Assembly: GCA_022826755.1 (NCBI GenBank)
Contig: JAJDUG010000003.1
Location: forward strand, 1 to 47,359
Direction of reading: 5' to 3'
Source of the DNA: Acidobacteriota bacterium
GTDB taxonomy: Bacteria > Acidobacteriota > Terriglobia > Versatilivoradales > Versatilivoraceae
Length of the DNA stretch: 47,359 nt
Notes under the pieces: generated by a model
The model's database searches: none
What the model was told of the DNA's origin: nothing
Seen by the model: only the letters and a program-made list of their open reading frames with translations
Part shown: one piece after another, positions 1-47,359 of the stretch
Layout of the letters: every line of letters begins with the position of its first letter
How positions within the stretch are numbered: position 1 is the first letter of the stretch
Program-made: the position numbers and the translations under genes

Positions 1-15
1 CGCGGCCTTTTCCCC

Positions 16-51
16 CACCCCACCAACCCGCCGTGGTTGGGTGGTGGGGTG
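16..51. repeat. GC-rich inverted repeat (hairpin)
   Basis: The arm CACCCCACC (16-24) is matched by GGTGGGGTG (43-51). An inner ACCC/GGGT pairing (26-29, 39-42) continues the stem after a one-base bulge, leaving a 9-base loop. No T-run follows on either strand, so it is not a typical intrinsic terminator. Function unknown. Confidence 0.5.
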
Positions 52-536
52 TTCCCCCCGCTGCCCCCCCCGGTTCGCCCCGCACCCGCGGGGGGGCTGG
101 GGCCCGACCCTGCCACTTTCGGTGCCCATTGACAACCGGCTGGGAATCCGGTTGGCATGTCTCGATCAAGGACCGGCCGACCAGACAGGGCACTGGCCCG
201 ATCATTGGGGAGCGAACGGCGCGCCGTTCGAGGCGGGGCAGCGAGGCCGGCACCGCACCGCGAAGTGCCGGGGAGCCAGCCTACCCAATGTAGGACATTG
301 GGGCTGGCGAGGGGCTCCCGTCCCTTCGAACCCCCGACCGGGGAGAGTTCTCCCCTGGCCCCTCCATCACCCCCGCCGCTCCCTTCTCCCTCTCCCATGA
401 CCGAGGCCTCGATGGCGCCAGAAGCGACAGCGACGAGGGTGATGCGGCCTTTCGGGGAAGCTTTCGACCACAACGGCGAGGGGGCCGCCCTCTGAGAGAA
501 AAGCGTTGGGGTGGTTGAAGTCACGCGCCACCCATG

Positions 537-565
537 TGCGCCACCGGGGCGTTTTAGGTGGCGCA
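537..565. repeat. perfect 9-bp inverted repeat
   Basis: TGCGCCACC (537-545) and GGTGGCGCA (557-565) form a perfect 9-bp stem with an 11-base loop. A further GCGCCACCC lies just upstream at about 525-533, so the motif is locally repeated. No U-tract follows. It could be a repeat relic or an RNA hairpin in the leader of the gene at 754. Confidence 0.45.
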
Positions 566-753
566 TTGGTCCGACTCCACCGCCTTGACCCCCAGAGGCG
601 GAAATCTTCGAGCGGTCCCCCGATCGCCTCTTGGTATGCGCTGTAAGGCGTAATCAATGAGCGTCATGTCAGATTGGGCGGACTGACTCAGGCCTGAACA
701 TCTTGACCTTCGATTGTAGTATGTACGGACCTGTGGTCTTCCCGGAGGGAATT

Positions 754-2958
754 ATGGATCGGGCAAAACACTTACGAAGAGTTTCTATTCTCGTAATTCT
801 CGGAGGTTTGTATAGCCTCCATCACGGTTCGGCCAGAACGCCAGTCACGGAAAGAACATTGCAACCAATTCTATCCTACTATGAAGTGATTCGTATGGAG
901 CCAAGTGACATCGAGGCGAGAGTCAAAACCTCCAACAGACTACAAGTGCAACTCACATCAGCATTGCTTGATTTTCGCGTCGAGCAGAGAGACTTGCTCT
1001 CTCCTCGCTACCGGGCTGAGGTTACTGGAGAGGACGGGATAAGGCGGCAGCTTCCTCCCCCTCCGGTGACTACCTACAAGGGAACGGCCGTGGTCGGCCA
1101 AGAGGTCGTTACAGGCCGATTCACCATCACGAAAGACAGGTTTGAAGGCGTGGTCTTCACTCCCGGAGACTGGCACTACCTGGAACCTTTAGGCAACTAT
1201 CTCGGGAGTGCCGAGGCGGCTGAACTGGTGGTTTACAAGCAGTCGGACATCAGGCCCGGACAGGAGTGGCGCTGCGGTGTGCCCCACCACCTGCAAGAGG
1301 GCAGGGAACGTCTGGAAGCCCGGGCGGCTGTCACGGATACGACCACGACCTACAAAGTCGAGATAGCGACGGAGGCCGATTACGAGTATGTGCAGTATTG
1401 GGGGGGTAGCGCCGCCGTCGCCAACCGGGAAATTCAGGGAATACTGAACTATGTCGAGGGGGTCTATGAGACCGAGTTGAAGCTGAAACTGGAGATTGTT
1501 TATCAGCACGCCTGGACCTCCAGCAGCGATCCCTACTCTGGAACGGACGGTAGCGATCTCTTGGACCAGTTCAGGGAATACTGGAACGATAATTTCTATG
1601 CGGAAGGCTACGACCTAGCCCACCTGTGGACCGACAGGGACACGCTGACACGTGTGGACGAAGACGGGGAGGAATTTGACATTGGAGGCAACGCCTGGTT
1701 GGGCGCGGTGTGCCGGCCGTACCGGGGTGGCAGCGCCAGCTATGGAATCTCCAAGGGCTATACGCAAACTCCGTACAAGTTCATTATCCCCGCCCATGAA
1801 ATCGGTCACAACTTCGCAGCTGTTCACCCTGATGAAGAAGAACCGCCAGTTGCAAGCTGCTACGGAACCATCATGCAGAGCAAGGCTACTCCTGCGGATC
1901 GTTTGACCTTCTGCCAGTTCTCCCGGAACGAAATCCGGGACCACGTCTCAACCTACAACTCTTGCCTGGAAGCCGAATCCGACACGATCACACTCAATCC
2001 GCCTTCCAATCTGGCGGCTACCGCCTTAAGCCCTTACCGGATCCGCTTGACGTGGCGCAACACCAATGGGGATAACGCCTACGGCTACGGACTGCAGAGA
2101 AGAAGTGCAAATGGGAAATGGGAGTTTCAGCACTATTTGTTTCACCCACGTCAAGAGTTCGTTGATGGCAGTGTTAGTCCCCAAACCACCTACAGCTACA
2201 GGATGTATGCCTATAACACCCAACAGGACAACATCGAGAGTTCTTCTTGGTCACTCACCGCGACCGTCACCACTCCGTCTTTGGACTCAGGTGGGGAAAC
2301 TCCGGACCTGACCCGGTGGGTCATTCCCACCATGGCCAACTCTCCTGGTAGGGAAGGAGCCTATTACCGAACGAAAGTGATCCTGTCAAATTTCGATTCG
2401 GACCTGGACCTGACGATGAGGCTCTATGGCCCTGGCGGGTTGGTGACTCAACGCAACCGCTCGATAGAGGCGAATCACTACTGGACTTGGAGCAACTTTC
2501 TGTCGTCGATCTTCGATTACGAAGGGGCCGGCGCGGTCGAGTTTTCCGGCAATGCCCCGTTCACGGTCTCAGCCGAGGTCTACACCGCCTCCTCCGAAGG
2601 CAAGTTCACGACAGTCGTCCATAACGGGCCGACCCCGCTGACCCCCTATTTGTCAACGGCCGCGAGCGTGGGAGTGGTCACGGTCGATGGCTCCACCCGC
2701 ACCAATGCCGGAGTCTTCAACAACTCGAATCGGAGCCAGACTGTTATCGCCCGCCTCTACTACCCCGACAGCGACGATCCCGACCAGACCATAACCTTTA
2801 CGCTGCCGCCGAAAGGGTGGGCGCAAAAGTCGGTATCTGCAAGGGGAGAACGAGGCTATATCTTATGGAGAATGACCCGGGAAGCCTACCTGTGGGTGGT
2901 GAGCGTGGACAATCAGTCTAATGACGGCACGTTGTCAGTGCCTACTTTCCTGCCCTGA
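754..2958 (+). CDS. secreted reprolysin-like (M12B-type) zinc metalloprotease with FnIII domain
   Basis: A 734-residue protein, probably exported and acting on extracellular protein. The N-terminus has a basic start and a hydrophobic stretch to about residue 27, as in a signal peptide. The zinc site HEIGHNFAAVH begins at residue 348 and matches the metzincin pattern HExxHxxGxxH, with Ala where Gly is usual. A nearby GTIMQ fits the Met-turn. Residues about 416-508 look like a fibronectin type III domain. Residues about 520-734 form a beta-rich C-terminal domain I cannot name. ATG 754 is chosen over an upstream TTG at 703 because GGAGGGA lies 3-9 bases before it. The base composition is visibly less GC-rich than the housekeeping genes, and an integrase remnant lies next door, suggesting acquisition. 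Family assignment is firm at the zinc motif, the substrate unknown. Confidence 0.82.
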   Translation: MDRAKHLRRVSILVILGGLYSLHHGSARTPVTERTLQPILSYYEVIRMEPSDIEARVKTSNRLQVQLTSALLDFRVEQRDLLSPRYRAEVTGEDGIRRQLPPPPVTTYKGTAVVGQEVVTGRFTITKDRFEGVVFTPGDWHYLEPLGNYLGSAEAAELVVYKQSDIRPGQEWRCGVPHHLQEGRERLEARAAVTDTTTTYKVEIATEADYEYVQYWGGSAAVANREIQGILNYVEGVYETELKLKLEIVYQHAWTSSSDPYSGTDGSDLLDQFREYWNDNFYAEGYDLAHLWTDRDTLTRVDEDGEEFDIGGNAWLGAVCRPYRGGSASYGISKGYTQTPYKFIIPAHEIGHNFAAVHPDEEEPPVASCYGTIMQSKATPADRLTFCQFSRNEIRDHVSTYNSCLEAESDTITLNPPSNLAATALSPYRIRLTWRNTNGDNAYGYGLQRRSANGKWEFQHYLFHPRQEFVDGSVSPQTTYSYRMYAYNTQQDNIESSSWSLTATVTTPSLDSGGETPDLTRWVIPTMANSPGREGAYYRTKVILSNFDSDLDLTMRLYGPGGLVTQRNRSIEANHYWTWSNFLSSIFDYEGAGAVEFSGNAPFTVSAEVYTASSEGKFTTVVHNGPTPLTPYLSTAASVGVVTVDGSTRTNAGVFNNSNRSQTVIARLYYPDSDDPDQTITFTLPPKGWAQKSVSARGERGYILWRMTREAYLWVVSVDNQSNDGTLSVPTFLP

Positions 2959-3346
2959 TGCCTCTCCTTGCAACTGCGCTACGGTTTTCAATCGAATCCG
3001 TTGACATTCCAGTGCGCGACCGGAGATCCCAAAGATCCTTGGGCTGTGTCGGTGTCCTGCTCGTTTCTTCCCTTTTGACGGCGGTTGGTAACCGAGTAAG
3101 CAGCGCTGAGGACCACAGATGGGAAAGTTCCTCGGACTCCTTGCTCATACGGAAATCCTCTCCACGATATTGCGGGCAACGCGCCGGCGCTAATAGCCGC
3201 TGGGTGGTCCTGGGAGAGCAACTCAATCACCGCCAGGGCGCAGATGTCCATAGGTAGTTGACGAAGAGTACATGTGCCGCAGTCCCTGGCCAGCAGCCCT
3301 AGTGTTTCGGCCACTTCCTATCGCTGTTGTGGATCAACTGGCGCGC
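2959..3346. other. intergenic stretch, possible decayed integrase 3' part
   Basis: No intact gene is seen. On the minus strand, directly downstream of the truncated integrase, a shifted frame contains a stop followed by EVAETLGLLA. This resembles the segment that opens the catalytic domain in P4-type integrases. None of the later catalytic residues (R, HxxR, Y) can be recognised, so the match is weak. The region may be the eroded 3' half of the integrase. Confidence 0.3.
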
Positions 3347-3958
3347 TTAGCCTAAAGTTAACCTCTTGATGCCGCCTTGTTTCGGCAAGGCGGCTCCGAG
3401 GGCTTCCCCGGCCGGATTGTCCATTCTGTAGCCTTGGGCGATGGCCCACTTCATCACCGTGCCGATCCGTTGACGCACCCGCCGGGCCGTCGTCGGCTTG
3501 CTGTTCCAGATGGGTGACAGGACGGCCATGACATGGCCCGTGGTGATCCCATCGACCCGCATCCTACCCAGCTTCGGGTAGACGTTGGCTCGCAGGCTCG
3601 CCTTCCACTGGTGGGCGTGATGGTCGCTTCTCCAGTTCGGACGGTACATGGCGAACACCTTGGCGGCGGCCTGCTCGAAGGTCGGGATGCAGTGGCGCCG
3701 GGAGGCCAGGGGATTGCCTCCCGAGCGGGCCAGCCGGCGGTTGGCGATGGCGGTCTCCCGGGCCTGGGCCAGGGTCACGAGCCGGATGGAGCCGAGACCC
3801 AGCTCACGGCGCTTGCCGTGGATGAAGAGCCGTTGGATCCATTGCTTGTATCCGGACGGCTTGACGCGTAGGATCAAGCCATGCTCGTCCCAGTACAGTC
3901 CGGGCCACTCGACGGACCGGACGAAGGCGGCGGAGAGTTTCTTGCGGTATCGCGTCAC
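3347..3958 (-). pseudogene. truncated P4-type tyrosine integrase (N-terminal half)
   Basis: A 203-residue open frame carrying only the DNA-binding part of a phage/P4-type integrase. Residues about 1-90 match the arm-type-site-binding domain (DUF4102-like: GLILRVKPSGYKQW, followed by GKRRELGLGS and LAQARE). Residues about 95-190 match the SAM-like core-binding domain (FEQAAAKVF, ending MKWAIAQGYRMDNPAGEAL). Full-length relatives are about 400 residues; here a TAA stops the frame before the catalytic domain, so the tyrosine and the Arg/His residues are absent and recombinase activity is not expected. The start is GTG at 3958 behind a GGGGGTGAT stretch. It marks a past integration, possibly of the metalloprotease island. 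No tRNA target is visible nearby. Confidence 0.75.
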
Positions 3959-3960
3959 AG

Positions 3961-3996
3961 GATCACCCCCTGATAAATCACCCTATAGATCACCCC
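3961..3996. repeat. triple short repeat ahead of integrase (candidate arm-type sites)
   Basis: Three direct copies of (G/A)ATCACCC(C/T) lie at 3961-3969, 3976-3984 and 3988-3996, starting 2 bases upstream of the integrase start codon. On the coding strand they read GGGGTGATC / AGGGTGATT / GGGGTGATC. P4-type integrases often have short G-rich repeats of this kind in front of them, which the arm-binding domain recognises. The identification as arm sites is inference. Confidence 0.5.
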
Positions 3997-4259
3997 TTCA
4001 GTCCGGGAACACGACGGACATCAACAGACGCTAATATACCATAAGTGACTCACAACAGTATACTTACAATACATTAGGGGATATGTCTGGAACTCAATGG
4101 ACTCTGCAACGGGGGATGATCCGTCTTCAGCCATTCGGGAATACTGGTCACGGTCCCGTTCCGCGCACACGCCGAGGTGAATCGACGCATCCATTCACGG
4201 CCAGGAAGGTCCACCGAAATCCGATTCCTGGCCTAACTCGTTGGGGACTACCAACCCGG
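3997..4259. other. intergenic stretch between thyX 3' end and integrase
   Basis: No supported gene. The part from about 4020 to 4085 is noticeably AT-rich compared with its surroundings and lies upstream of the integrase frame, so it could hold the old integrase promoter or attachment region. A plus-strand frame starting at 4083 is antisense to thyX and is not considered real. Confidence 0.4.
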
Positions 4260-5189
4260 TTACCGACCGTCCAGCCAGGGAATCTTGAAGTTCAGGGACT
4301 GAAGCTTTTCCTCCAGTTCCTTGCGCTCGCGGTTGGGCTTGAGGCGGGGGCCGTCATAGTTGAGAAACCCGAATTCGCCGGCCAGCCTCCTGGCATCCTC
4401 CGGGCGGCCGGCGGCCAGCATGCGGATAATCTGCTGCTCCCGGCGGGAGAGGGCGGTGGAATGAAAGCGGTAGTCCTGGAAGGCTTCCCAGGTCATGGGG
4501 CACCAGCGGCTGAGAATCTGCTCGCCGATGACCGTGGCGTAGCTGCGGATCTCCCACTGGGCGTGGGCGTCCATTCTCAGGGCCAGGAAGTGCAGCAGGT
4601 TGTGGAGGTCGATCTTCCAGTAGGCCTCGGTATAGGTTGAGAGCGGAAGGTCCTTGCGAGCCTGCTCTCTGGCAACCCCGGCCTCCAGCCGTTCGCGGTA
4701 GAGGCGGCGGCTGTCCCGAATCAGAGCTGCTTCTCTTTCGGAGAGCTCCGAACCCACCTCCCCATCCAGGAATCCGGTGCTGCCCTGCCGGTTGCCCCGG
4801 GATTGCTCCCGCCACTGGTCGTCGTCGGTCAGTTGAGCCGAATCGATCGCCTCGGAATAGCGGGTGGAGTACTCGTTGACACTGGCCGTTCGGTGGCGGA
4901 TCCACTGGCGCCAGCAGTCCATCGGCACCCGCACGTGCAGCTTGATCTCGCACATCTCGAAGGGAGTGGTGTGCCGGTGCCGCATCAGGTATCGAATGAG
5001 GCCGCGGTCCTGGTGGACCTTCTTGGTGCCCTTGCCGTAGGATACCCGGGCCGCTTGCACGATGGACTCGTCCGAGCCCATGTAGTCGATCAATCGGATG
5101 AAGCCGTCATTCAGGACCTTGAAGGGAACCCCCAGGATTTCATCCAGAGCCGGAACCTTGACGCGCTCGATCTTGCCGCTGCCGTCCAT
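4260..5189 (-). CDS. thyX: flavin-dependent thymidylate synthase ThyX
   Basis: Makes dTMP from dUMP using methylene-tetrahydrofolate, with FAD and NADPH supplying the reducing equivalents; cytoplasmic. The ThyX signature RHRxxSxNEYSxRY is complete at residues 98-111. At 309 residues it is longer than the classical enzymes of about 220-250; the extra length is a charged C-terminal tail from about residue 250. Stretches such as HRHTTPFEM (71-79) and LHNLLHFLALRMDAHAQWEIR also fit the family. It lies 143 bases after gltD in the same direction and may be read from the same transcript. The ATG at 5189 has only a weak ribosome-binding site. Its presence suggests the cell uses ThyX in place of ThyA. 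Confidence 0.95.
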   Translation of the reverse strand: MDGSGKIERVKVPALDEILGVPFKVLNDGFIRLIDYMGSDESIVQAARVSYGKGTKKVHQDRGLIRYLMRHRHTTPFEMCEIKLHVRVPMDCWRQWIRHRTASVNEYSTRYSEAIDSAQLTDDDQWREQSRGNRQGSTGFLDGEVGSELSEREAALIRDSRRLYRERLEAGVAREQARKDLPLSTYTEAYWKIDLHNLLHFLALRMDAHAQWEIRSYATVIGEQILSRWCPMTWEAFQDYRFHSTALSRREQQIIRMLAAGRPEDARRLAGEFGFLNYDGPRLKPNRERKELEEKLQSLNFKIPWLDGR

Positions 5190-5332
5190 ACGGAGTCGTA
5201 ACCTCGAGGAAGGATTCTCCCGCTGACGGCGGGAATGGCCTGGTGCCCAGGAGAGGGATTGTCCGGGATCGGGGAGGACGGAGGGAGAACACCCGGAATC
5301 GGGCTGCGCCGTCGGGCCGGCTCGGGGGCCGA

Positions 5333-6772
5333 TCAGGGCAGCTCGGTCGATCCCATCAGGAACCGGTCCACGCCGCGAGCGGCCCGGCGGCCTTCGGCGA
5401 TGGCCCAGACCACCAGCGACTGTCCTCGCCGCATGTCACCGGCCGCAAAGATTCCAGGCTGGCTGCTCATGTAGTCGTCATCGGCCTCCACGTTGCCGCG
5501 AGCGTCCAGCTTGACCCCCAGTTGCTTCAGCATGCCGTCGGACTCCGGTCCAAGGAAGCCCATCGCCAGCAACACCAGCTCGGTCTCTACCGCGAACTCG
5601 CTTCCCGGAACTTCCCGCATGGGACGGCGTCCGTTTTGGTTGGGCTCTCCGAATTCGACGCGAACCGCATGCAGCTTCTCCACTCGACCGTTGCTGCCGC
5701 TGAACCGCTTGGTGTTGACGCTCCAGTCCCGGAAGCCGCCCTCTTCGTGGGAAGAGGAGGTTCTCAGGATCATCGGCCAGTAGGGCCAGGGCATGGAGGG
5801 AGTCCGATCAGCCGGAGGCTTGGGCAGGAGTTCCCAGGAGTGCACCGCGCGGGCTCCCTGCCTGAGAGCCGTCCCGTGGCAGTCCGAACCCGTATCCCCG
5901 CCGCCCAGGATGATCACTCGCTTGCCCTTGGCGGTGATGGCCTTCCCCGGAATCTCCCGGTCTCCGGCCACCCGCCGATTCTGCTGCGGCAGGTAATCCA
6001 TGGCCAGGTGGATGCCGTCCAGCTCCCGGCCCGGGACGGGCAGGTCTCGGGCCTTGGTGGCCCCGCCGGCCAGAACCAGAGCGTCGAAGTCGCGCCTCAG
6101 ATCTTCCACCGCCACGTTGAATCCGACGTTGGCCCCGGTCTTGAAGACGACACCCTCGTCCCGCATCAGATCCAGGCGGCGGCGCACCACCCACTTTTCC
6201 AGCTTGAAATCCGGAATCCCGTAGGTCAGCAGTCCCCCGATGCGGTCGGCTCGTTCCAACACGGTGACCCGGTGACCCACCTTGTTCAACTGGTCCGCAC
6301 AGGCCAGCCCGGCCGGACCCGAACCCACCACCGCCACCTCTTTCCCGGTACGAACGGCGGGAGGCGTCGGTTTGATCCAACCTTCTCGAAAGGCATGCTC
6401 GATGATGCTGATTTCGATCTGCTTGATGGTGACCGGATCGTCGTTGATTCCCAGCACACAGGCCGCTTCGCAGGGGGCCGGACAGACCCACCCGGTAAAC
6501 TCGGGGAAGTTGTTGGTCTTGTGCAGCACCTGGATGGCTTCCTGCCAGCGGTCTCGATAGACCAGGTCGTTCCAATCCGGAATGATGTTGCCCAGAGGAC
6601 AACCGGTGTGGCAGAAGGGTATGCCGCAATCCATGCACCGGGCCCCCTGGCTCTGCACCAGGGAGTCGGCAGGATCCCGGTACACCTGGAACCAGTCCTT
6701 GAGGCGCTCCTCGACGGGTCGGCGGGGGGCCATCTTCCGGCCGATTTCCATGAAACCCGTCACTTTTCCCAT
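5333..6772 (-). CDS. gltD: glutamate synthase small (beta) subunit GltD
   Basis: A 479-residue NADPH-dependent oxidoreductase subunit that passes electrons to GltB for conversion of glutamine plus 2-oxoglutarate to two glutamates. The N-terminal quarter holds the cysteine-rich 4Fe-4S motifs ([17 protein letters not shown] and [12 protein letters not shown]). A first dinucleotide fold follows ([15 protein letters not shown], for FAD), then a second ([12 protein letters not shown], for NADPH). The C-terminus has the FAD-contacting [18 protein letters not shown]. Length matches the family. ATG 6772 is preceded by GGAGGC at suitable distance. It lies 97 bases after gltB, the usual gene order, and the two are very likely cotranscribed. 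Confidence 0.96.
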
Positions 6773-6869
6773 GGCTTTTCCGCCTCGGAGACACTGAAAG
6801 GGGCCCTGCGGCCCGCCCGGAATCGGAGCTGGAGCCGCTGGGTCTGGATTTGTCTTTCCTGTGACTGGG

Positions 6870-9800
6870 CTAACGCGACAGAGCCGGGGTCTTCTCGCGG
6901 TCGGCTTCGGCAGCCCGGGCCTTTTCCAACTCCTGGAGAACTCTGCGATAGTCCACGGGCATCACCTTCACGAACTTGGGTAGCAACGCCTCCCAATTTC
7001 GCAACACTCGTTCCGCAACCGGACTCCCCGTATAACTCCGGTGCCGGGAGACCATCCCCTTGAGGGTCTCCAGGTCAGCCGGCTCCACCACCGGCTCGAG
7101 ATCCACCATGCTGTGGTTGCAGTTGCGGCTGAAGTGGCCCGACTCGTCCAGCACGAAGGCGATACCTCCACTCATTCCGGCGGCGAAGTTGCGCCCGGTC
7201 TTGCCCAGCACCACGGCCACCCCGCCGGTCATGTACTCGCACCCATGGTCCCCCACTCCTTCGACGACCGCCCGGGCGCCGCTGTTGCGCACCGCAAACC
7301 GCTCCCCGGCCACCCCCCGGAAGTAGGCCTGCCCCCCGGTGGCGCCGTAAAGCACCACGTTTCCGATGAGGATATTGTCTTCGGCCTTGAAGGTCGCCTT
7401 TCCGGAGGGAAACACAATCAACTTGCCCCCTGACAATCCCTTGCCGATGTAGTCGTTGGCGTCGCCTTCCAGTCTGAAGGTGACGCCGGACGCCAGAAAT
7501 GCCCCGAAGCTTTGCCCGGCCGACCCTCGAAAGTCCACCTGAATGGAGTCTTCGGGAAGCCCCGAGTTGCCGTGGCGCTCGGCCAGGGCGGAGCTCAGCA
7601 TGGTGCCCACGGTGCGTTGGGAGTTCCTTATGGGGTAACTGAGGGAAATCGGAGTTCCCTTCTCCAGGGACTCCCGGCAATCGGCAATCAACTGATGGTC
7701 CAGGGCCTTCTCCAAACCGTGGTCCTGTTCCTGGACCTTGTGGGTGGCGACCCGCTCCGGAACCTGGGGCCGGTAGAAGATGCGGGTGAAGTCCAATCCC
7801 ATGGCCTTCCAGTGCTCGACCGCGTCGGTCACGTCCAGGCGATCCGATCGGCCCACCATCTCCTCCACCCTGCGAAAGCCCATTTCCGCCATGATCTCCC
7901 GCAGTTCCTCGGCCACGAAGGTGAAGAAGTTGATGACGTACTCGGGCTTGCCGGCGAACTTGCGCCGCAGAACCGGATCCTGCGTGGCGACGCCTACCGG
8001 ACAGGTGTTGAGATGGCACTTGCGCATCATGATGCACCCGGAAGCCACCAGGGGAGCCGTGGCGCAGCCGAACTCCTCGGCGCCCAGCAGGATGGCCACC
8101 GCCACGTCCCGGCCCGTCTTGAGCTGGCCATCGGTCTGAACCACGATGCGGCCCCGCAGATCGTTGAGCACCAGCGTCTGCTGGGTTTCGGCCAGGCCCA
8201 GTTCCCAGGGAACGCCGGCATGCTTGATGGAGGTCTGCGGAGAAGCGCCGGTGCCTCCGTCGTGCCCGCTGATGAGCACCACGTCGGAATGGGCCTTGGA
8301 AACCCCTGCCGCCACCGTACCCACCCCCACTTCGGCCACCAGTTTCACCGAAATTCTGGCCCGCGGATTGGAGTTCTTGAGATCGTGAATCAACTGGGCC
8401 AGGTCCTCGATGGAGTAGATGTCGTGGTGGGGCGGGGGCGAAATCAGCGAAACTCCGGGGGTGGAGTGGCGCACCCGGGCGATCACCTTGTCCACCTTGT
8501 GTCCGGGCAACTGGCCCCCTTCTCCCGGCTTGGCCCCCTGGGCCATCTTGATCTGCAGTTCCTCCGAGTTGACCAGGTACTCGGCCGTCACTCCAAAGCG
8601 CCCCGAAGCCACCTGCTTGATGGCGCTACGGCGCCAGTCCCCGTTGGGATCTCGGACGTAGCGGGCCGGGTCCTCGCCTCCCTCGCCCGTATTGCTCTTG
8701 GCCCCGATGCGGTTCATGGCGATGGCCAGGTTCTCGTGGGCCTCCTTGCTGATGGACCCGAAGGACATGGCCCCGGTAGCGAACCGCTTCACGATCTCGG
8801 AGGCAGGCTCGACCTCATCCAGCGGAACGGCGTCGCCCTTCCTGAGCTTGAACAGGCCCCTGAGCGTGCACAGGTTTCTGCTTTGGTCGTTGATCAGGGT
8901 GGAGTACTGGTTGAACAAGCGGTAGTCGCCGTGACGGGTGGCCACCTGCAGCTTGGCCACCGACTCCGGGTTGAACAGGTGAAACTCGCCGTCGCGCCGC
9001 CACTGATACTGTCCGCCCACGTCCAGCAGGTGTCTCCGAGACTGTGCCTTGGGGAAACCCTGGCGGTGCCGGGCGATGGCCTCCCGCCCCAGAACCTCCA
9101 GGCCGATGCCCTCGATCCGAGAGGCGGTGCCGGTGAAGTAGCGTTCGACCAGGCGTGAACTCAGCCCGATGGCTTCGAAGATCTGGGCCCCCCGATAACT
9201 CTGGATGGTCGAGATCCCCATCTTGGCGATGATCTTGAGCAGCGCCTTGTTGATGGACTTGATGTAGTTCTTGAAGGCGAGCTCTTCGCTGACATCGGGA
9301 CGAAAGAGTTTTTGCGCCACCATGTCGGCCAGGGTCCGGAAGGCCAGGTAGGGGTTCACCGCCCCCGCCCCGTATCCGATCAGGAGCGCAAAGTGCATGA
9401 CTTCCCGAGCCTCGCCGGTTTCCACCACGATGCCTGTCTTGGTCCGGGTGCCTTCCCGAATGAGGTGGTGGTGGACCGCCGACGTGGCCAGCAGGGCGGG
9501 GATGGGCGCTCTTTCTGCATCGAGGCCGCGATCGGAGAGAATGATGATGTTGTGCCCCCGGCTCACCGCCCGGGAAGCCTGCCGGCAGAGCGCCTCCAGG
9601 GCGGTTTCCAACCCGCCGCCTCCGTCGGCCTCGGAGAAATGCATCTTCAGGGTCTCGGCGCTGAAGTCCTTGACCGAGGCGTGCCGGATTCGGGCAAGCT
9701 CGAGATCGGTCAGCACGGGGCACGGCAACTTGAGCAGGCGGGCGTGCCTGGGGGTTTCGTCCAGAAGATTCTGCTCGCTGCCGATATAGCTTTCTACCGA

Positions 9801-11426
9801 CATCACCATCTCTTCCCGGATGGAATCGATGGGCGGGTTGGTCACCTGGGCGAAGAGTTGCTTGAAGTAGTTGTAGAGCGGCGGCGACTTGTTGGAGAGA
9901 ACCGCCAGCGGCGTATCCGTGCCCATGGACCCGACCGCTTCTTCGCCGTTCCTGGCCATGGGAGCCATCAACAAACGAAGATCCTCCACGGTATAACCGA
10001 AGGCCTGCTGCTGGGTCAGCAGGTCTTCGACCACCGGTTCCTGGTCCGCCGGCGCCGGCGGCAGCTGGGAAAGCTCGATCCGGTTGGCTTCGACCCACTG
10101 CCGATAGGGCTTTCGGGTGGTGAGGGCCTGCTTGAGCTCCGAGTCGTCGATGATGCGGCCCTGTTCGGTGTCGACCAGAAACATCCTGCCGGGTTGGAGC
10201 CGGCCCTTGTAGAGGATTCGCTCCTCGGGTATTTCCAGCACGCCCACTTCGGAAGCCATCACCACCAGGTTTTCCTTGGTGACCACGTAGCGGGAGGGCC
10301 GAAGTCCGTTTCGGTCGAGAACCGCGCCGATGCGCGTCCCGTCGGTAAAGGCAATGGAGGCCGGACCGTCCCAGGGCTCCATCAGACAGGAATGGTATTC
10401 GTAGAAACCCCGCTTGTCGGGGTCCATGCGAATGTCCTTGTTCCAGGCCTCCGGGATCAGCATCACCACCGAATGCGCCAGCGAGCGGCCGCCCTGGACC
10501 AGGAACTGCAGGGCGTTGTCGATGGTGGCGCTGTCGCTGGCCGTATCGGACACCAGCGGGAAGATCTTGGGAAGGTCGTCCCCGAAAAGATCCGAGGAGA
10601 GCGTCTTGGAACGGGCCCGCATCCAGTTGCGGTTGCCGCAAAGCGTGTTGATCTCTCCGTTGTGGGCCAGGTAACGGTAGGGATGGGCCAGCTTCCAGGA
10701 GGGGAAGGTGTTGGTGCTGAAGCGCGAGTGGACCAGACACAGGGCGCTCTTCACTGCAGGATCGGCCAGATCCCGATAGTAGTTCGGGATCTGGGGAGCG
10801 GTCAGGAGGCCCTTGTAGACGACGGTGGCGGCCGACAGGCTGGCGATGTAGAAGCTCTCCCCCTGGTCCAACTCCCGCCTCTCCACCTCCCGCTCCACCC
10901 GTTTGCACACCACGTAGAGCTTGCGCTCAAAGTCGGCCGTTCCCTTCAAGCCGGCATGCTTGCCGATGAAGACTTGGCGAATAACGGGCTCCGACTCTCG
11001 AGCCAGGCTGCCGATAGCCTGGCTGTCGACGGGCACGTCCCGCCATCCCAGGAGGTGTTGCCCCTCGGCCTCGACCACCTCCTCCATGACCCGTTCCAGG
11101 CGGGCCCGGGCTTCTGTCTCCCGAGGCAGAAAGACCATGCCCAGGCCGTAGTCACCCGGCGGGGGGAGCTGCAGCCCAAGGGCCCGACAGTCTCGTTTCA
11201 GGAATTCGTGGGGAATCTGGATCAGGGCTCCGGCCCCGTCTCCCGTCTCCGGATCGCAGCCGCAGGCGCCTCGATGAGCCAGGCTGGAAAGCACTTCCAA
11301 CCCCTGGCGGACGATGAGGTGGCTGCGCGTCCCGTCCACGTTGACCACGAAGCCGACGCCGCAACTGTCCCGCTCAAAGCGGGGGTCGTACAACCCCTGT
11401 TTTTTCGGCGGTCCGTCCTGGTGCAT
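6870..11426 (-). CDS. gltB: glutamate synthase large (alpha) subunit GltB
   Basis: About 1518 residues; the glutaminase and glutamate-synthesising subunit of NADPH-GOGAT, central to ammonium assimilation. The N-terminal amidotransferase nucleophile is Cys22 in DSCGVGF, exposed after removal of a short propeptide. The FMN-binding synthase domain fills the middle and carries the 3Fe-4S cysteines C1131, C1137 and C1142 ([15 protein letters not shown]). The C-terminal third is the glycine-rich beta-helix domain. The start is uncertain: ATG 11426 gives a 21-residue propeptide, while an in-frame TTG at 11462 would add 12 residues; neither has a strong Shine-Dalgarno. All domains are present and no frameshift is seen. 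Confidence 0.96.
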
Positions 11427-12082
11427 GGAAATCGTCTGAACCTCAACCGTGCCTGCCGTCAAATGGCGACAGATGCACCTCCGAAGCCGGCACCGGCGGG
11501 TTCCTGGAACGGCTCCGCGGTGCTGCCTTCCAGCTAAATCAGGTGGCTACGGTTGCTTGAGTTGGGGAAGCCAGCAAACTTGATTGACAGCCGGAAAGGG
11601 CATCTTGACTCATCGAACCAGCAATTGTACCAAACTTGGGCCCGAGAGTCTTGCTTCTCCTGGTTGATCCTCGGTCCGGTGAGCTGCCGCACAGGGAAAT
11701 CCCTCTTGACGATACGGCTCCTGGCGAATTTTAGAAGAAAGGCACCGGAAAAATAAATTTATATTATTTATGGCTTCGATAACGGAAATTGATGGAAGGA
11801 AGCGGGGAACAATCGCAAAGAAGCCATCCAGGCTGGGACAAAAAGAGTTTACAAGGTATTCCAGAATTTCAACAACGTCCCCTATTCACGCCCGGCGCCG
11901 TCCCTGCGCTGCCCCCCAAGGTCTCTGACTTTGGTGCCGACTTGGTCTTTCTTCGTGGTACTTTGTCGTCCTTCGGCAGAGTCGTGGATAACTCTTTCGC
12001 GACGGCCCCGGGGAAACTCCCACCCCCAGCAAGCGATACGGGCTCGCCCGGAGCGCGTTCGGTAACGTATAATCTTGCCTCC
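11427..12082. other. divergent intergenic region gltB / small membrane protein
   Basis: About 650 bases between divergent genes. The part at 11745-11785 is strongly AT-rich in an otherwise GC-rich window and could contain promoter elements for gltB, but I cannot place a -35/-10 pair confidently. The open frame running from 11789 into the next gene has no domain before the ATG at 12083 and is taken as non-coding. No RNA gene or riboswitch is recognised. Confidence 0.4.
12068..12073 (+). promoter_or_regulatory. possible -10 box (TATAAT)
   Basis: A perfect TATAAT lies 9 bases upstream of the ATG at 12083. No good -35 hexamer is seen at 16-18 bases further upstream. If used, the transcript would be nearly leaderless. 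Low-confidence call. Confidence 0.3.
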
Positions 12083-12355
12083 ATGTCCAAAGGCACCCGG
12101 ATCCTCATCGCCGTCTCCCTTCTGGCCGTCCTGGGATATATCGTCTATTCCTCCATGTCTTTGGACCAGTACAGTTGCGAGGTCTGCATGGAGTTCAGAG
12201 GGAGAACCGACTGTCGCAAGGCCGTTGGAGCCACCGAGGCCGAGGCCCTGCGAACGGCCCTCGACACCGCCTGCGCCCAACTCTCCTCGGGCATGACCGA
12301 CACCATCGCCTGCTCCCGAACCCCGCCCAAGAGCGTTGCCTGCGAGAAACGATAG
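12083..12355 (+). CDS. small membrane-anchored hypothetical protein
   Basis: A 90-residue protein (ATG 12083 to TAG 12355) that I do not recognise by name. Residues about 5-25 (ILIAVSLLAVLGYIVYSSM) form one transmembrane segment or uncleaved signal anchor. The short exported part contains paired cysteines (CEVC at about 32-35) followed by further cysteines at roughly even spacing, suggesting disulfides or metal binding outside the membrane. It sits directly ahead of ftsY in the same direction with about 115 bases between. The longer upstream frame is rejected because it lacks domain content. No Shine-Dalgarno is evident. Real gene likely, function unknown. Confidence 0.6.
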   Translation: MSKGTRILIAVSLLAVLGYIVYSSMSLDQYSCEVCMEFRGRTDCRKAVGATEAEALRTALDTACAQLSSGMTDTIACSRTPPKSVACEKR

Positions 12356-12469
12356 ACGGCCGGAGCCGCCCGGCCTCCAAGCCCGAAGGGGCTGACCGCT
12401 GCCTTCCTGACGCCCATTTTCCCTGTGTTAAGATTAGCGCCCGGAGAAACGAGTTCGGTGGAGGCCGGC

Positions 12470-13435
12470 ATGGAGAATCCGGGTAGCGCCCGCGACGATC
12501 GGCAGTCCCGGAAAGGACTTCTGGGCAGGTTCAAGGCGGCCCTGTCGTCGACCCGCAGGAACCTGGTGGCCCGCATGGAACAGGTGCTGCAAGGCCGGAG
12601 CGCGATCGACCCGGATTTGCTCGAGGACATCGAGGAGATCCTGGTGGGCGCCGACGTGGGAATCGATACCACCACGGTGGTCCTCGACGGGGTCAGGAAA
12701 CGGGTGGAGCGGAACCGCATCAATGACGCCGGCCAGCTCAAAACCTGTATCCGATCGGAGCTCCTGAATATTTTGCAGGCCGGTTCCGCCCCGAGTGACC
12801 GACCAGGCCCTCCCGGCCTCCAGGTCCTGTTGGTGGTCGGGGTCAACGGGGTGGGCAAGACCACCACCGCCGGCAAGCTGGCGGGCCGTTGGGTCCGGGA
12901 AGGGCGGAAGGTCCTGGTATGCGCCGCCGACACCTTTCGGGCGGCGGCGGTGGAGCAACTGGAGGCATGGGGCAGGCGCGCCGGAGCCCAGGTCATCCGC
13001 CAGCAGGCGGGCTCCGATCCGGCCGCGGTGCTCTTTGACGCCATTCATGCCGCCAAGGCCAGGCAGGCGGACATCCTGATCGTGGATACGGCGGGGCGCC
13101 TTCACACCAAGAACAACCTGATGGCCGAGCTGGAGAAAATGAAGCGGATTGCCGCACGGGAAGTCCCGGGAGCGCCCCAACAGATACTGCTGGTGGTGGA
13201 TGCCACCACCGGACAGAACGGGGTGGTGCAGGCCCGGGAGTTCACCCGATCCACCGGCGTCAGCGGGATCGTATTGACCAAGCTTGACGGGACAGCCAAG
13301 GGCGGCGTCGTCATCGGCATTGCGCGGGACCTCGGAATCCCCATCCGATACGTGGGAGTGGGCGAGCGAATCGAAGACCTGGTGCCCTTTTCAGCCGAGC
13401 ATTTCATCGCCTCCCTTTTCGACGGGGACCCATAG
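12470..13435 (+). CDS. ftsY: signal recognition particle receptor FtsY
   Basis: A 321-residue SRP-family GTPase that docks the SRP-ribosome complex at the inner membrane for cotranslational insertion. The NG domain is complete: P-loop GVNGVGKT (124-131), DTAGR (206-210) and TKLDG (270-274), with the DTFRAAA switch segment and a C-terminal EDLVPFSAEHF. There is no long acidic A domain, only about 15 residues before the N domain, as in many non-enteric FtsY proteins. ATG 12470 is chosen over the upstream GTG at 12425 because GGAGG lies 6 bases before it. Confidence 0.95.
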   Translation: MENPGSARDDRQSRKGLLGRFKAALSSTRRNLVARMEQVLQGRSAIDPDLLEDIEEILVGADVGIDTTTVVLDGVRKRVERNRINDAGQLKTCIRSELLNILQAGSAPSDRPGPPGLQVLLVVGVNGVGKTTTAGKLAGRWVREGRKVLVCAADTFRAAAVEQLEAWGRRAGAQVIRQQAGSDPAAVLFDAIHAAKARQADILIVDTAGRLHTKNNLMAELEKMKRIAAREVPGAPQQILLVVDATTGQNGVVQAREFTRSTGVSGIVLTKLDGTAKGGVVIGIARDLGIPIRYVGVGERIEDLVPFSAEHFIASLFDGDP

Positions 13436-13601
13436 GGGCCGGCCCGGGGCCGCTTATTGGTCGAGCTTTTTGCGATATTTTGCAAAACGCTCGGTCTTTG
13501 CGATTTGCGTAGCGACCTGGCGAAAATGCCGGCTAAGCCGGCGCCAAGCCCATCCCGCCCAACGATCGCCGGCTGACACCGACCGGCCCCGGCACTCCAC
13601 C
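13436..13601. other. ftsY-ribD spacer with small hairpins
   Basis: Contains TTTTGC/GCAAAA (13468-13473 with 13482-13487) and GCCGGC-TAA-GCCGGC (13528-13542). Neither is followed by a clear T-run. The conserved boxes of an FMN riboswitch were looked for ahead of ribD and not found. Confidence 0.4.
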
Positions 13602-14720
13602 ATGTCCGAACGTGACCACGACTACATGGGGCAGGCCCTGGAGCTGGCTCTGCAGGGAAGGGGGCTTACCAGTCCCAATCCCATGGTGGGGGCGGTCCTG
13701 GTTCGGGACGGCCGCGTCGTCGGCCAGGGCGTTCATCGATTCGGCCAGCGCAAGCACGCCGAGGTCTGGGCCCTGGAGCAGGCCGGCGACCGGGCCCGGG
13801 GCGCCACCCTCTACGTCAATCTGGAACCCTGCTGCCACCAGGGCCGCACCGGGCCCTGCTGCCGGGCCATCGTGGACTCGGGCATCGCCCGGGTGGTGGT
13901 GGCCATGAGAGACCCCAATCCGCTGGTGGCGGGCAAGGGCTTGGAGTGGTTGACCTCGGCCGGCCTCCAGGTGACCGCCGGGGTCCGGGAGGACGAGGCG
14001 CGCAGGCTCAATGAAGCCTACGCCAAGTATATTTGCAGCCGGAAACCCTTCGTGACCGTCAAGGTTGGAGCCACTCTGGACGGCAGAATCGCCGCCGGCA
14101 GCGGCCCTCATCAATGGATCACCAGTCCGGAGTCTCGCCAGCGGGTGCACCGGATGCGCCTGGAGGCGGACGCCATCCTGGTGGGTATCGGGACCGTGCT
14201 CCAGGACGACCCCTTCCTGACCGACCGTAGCGGGCAGCCGCGGACCCGGCCCCTGCTGCGCGTGGTCCTCGACTCTCGGCTGAGGCTCCCGCCGGACGGC
14301 CGCCTGGCAAGCACCCGCGACCAGGGTGATATAATCGTTTTTTGCGGCCGGCGGCCGAACCCTGACCGGCGGCGCAAGCTGGAGCAGGCTGGGTTAGAGG
14401 TCATTCCGACAGCCGGCACCGCCGGCCGAATTGCCTTTGGCCCGGTCCTGGAGGAGCTGGGGCGGCGCCAGGTCGTCGGCCTCCTGATCGAGGGGGGGGG
14501 CGAGATCAACTTCGACGCCCTGCGCAGCCGGATCATCGACAAGCTGGTCTGCTTTCTGGCTCCCAGGATCCTGGGAGGAGCAGCAGTCGCCATGTTCGGA
14601 GGCGCCGGCTTCCCCGCGCTGGACCAGGTGCCCCCGCTGGCCTTCTCCAGAATCGAACGAATCGGGCCCGACCTCATGATCGAGGCTTACCCGAAGCCCT
14701 CGGGCCCCGTCTTGGACTAA
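13602..14720 (+). CDS. ribD: bifunctional pyrimidine deaminase/reductase RibD
   Basis: A 372-residue riboflavin pathway enzyme catalysing deamination and then NADPH-dependent side-chain reduction of the GTP-derived pyrimidine. The zinc deaminase site is complete: H52-A-E54, then PCC (C77) and GPC (C86). The reductase half starts near residue 145 (PFVTVKVGATLDGRIA) and includes a glycine-rich GGGEINF. The frame is open far upstream but the conserved N-terminus (YMGQALELA, SPNPMVGAVLV) fixes the start near ATG 13602. It is followed 21 bases later by ribE and then ribBA, forming a riboflavin operon. Confidence 0.95.
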   Translation: MSERDHDYMGQALELALQGRGLTSPNPMVGAVLVRDGRVVGQGVHRFGQRKHAEVWALEQAGDRARGATLYVNLEPCCHQGRTGPCCRAIVDSGIARVVVAMRDPNPLVAGKGLEWLTSAGLQVTAGVREDEARRLNEAYAKYICSRKPFVTVKVGATLDGRIAAGSGPHQWITSPESRQRVHRMRLEADAILVGIGTVLQDDPFLTDRSGQPRTRPLLRVVLDSRLRLPPDGRLASTRDQGDIIVFCGRRPNPDRRRKLEQAGLEVIPTAGTAGRIAFGPVLEELGRRQVVGLLIEGGGEINFDALRSRIIDKLVCFLAPRILGGAAVAMFGGAGFPALDQVPPLAFSRIERIGPDLMIEAYPKPSGPVLD

Positions 14721-14741
14721 CCGAATTGAGCCGGGGGTTGG

Positions 14742-15392
14742 ATGTTTACCGGAATCATCCAGGACGTCGGTCGCGTGAAGTCTCTGAGGCGGCGTGGAGA
14801 CACGGCTCTATTGGAAGCGCTTGCCCCTCACTTGAGTTCGGAGCTCCGGCCCGGCGACAGCGTGGCCGTCAACGGCGTCTGTCTGACCGTGACTGACTGG
14901 GACGAGAAGGCATTTCAGGCGGACCTGTCCCGGGAAACGCTGGAGCGGTCCAACCTGGGAAATCTGAGCTCGGGGGACGCCATCAACCTGGAGTTGCCCT
15001 TGTTGCCCACGGCGCGATTGGGGGGGCACTTCGTCCAGGGCCACGTGGACGCCGTTGCCCGCGTAGTCCGGATCGAGAAGCAGCAGGCCTTCGCCCTGTT
15101 TCGCTTCTCGCTGCCCGCGGGGATGAGAGCCTACGTGGTGGAGAAAGGGTCCATCGCCGTCGACGGCATCAGCCTGACGGTCTCCGGACTGGGGAAGGAC
15201 GTCTTTGAAGTCGCCATCATCCCCCACACGCTGGAGCACACCAACCTCTCCCGGCGAAGCCCCGGAGATCGGGTGAACCTGGAGTGCGACATTCTGGCCA
15301 AGTACGTGGAGGCCGCGCTGAGCCGGCGGCGGCCCAACGGCAGCCGGGACGGCCTGACCGCTGAGTATCTCCGCGACCAAGGGTATCGATAG
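14742..15392 (+). CDS. ribE: riboflavin synthase alpha chain RibE
   Basis: A 216-residue enzyme that dismutates two 6,7-dimethyl-8-ribityllumazine molecules to riboflavin and the pyrimidine. It starts with the diagnostic MFTGIIQDVG and has two tandem lumazine-binding barrels. The first includes VNGVCLTV, ending near residue 95 at GGHFVQGHVD. The second includes VDGISLTV and ends with VNLECDILAKYVE. Length is normal. GGGGG precedes ATG 14742 by a few bases. It lies between ribD and ribBA on the same strand. No lumazine synthase (ribH) gene is in the window. Confidence 0.96.
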   Translation: MFTGIIQDVGRVKSLRRRGDTALLEALAPHLSSELRPGDSVAVNGVCLTVTDWDEKAFQADLSRETLERSNLGNLSSGDAINLELPLLPTARLGGHFVQGHVDAVARVVRIEKQQAFALFRFSLPAGMRAYVVEKGSIAVDGISLTVSGLGKDVFEVAIIPHTLEHTNLSRRSPGDRVNLECDILAKYVEAALSRRRPNGSRDGLTAEYLRDQGYR

Positions 15393-15438
15393 ACGGGTCC
15401 CGAGGAAACCTTCCATCCGGTACCTGCCGAGGAAGCCA

Positions 15439-16620
15439 TTGGAAAGCTATTTTTCAACCATTGAAGAGGCCCTTGAGGACATCAGGTCGGGGAAGATGCT
15501 CATCGTGGTCGACGACGAGGATCGGGAAAACGAAGGCGACCTGACCATTGCCGCCGAGAAGGTGACACCGGAAGCCATCAACTTCATGGCCAGGTTCGGG
15601 CGGGGCTTGATCTGTCTTTCGCTGACGGGGGAACGCCTGGACGAGCTGCAGATTCCGCTGATGGTGAATGAGAACAGCTCCCGCTACGGCACCGCCTTTT
15701 GCGTTTCGATCGAGGCCAGGGGGAAAGTGTCCACGGGAATCTCGGCGGCTGACCGTTCCCAGACCATTCTGACGGCCATCCACCCCGAGACCCGACCCCG
15801 CGACCTGGTCAAGCCCGGTCACGTATTCCCCTTGAGAGCCCGCCGAGGCGGTGTGCTGATACGAGCCGGCCAGACCGAGGCGGCCGTCGACCTGGCGCGC
15901 ATCGCGGGATTGAGACCGGCAGGCGTCATCTGCGAGATCATGAACGACGACGGCAGCATGTCCCGGGTTGGAGAGCTGCACCGGTTTGCCACGGAACACG
16001 GGCTGAAAATGATTACGGTGGCCGATCTGATCAAGTACCGGCTGCGGACCGAATCATTCGTGAAGCTGGTGGCCGAGGCCGAACTGCCCACCGAGTTCGG
16101 TACCTTCCGGATGCTGGCCTTCGAAAGCGAGATCGAGCAGGAGACCCACGTGGCCCTGGTTTTCGGCACCATTCGTTCGGACGAACCGGTGCTGGTCAGG
16201 GTTCACTCCCACTGCCTGACGGGGGACGTCTTCCATTCGGTTCGATGCGACTGCCGCGCTCAGATCGAACGCTGCATGCAGGTCATTGCCCAGGCCGGCA
16301 GCGGCGTGCTGCTCTACCTGCACCTGAACGGGAAGGGATTTCAGCTCAATAAGGAGGACGGCTGCTATCGCATCGCCTACCACGGCACGACATCGACCGT
16401 GGCCGAGGTCTACAGTTGGCGTCGGGCCCAGCGGAACTACGGCACGGGCGCCCAGATTCTTTCCCGGCTGGACCTCAAGCAAATTCGGCTGCTGACCAAC
16501 CACCCCCGCCGCATCGTCGGACTGGAGGGCTACGGGATCCGGGTGGTCGAGCAAATTCCCATTCGAGTCCCTGCCGGGGCGACTCCGACCCCACCCGAAG
16601 TGGCCGGGGACAAGCGCTAA
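15439..16620 (+). CDS. ribBA: RibBA-like bifunctional protein with divergent GTP cyclohydrolase II half
   Basis: A 393-residue fusion. Residues 1-200 are 3,4-dihydroxy-2-butanone-4-phosphate synthase: [11 protein letters not shown] at 25-35, STGISAADR, and [11 protein letters not shown] at 142-152, where Gln145 stands at the place of a metal-binding His in E. coli RibB. Residues about 205-375 are GTP cyclohydrolase II-like. The three zinc cysteines are kept (C259, C270, C272), but the GTP-binding RQEGR is LNGKG (295-300 region), and the catalytic Asp before Arg332 is Ala330. The usual C-terminal YxxTKxxKMGH segment is missing. The start is TTG 15439 behind GAGGAA. The fold is clear, but the first-step activity is doubtful. 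Confidence 0.85.
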
Positions 16621-16645
16621 CTGAAAGCCGGCAGGTGGACTCCCG

Positions 16646-17695
16646 TCAAGCGGACAGGAGCCGCCCGTTGGCCGAGAGGCGGGAATCGTCACCCAGAACC
16701 ACCCCGTCCCCTACCACGGCGTGGGACCCGATGCGGCAACCGTTGCCCAGGATGCAGCCCCGCAATCGGGCCCCTTCCCCCACCTGCACTCCCTTCCAGA
16801 GCACTGAATCCTCAATGATCGCCCCGTCGCCGACCTGGCAGTCCCGATCGACGGCAGAGCCGAGAATCCGGGATTGGCTCCCAAGGCGGGCCGAAGCGGC
16901 GACTACCGAATTCCGCACCAGGGCGGAGCAACCCGCCGGGTCAGGAGGTCCCGCCGGGCTGAACCTGAAAGCGGCTGCAGGCGGAGCAAAGCGACCCTCG
17001 AAAATGTCCCGGTGAGCCTGCAGGTACTTTTGCGGGGTCCCGATGTCGATCCAGTAACCCGGAGAGATGTAGGCAAAGACGGGGCGGCCGTTGGCCACCA
17101 GGCCGGGGAACACGGTCCTCTCGAAGGAGGTGTTCACACCGGCCGGGATGGTCTTCAGGACTTCCGGTTCCAGCACATAGAGCCCGGCATTGATGGTGTC
17201 GCAGGTGACCTGGTCCCGGCCGGGCTTTTCCAGAAAGCGCGCGACCCGGCCATCTCCCCCGGTTTCCACCAATCCGTAGGCGGAAGGGTTGTCGACTCGG
17301 GTCAGAGTCAGGGTGGCCGCCGCCGAGCGCCGGCGGTGGGAGCGAAGGATCTCGGTCAGATCGAAGTCGCAGAGAATGTCCCCGTTAAAGACGACGGCGG
17401 GGCCATCCAGGAATGGCTCCGCGTTCTTGAAGGCTCCGCCGGTGCCCAGGGGAGACTGCTCCACCACGTAGCGGAGCCGAATCCCGAATCGGCTACCGTC
17501 TCCCAATTCCGCTTCGATCCTGTCGGGCCGATAGCCCAGGCTCAGGATGGCCTCGGAAATGCCGTGGCGCCGCAGCAAGTCGAGTTGATATCCCAGAAAA
17601 GGGACGTTGGCGATAGGGACCACCGGCTTGGGCACCTGGAGCGTCAACGGCCTGAGCCGGGTTCCTTCACCGCCCGCCAGGATCACCGCCTTCAT
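16646..17695 (-). CDS. sugar-1-phosphate nucleotidylyltransferase with hexapeptide tail
   Basis: A 349-residue NDP-sugar pyrophosphorylase, probably activating mannose-1-phosphate or glucose-1-phosphate for cell-surface glycans. The nucleotidyltransferase domain begins MKAVILAGGEGTRLRPLT, with VPKPVVPI, PLGTGGAFKNA, FNGDILCDFD and the metal-site YWIDIGTP near residue 218. Residues about 255-345 are a left-handed beta-helix of hexapeptide repeats. This matches the GMP/GDP-mannose pyrophosphorylase-like group, but the sugar cannot be decided from sequence alone. It lies 31 bases after folB on the same strand and converges with ribBA. Confidence 0.88.
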   Translation of the reverse strand: MKAVILAGGEGTRLRPLTLQVPKPVVPIANVPFLGYQLDLLRRHGISEAILSLGYRPDRIEAELGDGSRFGIRLRYVVEQSPLGTGGAFKNAEPFLDGPAVVFNGDILCDFDLTEILRSHRRRSAAATLTLTRVDNPSAYGLVETGGDGRVARFLEKPGRDQVTCDTINAGLYVLEPEVLKTIPAGVNTSFERTVFPGLVANGRPVFAYISPGYWIDIGTPQKYLQAHRDIFEGRFAPPAAAFRFSPAGPPDPAGCSALVRNSVVAASARLGSQSRILGSAVDRDCQVGDGAIIEDSVLWKGVQVGEGARLRGCILGNGCRIGSHAVVGDGVVLGDDSRLSANGRLLSA

Positions 17696-17726
17696 GCTAC
17701 GATCCCCTTGCCGGAAAGATCCGAAC

Positions 17727-18089
17727 TCAGGACAGCCAGGAGCGCCGGCGCTCCACCTGGACTCCGACGAAACCCACTTTCTCGCTGAAGGGACTGGTCT
17801 TGCCGATTCGAACCCTGACCTTCCTGACCGGGAAGTCCTTCAGCACCTCTCTGCAGATCAGCAGGGCTGCTTCCTCCAGCAGCGTAAAGGTTCGACTATC
17901 GCATAACTTTTCGACCCGGCGGTAGACGGCGCTATAGTCCACCGTCTTGTCCAACTGTCCGTCCCGGGCATTCTCCAAGGGCCGCCACAGGGTCAGGTCG
18001 GCCCGGCAGGGTTGGGCCTGACCGCGTTCCTGCCGGGTGGTTCCCACTTTCATCCGCAATCGAATGTCCCTCAGCAGAATCTTGTCCAT
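17727..18089 (-). CDS. folB: dihydroneopterin aldolase FolB
   Basis: A 120-residue folate pathway enzyme cleaving dihydroneopterin to 6-hydroxymethyl-dihydropterin and glycolaldehyde. It begins MDKILLRDIRLRMKVGTTRQER, where the canonical G-x-x-x-x-E appears, and has TVDYSAVYRRVEKL, a TFTLLEEAA segment, and the closing VRVRIGKTSPF. Length fits the family. The frame runs open much further upstream, but that part is antisense to uvrC; ATG 18089 fits the domain boundary. It is transcribed away from uvrC across a spacer of about 90 bases. Confidence 0.9.
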   Translation of the reverse strand: MDKILLRDIRLRMKVGTTRQERGQAQPCRADLTLWRPLENARDGQLDKTVDYSAVYRRVEKLCDSRTFTLLEEAALLICREVLKDFPVRKVRVRIGKTSPFSEKVGFVGVQVERRRSWLS

Positions 18090-18179
18090 GGCCGGACGAA
18101 CCCCGCGGGCTCCCAATGGCCCGATGATAGCATGGGGGATGGGATGTCGGGGCGTGGCATAATGAACCGGGAATGCCCC

Positions 18180-20015
18180 ATGCGAGCCCTGGAAGAAAAG
18201 ACCGCCGATCTGCCCATCGAACCGGGAGTGTACCTCTACAAGGACGGCAGGGGCGACATCATCTACGTGGGCAAGGCCAAGTCGCTGCGCCACCGCGTCA
18301 GAAGCTACTTCCAGGACTCCCGCCCCACCGACATCAAGCTGGACCAGCTTCGCTCGGAGATCGCCGATCTCGAGTGCATTGTGGTCGACAACGAGATGGA
18401 GGCCCTGGCCCTCGAGAACAACCTGATCAAGCAGCACAAGCCCAAGTACAACATTCTCCTCAGGGACGACAAGACCTACCCCTGCATCAAGCTGACCGTC
18501 AACGAACCCTTTCCGCGCATCATGGTCACCCGCCGGGTCAAGAACGACGGGGCCCTCTATTTCGGTCCCTTCTTTCCCGCCAGCCTGGCCTCGCGGATCT
18601 TCAAGCTGATGAGTCGTCATTTCCAGATCCGTACCTGCTCCATCGAAATCGACGGACACCGGCCCAGAGTATGCCTCGACTACCACATCAAGCGCTGCAT
18701 GGGGCCTTGCGTGGCCTCGGTTTGCGGCCGGGAGGAGTATGCCGGCCGGGTCCAGGACCTCAGGTGGTTCATGGAGGGGAAGCGGCGCGAACTCATCAAG
18801 AGTCTGCGCGGCAAGATGTTGAAGGCCGCCGACGAGGAGCGGTTCGAGCTGGCGGCCCACCTGCGGGACATGATCAGGACCATCGACCAGCTCTCCGAGC
18901 CACAACGCATGTCCTCCAGCCGAACCGCCGACGTGGACGTCTTCGCGCTCCATCGGGAGGAAAACAAGGCGGCCGTGCAGCTATTCCATTTGCGAAGCGG
19001 CCGCGTGGTGGACCGGCACCAGTACTTTTGGGAAGACCTGGCCGGCGGCGCCGGCAATCGAGATATTCTTGCCTCTCTGCTCAAGCAGTACTACTTCGAT
19101 TCCAGCTTTACCCCCGACGAGGTCCTGGTTTCCTGCGGATTCGAGGACCAATCCATCCTGGCTTCCTATCTTTCGAGCCGGAAGGGAAGAAAGGTGGTTG
19201 TGAAGGAACCTCGCCGCGGTCCCAAGAAGCAGCTCGTCGGCTTGGCCCAAAAGAACGCCCGCCTGACCTTCGAGCAACGCTTCCGCACCCTGAATCCCGG
19301 CAGCCGGATGATCGGCGAGGCTCTGACCGACCTGATGGACCTGCAGAACCCTCCCAAGCGGATCGAGTCCTTCGATGTCTCCAACATTCAAGGGTCGGAT
19401 TGCGTGGCCTGCATGGTGGTCTGGGAGGAGGGCCGAATGAAGAAGGCCGACTACCGGAAATTCATCATCAAGACCGTCACAGGTCCGGACGACTTCAAGA
19501 GCATGGTTGAAGTCATCTCTCGCCGCTACCGCCGACTCCTGCAGGAACACCGCACCCTGCCCGACCTGGTCCTGGTGGACGGTGGAGTGGGACAGCTCCA
19601 CGCCGCCGCTGCCGCGCTCGACGCCCTGGACCTGACCACCCAGCCTCTGGCCAGCATCGCCAAGAAGGAAGAGCTCATCTACGTCAGAGGCAGCGAGGAG
19701 GAGCCCATCCGCTTGCACAGGCATTCTCCCGTCCTGCGACTGATCCAGCGCATCCGGGACGAAACCCACCGCTTCGCAGTGACTTTTCATCGCCGGCGCC
19801 GCTCCGGCCGAACCCTGACTTCAGCGCTCACCCGGATACCCGGCGTCGGCGACAAGACGGCCAAGCGGCTGCTGCAACGTTTGGGGAGCGTCCCGCAAAT
19901 CGCCGCCGCGCCGCTGGATCGCCTGATCGCCGAAACTTCTCCCCGTGTCGCCAGGAACGTCTACGATCATTTTCACAAACCCGCGGCCAGCGGCCGCTGG
20001 TCTCAGGAAGGGTGA
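18180..20015 (+). CDS. uvrC: excinuclease ABC subunit UvrC
   Basis: A 611-residue nuclease making both incisions around bulky lesions in nucleotide excision repair. In order: a GIY-YIG domain (PGVYLYKDGRGDIIYVGKAKSLRHRVRSYF, about 13-45, on to about 90); a cysteine-containing region (CLDYHIKRCMGPC); the UVR motif for UvrB (about residues 205-240); the RNase H-like C-terminal nuclease (ESFDVSNIQGSD, VLVDGGVGQL); and a terminal helix-hairpin-helix (IPGVGDKTAKRLL). Length is normal. An alternative ATG at 18162 would add six residues. Its stop is a single base from the stop of the converging gene. Confidence 0.96.
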   Translation: MRALEEKTADLPIEPGVYLYKDGRGDIIYVGKAKSLRHRVRSYFQDSRPTDIKLDQLRSEIADLECIVVDNEMEALALENNLIKQHKPKYNILLRDDKTYPCIKLTVNEPFPRIMVTRRVKNDGALYFGPFFPASLASRIFKLMSRHFQIRTCSIEIDGHRPRVCLDYHIKRCMGPCVASVCGREEYAGRVQDLRWFMEGKRRELIKSLRGKMLKAADEERFELAAHLRDMIRTIDQLSEPQRMSSSRTADVDVFALHREENKAAVQLFHLRSGRVVDRHQYFWEDLAGGAGNRDILASLLKQYYFDSSFTPDEVLVSCGFEDQSILASYLSSRKGRKVVVKEPRRGPKKQLVGLAQKNARLTFEQRFRTLNPGSRMIGEALTDLMDLQNPPKRIESFDVSNIQGSDCVACMVVWEEGRMKKADYRKFIIKTVTGPDDFKSMVEVISRRYRRLLQEHRTLPDLVLVDGGVGQLHAAAAALDALDLTTQPLASIAKKEELIYVRGSEEEPIRLHRHSPVLRLIQRIRDETHRFAVTFHRRRRSGRTLTSALTRIPGVGDKTAKRLLQRLGSVPQIAAAPLDRLIAETSPRVARNVYDHFHKPAASGRWSQEG

Positions 20016-20016
20016 T

Positions 20017-20961
20017 TCAGTTGGAGTCGGCGGACACGGTCCGGGGTCGGCGCCGGAGAGTCTCGGCGGCCTTGGCCTGCTGGGCCAGGGCGGCGCCTTC
20101 CCGGAGGAGTTCATGGATTCTCTGCAGGGTGCGGGCGATGTCCGTCTGGCGGGAGAAGCTGGCTTCGGGCTCGCCGGAAATGAGGTTGGCCAGTTTTTCG
20201 ATTTCCTGTTCCAGGGACCAATCGTGGGCTTCCCGCGAAACCAGGCCCTCTCTGAGTAGACCGGTTCGCCGCTGCTGGTCGGAAAGAGAAGCCTTGAGCT
20301 TCCGGATCTCTTCCTGGAGATTCTTCGATTCGTTCTCTTTATCGGCGGTCAGCCGCGAGAGAGATCCCCTCAGTTCCTCTTGCCCTTGCCGGGCCAGAGC
20401 CAGCCTGGACTCGGCCGATAGGAGTTCCCGTTTCAACTGGAGAGAGTCCTGCACAGCCGCCTCCTTTTGCCGTTGAAGGGCCTCCAGCAGCCGCTTCAAC
20501 TCAGCCAGGCTTTCCTGGAATCCGGCAGCCGCCTGCTGTTGGCCCTGAAGCGCCACTTGCAGCGACTTGGCCTGTGCCGCCAACTCGGTCTGACGACGGC
20601 CGGCGATCCGCTGGTAACTCTGTCTTTGCTCGGTCAACTGCCGGACCTGAGCCTTAAGATCCTGCAGCGACCGGGTTGTCGCCTCGAGTCGGATCGATCG
20701 ATCCCTGACCTCCCCCAGTGCTCCCTCCAATTCCGGCTGCAACTCGCGAATCAGGCCGTCCTGCCGCCAAGAGGAATAGGCCAGAGAAAGCAGCACCAAC
20801 GCCACCAGCAGGACGGTCAAGGCGGCGAACCGGCTGCGCACTCCCAACCCCAACAGCCAGAATTCCGGCCTGTCTCTCCCCAGCCGCACCAATCCACCCA
20901 GGGCCAGACAGGACACCCCTAGCCCCAGCAGCACCAGGACGATCGGCACGACGATTTCCAT
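20017..20961 (-). CDS. coiled-coil membrane protein, unknown function
   Basis: A 314-residue protein I do not recognise. Two transmembrane segments lie at about residues 4-26 and 44-64, with a short basic loop between. From about 70 to 240 the protein is a heptad-rich, Glu/Gln/Arg/Leu coiled coil. A shorter helical tail follows. This suits a membrane-anchored structural or scaffolding protein with the coil in the cytoplasm or periplasm. It stands alone, converging on uvrC. The ATG at 20961 is followed immediately by the first membrane helix, which supports the start. Confidence 0.7.
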   Translation of the reverse strand: MEIVVPIVLVLLGLGVSCLALGGLVRLGRDRPEFWLLGLGVRSRFAALTVLLVALVLLSLAYSSWRQDGLIRELQPELEGALGEVRDRSIRLEATTRSLQDLKAQVRQLTEQRQSYQRIAGRRQTELAAQAKSLQVALQGQQQAAAGFQESLAELKRLLEALQRQKEAAVQDSLQLKRELLSAESRLALARQGQEELRGSLSRLTADKENESKNLQEEIRKLKASLSDQQRRTGLLREGLVSREAHDWSLEQEIEKLANLISGEPEASFSRQTDIARTLQRIHELLREGAALAQQAKAAETLRRRPRTVSADSN

Positions 20962-21095
20962 ACAGGCTCCCGGTTGGAATTGGCCAAACCTGGGTCAGTC
21001 TGACACCCCTTTCCCCAATAGCACGGGCCAAACTACAGGAAACAAGCCCGATCTTGCAAGTAAAAGGCAACCCGGCTCCAAGCACAGGGTGCGCT

Positions 21096-21124
21096 TTGGA
21101 CGGCTCCGGAACCTGTGCTATGAT
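21096..21124 (+). promoter_or_regulatory. sigma70-type promoter of ferredoxin gene
   Basis: TTGGAC (21096-21101) and TATGAT (21119-21124) are separated by 17 bases, close to consensus. It lies about 55 bases upstream of the ferredoxin start codon. Confidence 0.6.
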
Positions 21125-21178
21125 TAGGTCTTTATTGTAGATAACCGTTTTTCAGCCCTGTCTTTACACGGAGGACGG

Positions 21179-21538
21179 ATGTTCCCACTGGACGAGATCT
21201 CTTCCTTGCCAAAGCTGGAGCCCAAGTCGGAAGGAATAGAAACCCCACGCAAGAAAAAGCCCCGCGCCATCGCCGTCATCACCGAGTGCTGCACGGGTTG
21301 CGCCGGATCCCCCGCCTGTGTCCCTTATTGCCCCGTGGCCAACTGCATGTTCTGGGTGCCCGACGAAGACCATCCTCCCTTTGGCCACATCGAGGTGGAC
21401 CCGTTTCTCTGCATTGGCTGCAAGAAGTGCACCAGCCAGGGACCCGACGGGGCCTTTCTGGACGGCTGTCCCTGGGACGCCATCGAGATGCAGCCCACCG
21501 ACGAGGTTGAGGCCGTGGTCGGAGAGATGTCGGTCTAG
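21179..21538 (+). CDS. 8Fe-8S-type ferredoxin
   Basis: A 119-residue soluble electron carrier with two 4Fe-4S sites. Site one uses C38, C41, C47 and C51 (CTGCAGSPACVPYCP); site two uses C78, C81, C84 and C97 (CIGCKKC then GCPWDAI). Site one has five residues between its second and third cysteines where two is usual, and site two has a long gap before its last cysteine, so both loops are enlarged. The N-terminal 30 residues are charged and have no signal peptide. GGAGG lies 5-6 bases before ATG 21179 and a promoter is visible. Redox partner unknown; glutamate synthase or another oxidoreductase is possible. Confidence 0.85.
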   Translation: MFPLDEISSLPKLEPKSEGIETPRKKKPRAIAVITECCTGCAGSPACVPYCPVANCMFWVPDEDHPPFGHIEVDPFLCIGCKKCTSQGPDGAFLDGCPWDAIEMQPTDEVEAVVGEMSV

Positions 21539-21554
21539 GCGGCTCGGAGCCGCC
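21538..21554 (+). other. GC-rich hairpin after ferredoxin
   Basis: GGCGGC (21538-21543) and GCCGCC (21549-21554) enclose TCGGA, right at the stop codon. The bases after it are C/A-rich and not T-rich, so termination is only possible, not shown. Confidence 0.35.
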
Positions 21555-21686
21555 CCCACACAAAAACTCTCAGGTGAGACATTTCATGGAGTTTGTCTGT
21601 CGACGTGTATCCTCATCTGTCTTTGGAGTCATCCAATGTAGAATGTTGTGGGAACGAATGCAAACAAGGATACGTGGAGGTCAACC

Positions 21687-21899
21687 ATGGCAGATAGAAA
21701 ACAGTTCCTGGGCGACATGTCGCCGGACCCGCACTTGATGGAATTGCTGGAAGCGACTGCAGGAGACACTGTGACTGAAGAAGTATTGAAAGAGCAGAAG
21801 ATCAGCTTTGCTTTTGGCAATGCTCCTGCCGATGCGCAAGAGATCACCAAAGACAGCATAAAGTTGGCCTGTGAAAACCTCCGATTGAGGCGATCATAG
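21687..21899 (+). CDS. small protein ahead of Fic, possible VbhA-like antitoxin
   Basis: A 70-residue acidic protein. ATG 21687 is chosen over ATG 21648 because GGAGG lies 6-7 bases before it. Residues 7-30 (FLGDMSPDPHLMELLEATAGDTVT) resemble the helix-PDP-helix of VbhA-type antitoxins that block Fic AMP-transferases. In VbhA, the segment just before PDP carries the inhibitory S/TxxxE(G/N); here the aligned segment is KQFLGD, so the blocking Glu appears to be Gly. It lies 76 bases ahead of a fic gene. The pairing and the short similarity suggest an antitoxin, but the missing motif makes this uncertain. Confidence 0.55.
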   Translation: MADRKQFLGDMSPDPHLMELLEATAGDTVTEEVLKEQKISFAFGNAPADAQEITKDSIKLACENLRLRRS

Positions 21900-21975
21900 C
21901 ACTGCGCTGAAAAGCCCACGCTTGGTATGTAAGTCCTTTCCACACCCCCCATCCTGCAGAATTTGGTCTAACCGG

Positions 21976-22572
21976 ATGTCTGTTCGCGAGAGAGAGCACC
22001 CTGATCTGTACAGGACAATCCAGGAACGGAATCTCTTGCGACAGTATGATCTATTGGTGAATTGCATCGAGATCGGGCTGGAAAAGGGCATCGAAGCCTT
22101 TGACAAATATATGCTGTGGGAACTCAACCACGTGGCCGTGGCAAACATCGCACAACAGGGTGGAAGATTTCGCAAAGAGCCTATTTTCGTGGGAAATCAC
22201 ATTCCCCCGCATCACGGGAAAGTTCCAGATTTGATGGATCGGTTCTTCTCCCTCATTCATGAGAACTGGACCATCATTGACAATCCCACCGGTCTGGCCG
22301 CATACGCCCTGTGGCGGCTCAATTGGATTCATCCATTCGTGGAGGGAAACGGTAGAACAGCGAGGGCGGCATGCTACTACCTGATTTGCATGAAGGCGGG
22401 ACGGCTGCTTCCAGGTCGAAAAATTGTGCCAGAACGGATTCGTGAAAATAGGGCTCTATACTACGCGGCGTTACGGAGCGCCGACCAGGCATGGGAGCAG
22501 GGTCAATACAACATCGCTGATTTGACACAATACCTAGGCCGATTGCTGGCCGATCAACTGTCGGACTCTTGA
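21976..22572 (+). CDS. fic: Fic-domain AMP-transferase
   Basis: A 198-residue protein with a complete catalytic motif HPFVEGNGRTAR at residues 119-130 (family HPFx(D/E)GNGRxxR). Fic enzymes transfer AMP or related groups from nucleotides to target proteins. The surrounding segments also fit: QQGGRFRKEPIFVGNHIPPHH as the substrate-flap region and LAAYALWRLNWIHPF. No S/TxxxE(G/N) inhibitory helix is found in the protein itself, so any control would come from the small neighbour. ATG 21976 has no clear Shine-Dalgarno; an in-frame TTG at 21922 would add 18 residues of poor quality. This module is visibly less GC-rich than its surroundings, consistent with transfer. Confidence 0.85.
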   Translation: MSVREREHPDLYRTIQERNLLRQYDLLVNCIEIGLEKGIEAFDKYMLWELNHVAVANIAQQGGRFRKEPIFVGNHIPPHHGKVPDLMDRFFSLIHENWTIIDNPTGLAAYALWRLNWIHPFVEGNGRTARAACYYLICMKAGRLLPGRKIVPERIRENRALYYAALRSADQAWEQGQYNIADLTQYLGRLLADQLSDS

Positions 22573-22663
22573 GCAATCTGGCCGATCCACGGCCTTTGTG
22601 GCAGGGTGTCTCTGGCTCCCGACCCGTCCTGGCGGACTCGTGCAGCGCTTCCCGCGAACCCGA

Positions 22664-23539
22664 TTAGTCTTCCTCGGGATTTGCCACGCCGGCTCTGTTG
22701 CGGATGGCGCTGATGGTGAATCCCGCCTGCTGCCGCACTCGATCGGACAGCATGGGATTTTCCGAGAGAAAGGGCTGGATGAGCGGCAGGTCTCGCATTT
22801 CCCCGATGAAGTACAAGGCCCGCAGGGCTTCCCACACCTGGTCCTCTTCAGGCGCCATGGAGACCAGCGGCTGACCCGCCGTTACCCCCGTCCCTTCCTC
22901 CGCCAGGCTCTCTTCCACAACCCCCGGCACGGCAGCGCGAACCTCCTCATGGGTCCCGGCATCCACCTGAATACGGGCCACCAGGGCTCCCGCGCGCAGG
23001 CTGTCCCCCTCGCTCCGCCGGAAGAGCAACTCCCCGGAAGCCGGAGCCACGATGCGCCGGCTGGCCAGCATGCCGCGCACCTCCTCCCGGCCGCTTGCCT
23101 CCCCGAAAGCCACCAGAGACAGGGCGGCGTTGCGTCGAACCAGCGGATCGGCATCCTGAAGCAGTCGGGTCAGACGGTCCCGGAATTCAGCGGCGGCAGG
23201 GTCCTGCCCCATCAACCAGGCGACCGTCATGCGCACTTCGGGGGTCGGGTGCCCCGCCAGTTTCCCTACGTCGGGGTACCAGGCAGCGACAGCGGCCGGA
23301 CCTGAATCGGTCAGCCGCTCCGAGAGCTGCACCAGGGCATGCTGGATCTTGCGCGGCTTGGCGGCAGGATCCAGATTCTTGCCGATCTCCTCGTCGCTGA
23401 GGGCGGTGCCGAACCAGGTCTGCTGCCAGAAGAGGAAGGGAACCAGTATCGCCAGAAACACGAAGGCCACGGCCAGGAGGTTGGCTCCCCATCCCGGGCG
23501 CCGCTTGGGGGTCTCGAGTTTGTCGCGTTGGTTCGACAT
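22664..23539 (-). CDS. membrane-anchored HEAT-repeat protein with inserted barrel-sandwich-like domain
   Basis: A 291-residue protein at the end of the oxidase cluster. One transmembrane segment lies at residues 19-38. Residues about 63-160 and 233-285 are HEAT-like helical repeats (for example HPTPEVRMTVAWLMGQ and DPLVRRNAALSLVAFG). Between them, residues about 161-230 look like a lipoyl/biotinyl-type barrel-sandwich fold: IVAPASGELLFRRSEGD, then AAVPGVVEESLAEEGTGVTAG. No modifiable lysine motif is seen. A HEAT scaffold split by such a domain is unusual. Its position suggests a role in oxidase assembly or stability, which is inference. An alternative ATG at 23551 adds four residues. Confidence 0.7.
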   Translation of the reverse strand: MSNQRDKLETPKRRPGWGANLLAVAFVFLAILVPFLFWQQTWFGTALSDEEIGKNLDPAAKPRKIQHALVQLSERLTDSGPAAVAAWYPDVGKLAGHPTPEVRMTVAWLMGQDPAAAEFRDRLTRLLQDADPLVRRNAALSLVAFGEASGREEVRGMLASRRIVAPASGELLFRRSEGDSLRAGALVARIQVDAGTHEEVRAAVPGVVEESLAEEGTGVTAGQPLVSMAPEEDQVWEALRALYFIGEMRDLPLIQPFLSENPMLSDRVRQQAGFTISAIRNRAGVANPEED

Positions 23540-23556
23540 TGGATCAGGCATGGAAC

Positions 23557-23970
23557 TCAATGATAGAGCATCCAGTAGATGACCACCCCGGTCACGGAAA
23601 CATACAGCCAGATTGGGAGAGTCCAGCGGGCCAACCGCTTGTGGGACTCGAACCGCTCCTTCCAGGCCCGATAGACCGTGACGGCGGCCAAGGGCAGGAC
23701 CGTGGCGGCCAGGACGATGTGGCTCAGCAAAATTGCATAGTAGACCGGTCGAACCCACCCTGTCCCGGTAAAGGCGACCGACCCGACCTGAAAGTGATAG
23801 ATGAGGTAGGAGATCAGAAAAAGGCTGGAGAATCCCAGCGCAGCCACCATGAACCGCTTGTGAATGGCGACACGCCGGCGACGGATCCAGTAGTACCCCC
23901 CCAGCAGGCAGCAGGCGGCGGCGGTATTGAGGCCGGCATTGAGGGCCGGGAGGCCGGCAGGTTCAATCAT
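23557..23970 (-). CDS. DUF420-type oxidase-associated membrane protein
   Basis: A 137-residue protein with about four transmembrane segments. The sequence features (LNTAAACCLLGGYYWIRRRRVAIHKRFMVAA, LSHIVLAATVLPLAAVTVYRAW, SHKRLARWTLPIWLYVSVTGVVIYWML) match the DUF420 family, often encoded beside cytochrome c oxidase genes and thought to help its assembly. The conserved His residues lie at membrane boundaries. The start at ATG 23970 overlaps the stop of the preceding gene by four bases (ATGA), indicating translational coupling. The longer open frame upstream is a shadow. Confidence 0.8.
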   Translation of the reverse strand: MIEPAGLPALNAGLNTAAACCLLGGYYWIRRRRVAIHKRFMVAALGFSSLFLISYLIYHFQVGSVAFTGTGWVRPVYYAILLSHIVLAATVLPLAAVTVYRAWKERFESHKRLARWTLPIWLYVSVTGVVIYWMLYH

Positions 23971-24224
23971 GCATCCCGACTGGAGGAGTCTTTCCGGAAA
24001 GTGTAGACCAGGATGATCCCCATGATGGCCACAGGAGGGGTCAACAGGAAGAGGATGGCCCGTCCGAGAGCGGAGATCGCCGGCTCCGGCTGAGCCTCGG
24101 CGGCTGTCTTGCACATGGCGCAGCCCTGGGCGGCCGCCTCCGGCTGCAAGAGGCAGACCAGCGCGACGGCCGCCGCCAGAAACGGCCAGATCTCTCGCAA
24201 ACGGCTGCTGCAGGTTTCAAGCAT
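23967..24224 (-). CDS. small CxxC membrane protein of the oxidase cluster
   Basis: An 85-residue protein that I cannot name. An N-terminal hydrophobic stretch (about 13-32) ending at AAAQG resembles a signal peptide, followed directly by CAMC at residues 35-38. A second membrane helix lies at about 54-76, with a short basic tail. The CxxC just outside the membrane would suit thiol redox chemistry or copper/haem handling. It sits between subunit IV and the DUF420 gene and overlaps the latter by four bases, so it belongs to the oxidase operon. GGGAGG precedes ATG 24224. Confidence 0.65.
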   Translation of the reverse strand: MLETCSSRLREIWPFLAAAVALVCLLQPEAAAQGCAMCKTAAEAQPEPAISALGRAILFLLTPPVAIMGIILVYTFRKDSSSRDA

Positions 24225-24242
24225 GGCGCAACCCGCCTCCCG

Positions 24243-24821
24243 TCACGGGCGCAGTTCCAACAACCGGAAGCTGTCGGGGAAAAAGACGGCCAGAAGACAG
24301 ATGGTGACCACCATGGCGGGCATCAGCGTCCACACCAGGCTCCTCTTTTCGAACCGCAGGTGCATGAAGTAGGCGATGATCAGGGCGGCCTTGACCACCG
24401 AGAACCCCAGCAGCAGGATCAGCATGGTGGTCACGCCCAGCTTGATGTATGCCAGAAACACTTCCACCAGGGTGATGAGCACCAACCAGAACCAGACCGT
24501 GAAGACCAGCCGGTTTCCCATGGCACTGTGCGCGCCATGGTCCAGAACCAGGGGCACCTCCTTGCGAACCACGGGGTGAGCTTCGGGCTCCTCCGATTCC
24601 TTCCTCTTCGGGAGCAGCCGTTGCAGCAGCGGACTCAGTTCCTGGCTGCGCAAGGTCCAGTAGCCGTTGAGAAAGAACACCAGGGCCAGAACCATGCAGG
24701 AGATGGACAGGAACAGTCCGTCGAGTGTCATCACGTCCTGGGGCGTCTGGCGCAGCACCGCAAATACGCATCCGGCTCCCAAGAGCAGGTTCAAGGCTAG
24801 CAGCAGCAACGTCTCAACCAT
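24243..24821 (-). CDS. cytochrome c oxidase subunit IV-type protein
   Basis: A 192-residue membrane protein. The C-terminal half (from about residue 105) contains three membrane helices with the prokaryotic COX4 pattern (WFWLVLITLVEVFLAYIKL, then LGFSVVKAALIIAYFMHLRFE), the small non-catalytic oxidase subunit. The N-terminal half adds two more helices and a charged loop (PKRKESEEPEAH), making it about twice the usual length of roughly 100 residues, so it may be a fusion with another small membrane protein. GAGGAG precedes ATG 24821. Located directly after the two subunit III-like genes. Confidence 0.8.
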   Translation of the reverse strand: MVETLLLLALNLLLGAGCVFAVLRQTPQDVMTLDGLFLSISCMVLALVFFLNGYWTLRSQELSPLLQRLLPKRKESEEPEAHPVVRKEVPLVLDHGAHSAMGNRLVFTVWFWLVLITLVEVFLAYIKLGVTTMLILLLGFSVVKAALIIAYFMHLRFEKRSLVWTLMPAMVVTICLLAVFFPDSFRLLELRP

Positions 24822-24855
24822 CGGCGAATCTCCTCTTCTTCATTCCGCGCAGGAC

Positions 24856-25491
24856 TTACGCTCCCATGTCGACGGACAGCAGGTAGACCAGGGGAAACAC
24901 GAACATCCAGACCAGGTCCACGAAGTGCCAGTACAAGCCGCAGACCTCGACATGTTCGGAGTGAAACCGCTTCCTGGCGACCCCCCCGGCGATCGCCAGC
25001 AGATAGACCACTCCGGTAAACACGTGAAACATGTGCATGCCGGTGATCCCGAAGAAAGTGGCTCCGAACAGCGGCGTCCCCCAGGGATTCCCGGTCAGAG
25101 TCATTCCCTGGTTCATGAGCCCCATCCATTCCAGGCCGTGCAGCACGATGAAGGCGGCGCCGAAAAAGGCCGTCCACAGGATCCAGCGGATGGTCCATTT
25201 GCGATCGCCACGCTGGGCCGCATTGACGGCGAGCACCATGGTCAGGCTGCTCGACAGCAAAACGGCGGTCATCAACGTGGCAAAGACGACGGTCGGCCAG
25301 AAATGAAAGGGGGTCGGCCAGTCCGGGGTGGATATCCTGACATAGCTGTAGCCGAACAACAGGGCGGAGAAGGTCAGGGCATCGGAAACGATGAAGAGCC
25401 ACATCCCCAACTTGATGTGAGACACCGAGTAGGGCAGGGTTCCACCCCCCCACACCTGCAATCCCGTATTTTCCACACGAGCGTCTGCCAT
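24856..25491 (-). CDS. cytochrome c oxidase subunit III
   Basis: A 211-residue haem-copper oxidase subunit III with about five membrane helices. Family features include KLGMWLFIVSDALTFSALL, GMHMFHVFTGVVYLL and GLYWHFVDLVWMFVFPLVYLL, the last being the closing helix with its conserved Trp-His. Subunit III carries no cofactor and stabilises the catalytic core. It begins 6 bases after the previous gene, whose last codons supply its GGAGG. It is paired with a second subunit III-like gene just upstream. Confidence 0.92.
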   Translation of the reverse strand: MADARVENTGLQVWGGGTLPYSVSHIKLGMWLFIVSDALTFSALLFGYSYVRISTPDWPTPFHFWPTVVFATLMTAVLLSSSLTMVLAVNAAQRGDRKWTIRWILWTAFFGAAFIVLHGLEWMGLMNQGMTLTGNPWGTPLFGATFFGITGMHMFHVFTGVVYLLAIAGGVARKRFHSEHVEVCGLYWHFVDLVWMFVFPLVYLLSVDMGA

Positions 25492-25497
25492 CCGCGC

Positions 25498-26169
25498 TTA
25501 CCTCCAGAAAAACAGCAAGACCATTAGATAAATCCAGAGCCCATCCATGAAGTGCCAGTAGATCGCCGTGACGTTCAAGGAAGTTCCTGCCGGAACCCGA
25601 GCCGCCGAGATCCAGGCCCTGGCCGTCAGATAGACCAGCGCCGCCACGCCCCCCAGCAGATGCACTGCATGGACCCCCGTCAACAGGTAAAAGAAGGAGC
25701 TATGGGGATTGCCGCTCAGGTAGATGCCCTGATCGGCCAACAGCCCCCAAACCCAGAGCTGGCCTGCCAAAAAGGCCGCTCCCAGTACGCAGGTCAGGGT
25801 CATCCATCGCTTGACCTCGGTCGCAGCCCCGGCTCGCCGCGCCAACTCCAGGGTAAGGCTGCTCGCCAGCAGGATCACGGTATTGACCCAGACATAGGGC
25901 GGAGCCGCCATGGCCCGCCACTGGCTGTTGGTCCCCTGCCCCAGGATGTAGGCACTGCTGAAACCGATAAACATCATGGAAATAGAGGCCAGAGCCAGCC
26001 ACATCCCCAACTGATAGCTGTCGGGACCAAGGCGCCTGCCGCCGCCGTCTCCCCGCCGGCCGGGTCCCCCGTCCGATCCTGAGCCGCCTCCCGGTCCCCC
26101 CGATGCCGGAACTCGGTCTTCCCTGCCGGTTTGCGGCTTGACTTCAGGGGGTGCAATGGCCACGGGCAT
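25498..26169 (-). CDS. second haem-copper oxidase subunit III-like protein
   Basis: A 223-residue protein with five membrane helices and subunit III features: YQLGMWLALASISMMFIGFSSAYIL, GVHAVHLLGGVAALVYL and AIYWHFMDGLWIYLMVLLFFW. It differs from the next gene by a flexible N-terminus of about 50 residues rich in Gly, Pro, Arg and Asp, including GGPGGGSGSDGGPGRRG. Two subunit III-like genes in tandem occur in some non-proteobacterial oxidase clusters. GGAGG lies 7 bases before ATG 26169. The upstream spacer to coxA holds a palindromic repeat element. Confidence 0.88.
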   Translation of the reverse strand: MPVAIAPPEVKPQTGREDRVPASGGPGGGSGSDGGPGRRGDGGGRRLGPDSYQLGMWLALASISMMFIGFSSAYILGQGTNSQWRAMAAPPYVWVNTVILLASSLTLELARRAGAATEVKRWMTLTCVLGAAFLAGQLWVWGLLADQGIYLSGNPHSSFFYLLTGVHAVHLLGGVAALVYLTARAWISAARVPAGTSLNVTAIYWHFMDGLWIYLMVLLFFWR

Positions 26170-26218
26170 GGCCGGACCTCCACAGGCGACTCGACGGCCG
26201 CCCTATTTCGTAGATTCC

Positions 26219-26463
26219 AGCCCGCATTTCTCACCGGGGGGCGTGACTATGGCGCAGGAATTTTCCCCTCAGCGCGTGCTCGCGAGCGAAGAGCGTAGCG
26301 GTCACTACGGTCGAGCGAGCATGTGCGCGCTGAGGGGAAAAGGACAAGCCAGAGCGCGCCCAGCACCGTCTGTAACTGCATTCCCTCAAAACCGAGCTGA
26401 CACGGTATTAAAGATAATCGACCCATCATAGTCTATCCAGCGTCCCGGTGAGAAGTGCGGGCT
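26219..26463. repeat. palindromic repeat element A (inverted terminal repeats)
   Basis: A 245-base element bounded by AGCCCGCATTTCTCACCGGG (26219-26238) and its inverted partner at 26444-26463, one mismatch in 20. Inside lies a second, unrelated palindrome (26261-26341). The same arms bound a shorter element at 40099-40225. There is no open frame for a transposase, so it is MITE-like or REP-like. Its right arm runs into coxA and encodes the last residues of CoxA. Confidence 0.75.
26261..26341. repeat. long cruciform-forming palindrome inside element A
   Basis: TTTTCCCCTCAGCGCG (26261-26276) pairs perfectly with 26326-26341 over 16 bases. After a 4-base bulge, TGCTCGC (26277-26283) pairs with GCGAGCA (26315-26321). 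The remaining loop contains a further CGTAG/CTACG pairing. The resulting transcript would form a large branched hairpin between coxA and the subunit III-like genes. Confidence 0.75.
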
Positions 26464-28217
26464 ATAGGCGGATCGGTCTGCATCACGTAGTCCCGGGGCG
26501 CGTCCGGAACCCCATACTCGTAGGCCCCGTGGTTGACCACTAGCTCTCTCCCGCCAAAGTTGTCATGAGGCGGCGGAGAAGCGGTGATCCATTCCAGGGT
26601 GGTGGCCTCCCAGGGGTTCTCGGTGGCCTTCTTGCCCTTGAACATCCCCCAGACAAAATTCACCAGGAACAGGAGTTGGGCGGCCGCCGTCACGAAAGCC
26701 GCGAAGGTGACGAATTCCTGGTAGGGTTGGAGCGGTTCCATGAACTTGAACTCGGTCGACTCCGCGTAGCGCCGCAACTGCCCCATGATCCCCATCAAGT
26801 GCATGGGGATGAAGATGGCGTTCACTCCGATGAAGGTCAACCAGAAGTGCAGCTTGCCCAACCCCTCGTGAAGCATGCGCCCGAACATCTTGGGAAACCA
26901 GTAGTAGGTGGCCCCGAAAATTCCGAAGATGGCCGCCACTCCCATGATCATGTGGAAGTGGGCAACCGGGAAGTAGGTATCGTGAAGTTGCACGTCCACC
27001 GAGGTCTGCCCCAGGAACAGACCCGTGATGCCGCCCGAGACGAAGAGCGAGACGAAGCCGATGGCGAAGAGCATGGCGGTGGTGAAGCGGATCTTGCCGC
27101 CCCACAAGGTTCCCAGCCAGTTGAAGGTCTTGATGGCCGACGGCACGCCGATGGCCAGGGTCAGGATGGAGAACACCAGGGCGGAAAAGGGGCTCAAGCC
27201 GCTCACGAACATGTGGTGCCCCCAGACGAAGAAACCCAGCATCCCGATGGCGAAGATGGCCACCACCATGGCGTGGTAGCCGAAAATCGGCTTGCGGGCA
27301 AAGGTTGACAACAACTGGGAAGCCACGCCCATGCCCGGAAGGATGGCGATGTAGACTTCGGGGTGCCCGAAGAACCAGAAGAGGTGCTGCCACAAGATGG
27401 GAGAGCCGCCCGAGTTCTCGATGACCGTGTCGCTCACCACCAGGCCGGCCGGGATGAAGAAGCTGGTTCCACCAAGACGGTCGAGCAGCAGCAGGATTCC
27501 GGCGGCCAGCAGCACCGGGAAAGAAAGGAGGGCCAGAATCGCGGTGGTGAACCAGGTCCAGACGGTCAGCGGCATCTTCATCAGCGACATTCCCTTGGTC
27601 CGCATATTGAGAACGGTGGTGATGAAGTTGAGGGCCCCCAGCAGGGAGGCAACACAGAAGAGAGCGATGCTGATGATCCACAGGTCCTGACCCGATCCCA
27701 GCCCGGGTCCGGCCACCTCACCCAGGGCGCTGAGCGGGGCATAGGCCGTCCAGCCGGAAATCGGAGCCCCTCCCGCCACAAAGAAGGCCGCAAACATCAC
27801 CCCCATGCTCAGGAAGGTGACCCAGAAGGACAGCATGTTCAGCACCGGGAAGGCCATGTCATGGGCCCCGATCTGAATCGGCAGGAAGTAATTTCCGAAT
27901 CCGCCCTGAGGAGCCGTGGTCAACACGAAGAAGACCATGATGGTGCCGTGCATGGTCAGCATGGCCAGGTAGAACTCGGGCGACATCACCCCGCCTTCGA
28001 ACCCCACCGGGAAAATCTTCTCCAGCCAAGGCCAGGATTCGGCGGGCCAGGCCAACCGCAGCCGCATCAGCACGGAAAGCGCCAGACCGGTGAAAACCGC
28101 GACCAGCGCCAGAAAGTAATACTGGATCCCGATGATCTTATGGTCTGTGCTGAATACCCATTTGCGAATAAAGGTCGTCGGCGCCGGATGGACGGCAGGA
28201 TGGGCTGAATCAGACAT
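26433..28217 (-). CDS. coxA: cytochrome c oxidase subunit I (aa3-type)
   Basis: A 594-residue catalytic subunit that reduces oxygen to water and pumps protons. Twelve membrane helices are expected. Key motifs: GAHDMAFPVLN with the D-channel Asp; FWFFGHPEVYIAILPG with the CuB His, the channel Glu and the cross-linked Tyr; WGHHMF with the two further CuB His; GVPSAIKTFNW with the K-channel Lys; and DTYFPVAHFHMIMG with the haem His. This set defines an A1-type oxidase. ATG 28217 follows a GGGAGAG site. The final residues, ARTSHRDAG, are encoded by the arm of repeat element A, so the natural C-terminus has probably been replaced. Confidence 0.96.
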   Translation of the reverse strand: MSDSAHPAVHPAPTTFIRKWVFSTDHKIIGIQYYFLALVAVFTGLALSVLMRLRLAWPAESWPWLEKIFPVGFEGGVMSPEFYLAMLTMHGTIMVFFVLTTAPQGGFGNYFLPIQIGAHDMAFPVLNMLSFWVTFLSMGVMFAAFFVAGGAPISGWTAYAPLSALGEVAGPGLGSGQDLWIISIALFCVASLLGALNFITTVLNMRTKGMSLMKMPLTVWTWFTTAILALLSFPVLLAAGILLLLDRLGGTSFFIPAGLVVSDTVIENSGGSPILWQHLFWFFGHPEVYIAILPGMGVASQLLSTFARKPIFGYHAMVVAIFAIGMLGFFVWGHHMFVSGLSPFSALVFSILTLAIGVPSAIKTFNWLGTLWGGKIRFTTAMLFAIGFVSLFVSGGITGLFLGQTSVDVQLHDTYFPVAHFHMIMGVAAIFGIFGATYYWFPKMFGRMLHEGLGKLHFWLTFIGVNAIFIPMHLMGIMGQLRRYAESTEFKFMEPLQPYQEFVTFAAFVTAAAQLLFLVNFVWGMFKGKKATENPWEATTLEWITASPPPHDNFGGRELVVNHGAYEYGVPDAPRDYVMQTDPPIARTSHRDAG

Positions 28218-28262
28218 GAATACTCTCCCTTGTTGGCTGGGACCGCGGGCCGGTCATTCGGA

Positions 28263-29054
28263 TCAGAATTCGGCGCGCTCCTTCAGCCAGGCTTCGAATT
28301 CCTGGTCCGACATGACCATCAGGAACCCTTTCATCTTGTAATGCTGCAACCCGCACAACTCCGCGCAGGCAATTTCATATTCCCCCGTCTTCAGTGCCTT
28401 GAAATGCCCCGGGACGGCCAGCCCCGGAGTCGTATCCTGCTTGAAGCGCAGGGCCGGCACAAAGAAACTGTGGGTGACGTCCTTGGAACGAAGGGTGAGC
28501 CGGATATCGCGGTTCACCGGGACCGCCATGCGATTGAGGGTAACGACGTCGTCGTTGGACGCGGGATCGCGGGAGTCCAGTCCCACCGGGTTCAACTGGT
28601 CGTTGATCAGGCGGGTGACGGTCTTTCCGAATTTACCGTCGGGACCGGGATAGCGGAAGTTCCAGGCGAACTGCTGAGCCGTCACTTCCACCTGGACGGC
28701 ATCCTCGGGCATGTCCTCCAGGTGAAGATCGATCCAGACGCGCTGACCGATGATGGCAAGGGTCACAAAGGTGACCGCTGTGATCAGGACGGTCGCCACC
28801 TCGACCTTGGCGTTGCCGTGGGTATAGACGGCCCGCGCGCCGGACCGGTCGCGGTACCGCCACACGTAGTAGCCGAGAGCCACCTGAGCCAGAATAAAGC
28901 CGATGGCCACCACAATCAGGGTAAGGTTGAACTGGGCGTCCATGGCATCGCCGTGCTCGGAGACTTGCGGCGGAAACCAACCGAACTCCCCCGTAAACAG
29001 GACAACGGACGCCAGCACAATCGCCCAGATTAGAATTGCCAATGCAAGCGCCAT
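28263..29054 (-). CDS. coxB: cytochrome c oxidase subunit II (CuA protein)
   Basis: A 263-residue subunit that accepts electrons at the binuclear CuA site. Ligands are all present: H195, then C230, E232, C234, H238 and M241 in CAELCGLQHYKM. The N-terminal 110 residues hold about three membrane helices, one more than usual, the first possibly an uncleaved signal. There is no fused cytochrome c domain at the C-terminus, so an outside donor must deliver electrons. AAGGAGA precedes ATG 29054. It lies 45 bases upstream of coxA. Confidence 0.94.
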   Translation of the reverse strand: MALALAILIWAIVLASVVLFTGEFGWFPPQVSEHGDAMDAQFNLTLIVVAIGFILAQVALGYYVWRYRDRSGARAVYTHGNAKVEVATVLITAVTFVTLAIIGQRVWIDLHLEDMPEDAVQVEVTAQQFAWNFRYPGPDGKFGKTVTRLINDQLNPVGLDSRDPASNDDVVTLNRMAVPVNRDIRLTLRSKDVTHSFFVPALRFKQDTTPGLAVPGHFKALKTGEYEIACAELCGLQHYKMKGFLMVMSDQEFEAWLKERAEF

Positions 29055-29103
29055 GAATGAATCTCCTTGGAAGACTCCCTCTCAGCAAACGCTGAGGACG
29101 TTT

Positions 29104-30090
29104 TCAAGCTCCCACCTTGTCGAGCACCATCACCAGGTAGAGCAGCGGAAGGTAGATGACGGTGACGTGGAGCAACAGCCTGGCCTGCTGCTTGGTGCGC
29201 TGGGCGTAGGCCCGCCAGGCGTAATAGAGAAATCCGGCGCCCAGGCAAAGCGCCGCCGCCAGGTAGATCGAACCGGCCATCCCCAACCAGACCGGAGCCA
29301 GACTGGCGGGAACCAGGGCCAGCGAATAGCCCATGACCTGGCGGAACGCCCGCCTTCCCCCGGCATCGCCCCGCGGGAGCATCAGCAGGCCCGCCCTGGC
29401 GTAGTCTTCCCGATACATCCAGGCGATGGCGATAAAGTGGGGGAACTGCCACAGGAACAGGATGGCGAACAGTACCCAGGCTTCCAGCGAGAGAGAGGCG
29501 GCCGCCGTCCATCCGATCAGCACGGGAGCCGCTCCCGGGAACGCTCCCACAAAGGTACACCAAGCCGTCTTTCGCTTCAACGGTGTATAACCGCCCAGGT
29601 AGGCCAGGCAGGCCGTCAATCCGATCAGGGCTGCCAGCGGACTCACCCCCAAGACCAGGGTGGCGGTTCCGGCCAATGCGGAGACGACTCCCAGACCGTA
29701 GCCTTCCCACAGCGCCAGCCGGCCCGACGGCATCGGCCGCCGCACCGTCCTCCGCATCTTGGCGTCGTCGGCCCATTCCAGGCAGTGGTTGAGGGCGGCC
29801 GTACCGGCGGCCAACAGGCCGGTCCCCAACAGCACCCGCATCAGGCCCGGCAAGTCCAGCCGGGGAGAAGCCATGGCGAATCCCAGGCCGGCCGCTACCA
29901 GAACCAGGAAGGTCACCTCCGGCTTGGCCAACTCCAGGTAAGCCGCGGCCCGGGCTCCGCAGGCGGACAACACACTTCCGCGGCCGGCCGCCTTGGCCTT
30001 GGCGCGGTCGGGGCCGAGCAAAACCGGCAGCGCCGGAGCCTCTGCAACCGCCATTCCTCCGGCCTTAAGGATTTTTTCGGCGCTGCTCAT
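29104..30090 (-). CDS. ctaB: protohaem IX farnesyltransferase (haem O synthase)
   Basis: A 328-residue integral membrane prenyltransferase of the UbiA superfamily that attaches farnesyl to haem B, giving haem O. The first Asp-rich motif is NHCLEWADDAKMRRT (N-x3-D-x2-D type), with MPSGRLALW after it. The second site is around FLWQFPHFIAIAWMYREDYARAG. About nine membrane helices follow the roughly 45-residue cytoplasmic N-terminus. The frame is open further upstream, but that part is a shadow of ctaA. ATG 30090 overlaps the ctaA stop by four bases (ATGA), implying coupled translation of the two haem A pathway enzymes. Confidence 0.94.
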   Translation of the reverse strand: MSSAEKILKAGGMAVAEAPALPVLLGPDRAKAKAAGRGSVLSACGARAAAYLELAKPEVTFLVLVAAGLGFAMASPRLDLPGLMRVLLGTGLLAAGTAALNHCLEWADDAKMRRTVRRPMPSGRLALWEGYGLGVVSALAGTATLVLGVSPLAALIGLTACLAYLGGYTPLKRKTAWCTFVGAFPGAAPVLIGWTAAASLSLEAWVLFAILFLWQFPHFIAIAWMYREDYARAGLLMLPRGDAGGRRAFRQVMGYSLALVPASLAPVWLGMAGSIYLAAALCLGAGFLYYAWRAYAQRTKQQARLLLHVTVIYLPLLYLVMVLDKVGA

Positions 30091-31052
30091 GATTTCACCG
30101 GGATTGCCGGGAGGCGCGACTCGCCCCGGCGTCCTTCGGATCGGACACGAAAGGACTGCAAGGCCAGGATCACGCTGGCTGCCAGGATCAGGGCGCCCAC
30201 GCCGACATGGGCGGTGGTGACGCCCACCACCGAAGATTGCGGTTGTACGGCATCGGCAGTGGCCAGCCGCAACAGCCAGGAGGCCAGGCCCAGCAGGAGT
30301 TGAAGCGCCAGCAGGATCCCCAGCGAGGTTGCGGCGGCGGCCAGCCCCGAGGGGAGCCCCTCGGATCGGTACACCCGGGCGATCAACCAGCCGGCCAACA
30401 GCGTGACCAGGAGAGCCCCCAGCAGGTGCGGAAGGATCCCGGACTGGGTGTGGCGAAATATGGCGCCCAGCAAGAGCTGGAGGTAGATGGCTCCCGCGGT
30501 GGCCATGGCCAGCCGGTTGAGCGGAAGGCTGCAGCTCGCGTCTCTTCGCTGCCGCGTCCAGGCCGGAGAGGACAGCCAAGCCAGGCTGACCACCAGGCAA
30601 AAGAATGTCTGGGCCAGGCAGGCGTGCAGGACCGATATCGGGGCCGGCAGATACCACAGCACGGTGATGCCTCCCAGGATGCCCTGGGCGACCACCACCC
30701 CCAGAGCAATCCATCCCAGCTTGCGCACGGGCCCGCGGGTCTCTTTCTTCCACACCCAGACGGCCAGCGCGATGGTCAGCAGTCCTACAAAGGCAGCCAC
30801 CAGGCGGTGCCCGTGCTCGTAGCGGATATTCCCTTCCCAGGGCGGATTCAACGACCCGTAGGATAGGGGCCAATCCGGGACGGAAAGGCCCGCCTCGTTC
30901 CCCGTGACCAGGGCCCCGGCAACGATCAACAGAAAGGTGAAGCAGGCCGTGAGCACTGCAAAGTAGTGGTAACTTCCGGCACTACCGATGCTGGTCGGCA
31001 TTGAGTGGCTCATCAGGAATTCAGCGGGCCCGCGGGATGATGGATTCCACAC
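30087..31052 (-). CDS. ctaA: haem A synthase CtaA
   Basis: A 321-residue membrane enzyme that oxidises the C8 methyl of haem O to give haem A. It has eight membrane helices in two homologous halves. The conserved His are visible: EHGHRLVAAFVG and HACLAQTFF in the first half, FRHTQSGILPHLLGA and TTAHVGVGA in the second. ALVTGNEAGLSVPDWPLSYG is the family's first-loop signature. The start is uncertain: GTG 31052 has AGAGGG at good spacing and is used here, while ATG 31013 would remove 13 residues but has no Shine-Dalgarno. Coupled to ctaB downstream. Confidence 0.92.
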   Translation of the reverse strand: MWNPSSRGPAEFLMSHSMPTSIGSAGSYHYFAVLTACFTFLLIVAGALVTGNEAGLSVPDWPLSYGSLNPPWEGNIRYEHGHRLVAAFVGLLTIALAVWVWKKETRGPVRKLGWIALGVVVAQGILGGITVLWYLPAPISVLHACLAQTFFCLVVSLAWLSSPAWTRQRRDASCSLPLNRLAMATAGAIYLQLLLGAIFRHTQSGILPHLLGALLVTLLAGWLIARVYRSEGLPSGLAAAATSLGILLALQLLLGLASWLLRLATADAVQPQSSVVGVTTAHVGVGALILAASVILALQSFRVRSEGRRGESRLPAIPVKS

Positions 31053-31095
31053 CGACGCCCTCTTGGAGAAGCCGCCTCCTGGAAATTCGCTGGTC

Positions 31096-31899
31096 TCAGG
31101 AAGCCTGCTTCAGAGTGAAATCCACCGATTTGGACTCGCTGGCAGCCAGAGTGACCTTGTGGGTGGTAACGCCCTCTTTCAGGAACTCGTGCCAGATCCC
31201 GATGGTGTATTCGCCGGGAGGCAATCCCGTGATTTCGAACGAGCCATCCGCGCCAGTCACCGAGAAGAACGGGTGCGGCAAAACGCCGATATAGCTCTTC
31301 ATCCAGGGGTGGACGTTGCACTTGACCGGGATCATGACCTCTTCGCGAGGAAACTTTTTCATCTTCGGCGGCACGTTGGGAGCCATGGATTCGTTCCACT
31401 CGCGATTGTTCCTGGGGGTCGGATGGACGTTGTGGGTGGTGGGATCGCTGTTCAGGATTCTGACCGGCTGATTGACCTGGACGCCCAGCATGTGGGGCAG
31501 GTAGATGCACCCCTTCTGATCCAGGATTGCGGGTTCGGTGGGCGTCTCGAACCTCATGGCCTCCAAGCCCTCCTTGACATACACGAAGACGTGCCTCAGC
31601 GTCTTGTTGTCGTTGGGGACCACCACTTCCGAGTAGACGGGCGCGGTGTGCAGGCCGGCGCAAGCCGGTTCCGCGTCCATGGCCAGCCGCCTGGCCCTGG
31701 GCAGGTCGCCTTCGAAGTAGACCTTTCCGTTGACCGTAGCCGCGGTGGCGGGATCCACCCTGGTGACCATTGCCGGAGCCTCGGCCCCGTCCACGTCATC
31801 CAGATCTTCATCGTCGATGTCGACGCTGCCGCAGCCTCCTGCAAAGAGAGCCGCCAGCAGCGCAACAGGCAAGCACAGGTAACTCTTCAAACGCATCAT
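31096..31899 (-). CDS. lipoprotein with cupredoxin-like copper site and carboxypeptidase-regulatory domain
   Basis: A 267-residue lipoprotein. LFAGGC gives a lipobox with Cys23, and an acidic linker follows. Residues about 135-210 carry H156 and H159 (THNVH), then C194, H197 and M200 (CNVHPWM), an arrangement like the ligand loops of cupredoxins. Residues about 212-265 (GSFEITGLPPGEYTIGIWHE) match the carboxypeptidase regulatory-like beta sandwich. It lies between the octaheme cytochrome and ctaA. A copper electron carrier in the periplasm, linking complex III to oxidase, is a reasonable guess; a copper chaperone for CuA is the alternative. Neither is proven by sequence. Confidence 0.75.
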   Translation of the reverse strand: MMRLKSYLCLPVALLAALFAGGCGSVDIDDEDLDDVDGAEAPAMVTRVDPATAATVNGKVYFEGDLPRARRLAMDAEPACAGLHTAPVYSEVVVPNDNKTLRHVFVYVKEGLEAMRFETPTEPAILDQKGCIYLPHMLGVQVNQPVRILNSDPTTHNVHPTPRNNREWNESMAPNVPPKMKKFPREEVMIPVKCNVHPWMKSYIGVLPHPFFSVTGADGSFEITGLPPGEYTIGIWHEFLKEGVTTHKVTLAASESKSVDFTLKQAS

Positions 31900-32025
31900 A
31901 AAGACCTCTCTGAGCTAATGATAAAAGGTTGGGGCCGAGGAAAAACCAGGGAACCGGCCACCCCGTCACCCGATGATTAATGTAACACTTCCGGCCCTCG
32001 AATTCGAGGGCGGTCCCGGCCACTG

Positions 32026-35000
32026 CTAACGGCTGGCCACGCTGGTTGCCGCGGCCGGCATTCGCGACATCAGTCGCCGCTGTTCCTGAGGCGTCAACTG
32101 GAACATGTAGCGCACCAGCAGTTCGGCGTGGTCCTCGGGGTAGTCCCTGAAGGCGGGAGGCAGCGACCCGGCAAAGACCCAGCGCTCGCCGTCTCTCTGG
32201 AACAACCCGGAGGGCATGGCCGTGCCTGGAGCGATCATTTCCGGCGCCACCATCCACCGTTCGGTCCAGCCGGGCTTCAGCCTTTCCTTGGCCAACAGGA
32301 AATTGGGCGCGGTGGCGTTGCGGTCGTGAGCCGGGTTCCCGGTGGCGTGACACCTCAGGCAGGGCGCCGCCTTGGAGGTGAAGAGTTGCCGGGCCAGTTC
32401 GAGCTCCCGGTTGCTGAGCGGTTCCAGCCGGGTTGGAATGTAGGGCCGATCCTGAGCCGCCAGGGCTTCGAAGAAGCGAACGATCTTCTGAATCTGGCTG
32501 TCGGAAAAACGGAAGGTGGGCATGCGGGCGTGGAGATAGCCGCGCACGCCGTTGCGTTCGGTGCGCTCGGCGTCCATGGCCGGGTTCCTGAGAAAACGGG
32601 CCAGCCAATCCGGGTCCACCCGAGCGCCCTCGCCGACCAGAGTCGGCGGAAGCTGCTCCTTCCAGTCCGGGTCCTGATAGCGGGCCATCCCTGAAAGGTC
32701 GGACTGCTGTCCGGGCCGCACCTGGTGGCAGCCCATGCAGTTGTAGCGCTTCACCAGCCACCAGCCTTCCCGAATATCCTGCCCCCTGTCGCCGGGAACG
32801 TAGAAGAAATGTTCCGGCAGCGTGGAGTCGACGCTCCCCAGCAGAAAGGTGGTCAAGGCCGTGATTTCCTCGTCGCTCAGCCTGAAATTCGGCATCCGGA
32901 GCTTTTCCAGGGGGGTCTTGATCTTGCCCTGGTCGAAGATGGCCGGGTCTTTCAGCTTGCGCTCGAAGAAGCCCTTGTGGTTGTACCAGCCGTCATGCTT
33001 GGCCTCGTGGGTCAGCAAGGCGAAATCCAGCCGCTCGATGGGTTTGCTGCCCTCGCGGGTCAACTCCGTTCCGATGCGCCCTTCCTCCTCGAAGCCGGCG
33101 ATTTCGTGGCAACCGGCGCAGCCGAAATGCTTGACCCACATGGAACCTTCGCTCCTGAGGGCCGGATCGTCCAGGTAGTCGGCCTCGGGATAGGAGGCGT
33201 CGGCCTGTTTCAGCGTCACGAGGTAGCTGGCGATGTCACGGGTTTCCGCCAGGCTGAGCCGCAGGCTGGGCATGACCGAAAGCGGCTGGCGCTCCTGGGG
33301 ATTGTGGATCCAGGGGACCAGGTAGTCGTAGTGCACCTTCTCCCCCACCCGCGACAGGTTGGCCGCGAACGAGCTTCCCTGGGCCGCATCCCCTTCGCCC
33401 ACCGCGTGGCAGCCCATGCAGCCCCGGGTCTCGAACAGTTCCTTGCCCCGAACGGCGTTCCCCCGAGGCTGGCTGGGCAATTCCCCTTCGACCCCCGTCT
33501 GCCAGACAAAGGCGGCAATGGCGCGGCGCTGCCCCTCGTCCAGGCGAAAGGCCGGCATCTTGGTGGAAGGCCGGTAGGCATGCGGGTTCTCCAGCCAGGC
33601 CGGGATCCACTCCTTGCGCATCTTGAAGCGGACTTCCTTCAGGCTGGGCCCGATGTTTTTCTGTTCCATCTGCAGGTCCGCGGAACGCACCTCCAGACGC
33701 TCCATTTCGTGGTCGAGGTTGCTGATCTGCTGCTTGAGCTCGTCCGCGCGGGCATAGAACCGCTGGGCCTCCGCGTTGTCCTGGGCGTTGTCGCCGGCCA
33801 GAACGCTCTGCTCGATCTCCTTGCCCATCTCCTTCCGGTCCTCCACCAACGCGTGAATGGAGGACTGGACCCCGGTCAGCGCCTCGGCCTCGGTGTCGAA
33901 GCCCTCGAAACGGTGGCAGCCCACGCAACCCTCGACGTAGTAGATCTCCTTCCCCCGATTCAGGACATCGGCATGATCGAGCACCAGGTCCTGAGCGTGG
34001 CACTGGTGGCAGCCCGCCTCGAAATTCTCCCGGTAGAACAGCGGCCACAACCAGTACTTGTGGCGCCCGTGGCCCTTGCGCACACTGGTGGTCGCCCTTC
34101 CGTTGCCGTTATGGCAGGTGGAGCAACCGAACTGCTCCGGATCGTGCAGGTCCAGCAGGGCGGGATTGGGGTGGCTGACAAATACTTCTTCGCCCCGCAT
34201 GTCGGCCTTGGTCAGCACCACCGGCTCCCTGATGCCCAGGTGACAGGACTCGCACCGGTCCACCAGGTCTACCTCGGCCACGTGGATCTGCCGGATCCCC
34301 AGCTCGAAGTTGCGCATCTTTGCCCGAAGCCCCCGCACTTGTGAGGCGGTCAAACCGGTGAGGCGGTCGCCAAGCAGGGTATCCCTCTCCCCTCGCAACT
34401 CGCTGGAGGGCTTCACCAGTTCCGCCCGTTGCGCTCCCAGCTCGGCCCGCCTGACCTGCAAGCGGTTGAACTCCGCTTCCAACTGGTCGAAATTGAAGCG
34501 TTCCTCCCGCTCCACCACTTCCCCGGAACCATTGGGGGACGCAAGCCTCAGGGTCATCTCCCGGGCCTTGATGGCATCGATCTGCCGCTGCAGCGCGTCT
34601 CTTTGACTCTGGCTGGTGGAGGTTTCGATCTGGTAGATGAGGGCCGCGATCTCGCTGCGGGTGATGGCGAAGGGCTCGGTAATGACGCTCAACCGCCTGC
34701 CGACGATCTGGTTGGTCTCGCGGTCCAGGTCGGAGATCCGGGGGGCGATCGACTCCTCCGCCTTGGTGACCGCCTCACTCAGCTTCCGGTACTCCGCGGA
34801 TTGGCGGACGGCCTGCTCGGCCCGGGCCTGGGTCGGCTGGATCCGCTTCAGGTGCCGGCTGTACAGACTGACGAAGCGCTTCTGGTAGTCCTTCCAGGGT
34901 CTGAGGCCGTAGGTCTCGTCGTACAACGCCCACAGGAGAGAGGCGATCATCAGCAGAGATGAGATCAAAAGGATGCGACCGAGGGATCGGTTGAGGACCG

Positions 35001-35031
35001 GATCGTCTCCAACCGGGGGTTTCTTCGGCAC
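32026..35031 (-). CDS. membrane-anchored octaheme c-type cytochrome of the bc complex
   Basis: A 1001-residue protein with one N-terminal membrane helix (about 17-37) and a periplasmic body. Eight CxxCH haem sites start at C260, C303, C341, C369, C538, C638, C765 and C891. The first four are clustered like a tetraheme module. The last four are spread about 100-170 residues apart, each followed by class I cytochrome c features such as MPAFRLDE, MPSLRLS, MPNFRLSD and MPTFRFSD, whose Met could be the sixth ligand. Residues about 50-240 and 385-470 are coiled coil. It directly follows the split cytochrome b genes, where cytochrome c1 would normally lie, so it probably replaces it. I know of no closely matching named family. 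Confidence 0.88.
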   Translation of the reverse strand: MPKKPPVGDDPVLNRSLGRILLISSLLMIASLLWALYDETYGLRPWKDYQKRFVSLYSRHLKRIQPTQARAEQAVRQSAEYRKLSEAVTKAEESIAPRISDLDRETNQIVGRRLSVITEPFAITRSEIAALIYQIETSTSQSQRDALQRQIDAIKAREMTLRLASPNGSGEVVEREERFNFDQLEAEFNRLQVRRAELGAQRAELVKPSSELRGERDTLLGDRLTGLTASQVRGLRAKMRNFELGIRQIHVAEVDLVDRCESCHLGIREPVVLTKADMRGEEVFVSHPNPALLDLHDPEQFGCSTCHNGNGRATTSVRKGHGRHKYWLWPLFYRENFEAGCHQCHAQDLVLDHADVLNRGKEIYYVEGCVGCHRFEGFDTEAEALTGVQSSIHALVEDRKEMGKEIEQSVLAGDNAQDNAEAQRFYARADELKQQISNLDHEMERLEVRSADLQMEQKNIGPSLKEVRFKMRKEWIPAWLENPHAYRPSTKMPAFRLDEGQRRAIAAFVWQTGVEGELPSQPRGNAVRGKELFETRGCMGCHAVGEGDAAQGSSFAANLSRVGEKVHYDYLVPWIHNPQERQPLSVMPSLRLSLAETRDIASYLVTLKQADASYPEADYLDDPALRSEGSMWVKHFGCAGCHEIAGFEEEGRIGTELTREGSKPIERLDFALLTHEAKHDGWYNHKGFFERKLKDPAIFDQGKIKTPLEKLRMPNFRLSDEEITALTTFLLGSVDSTLPEHFFYVPGDRGQDIREGWWLVKRYNCMGCHQVRPGQQSDLSGMARYQDPDWKEQLPPTLVGEGARVDPDWLARFLRNPAMDAERTERNGVRGYLHARMPTFRFSDSQIQKIVRFFEALAAQDRPYIPTRLEPLSNRELELARQLFTSKAAPCLRCHATGNPAHDRNATAPNFLLAKERLKPGWTERWMVAPEMIAPGTAMPSGLFQRDGERWVFAGSLPPAFRDYPEDHAELLVRYMFQLTPQEQRRLMSRMPAAATSVASR

Positions 35032-35052
35032 CGATTTCTCCTTAGATAAATA

Positions 35053-35204
35053 GTGATCAGTGGCTAGTGGTCAGTGGTCAGTTCCAAAAACAGAAACTCT
35101 GGCCCCTTTTCTCCAACTCTGAAAGATTTGACTCCCTTGTCAACAGTTACGGTCTCTCACGCAGGTCATCCACTGATCACTGGCCACCAGCCACTGACCA
35201 CTAG
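35053..35204. repeat. inverted GTGGTCAGTGG-type repeats between cytochrome b and octaheme genes
   Basis: CTAGTGGTCAGTGG (35064-35077) is perfectly inverted as CCACTGACCACTAG (35191-35204), and GTGATCAGTGG (35053-35063) as CCACTGATCAC (35170-35180). The right arm contains the stop codon of the cytochrome b C-terminal gene. Another copy of AGTGGTCAGTGG lies at 47095-47106. This is a dispersed non-coding repeat, distinct from element A. Confidence 0.7.
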
Positions 35205-36136
35205 ATGTTGAACCAGGGAGTGACCCACACGTACTTGATCCGAAACAGCAGTCTCGCCACCATCTTGGCCGGCAAGAGCATCATGGTGACCAGGAAAAAT
35301 TGCAGGAGCACGTATTGAATCAAGCTCATGCGGTTGTAGATTTTCCGGTTGAACGCATTCCAGGTAAACAGCTTGTGCACTCCCAGGGCGGTCACCAGGG
35401 CAAACAGGCCGACGACTGCCGCCCCGAAGAGGCTCTTGCCCAGCATGCTGGTGATGCCGAACATGTCCGGCAGATCCCGATTGGCCTCGAAGATCAGCTT
35501 GTTGTGGTCCCAGGTCTGACCCGGCCAGAACCAGATCCACCCCGGACCCCGAATGAAAGTGCCGATGACCACCATCGACAACCACAACACGATAAAGCCG
35601 AAGAAGAAGGCCCAAATGGCGAACTTCCGCTGCTTGTAAGTGTAATAGCCGTTCCCGAGCGGGTTGGTGTCCATGTAGGGAATCACCATGAGCCCCACCA
35701 GAATCAGGGTCGGGAGCACCACGCCGGCCATCCAGGGATCGAAATAGACCAGCATCTCCTGCAGCCCCAGAAAGTACCAGGGCGCCTTTGCCGGGTTCAT
35801 GGTCAGGGAGGGATTGGCCGGCTCTTCCAGAGGCGCGTCCAGGGTTATCGACCACACCATCAGAATGAAGGTGACGATGATGGCGACCAGGAACTCCATG
35901 CGCAACAGGTAGGGCCAGACCTGAACTTCCCGAGCCCAGCCCGGTTTCCAGGGCTGCGTCTTGCGGTGGTGGGTCTTGGCCATCTCCGGGTCGGCTTCCA
36001 GCCTGTCGATCAGCCGGTCGTTGGCGAACGCCTGCCGGAGGCCGTACCAGGTGTAGAAAGGGATGACCAGGATGAGCAGGACGATCGGAACATTGTCGGG
36101 CAGGGTGGTGATTTCCCAGAGCTGAACCCAATCCAC
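35201..36136 (-). CDS. cytochrome b C-terminal (subunit IV-like) protein
   Basis: A 311-residue membrane protein forming the second half of a split cytochrome b in the quinol:cytochrome c reductase. NPAKAPWYFLGLQEML contains APWYF (118-122) where the quinol-site PEWY is usual. More helices follow than in plant-type subunit IV, including FAIWAFFFGFIVLWLSMVV and a C-terminal pair. The start is GTG 36136, preceded by AAGGAGG at 6-base spacing; the frame extends to a TTG at 36202 but without a ribosome site. It lies between the b6-like gene and the octaheme cytochrome. Confidence 0.88.
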   Translation of the reverse strand: MDWVQLWEITTLPDNVPIVLLILVIPFYTWYGLRQAFANDRLIDRLEADPEMAKTHHRKTQPWKPGWAREVQVWPYLLRMEFLVAIIVTFILMVWSITLDAPLEEPANPSLTMNPAKAPWYFLGLQEMLVYFDPWMAGVVLPTLILVGLMVIPYMDTNPLGNGYYTYKQRKFAIWAFFFGFIVLWLSMVVIGTFIRGPGWIWFWPGQTWDHNKLIFEANRDLPDMFGITSMLGKSLFGAAVVGLFALVTALGVHKLFTWNAFNRKIYNRMSLIQYVLLQFFLVTMMLLPAKMVARLLFRIKYVWVTPWFNI

Positions 36137-36209
36137 TGATTTCCTCCTTATCCTTTTCCGGGTCGTTCCCGGTCGAAGGGCCTCGAACGATGGCCCCGCC
36201 AACGAACGC

Positions 36210-37115
36210 TCAGAACCTTCGCGGCTCTTTGATTTCGGATTCCAGCATCACGGGAGCCGGTCCCGAGATGCCGCCGTCCTTGCGGACCCTCCAGAAGTGA
36301 ACGGCCATGAATATCCCCGCGATCAGGGGAATGGCGATGCAGTGCCAGATGTAGGCGCGCAAGAGCGCGTTGGAGTCCACGATGGAGCCCCCCAGCAGAG
36401 CAAAGCGAACGTCGTTGAAGGCGGTCATGCCGAACTCCGGTCCCAACGGACCCTCGTGCCCCAGCAAAGGCGTCGCCCGCGCCATGTTGGTGCCCACGGT
36501 GACTGCCCAGAAGCCGAGCTGATCGTCCGGCAGCAGGTATCCGGTGAAGGACAGCAGCATGGTGAGCAGCATCAGAATGACGCCCACCATCCAGTTGAAC
36601 TCCCGCGGCTTCTTGTAGGAGCCCGTCAGGAAGACCCTGAACATGTGCAGCCAGACCGTGATGATCATCAAGTGGGCGGCCCAGCGATGCATGTTTCTCA
36701 AGAGCTTCCCGAAGGGCACGTCGTGTTCCAGGTAGAGAATGTCCCGGAAGGCCTGGACCTTGGTGGGGTGGTAGTAGAACATCAGCAGGACGCCGGTGAA
36801 GGTCAACACGATGAACAGATAGAAGGTGATCCCTCCCATGCCCCAGGTGTAATTGTAGGCGACCGCGTCGCGGTTGATCTTGGCGGGGTGCAGGTGCAGG
36901 AAGACGTTGGACAGGATCCCCAGCGCGCGGTTGCGCGGCTTCTCGTCGTGGGTTACCCGGAAGATCGACTTGTAGAGTTGGGTCTTCTGCGGCTTCTTGA
37001 GCGACTGGACATCGTCGAGAGCCTTGTCCTTGAGACCCTTCACCTCCTTCAGGACACCGCCGATCAAGGCCGTCGCCTTGCCCGCCGGTTTCTGCTCTTT
37101 CAGATCATCTGCCAT
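36210..37115 (-). CDS. cytochrome b6-like protein (N-terminal cytochrome b)
   Basis: A 301-residue membrane protein carrying the two b haems. The first His pair is in HRWAAHLMIITVWLH, the His 14 positions apart; the second pair is in WHCIAIPLIAGIFMAVHF, 15 apart, the spacing of b6-type proteins. SFTGYLLPDDQLGFWAV is the family quinol-site helix. A cytoplasmic N-terminal extension of about 90 residues, Lys-rich, precedes the first helix. ATG 37115 follows GAGGAG; the upstream open frame overlaps the Rieske gene and is not used. With the Rieske and subunit IV-like neighbours it makes up the redox core of a b6c-like complex. Confidence 0.93.
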   Translation of the reverse strand: MADDLKEQKPAGKATALIGGVLKEVKGLKDKALDDVQSLKKPQKTQLYKSIFRVTHDEKPRNRALGILSNVFLHLHPAKINRDAVAYNYTWGMGGITFYLFIVLTFTGVLLMFYYHPTKVQAFRDILYLEHDVPFGKLLRNMHRWAAHLMIITVWLHMFRVFLTGSYKKPREFNWMVGVILMLLTMLLSFTGYLLPDDQLGFWAVTVGTNMARATPLLGHEGPLGPEFGMTAFNDVRFALLGGSIVDSNALLRAYIWHCIAIPLIAGIFMAVHFWRVRKDGGISGPAPVMLESEIKEPRRF

Positions 37116-37171
37116 GGAAAAACTCCTCGCATAAATGCTTGCAATTCCCGTTACGCAGGATCGGCTGCCGA

Positions 37172-37807
37172 CTACAACTGGAGGAACGCCCCCGGGTCCC
37201 GGAACTCCGACCGCATTCCCTTGGGCCACTCGTAGAGGACGCTGGTGTCCACCACGATCTGCCCTTCGGCGTCGAGCTCAACCTTGGCGCGGTCCAGGGG
37301 CCGGGGAGCCGGGCCTTCGAAATTGATTCCCTCGCTGTCGTAACCGCTTCCGTGGCAGGGACACTTGAACTTGTTCTCGCTGGGCTTCCAGTCCGGAGTG
37401 CATCCCAGGTGCGTGCAGCGGGCGTAGACCACAAAGAGCCCCTCGGCATCGCGCACCACCCAGATCCGCTGTTTCTGGAACTTGGTATCCACGCCATAGC
37501 CGAAGTCGGAGGGGTACCCAATGCGGAACAGCGTCTTGGGTTCGAACAGGGTCCTGGGAAAGAAGAAGCGCAGGAACATGAAGAAATTGATTCCCAGGAA
37601 CCCCGTAACCAGGGCTTGCACGGTGCGACGGCGGCGCTTGGCGGGATCGACCGACTCGCCTCTCCCGAACAAATTCAGGATCCTCGCTACCAACCCTGCC
37701 TTGGGTTTTTCCTGAACCTTGGCGGGCGGCTTCCGCCTGGATGGCGCGGCTCTTGGAGTCGCACCGGTTCGGGGCTGCTTGGGACGGTCACTTTCAGTAT
37801 TTGGCAT
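37172..37807 (-). CDS. Rieske iron-sulfur protein
   Basis: A 211-residue membrane-anchored 2Fe-2S protein taking one electron from quinol in the bc complex. The cluster ligands are in CTHLGC and CPCHGSGYDSEG, both complete. One membrane helix (RTVQALVTGFLGINFFMFLRFFF) is preceded by a basic, Pro-rich, probably cytoplasmic N-terminus of about 60 residues, with several Arg before the helix as in Tat-type Rieske export. ATG 37807 has GGAGGAG just upstream. It is the first gene of the long respiratory transcript. Confidence 0.93.
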   Translation of the reverse strand: MPNTESDRPKQPRTGATPRAAPSRRKPPAKVQEKPKAGLVARILNLFGRGESVDPAKRRRRTVQALVTGFLGINFFMFLRFFFPRTLFEPKTLFRIGYPSDFGYGVDTKFQKQRIWVVRDAEGLFVVYARCTHLGCTPDWKPSENKFKCPCHGSGYDSEGINFEGPAPRPLDRAKVELDAEGQIVVDTSVLYEWPKGMRSEFRDPGAFLQL

Positions 37808-38185
37808 CCACTCCTCCAAGGGTTCCGAGGGGTGACTGGCGGAGTCTGGTTGAATTTTGATTGCTAGGCAAAATGTTGGGCGGCGAGCACGAAGGTGCGC
37901 CGACTACGGAAGTATCCAGATTTTAGTCTAAAAACGCGGATTGTCAATAGCCTGGTGACAGGGATTCTCTGTGGAACCTCCATTGGAGATGGTAACCTTG
38001 TTTCTGAAACAGGACACCGCAGCCGCCGGCGCCCTCAAATTTTTCTTGCCCCGTCCTTTTCCATTCAAAGTATAATACCTCGCACACGTGACCAGTCAGC
38101 AATGATCCCCCATCCAGAGTGCTACTGAGCAAGTGGACCGGCACCCGGGCTTCCGTCCGGGCCTGCCTGCAACCGCGAGAAACTG
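37808..38185. other. divergent spacer upstream of respiratory cluster
   Basis: No gene is seen. This region separates the minus-strand respiratory genes from the plus-strand zinc-ribbon gene and should hold both promoters. A plus-strand -10/-35 candidate is listed separately. For the minus strand the area around 37915-37945 is AT-rich and is the likeliest promoter site, though no clear hexamer pair can be assigned. Confidence 0.4.
38046..38076 (+). promoter_or_regulatory. candidate sigma70 promoter for zinc-ribbon gene
   Basis: TTGCCC (38046-38051) and a perfect TATAAT (38071-38076) are separated by 19 bases, slightly long. The start codon follows about 110 bases later. Confidence 0.45.
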
Positions 38186-38611
38186 ATGTCGAGAAAATAC
38201 CGCCAGCCCGGTTATCAGGACAATGAACGGGAGTCGCGGCCCCGGGTCCGAAAGCCGTCCAGGCCCCGGGGCGCCCCCGAGTTCCGCGCCAAGCCCATGC
38301 CCGGCTTTCAGGAAGTGGTCCGCTGCACCATGTGCGGGGCGACCACATCACACGATATCGGGCTGGAGACACGGTGTCCCAAGTGCGGGGCCGACCTCCA
38401 TACCTGCCGGCAGTGTGTATTCTTCGATACCTCGGCTCGCCTGGAATGCACCCAGAAGATTCCTGAACGCATCCCCCGCAAAGGGGTGCGCAACCAATGC
38501 GGCCTGTTCGTGGCCAAGAAGACCATCGAACGACAAACCACCTCCTTCACCCCGGCGGCTCCCGGCCCCAAGACGGCCCGGGAAGCCTTCGACGCCCTCT
38601 TCAAGAATTGA
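38186..38611 (+). CDS. zinc-ribbon protein of unknown function
   Basis: A 141-residue soluble protein. The first 40 residues are Arg/Pro-rich and probably disordered. The middle has two CxxC pairs typical of a zinc ribbon (CTMCGA and CPKCGADL), then CRQCVFFD and two further isolated Cys (in LECTQ and NQCGLF) that could form a second metal site. The C-terminal AREAFDALFKN is helical. There is no membrane segment. I recognise no named family; the metal-binding core suggests nucleic acid or protein binding. It stands alone between the respiratory cluster and tRNA-Leu. Confidence 0.75.
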   Translation: MSRKYRQPGYQDNERESRPRVRKPSRPRGAPEFRAKPMPGFQEVVRCTMCGATTSHDIGLETRCPKCGADLHTCRQCVFFDTSARLECTQKIPERIPRKGVRNQCGLFVAKKTIERQTTSFTPAAPGPKTAREAFDALFKN

Positions 38612-38792
38612 ACCGAACCCAGACGGCGGACGGGACACCCGTGCCCCGGGCGGATGGAAGCGAAGCTGGCGCGGGGGCATCGACGTCCGGCCCGACCGCG
38701 CCGCTTCCCGAGCAGCGGGTCCGACGGAGGGAAACCTGTAGCGTTGGTGTCTCTGCAGATGGGTTGAACGCGAGAAGGAACGGGTAGAGTGT

Positions 38793-38877
38793 TGGTGCGG
38801 AAGGCGGGACTTGAACCCGCATGGCTTGCGCCGCCACCCCCTCAAGATGGTGTGTCTGCCAATTCCACCACTTCCGC
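38793..38877 (-). tRNA. tRNA-Leu (anticodon GAG)
   Basis: The minus strand folds into a class II tRNA. The acceptor arm GCGGAAG pairs with CTTCCGC. The D arm contains GGAATTGGCAGA. The anticodon stem CCATC/GGTGG encloses loop TTGAGGG, giving anticodon GAG. There is a short variable arm and the T arm has GGTTCAAGTCC. A discriminator A (38796) is followed by an encoded CCA (38793-38795). Confidence 0.93.
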
Positions 38878-38909
38878 ACGCCGGACTGGACTCCCCGGGA
38901 GGGCGCGTG

Positions 38910-39293
38910 CTATTCCGCCCGCTGGGAGCCGGACTCATCCTCCTCAACCGGTGCTGCCGGGCTCTCGGGCGACTGAGGGGCTGGTGTGGCCGCGGGGCTC
39001 TCGGGGGGAGCCTCTTCCCGGGGCGCAGTCGCGGCCGCGTCCTGCATGATGGAGCGACCTTCGTCCTGAGTCGTCAGCAGCGACAGGGTAAAGGAGGTAG
39101 CCATGAAGATGATGGCCGCACCGGTGGTCAGCTTCGAAAGAAACGTGGCCGTGCCCCTGGCCCCGAAGGCTGTCTGGGAACCGCCCCCGCCGAAGGCGCC
39201 TGCCAGGTCCGCCCCCTTTCCCGACTGCAGCAGCACAATCAGGATCAACAGCAGGCAGACGATTACATGGATGATTTGCAGTAGCAGCGCCAT
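38910..39293 (-). CDS. secG: preprotein translocase subunit SecG
   Basis: A 127-residue small membrane subunit of the SecYEG channel. It begins MALLLQIIHVIVCLLLILIVLLQSGKGADLAG, the typical first helix and loop, followed by FGGGGSQTAFGARGTATFLSKLT and the second helix. The tail of about 50 residues is Ala/Pro/Glu-rich and low in complexity, longer than usual. ATG 39293 shares one base with the tpiA stop (TGATG), so the two are translationally coupled; the pairing of secG with tpiA is common. Confidence 0.93.
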   Translation of the reverse strand: MALLLQIIHVIVCLLLILIVLLQSGKGADLAGAFGGGGSQTAFGARGTATFLSKLTTGAAIIFMATSFTLSLLTTQDEGRSIMQDAAATAPREEAPPESPAATPAPQSPESPAAPVEEDESGSQRAE

Positions 39294-40066
39294 CAGGTCT
39301 GGAAGTTGACTATTGCGGCAAAGGATTCGGCCTTCAGACTTGCCCCGCCCACCAGGGCGCCGTCGATGTCGGCCCGGGCCATCAACCCGTCCACGTTTTC
39401 CGGCTTGACACTGCCGCCGTAAAGGATGGGCAATCGCTCGGCCGCCAGCCGACCAAAGACCTCCGCGGCCAAACCCCGAATGAAGGCGTGTACATCCTGG
39501 GCCATCTCCGGTGTTGCCGCCCGCCCGGTGCCGATCGCCCACACCGGTTCGTAGGCAATCATCGTACGGGAAAGGGCATCCTCTGTCAAGCCGGCCAGCG
39601 ACTGGCGAAACTGGGCGCCGACGACCTCCCGGGTCCGTCCGGACTCGCGCTCCGAGAGATGTTCTCCCAGGCAGACGATGGGGTTGAGGCCCGCTTTGAG
39701 AGCCGCCGCAGCCTTGCGACCGACGGCCTGGCTGGTCTCGCCGAACAGGCTCCGCCGCTCGGAGTGTCCCAGGATGGCGTAGCGGCAGCCGGCCTCGGCC
39801 ACCATGCCCGGGGATACCTCTCCGGTAAAGGCCCCCTGGCTCTCCCAATAGAGGTCCTGGGCCGCGATGGCGATGGGGCTGCCTTCAGCGGCCCGGGCCG
39901 CGGCCCAAAGGGCGGTGAAGGGGGGCGCCACCACGATGTCGCAATGGCGCGATGCTTCCACCAGAGGCTTCAGTTGCCGGATCAACTCCACGCTTTCCCG
40001 GACCGTCCGATGCATCTTCCAATTCCCGGCGATGACCGGGCGCCTGCTGGGGGTTGGGGACTCCAT
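39293..40066 (-). CDS. tpiA: triosephosphate isomerase
   Basis: A 257-residue glycolytic enzyme interconverting dihydroxyacetone phosphate and glyceraldehyde 3-phosphate. It has the substrate Lys in GNWKMHR (residues 14-20), the catalytic His in ILGHSERR and the catalytic Glu in AYEPVWAIGTG; the phosphate-binding ILYGGSVKPEN lies near the end. Length is normal. ATG 40066 is used because GAGGAAC precedes it; the frame continues to 40129, but that part runs into the flank of repeat element B. It is downstream of pgk on the same strand, with the element between them. Confidence 0.96.
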   Translation of the reverse strand: MESPTPSRRPVIAGNWKMHRTVRESVELIRQLKPLVEASRHCDIVVAPPFTALWAAARAAEGSPIAIAAQDLYWESQGAFTGEVSPGMVAEAGCRYAILGHSERRSLFGETSQAVGRKAAAALKAGLNPIVCLGEHLSERESGRTREVVGAQFRQSLAGLTEDALSRTMIAYEPVWAIGTGRAATPEMAQDVHAFIRGLAAEVFGRLAAERLPILYGGSVKPENVDGLMARADIDGALVGGASLKAESFAAIVNFQT

Positions 40067-40098
40067 GGGACTGTTCCTCCGAAGCCGGCGGTGGCTCA

Positions 40099-40225
40099 AC
40101 CCGCATTTCTCACCAGGACGCGGTTGCACTGTTAGAGACTGTGTATTTTCAAACCGTTATGGGTCCTCTTGGGGAATGGCAAGAAAACAGACGGTGCTGG
40201 GCATGCCCTGGTGAGAAATGCGGGT
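40099..40225. repeat. palindromic repeat element B (perfect 19-bp inverted ends)
   Basis: ACCCGCATTTCTCACCAGG (40099-40117) is perfectly inverted at 40207-40225, giving a 127-base element with a unique centre and no open frame. The ends match those of element A (26219-26463) while the centre does not. Its right end overlaps the pgk stop codon by one base, and it fills the pgk-tpiA spacer. Confidence 0.78.
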
Positions 40226-41415
40226 CAAGCTCTGTCGCTCAACGACTCCACGCCCGGCAGTTTTCGGCCACTCAGAAATTCCAGCGAAGCCCCGCCGCCT
40301 GTCGAGATGTGCGTAATTCGCTCGGCGACACCCGCCCGGCGGACGGCGGCGATCGAATCGCCCCCGCCCACGATCGTGGTGGCCGCGCCGGCCGCCGCGG
40401 CTTGCGCCAGGGACAGGGTGCCCCCGGCAAAGCGGTCGATCTCGAACACGCCCACCGGCCCGTTCCAGAGAATGGTTCCCGCCGTGGAGAGGATCTTCCG
40501 AAAGCGGGAGCGGGTTTCAGGACCGATATCGACCCCCATCCACTCCGGACCGATCTCCCCGATGGAAATCACCCGGCTCGGGGCGCCGGGCTCCAGCTCG
40601 CGGGTGACGACGTGATCGACGGGCAGGACCAGGGGAACCCCGGCCTGCTCCGCTTTCCGCAGCAGACCCCTTGCCAGCGGAATCTTGTCCTCTTCCACCA
40701 GGGACCTCCCCACCTCCACCCCCAGGGCCCGCAGGAACGTGTAGGCCATTCCGCCACCCACCAGCATCCCGTCGACCCGCTGCACCAGGTTCTCGATGAC
40801 CTCGATCTTGTCGGAAACCTTGGCTCCGCCCAGAACGGCCACAAAGGGCCGGTCGGGATGTTCCAGGGCCTTGCCGAGATAGGAGAGTTCCCGTTCCATC
40901 AGGAGGCCGGCCGCTCCCCCGCCGACGAACCGAACCATGCCGGCCGTGGAGGCATGGGCTCGATGGGCGGCCCCGAAGGCGTCGTTGACATAGCAGTCGC
41001 AGAGGCGCGCCAGCCGCCGGCAGAAGGACTCGCGGTTGGCCTCCTCCTCCGGGTGGAAGCGCAGGTTTTCCAACAGCAGAACCTGGCCCGTGCCCAGTTC
41101 CGCGCATTGCCTCTGCACCGCTTCCCCGACGCAATCCCCGGCCATTTTGACCGGCTTGCCGATGGCATCTTCCAGCGCGCCCGCCACGGGCTTCAGGCTC
41201 AGGCCAGGATCGACCCGCCCCCGAGGACGTCCCAGATGGGAGGCCAGCAGCACTCTGGCACCACGGGACAGCGCATAGCCAATGGTCGGAAGGCTGGCTT
41301 GAATCCGGGTGGCATCGGCAACCCGGCCCGAATCATCCAGGGGGACGTTGAAGTCGGCCCGAATGAAGAGCCGCCGGCCGTCGAGGTCCAAATCCCGAAT
41401 GGAGAGCTTGTCCAT
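40225..41415 (-). CDS. pgk: phosphoglycerate kinase
   Basis: A 396-residue glycolytic kinase making ATP from 1,3-bisphosphoglycerate. The N-terminal domain has [13 protein letters not shown] and [11 protein letters not shown]. The [13 protein letters not shown] and [13 protein letters not shown] segments bind substrate, and [14 protein letters not shown] with WNGPVGVFE and VVGGGDS-like GGGDSIAAV form the nucleotide site. Length and domain order are normal. ATG 41415 has no evident Shine-Dalgarno. It probably forms a unit with tpiA and secG, although repeat element B separates pgk from tpiA. Confidence 0.96.
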
Positions 41416-41796
41416 GATGAGGGATTATCCACGAAGGGCACCGGGAAACACGAAGAAATATTCAAACGATCATCTCCGGGCGTCCGCTCCCAATTTCGCG
41501 AAGCGTCGTTCAAGAAACTCAAGTATCACTTCCCCCTCGAGGGGGAGTCGGAGAGACAAGGGCAAAGCCCGCCGTCGATCCGGTGGGGGGCCAACTCGGC
41601 GTCCCGTTAGCGGAGCCCGCAGCCGAGCCGAATGGCGAAGGCCGATCCGGTGGGGGGCCAACCAGCACTCATCACCCTGCCCCCAACCGGCCGTTCTTGA
41701 CCTTGGCGACCGCAAGACATCACAATCGGACCGACAGGTTGCCAACAATGAACCCTCTTGCACTACTGTCGCTGGCGACCCGGTGAGAGGTGAGAA
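41416..41796. other. divergent spacer pgk / kdtA with repeats
   Basis: No gene is supported. It contains a perfect 16-base palindrome TCCCCCTCGAGGGGGA (41531-41546), a 20-base direct repeat, and close to kdtA a partial copy of the element A/B arm (41789-41804). The part at 41450-41530 is less GC-rich and may hold a promoter for pgk or kdtA. Confidence 0.45.
41576..41662. repeat. 20-bp direct repeat pair
   Basis: CGATCCGGTGGGGGGCCAAC occurs identically at 41576-41595 and 41643-41662, 67 bases apart. The bases between carry no open frame. It may be a duplicated dispersed repeat or a binding-site pair ahead of kdtA. Confidence 0.65.
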
Positions 41797-43137
41797 ATGA
41801 GGGTTCCCGGTCGACGGCGGAATGGGCAGGCATTGATTCGGCGACTCTACAGCCTGGGCTTCACACTGGCCTTCCTCCTGGCGCTGCCCTACTTTCTGAT
41901 CCAAGCCCTCCGGCATCGCAAGTATCTCTCCAGCTTGACCGAGCGCTTGGGATTGCTCCCCAGAGATATCGGCAGGGTGGGGGCGGGCGGCATCTGGGTC
42001 CACGCGGTGTCGGTTGGCGAAGTGCTGTCGGTGCTGCCTCTGATCAAGCAGATCAGGCGGCGATGGCCCGGACGGCCTCTCTTCCTCTCCACCACCTCGG
42101 GAACCGGTCAGGAACTGGCCCGCAGGAACCGGCAGGGGCTGGCGGGTGTCTTCTACTTCCCCCTGGACTGGAAGTTCGCCGTGCGCCGAAGTCTCGACCA
42201 GGTGCGACCCGGCCTGGTTCTGATTCTGGAAACCGAGATCTGGCCGAATTTCCTGCATGAATGCCGGCAGCGGCAAATCCCGGTCTGTCTGGCCAACGGA
42301 CGCATCTCCGACCGGTCCTTCAGAAAATATCGCCGCTTCCGCCGCTGGTTGTCCCGGGCTGTGAGCCTGTTCGACTGCTGCTGCATGCAAGACCCGGTGG
42401 ACCGGGAACGCATTGTCTTCCTGGGTGCGCCTCCCGACAAGGTGAAGGTGTGCGGCAACCTGAAATACGAAATCGAGCCGCCCCGGCGGCTCCAATCCAG
42501 GCTGGTCGAATTTCGCTCCCTGATGCGGCTCTCCTCCACGCCTTTCCTGGTGGTGGCCGGCAGCACCAGGAGCAACGAGGAGACTCCCGTATTGCGCGCC
42601 TTCCGGTCGCTGCAGCGGGAGTGTCCCCAAGCCCGACTGCTGCTGGCTCCCCGGCACCCGGGCCGCTGTGCCGAAGTGGAGCAGTTGTTGACCTCCCAAT
42701 CCTTTCGTTTTGTCAAGCGATCCGAATTGTCCGACATGGTAATACCCGCGGACGGGAACCCGCCCGCGGAAGTCATCCTGCTGGATACCCTGGGAGAACT
42801 GCCGGTGCTTTACGCCCTGGCCGACCTGGTCTTCGTGGGAGGGAGCCTGATCCCCTGGGGCGGACACAACCTGTTGGAGCCCGCCCTGTTCAGGAAGCCG
42901 GTGCTGTTCGGTCCCCACATGAACAATTTTCGCGAGATGGCCCGGCACTTTATACAAGCCGAGGCCGGCATAATGGTTCAGAATGAAGTCGAGCTGGGTG
43001 AGCGCTTCGTCGAGCTCTTTCGGGACGGCGCCTCCCGCCGGCGGCTGGGCAGCAACGGCTACCGGATTATCCAGGCCAATCAAGGGGCCGGAGCCAGGAT
43101 CCTGGACCGGATCGCCCAATGCCTGCCTCCCGGATGA
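41797..43137 (+). CDS. kdtA: 3-deoxy-D-manno-octulosonic acid transferase KdtA/WaaA
   Basis: A 446-residue inner-membrane glycosyltransferase adding Kdo to lipid A precursor. One N-terminal membrane helix (about 14-35) is followed by the GT-B fold: IWVHAVSVGEVLSVLPLIK with the catalytic Glu of SVGE, LILETEIWPN, the NGRISDRS loop, and in the C-terminal half VVAGSTR, LLAPRHPGR, and FVGGSLIPWGGHNLLEPA for donor binding. AGGTGAG precedes ATG 41797; that ribosome-binding stretch coincides with a partial repeat arm. First gene of an LPS core operon running through lpxK, waaF, gmhB and the heptose kinase. Confidence 0.95.
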   Translation: MRVPGRRRNGQALIRRLYSLGFTLAFLLALPYFLIQALRHRKYLSSLTERLGLLPRDIGRVGAGGIWVHAVSVGEVLSVLPLIKQIRRRWPGRPLFLSTTSGTGQELARRNRQGLAGVFYFPLDWKFAVRRSLDQVRPGLVLILETEIWPNFLHECRQRQIPVCLANGRISDRSFRKYRRFRRWLSRAVSLFDCCCMQDPVDRERIVFLGAPPDKVKVCGNLKYEIEPPRRLQSRLVEFRSLMRLSSTPFLVVAGSTRSNEETPVLRAFRSLQRECPQARLLLAPRHPGRCAEVEQLLTSQSFRFVKRSELSDMVIPADGNPPAEVILLDTLGELPVLYALADLVFVGGSLIPWGGHNLLEPALFRKPVLFGPHMNNFREMARHFIQAEAGIMVQNEVELGERFVELFRDGASRRRLGSNGYRIIQANQGAGARILDRIAQCLPPG

Positions 43138-43141
43138 GCGC

Positions 43142-43159
43142 AGCCCGCGTTTCTCACCG
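43142..43159 (+). repeat. half copy of element A/B arm after kdtA
   Basis: AGCCCGCGTTTCTCACCG begins 4 bases after the kdtA stop codon and differs from the element A left arm by one internal base. No inverted partner was found before lpxK, so this is a single arm or a decayed element. Confidence 0.6.
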
Positions 43160-43252
43160 CGGGGCATGGCGAAGGCGGCCCGGCAGCGATCGATGCAAAC
43201 GCCGATGGGGCGGCGGTTCGGCCCGGACGCTGCCGGCCGGGGATCTCAAGGG

Positions 43253-44296
43253 ATGATCACCGCATTGCGGCTTGTTTCCGCCGCGTATGAGCAGGTCGTT
43301 CGCCTCCGCAACCGGGGTTACGACGCCGGCTGGCTAAAGGTCCGACGCCTCCAGCGGCCGGTGATCAGCGTCGGCAACCTGACCCTGGGTGGCACCGGCA
43401 AGACGCCGGCCGTCATCGCTCTGGGCACAATGCTTCAGGGCGCCGGCTACTCGGTGTCGGTGTTGCTGCGAGGTTACAAGGGACGCCACCGGGGAGGACC
43501 GCTGCCGGTTTCCGACGGTCGCCGCATCCGGAGCAACTCCGGCCTGGCCGGTGACGAAGCCCTGGTCATCGCCAGAAACCTGCCCGGGGCCATGGTCACC
43601 GTAGGCAAGGACCGGGCGAGGGCCGGGCGCTGCATAGAGAGTCGGGGTGGGGCCGACCTGCACCTGCTGGACGACGGCTTCCAGCACCGGCGACTCCACC
43701 GCTGCCTGGACCTGGTCCTGGTGGACGTAACCAACCCCTTCGGAGGTGGGCGATTGGCGCCCTCGGGCCGGCTGAGGGAACCCCCGGAAGCTCTCCGCAG
43801 AGCCGACGCCGTCATCCTGACCCGCACCCGTCCCGGACAGGACTACGACCCCTTGACCCGCGAGCTCCGGCGCTTCAAGCCGGAATTGCCCTGCTTCCTC
43901 TCGACCCAGACCGTCGAGCCCATTGCCCGCAGGACGGCCCGGGAAGAAAGAGTGGAAGCGCCGCTGTCAGGATGCCGAGCCCTGGCCTTCGCCGGGCTCG
44001 CCAACCCGCACCAGTTCTTCGACTGCTTGAGACAGCAGGGGGTGGAGCTGGTTCAACCCCTTCCCTTCGGCGATCACCATCGCTACTCCGTTCGGGACCT
44101 GACCGCCATTGGCGAGCGCTGCCGGGAGTTGCGGGTGGACACGGCCATCACCACCGAAAAGGACGCCGAAAACCTGCCCCCCGCTTCCCTACATCCAGCG
44201 GCCCTTCGGGTGCTGATTGCCCGGGTCTCGTTCGAGTTCGTGGGAGAGGGCCTGCGGGAAATGTTGCTGAAGACGTTAGACGAGGAGTCCGGGTGA
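43253..44296 (+). CDS. lpxK: tetraacyldisaccharide 4'-kinase LpxK
   Basis: A 347-residue membrane-associated kinase phosphorylating the 4' position of the lipid A disaccharide. The P-loop is GGTGKT at residues 46-51, preceded by PVISVGNLTLGG, the family signature. LLRGYKGRHRG and LLDDGFQHRRLHRCLDLVLVD are also characteristic. The final part has FGDHHRYS and TTEKDAENL. The frame is open upstream into kdtA, but ATG 43253 with AAGGG nearby matches the conserved start. Its stop overlaps the waaF GTG start by three bases. Confidence 0.94.
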   Translation: MITALRLVSAAYEQVVRLRNRGYDAGWLKVRRLQRPVISVGNLTLGGTGKTPAVIALGTMLQGAGYSVSVLLRGYKGRHRGGPLPVSDGRRIRSNSGLAGDEALVIARNLPGAMVTVGKDRARAGRCIESRGGADLHLLDDGFQHRRLHRCLDLVLVDVTNPFGGGRLAPSGRLREPPEALRRADAVILTRTRPGQDYDPLTRELRRFKPELPCFLSTQTVEPIARRTAREERVEAPLSGCRALAFAGLANPHQFFDCLRQQGVELVQPLPFGDHHRYSVRDLTAIGERCRELRVDTAITTEKDAENLPPASLHPAALRVLIARVSFEFVGEGLREMLLKTLDEESG

Positions 44297-45375
44297 AAAC
44301 GCTTCTGGAAGACGGCCGGATCCGACGGCTGCTGATTCGGGGAACCAACTGGGTGGGAGACTCGGTGATGGCCATTCCCGCGCTGCGAGAGGTTCGGCAG
44401 ATTCTTCCCCGGGCTCACATCACCCTGCTGGTGCTGCCCTGGGTCAGCGATATCTACCAGGGCAGTCCCTGGGTGGACGCCGTCTGGCTCTACGATCGCG
44501 AGGGCCGGCATGCGGGGACGGCGGGGCGGCTCCGGTTGGTTCGGCAGCTCGCCCGAGGCGGCTTCGATGCCGCGCTGCTCCTGCAGAACGCCTTCGAGGC
44601 CGCCCTGTTGACCCGGCTGGCCCGCATTCCCCTGAGAGCGGGCTACCGCAGGGATGGGCGGGGCTGGCTCCTGACCCATGCCGTCTCGATTGACCCGAGA
44701 CTGAAGGCGCAACACCAGACCTGCTACTACCTCGACCTGGTGGAACGGCTGGCGGGCCGAACGAGATCCCTGGACACCCCCTCACCGGCCCGACACAGGA
44801 CCACGCCGGAACTTCCGCTGGCGCCGGAGGCCCGCGCCCAAGCCCGGCGGCAACTGAAAGAAGAGGGCATTCGATTCAAGGGCAAGGTGATCGGCGTCCA
44901 CCCGGGCGCCGCCTTCGGTTCGGCCAAGCGCTGGATAGGCGACCGTTACGCAGCGGTCCTGGACCGTCTGATCCGCACCCAGGGCGTCGAAGCCATCCTG
45001 TTCGGCTCCCGGCAGGAACGACCCATCGCGGAGGCCATTTGCGGGCACATGGCAACCTCCCCGCTGGTTCTGTCGGGCAGAACAAGCCTCTCCGAGCTGA
45101 TCGCCCTGATTGCCTGCTGCGATCTCTTCATCACCAACGATTCCGGTCCCATGCACCTGGCTGCCGCGCTGGGGATCCCGACCCTGGCGCTGTTCGGCTC
45201 CACCGACCAGGTCGCCACCGGGCCCCTCGGTCCCGCTGCCGTGGTCCTGAACAAAAACGTTGAATGCAGTCCGTGCCTTCTGCGAGAATGTCCCATCGAT
45301 CACCGTTGCATGACCCGGATTACGGTTGAGGAAGTCTTCCAGGAGGCAGTGCGGATGCTCCGGGCAGGTGGCTGA
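44293..45375 (+). CDS. waaF: ADP-heptose:LPS heptosyltransferase (WaaF-like)
   Basis: A 360-residue GT9-family glycosyltransferase adding L-glycero-D-manno-heptose to the LPS inner core. It begins with the family LLIRGTNWVGDSVMAIPALREVRQ and ends with FITNDSGPMHLAAALGIPTLALFGSTD, the donor site. VIGVHPGAAFGSAKRWIGDRYAAVLD in the middle is also typical, as is the Cys-rich CSPCLLRECP near the end. GTG 44293 overlaps the lpxK stop (GTGA) and follows GAGGAG. WaaF and WaaC are alike in sequence; the start and the GAAFGSAKRW segment favour WaaF. Confidence 0.92.
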   Translation: MKTLLEDGRIRRLLIRGTNWVGDSVMAIPALREVRQILPRAHITLLVLPWVSDIYQGSPWVDAVWLYDREGRHAGTAGRLRLVRQLARGGFDAALLLQNAFEAALLTRLARIPLRAGYRRDGRGWLLTHAVSIDPRLKAQHQTCYYLDLVERLAGRTRSLDTPSPARHRTTPELPLAPEARAQARRQLKEEGIRFKGKVIGVHPGAAFGSAKRWIGDRYAAVLDRLIRTQGVEAILFGSRQERPIAEAICGHMATSPLVLSGRTSLSELIALIACCDLFITNDSGPMHLAAALGIPTLALFGSTDQVATGPLGPAAVVLNKNVECSPCLLRECPIDHRCMTRITVEEVFQEAVRMLRAGG

Positions 45376-45490
45376 GGGACGCCGTTGCTTGGAGGAACGG
45401 CGGTTTCCGTCAACCTGGGGCATGCAATCCCGCCAACCATCTCCCCTCGAGCCAAGGCCGCTCTTCACTTCGCTTACCCCCCTTGCACCC

Positions 45491-46063
45491 ATGGCTGAAA
45501 TCGCGGCCTTCATCGATCGAGACGGCACCATCAGCGAAGAGGTCGGGTACGTGAACCATCTCTCCCGCTTTCAGGTCTACTCCTGGACTGCCGAGGCCAT
45601 TCGCAGGTTCAACCGGGGGGGAGTGAAAACCATCGTGGTGACCAACCAGGCCGGGGTGGCACGCGGCTACTTCAGCGAGGAACTGGTCGTTCAGATCCAC
45701 TCCAAGCTTGGCCGGGAAATGGAGCGCGCCGGAGCCTGGTTCGACGCCGTCTACTACTGTCCCCACCATCCCACGGCCGGCGAGCCCCCCTATCGCCAGG
45801 TGTGCAACTGCCGCAAACCCAAGCCGGGCATGTTGTGGCGCGCGGCCCGGGAATTCGGGGTCGACGTCGGCAGATCCTTCGTGATCGGAGATCGCTACAG
45901 CGACATCGAGCTGGCCCACAACGCCGGCGCCCATTCTGTTTTTGTCCTGTCGGGATACGGCCGGGGGGCCTACGAACACCAGAGAAGCCAATGGAAAGTC
46001 CAGCCGGAGTGGGTCGTGGAGAATCTGCTGGAGGCCAGCCGGGTCGTGCTGGAGGCGGTATGA
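45491..46063 (+). CDS. gmhB: D-glycero-D-manno-heptose 1,7-bisphosphate phosphatase GmhB
   Basis: A 190-residue HAD-superfamily phosphatase removing the C7 phosphate during ADP-heptose synthesis. The nucleophile motif is DRDGT (D9, D11), followed by IVVTNQAGVARGYF. The zinc loop is CPHHPTAGEPPYRQVCNCRKPKPGM, with the Cys and His ligands of GmhB, and the last acidic motif is IGDRYSDIELAHNAG. ATG 45491 fits the domain start though no Shine-Dalgarno is obvious; the open frame upstream of it is not used. It overlaps the kinase gene by four bases. Confidence 0.93.
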   Translation: MAEIAAFIDRDGTISEEVGYVNHLSRFQVYSWTAEAIRRFNRGGVKTIVVTNQAGVARGYFSEELVVQIHSKLGREMERAGAWFDAVYYCPHHPTAGEPPYRQVCNCRKPKPGMLWRAAREFGVDVGRSFVIGDRYSDIELAHNAGAHSVFVLSGYGRGAYEHQRSQWKVQPEWVVENLLEASRVVLEAV

Positions 46064-47082
46064 GCGCCGCCGACGCCCAACGCTACGCGGAGATCATCGA
46101 CGGCTTCCCCGGCTGTCCCATCGCCGTCTACGGCGACCTGGTGGCGGACGAGTTCGTGTTCGGAGAGTTCTCCCGGATTTCCCGGGAGGCTCCGGTGCTC
46201 ATTCTCAAGCACAGGGAATCGCGCATTCTTCCCGGGGGCGCGGCCAACGCCATCAACAATCTGACGGCGCTGGAGGCCCATCCCATCCCCATTGGAATCC
46301 TGGGCCGGGATGATGCCGGAGAGGAACTCCGCCGACAACTCCGGAACGGGAATCTCCCCATGTCCCTGGTTGAGAGAAGCAGGGACTATTCGACTCCGGT
46401 CAAGACCCGCTTCGTGGCCGGCTCGGCCCACTCCACCCGTCATCAGGTCCTGCGCCTGGACCGTGAGAGCCGCTTTCAACACACCGGGGAGACCAGGCAA
46501 GCGCTCTGGTCCCGTCTGGCTCCCTTGCTCACCCGCTGGCGGGGCCTCATCATCTCCGACTACGGGCTCGGCTACGTGAGCCCCGAGGTGGTGGCTCGCC
46601 TGACCGGGATGCGAAAGGAGTTGCCCATCACGGTGGATTCCAGGTACCAGTTGCTGCAGTTTCCCGGACTGACCGCTTCCACCCCCAATGAGCCCGAGGT
46701 GGAGGCCCTGGTAGGGTACGAAATCGGAAACGACGAGGCCCGGCTGGAAAAGGCCGGCAGGCGCCTGCTGCGGCAGTTGAAGTCGGAGGCGGTCCTCATT
46801 ACCCGCGGCCGGGACGGCATGGTGCTCTTCACTCCCCGCAAGCCTTCCCTTTCCATTCCCATTTTCGGGAGCGACGAGGTTGCCGACGTCACCGGCGCCG
46901 GAGATACCGTCATTGCCGTCTTTACCCTGGCCCTGGCCGCCGGAGCCAGCTTCGAGGAGGCGGCCCGGCTCTCCAACTACGCCGGCGGTCTGGTGGTCAT
47001 GAAGCATGGAACCGCCACCGTGAGCCGCCGGGAACTCAAGGACGCTGTTGCCCGGGATAGGGCCCGCAGTTCTCATGGATAG
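46060..47082 (+). CDS. D-glycero-beta-D-manno-heptose-7-phosphate kinase (HldE/RfaE kinase domain)
   Basis: A 340-residue PfkB-family carbohydrate kinase. The glycine motif LPGGAANAINN starts near residue 58, and the catalytic DVTGAGDTV has its Asp at 282. GDLVADEFVFGEFSRISREAPV is typical of the RfaE1 kinase domain, and ISDYGLGYVSPEVV also fits. The protein ends after the kinase fold, so the adenylyltransferase domain of fused HldE is absent and must be encoded elsewhere. ATG 46060 overlaps the gmhB stop (ATGA). Placement with gmhB and waaF supports the heptose substrate. Confidence 0.92.
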   Translation: MSAADAQRYAEIIDGFPGCPIAVYGDLVADEFVFGEFSRISREAPVLILKHRESRILPGGAANAINNLTALEAHPIPIGILGRDDAGEELRRQLRNGNLPMSLVERSRDYSTPVKTRFVAGSAHSTRHQVLRLDRESRFQHTGETRQALWSRLAPLLTRWRGLIISDYGLGYVSPEVVARLTGMRKELPITVDSRYQLLQFPGLTASTPNEPEVEALVGYEIGNDEARLEKAGRRLLRQLKSEAVLITRGRDGMVLFTPRKPSLSIPIFGSDEVADVTGAGDTVIAVFTLALAAGASFEEAARLSNYAGGLVVMKHGTATVSRRELKDAVARDRARSSHG

Positions 47083-47359
47083 TGGAGAGTGGAGAGTGGT
47101 CAGTGGAGGATTTCGGGAACCGGTACGTGCCTGTCGACTTGGTTGCGTTCTTTGAACGACCGCGCCGAGACCGACAAGATGCTTAGGCGTTTGGGTCTAG
47201 TAACTATCCACTATTCACAATCAGTACTGTCCCGTTAAAAGTCGAACAAAATCAACTGGTTAGAGGGAAGGCCTTCTGAAATAGTGACGCCTTGATTTGT
47301 AAGTGCTTGAAATAAAGGGGTTTTCTCGAAGAGGCCAATGCTGAGAATTTGCAGGATTT
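47083..47359. other. right-end intergenic sequence with repeats
   Basis: No gene is supported up to the window edge. It contains AGTGGTCAGTGG (47095-47106), matching the repeats at 35053-35204, and a GGATAGT/ACTATCC inverted pair (about 47077 and 47207-47213). From about 47225 the base composition becomes AT-rich, starting near ACTGTCCCGTTAAAA. This could be the end of an insertion sequence whose transposase lies outside, but nothing confirms it. Confidence 0.4.

Follow-up and report, generated by a model that had tools for sequence, protein, structure and literature searches.

CtaM (DUF420; PF04238) is a late oxidase assembly factor of the Bacillota that is required for an active oxidase in Bacillus and Staphylococcus and that acts after heme insertion, possibly for CuB, according to excerpts of a review in which the role of CtaM is left unassigned and further, as yet unidentified bacterial oxidase assembly proteins are expected (PMC9145763). 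In excerpts of two other papers, CtaM is proposed to export copper for the oxidase and Sco-DUF420 fusions in planctomycetes are recorded (PMC13344008), and DUF420 is regarded as a possible forerunner of CtaA (PMC8239418). The protein family described here shares its locus with CtaM, its experimentally known neighbor, and co-occurs with it. CtaM differs in being a membrane protein with four or five helices, and the excerpted accounts from the Bacillota mention no HEAT partner.

The folds within the new protein are known. Its helical part has the fold of the HEAT, alphaRep, and PP2A scaffold solenoids but is broken by a complete beta domain and is likely anchored in the membrane. That beta domain shares the fold of biotin carboxyl carrier and lipoyl domains (PF00364), from which it differs in lacking a conserved hairpin lysine, in its putative periplasmic location, and in being set within a solenoid. 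HlyD and RND adaptors also combine a barrel-sandwich domain with an N-terminal membrane anchor, and they carry an alpha-hairpin inserted between the barrel half-motifs; the protein described here has no such hairpin, and HEAT repeats replace the adaptors' other domains.

What is new is a candidate oxidase biogenesis protein of unusual build. Many Acidobacteriota carry a membrane-anchored, barrel-interrupted HEAT protein at the end of their oxidase genes, and it probably helps to build the oxidase. No description of this family was found in the open-access literature, and the full-length family is unnamed in Pfam and NCBIfam. It is a concrete, widespread, CtaM-tied candidate in genomes such as the one analyzed here, which has neither Cox11 nor Surf1 matches and no convincing Sco.

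A HEAT-barrel gene closes a respiratory gene cluster

The DNA analyzed, a contig of 47,359 nucleotides that we call the window, comes from a 4.6-Mb genome whose close relatives in a named collection are Acidobacteriota metagenome assemblies. Its respiratory genes run in the order Rieske, cytochrome b, multiheme cytochrome c, cupredoxin-like, CtaA, CtaB, COX2, COX1, COX3, COX3, COX4-like, and DUF420, with the HEAT-barrel gene last, and the flanking oxidase genes are of the aa3/caa3 type. The open frame and its position closing the oxidase block, after the oxidase genes and DUF420, were found as reported in the preliminary description.

22664..23539, minus strand: HEAT/barrel-sandwich membrane protein gene, open frame of 291 aa
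23411..23491, minus strand: predicted transmembrane helix, residues 17-43, ending in PFLFWxxTWFG (residues 34-44; AlphaFold2 model)
23069..23395, minus strand: first HEAT block, residues 49-157 (Pfam, AlphaFold2 model, structure overlays)
22853..23059, minus strand: barrel-sandwich insert of biotinyl/lipoyl fold, residues 161-229, lacking a modifiable lysine (model, overlays, alignment)
22682..22846, minus strand: second HEAT block, residues 232-286, continuing the first solenoid (model, overlays; abuts the first block in barrel-less orthologs)
23557..24114, minus strand: DUF420 (CtaM-like) gene, directly upstream of the HEAT-barrel gene (PF04238, E 2.3e-44)
24243..29054, minus strand: COX4-like, two COX3, COX1, and COX2 oxidase subunit genes (Pfam and NCBIfam)
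29104..31052, minus strand: CtaB (heme O synthase) and CtaA (heme A synthase) genes (Pfam and NCBIfam)
31096..37819, minus strand: rest of the respiratory cluster (cupredoxin-like, multidomain cytochrome c, cytochrome b, and Rieske genes)
31099-31899, minus strand: cupredoxin-like protein
32026-35031, minus strand: protein of 1001 residues that carries several cytochrome c domains, encoded between the cytochrome b and oxidase genes
36213-37229, minus strand: cytochrome b
37175-37819, minus strand: Rieske protein

The true start of the HEAT-barrel gene may be the in-frame ATG at position 23551, which lies five bases past the DUF420 stop. The product of 31099-31899, for which Pfam gave only a subthreshold CarboxypepD_reg match, we take to be cupredoxin-like from its copper-ligand motif. 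The two COX3-type genes are neighbors within one oxidase operon (window 24856-26169), as in several relatives, and many relatives likewise have the gene for the 1001-residue multiheme c protein next to the one for the cupredoxin-like protein.

Predicted architecture

AlphaFold2, with eight aligned sequences as input, gave a model with a mean pLDDT of 86.2 (five models at 86.2, 85.6, 82.7, 82.5, and 65.6) and with pLDDT of about 88-96 per ten-residue block across the HEAT and barrel parts. The model consists of a helix at residues 17-43, which is likely a membrane anchor, helices at 49-156, strands at 161-229, and helices at 232-286. In Pfam searches of the window protein, HEAT_2 (E 4.2e-11, residues 94-159) and HEAT matched above the cut-off; Biotin_lipoyl (E 6.7e-4, residues 175-227) and HlyD_3 (E 1e-3, residues 200-236) fell just under it when this protein was searched alone. 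Among 38 family members at E ≤ 0.01, HEAT_2 matched 38, Biotin_lipoyl 23, and HlyD_3 18.

Structure overlays point the same way. The alphaRep/HEAT chain 6fsq aligns on either side of the insert (Z 13.9, 153 residues, 3.5 Å, range 47..286), and HEAT, ARM, and alphaRep chains overlay across it at Z 13-14, a range in which Z near 13 can reflect mere solenoid likeness. With both a profile match and a solenoid fold, the helical part belongs with the HEAT-repeat proteins. A biotin carrier protein is the nearest solved structure to the insert (Foldseek E 8.9e-5), which superposes on the biotin carrier protein 2d5d at Z 13.1 over 69 residues and 1.3 Å. Predicted alone, the insert took the same fold in one of five models only (87.1 versus 44.5 and less), and this model matched biotin carrier proteins at Z 11-12 and HlyD, EmrA, and MacA slightly lower. 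The best 60 of 178 matches of the family profile to the PDB were repeat, carrier-domain, and adaptor proteins, with no full-length relative among the matches listed. HEAT blocks around a barrel-type segment had been suggested before, with structure prediction as the check; the HEAT_2 match and a complete barrel-sandwich at 161-229 in a confident AlphaFold2 model bear this out.

Distribution and conservation of the family

Clear members were present in 40 of 101 related genomes and 24 of 396 Acidobacteriota genomes sampled from across the phylum, together 60 distinct genomes. Among the relatives 47 genomes matched, seven of which were left out (G014, G028, G059, G071, G092, G096, and G100; best E 8e-9 to 1e-3). 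In the phylum search 323 genomes matched and the 24 with a best E of ≤1.2e-55 were kept, the next best being 2.9e-10. A scan of bacterial and archaeal species used patterns from one protein and so finds close relatives only, and a plasmid search gave no match. Two very distant relatives from another family (L076:7968-8681 and L077:6982-8436; E 8e-9 and 2e-7) align over HEAT and barrel; no oxidase genes were recognized near either, and an esterase gene lies directly after the one in L076.

Identity to the window protein falls as low as 36% in a 38-row alignment in which 25 columns are invariant. Over 55 rows (leaving out L042, L076, L077, and L108-L110), mean entropy was lowest in the PFLFWxxTWFG motif at the helix end (0.96 bits) and rose to 1.55 in the first HEAT block, 1.79 in the second, and 2.21 in the barrel; W38, W42, F43, G44, and L47 are identical in at least 90% of these rows. 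Against three close relatives, dN/dS over residues 17-285 was 0.20-0.31, with small dS values, and dS to a fourth, more distant relative was saturated. By region, values against three close relatives were 0.12-0.26 in the first HEAT block but 0.5-1.1 in the barrel, each from few changes. Retention of the architecture, or of its HEAT part, in 60 genomes and the dN/dS over residues 17-285 rule out chance or an annotation artifact.

Conserved linkage to DUF420/CtaM

In 46 of the 60 genomes a DUF420 gene is found upstream on the same strand at a distance of at most 3.3 kb, in 33 of them at no more than 500 bases, and the median gap is 197 bases; for an unrelated gene, rough chance expectation of such adjacency is about 0.0006 per genome. 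CtaA, CtaB, and COX genes are also present at many family loci, and in some relatives Sco and an ABC-2 exporter stand in the same gene row. These labels come from custom, noncurated profiles, and COX4 labels, from a short model, were not used as evidence. The other 14 genomes comprise six with other respiratory genes alongside (cupredoxin-like, multiheme c, or CtaB at L052, L053, L075, L108, L109, and L127, with L109 on the other strand), two at contig ends (G044 and G062), and six unlinked, in which no oxidase or bc gene was recognized nearby on the same strand (G012, G025, G049, G405, G413, and G470). G405 and G413 have a Sco-like gene on the opposite strand, and G396 was counted as unlinked for DUF420 since its DUF420 position was unlisted. 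The link to oxidase genes that the preliminary description had proposed to check in other genomes is thus conserved.

Co-occurrence is one-sided. DUF420 is present in every one of the 24 family genomes from the phylum sample, compared with 217 of 396 overall (one-sided Fisher P = 2.9e-7, ignoring relatedness), but 193 of the 217 DUF420 genomes are without a HEAT-barrel protein. Therefore, CtaM has no general need of it.

The barrel is a dispensable, probably cofactor-free module

Across 61 alignment rows, no lysine position is shared by more than half, and the hairpin that bears the biotin or lipoyl lysine elsewhere is free to vary in length from a few residues to more than thirty. The insert therefore has the barrel-sandwich fold of a carrier domain but not its modifiable lysine, as noted from the single sequence, and a biotin or lipoyl carrier is ruled out.

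Three orthologs of about 208-230 residues, two from one genus (G317 and G396) and one from another family (G234), have no barrel, and their first HEAT block passes straight into the second. These loci (L108:1502-2140, L109:5361-6050, and L110:8510-9133) keep the membrane helix and the HEAT blocks, and the G396 ortholog (L109) retains what is probably left of the last barrel strand. In a tree inferred from the HEAT columns alone, leaving out L042, which is cut by a contig end, the G317 and G396 proteins group with a barrel-bearing protein (support 100/99). By parsimony the barrel changed at least twice, which is most simply explained by two losses, whose independence is not proven because the placement of L110 (G234) is poorly supported. 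The two very distant relatives, used as the outgroup, align over the barrel too, which suggests that the barrel is probably ancestral.

The barrel is thus a faster-evolving, dispensable module, and the conserved core consists of the membrane-end motif and the HEAT repeats. The emphasis that had been placed on the barrel holds for its presence but not for its importance: it is the fastest-evolving part, and its absence from three orthologs rules it out as the defining part. Any function common to the whole family must therefore lie in the HEAT solenoid and in the motif at the membrane end. The natural barrel-less versions would allow the protein's two halves to be tested separately.

A proposed scaffold for oxidase assembly and alternative readings

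Net charge is more positive before the helix than after it in 52 of 61 rows, which by the charge rule would place the N terminus in the cytoplasm and the solenoid, probably, in the periplasm. The simplest role for a solenoid that is anchored in the membrane, probably faces the periplasm, and is encoded with CtaM would be as a scaffold in late oxidase assembly. We therefore propose, with confidence evenly divided for and against, that the protein is a membrane-anchored scaffold for the biogenesis of the Acidobacteriota aa3/caa3-type cytochrome c oxidase. It would work with CtaM in late, copper-center assembly: the helix-end motif would dock on CtaM or COX1 as its partner in the membrane; the solenoid would hold COX2/COX1, or a periplasmic copper-bringing protein, while CuB or CuA fills; and the barrel may serve as an optional cofactor-free module for protein docking. 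The protein itself is unlikely to carry copper, since none of its cysteines is conserved and, among its histidines, only H67 is near-invariant (57 of 61 rows); a direct copper carrier is accordingly disfavored. The conserved linkage to oxidase biogenesis genes speaks for an assembly role, as do the presence of DUF420 in every family genome of the phylum sample, the late action of CtaM, the Sco and ABC-2 exporter genes in the same row in some relatives, and the small number of other assembly proteins visible in the window genome. Against it stand the many DUF420 genomes without the protein, the six unlinked genomes, and the six with cupredoxin-like, multiheme c, or CtaB neighbors, which equally fit a subunit or electron-carrier partner. 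The assembly factor first suggested for this gene is the best, though putative, reading, ahead of a structural subunit.

Such a subunit is the main rival and fits nearly as well. Here the protein would belong to the oxidase, or to a bc-oxidase supercomplex, as a supernumerary structural subunit, its solenoid and barrel clamping together the periplasmic faces of COX2, cytochrome c domains, and the cupredoxin. The window cluster spans Rieske, cytochrome b, multiheme c, and cupredoxin-like genes through to the oxidase; in L052, L053, L108, and L127 the HEAT-barrel gene comes after multiheme c and cupredoxin-like genes instead of DUF420; in L109 it lies beside them on the other strand. Conservation of the transmembrane-end motif is likewise as expected of a subunit interface. 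By far the commonest neighbor is nevertheless an assembly gene, many DUF420 genomes do without the protein, and loss of the barrel in three orthologs would be unusual, if possible, for a subunit. On balance we regard this reading as the less likely of the two.

Other assembly factors bear on the scaffold reading and on a special case of it, in which the protein replaces the copper chaperone Sco, or makes it dispensable, in Sco-less lineages. Only one COX1 is present in the window genome, in which neither Cox11 nor Surf1 was matched and Sco gave just two matches, both weak, in frames that we take from their CxxC motif to be thioredoxin-type proteins; few other assembly proteins are therefore visible in it. 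The HEAT-barrel protein itself matches none of Sco (PF02630), Cox11 (PF04442), Surf1 (PF02104), or CtaM (PF04238) up to E 1 in Pfam and NCBIfam. Across the 101 relatives, strong Sco matches (PF02630, E ≤ 1e-14) occur in 12 of 40 family genomes and in 44 of 61 without the family (Fisher P = 3.9e-5). Counted by uniform genera, 15 have the protein without strong Sco, 9 both, 22 Sco only, and 7 neither (P = 0.006). The contrast weakens to P = 0.04 at the stricter E ≤ 1e-18, and it stems mostly from whole families, two of which (f3 and f5) are nearly all Sco positive and HEAT-barrel negative, so relatedness alone may cause it. L044, L046, and L048 moreover carry Sco, DUF420, and HEAT-barrel genes in one row, and the protein has no conserved cysteine. 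Replacement of Sco is improbable, and the scarcity of Sco alongside the protein is a lead, not a result. A broader form, in which CtaM and the HEAT-barrel protein as a pair fill the oxidase copper sites and make Sco, Cox11, and Surf1 dispensable in lineages like that of the window, seems rather improbable as well.

A membrane fusion-like periplasmic adaptor for a nearby ABC-2 exporter is very improbable and is disfavored: several relatives (e.g., L044, L047, L049, and L050) have genes for an ABC ATPase and an ABC2 permease upstream and the barrel also matches EmrA, MacA, and HlyD (5c21, Z 10.5, 75 residues, 1.9 Å), but the window cluster has no ABC gene, the alpha-hairpin position holds a turn (between strands 186-193 and 196-201 in the model) or a variable loop, short in most rows, and the three barrel-less orthologs retain the HEAT part.

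Among neighboring proteins, Pfam gave no match for those of L118, L066, and L077, for one of two in L120, and for two of three in L076. In L120 (4384-4953) and L118 (5154-5756 and 5799-6344), proteins of ~180-200 residues with no Pfam match are encoded between DUF420 and the HEAT-barrel gene and may be further oxidase-linked unknowns.
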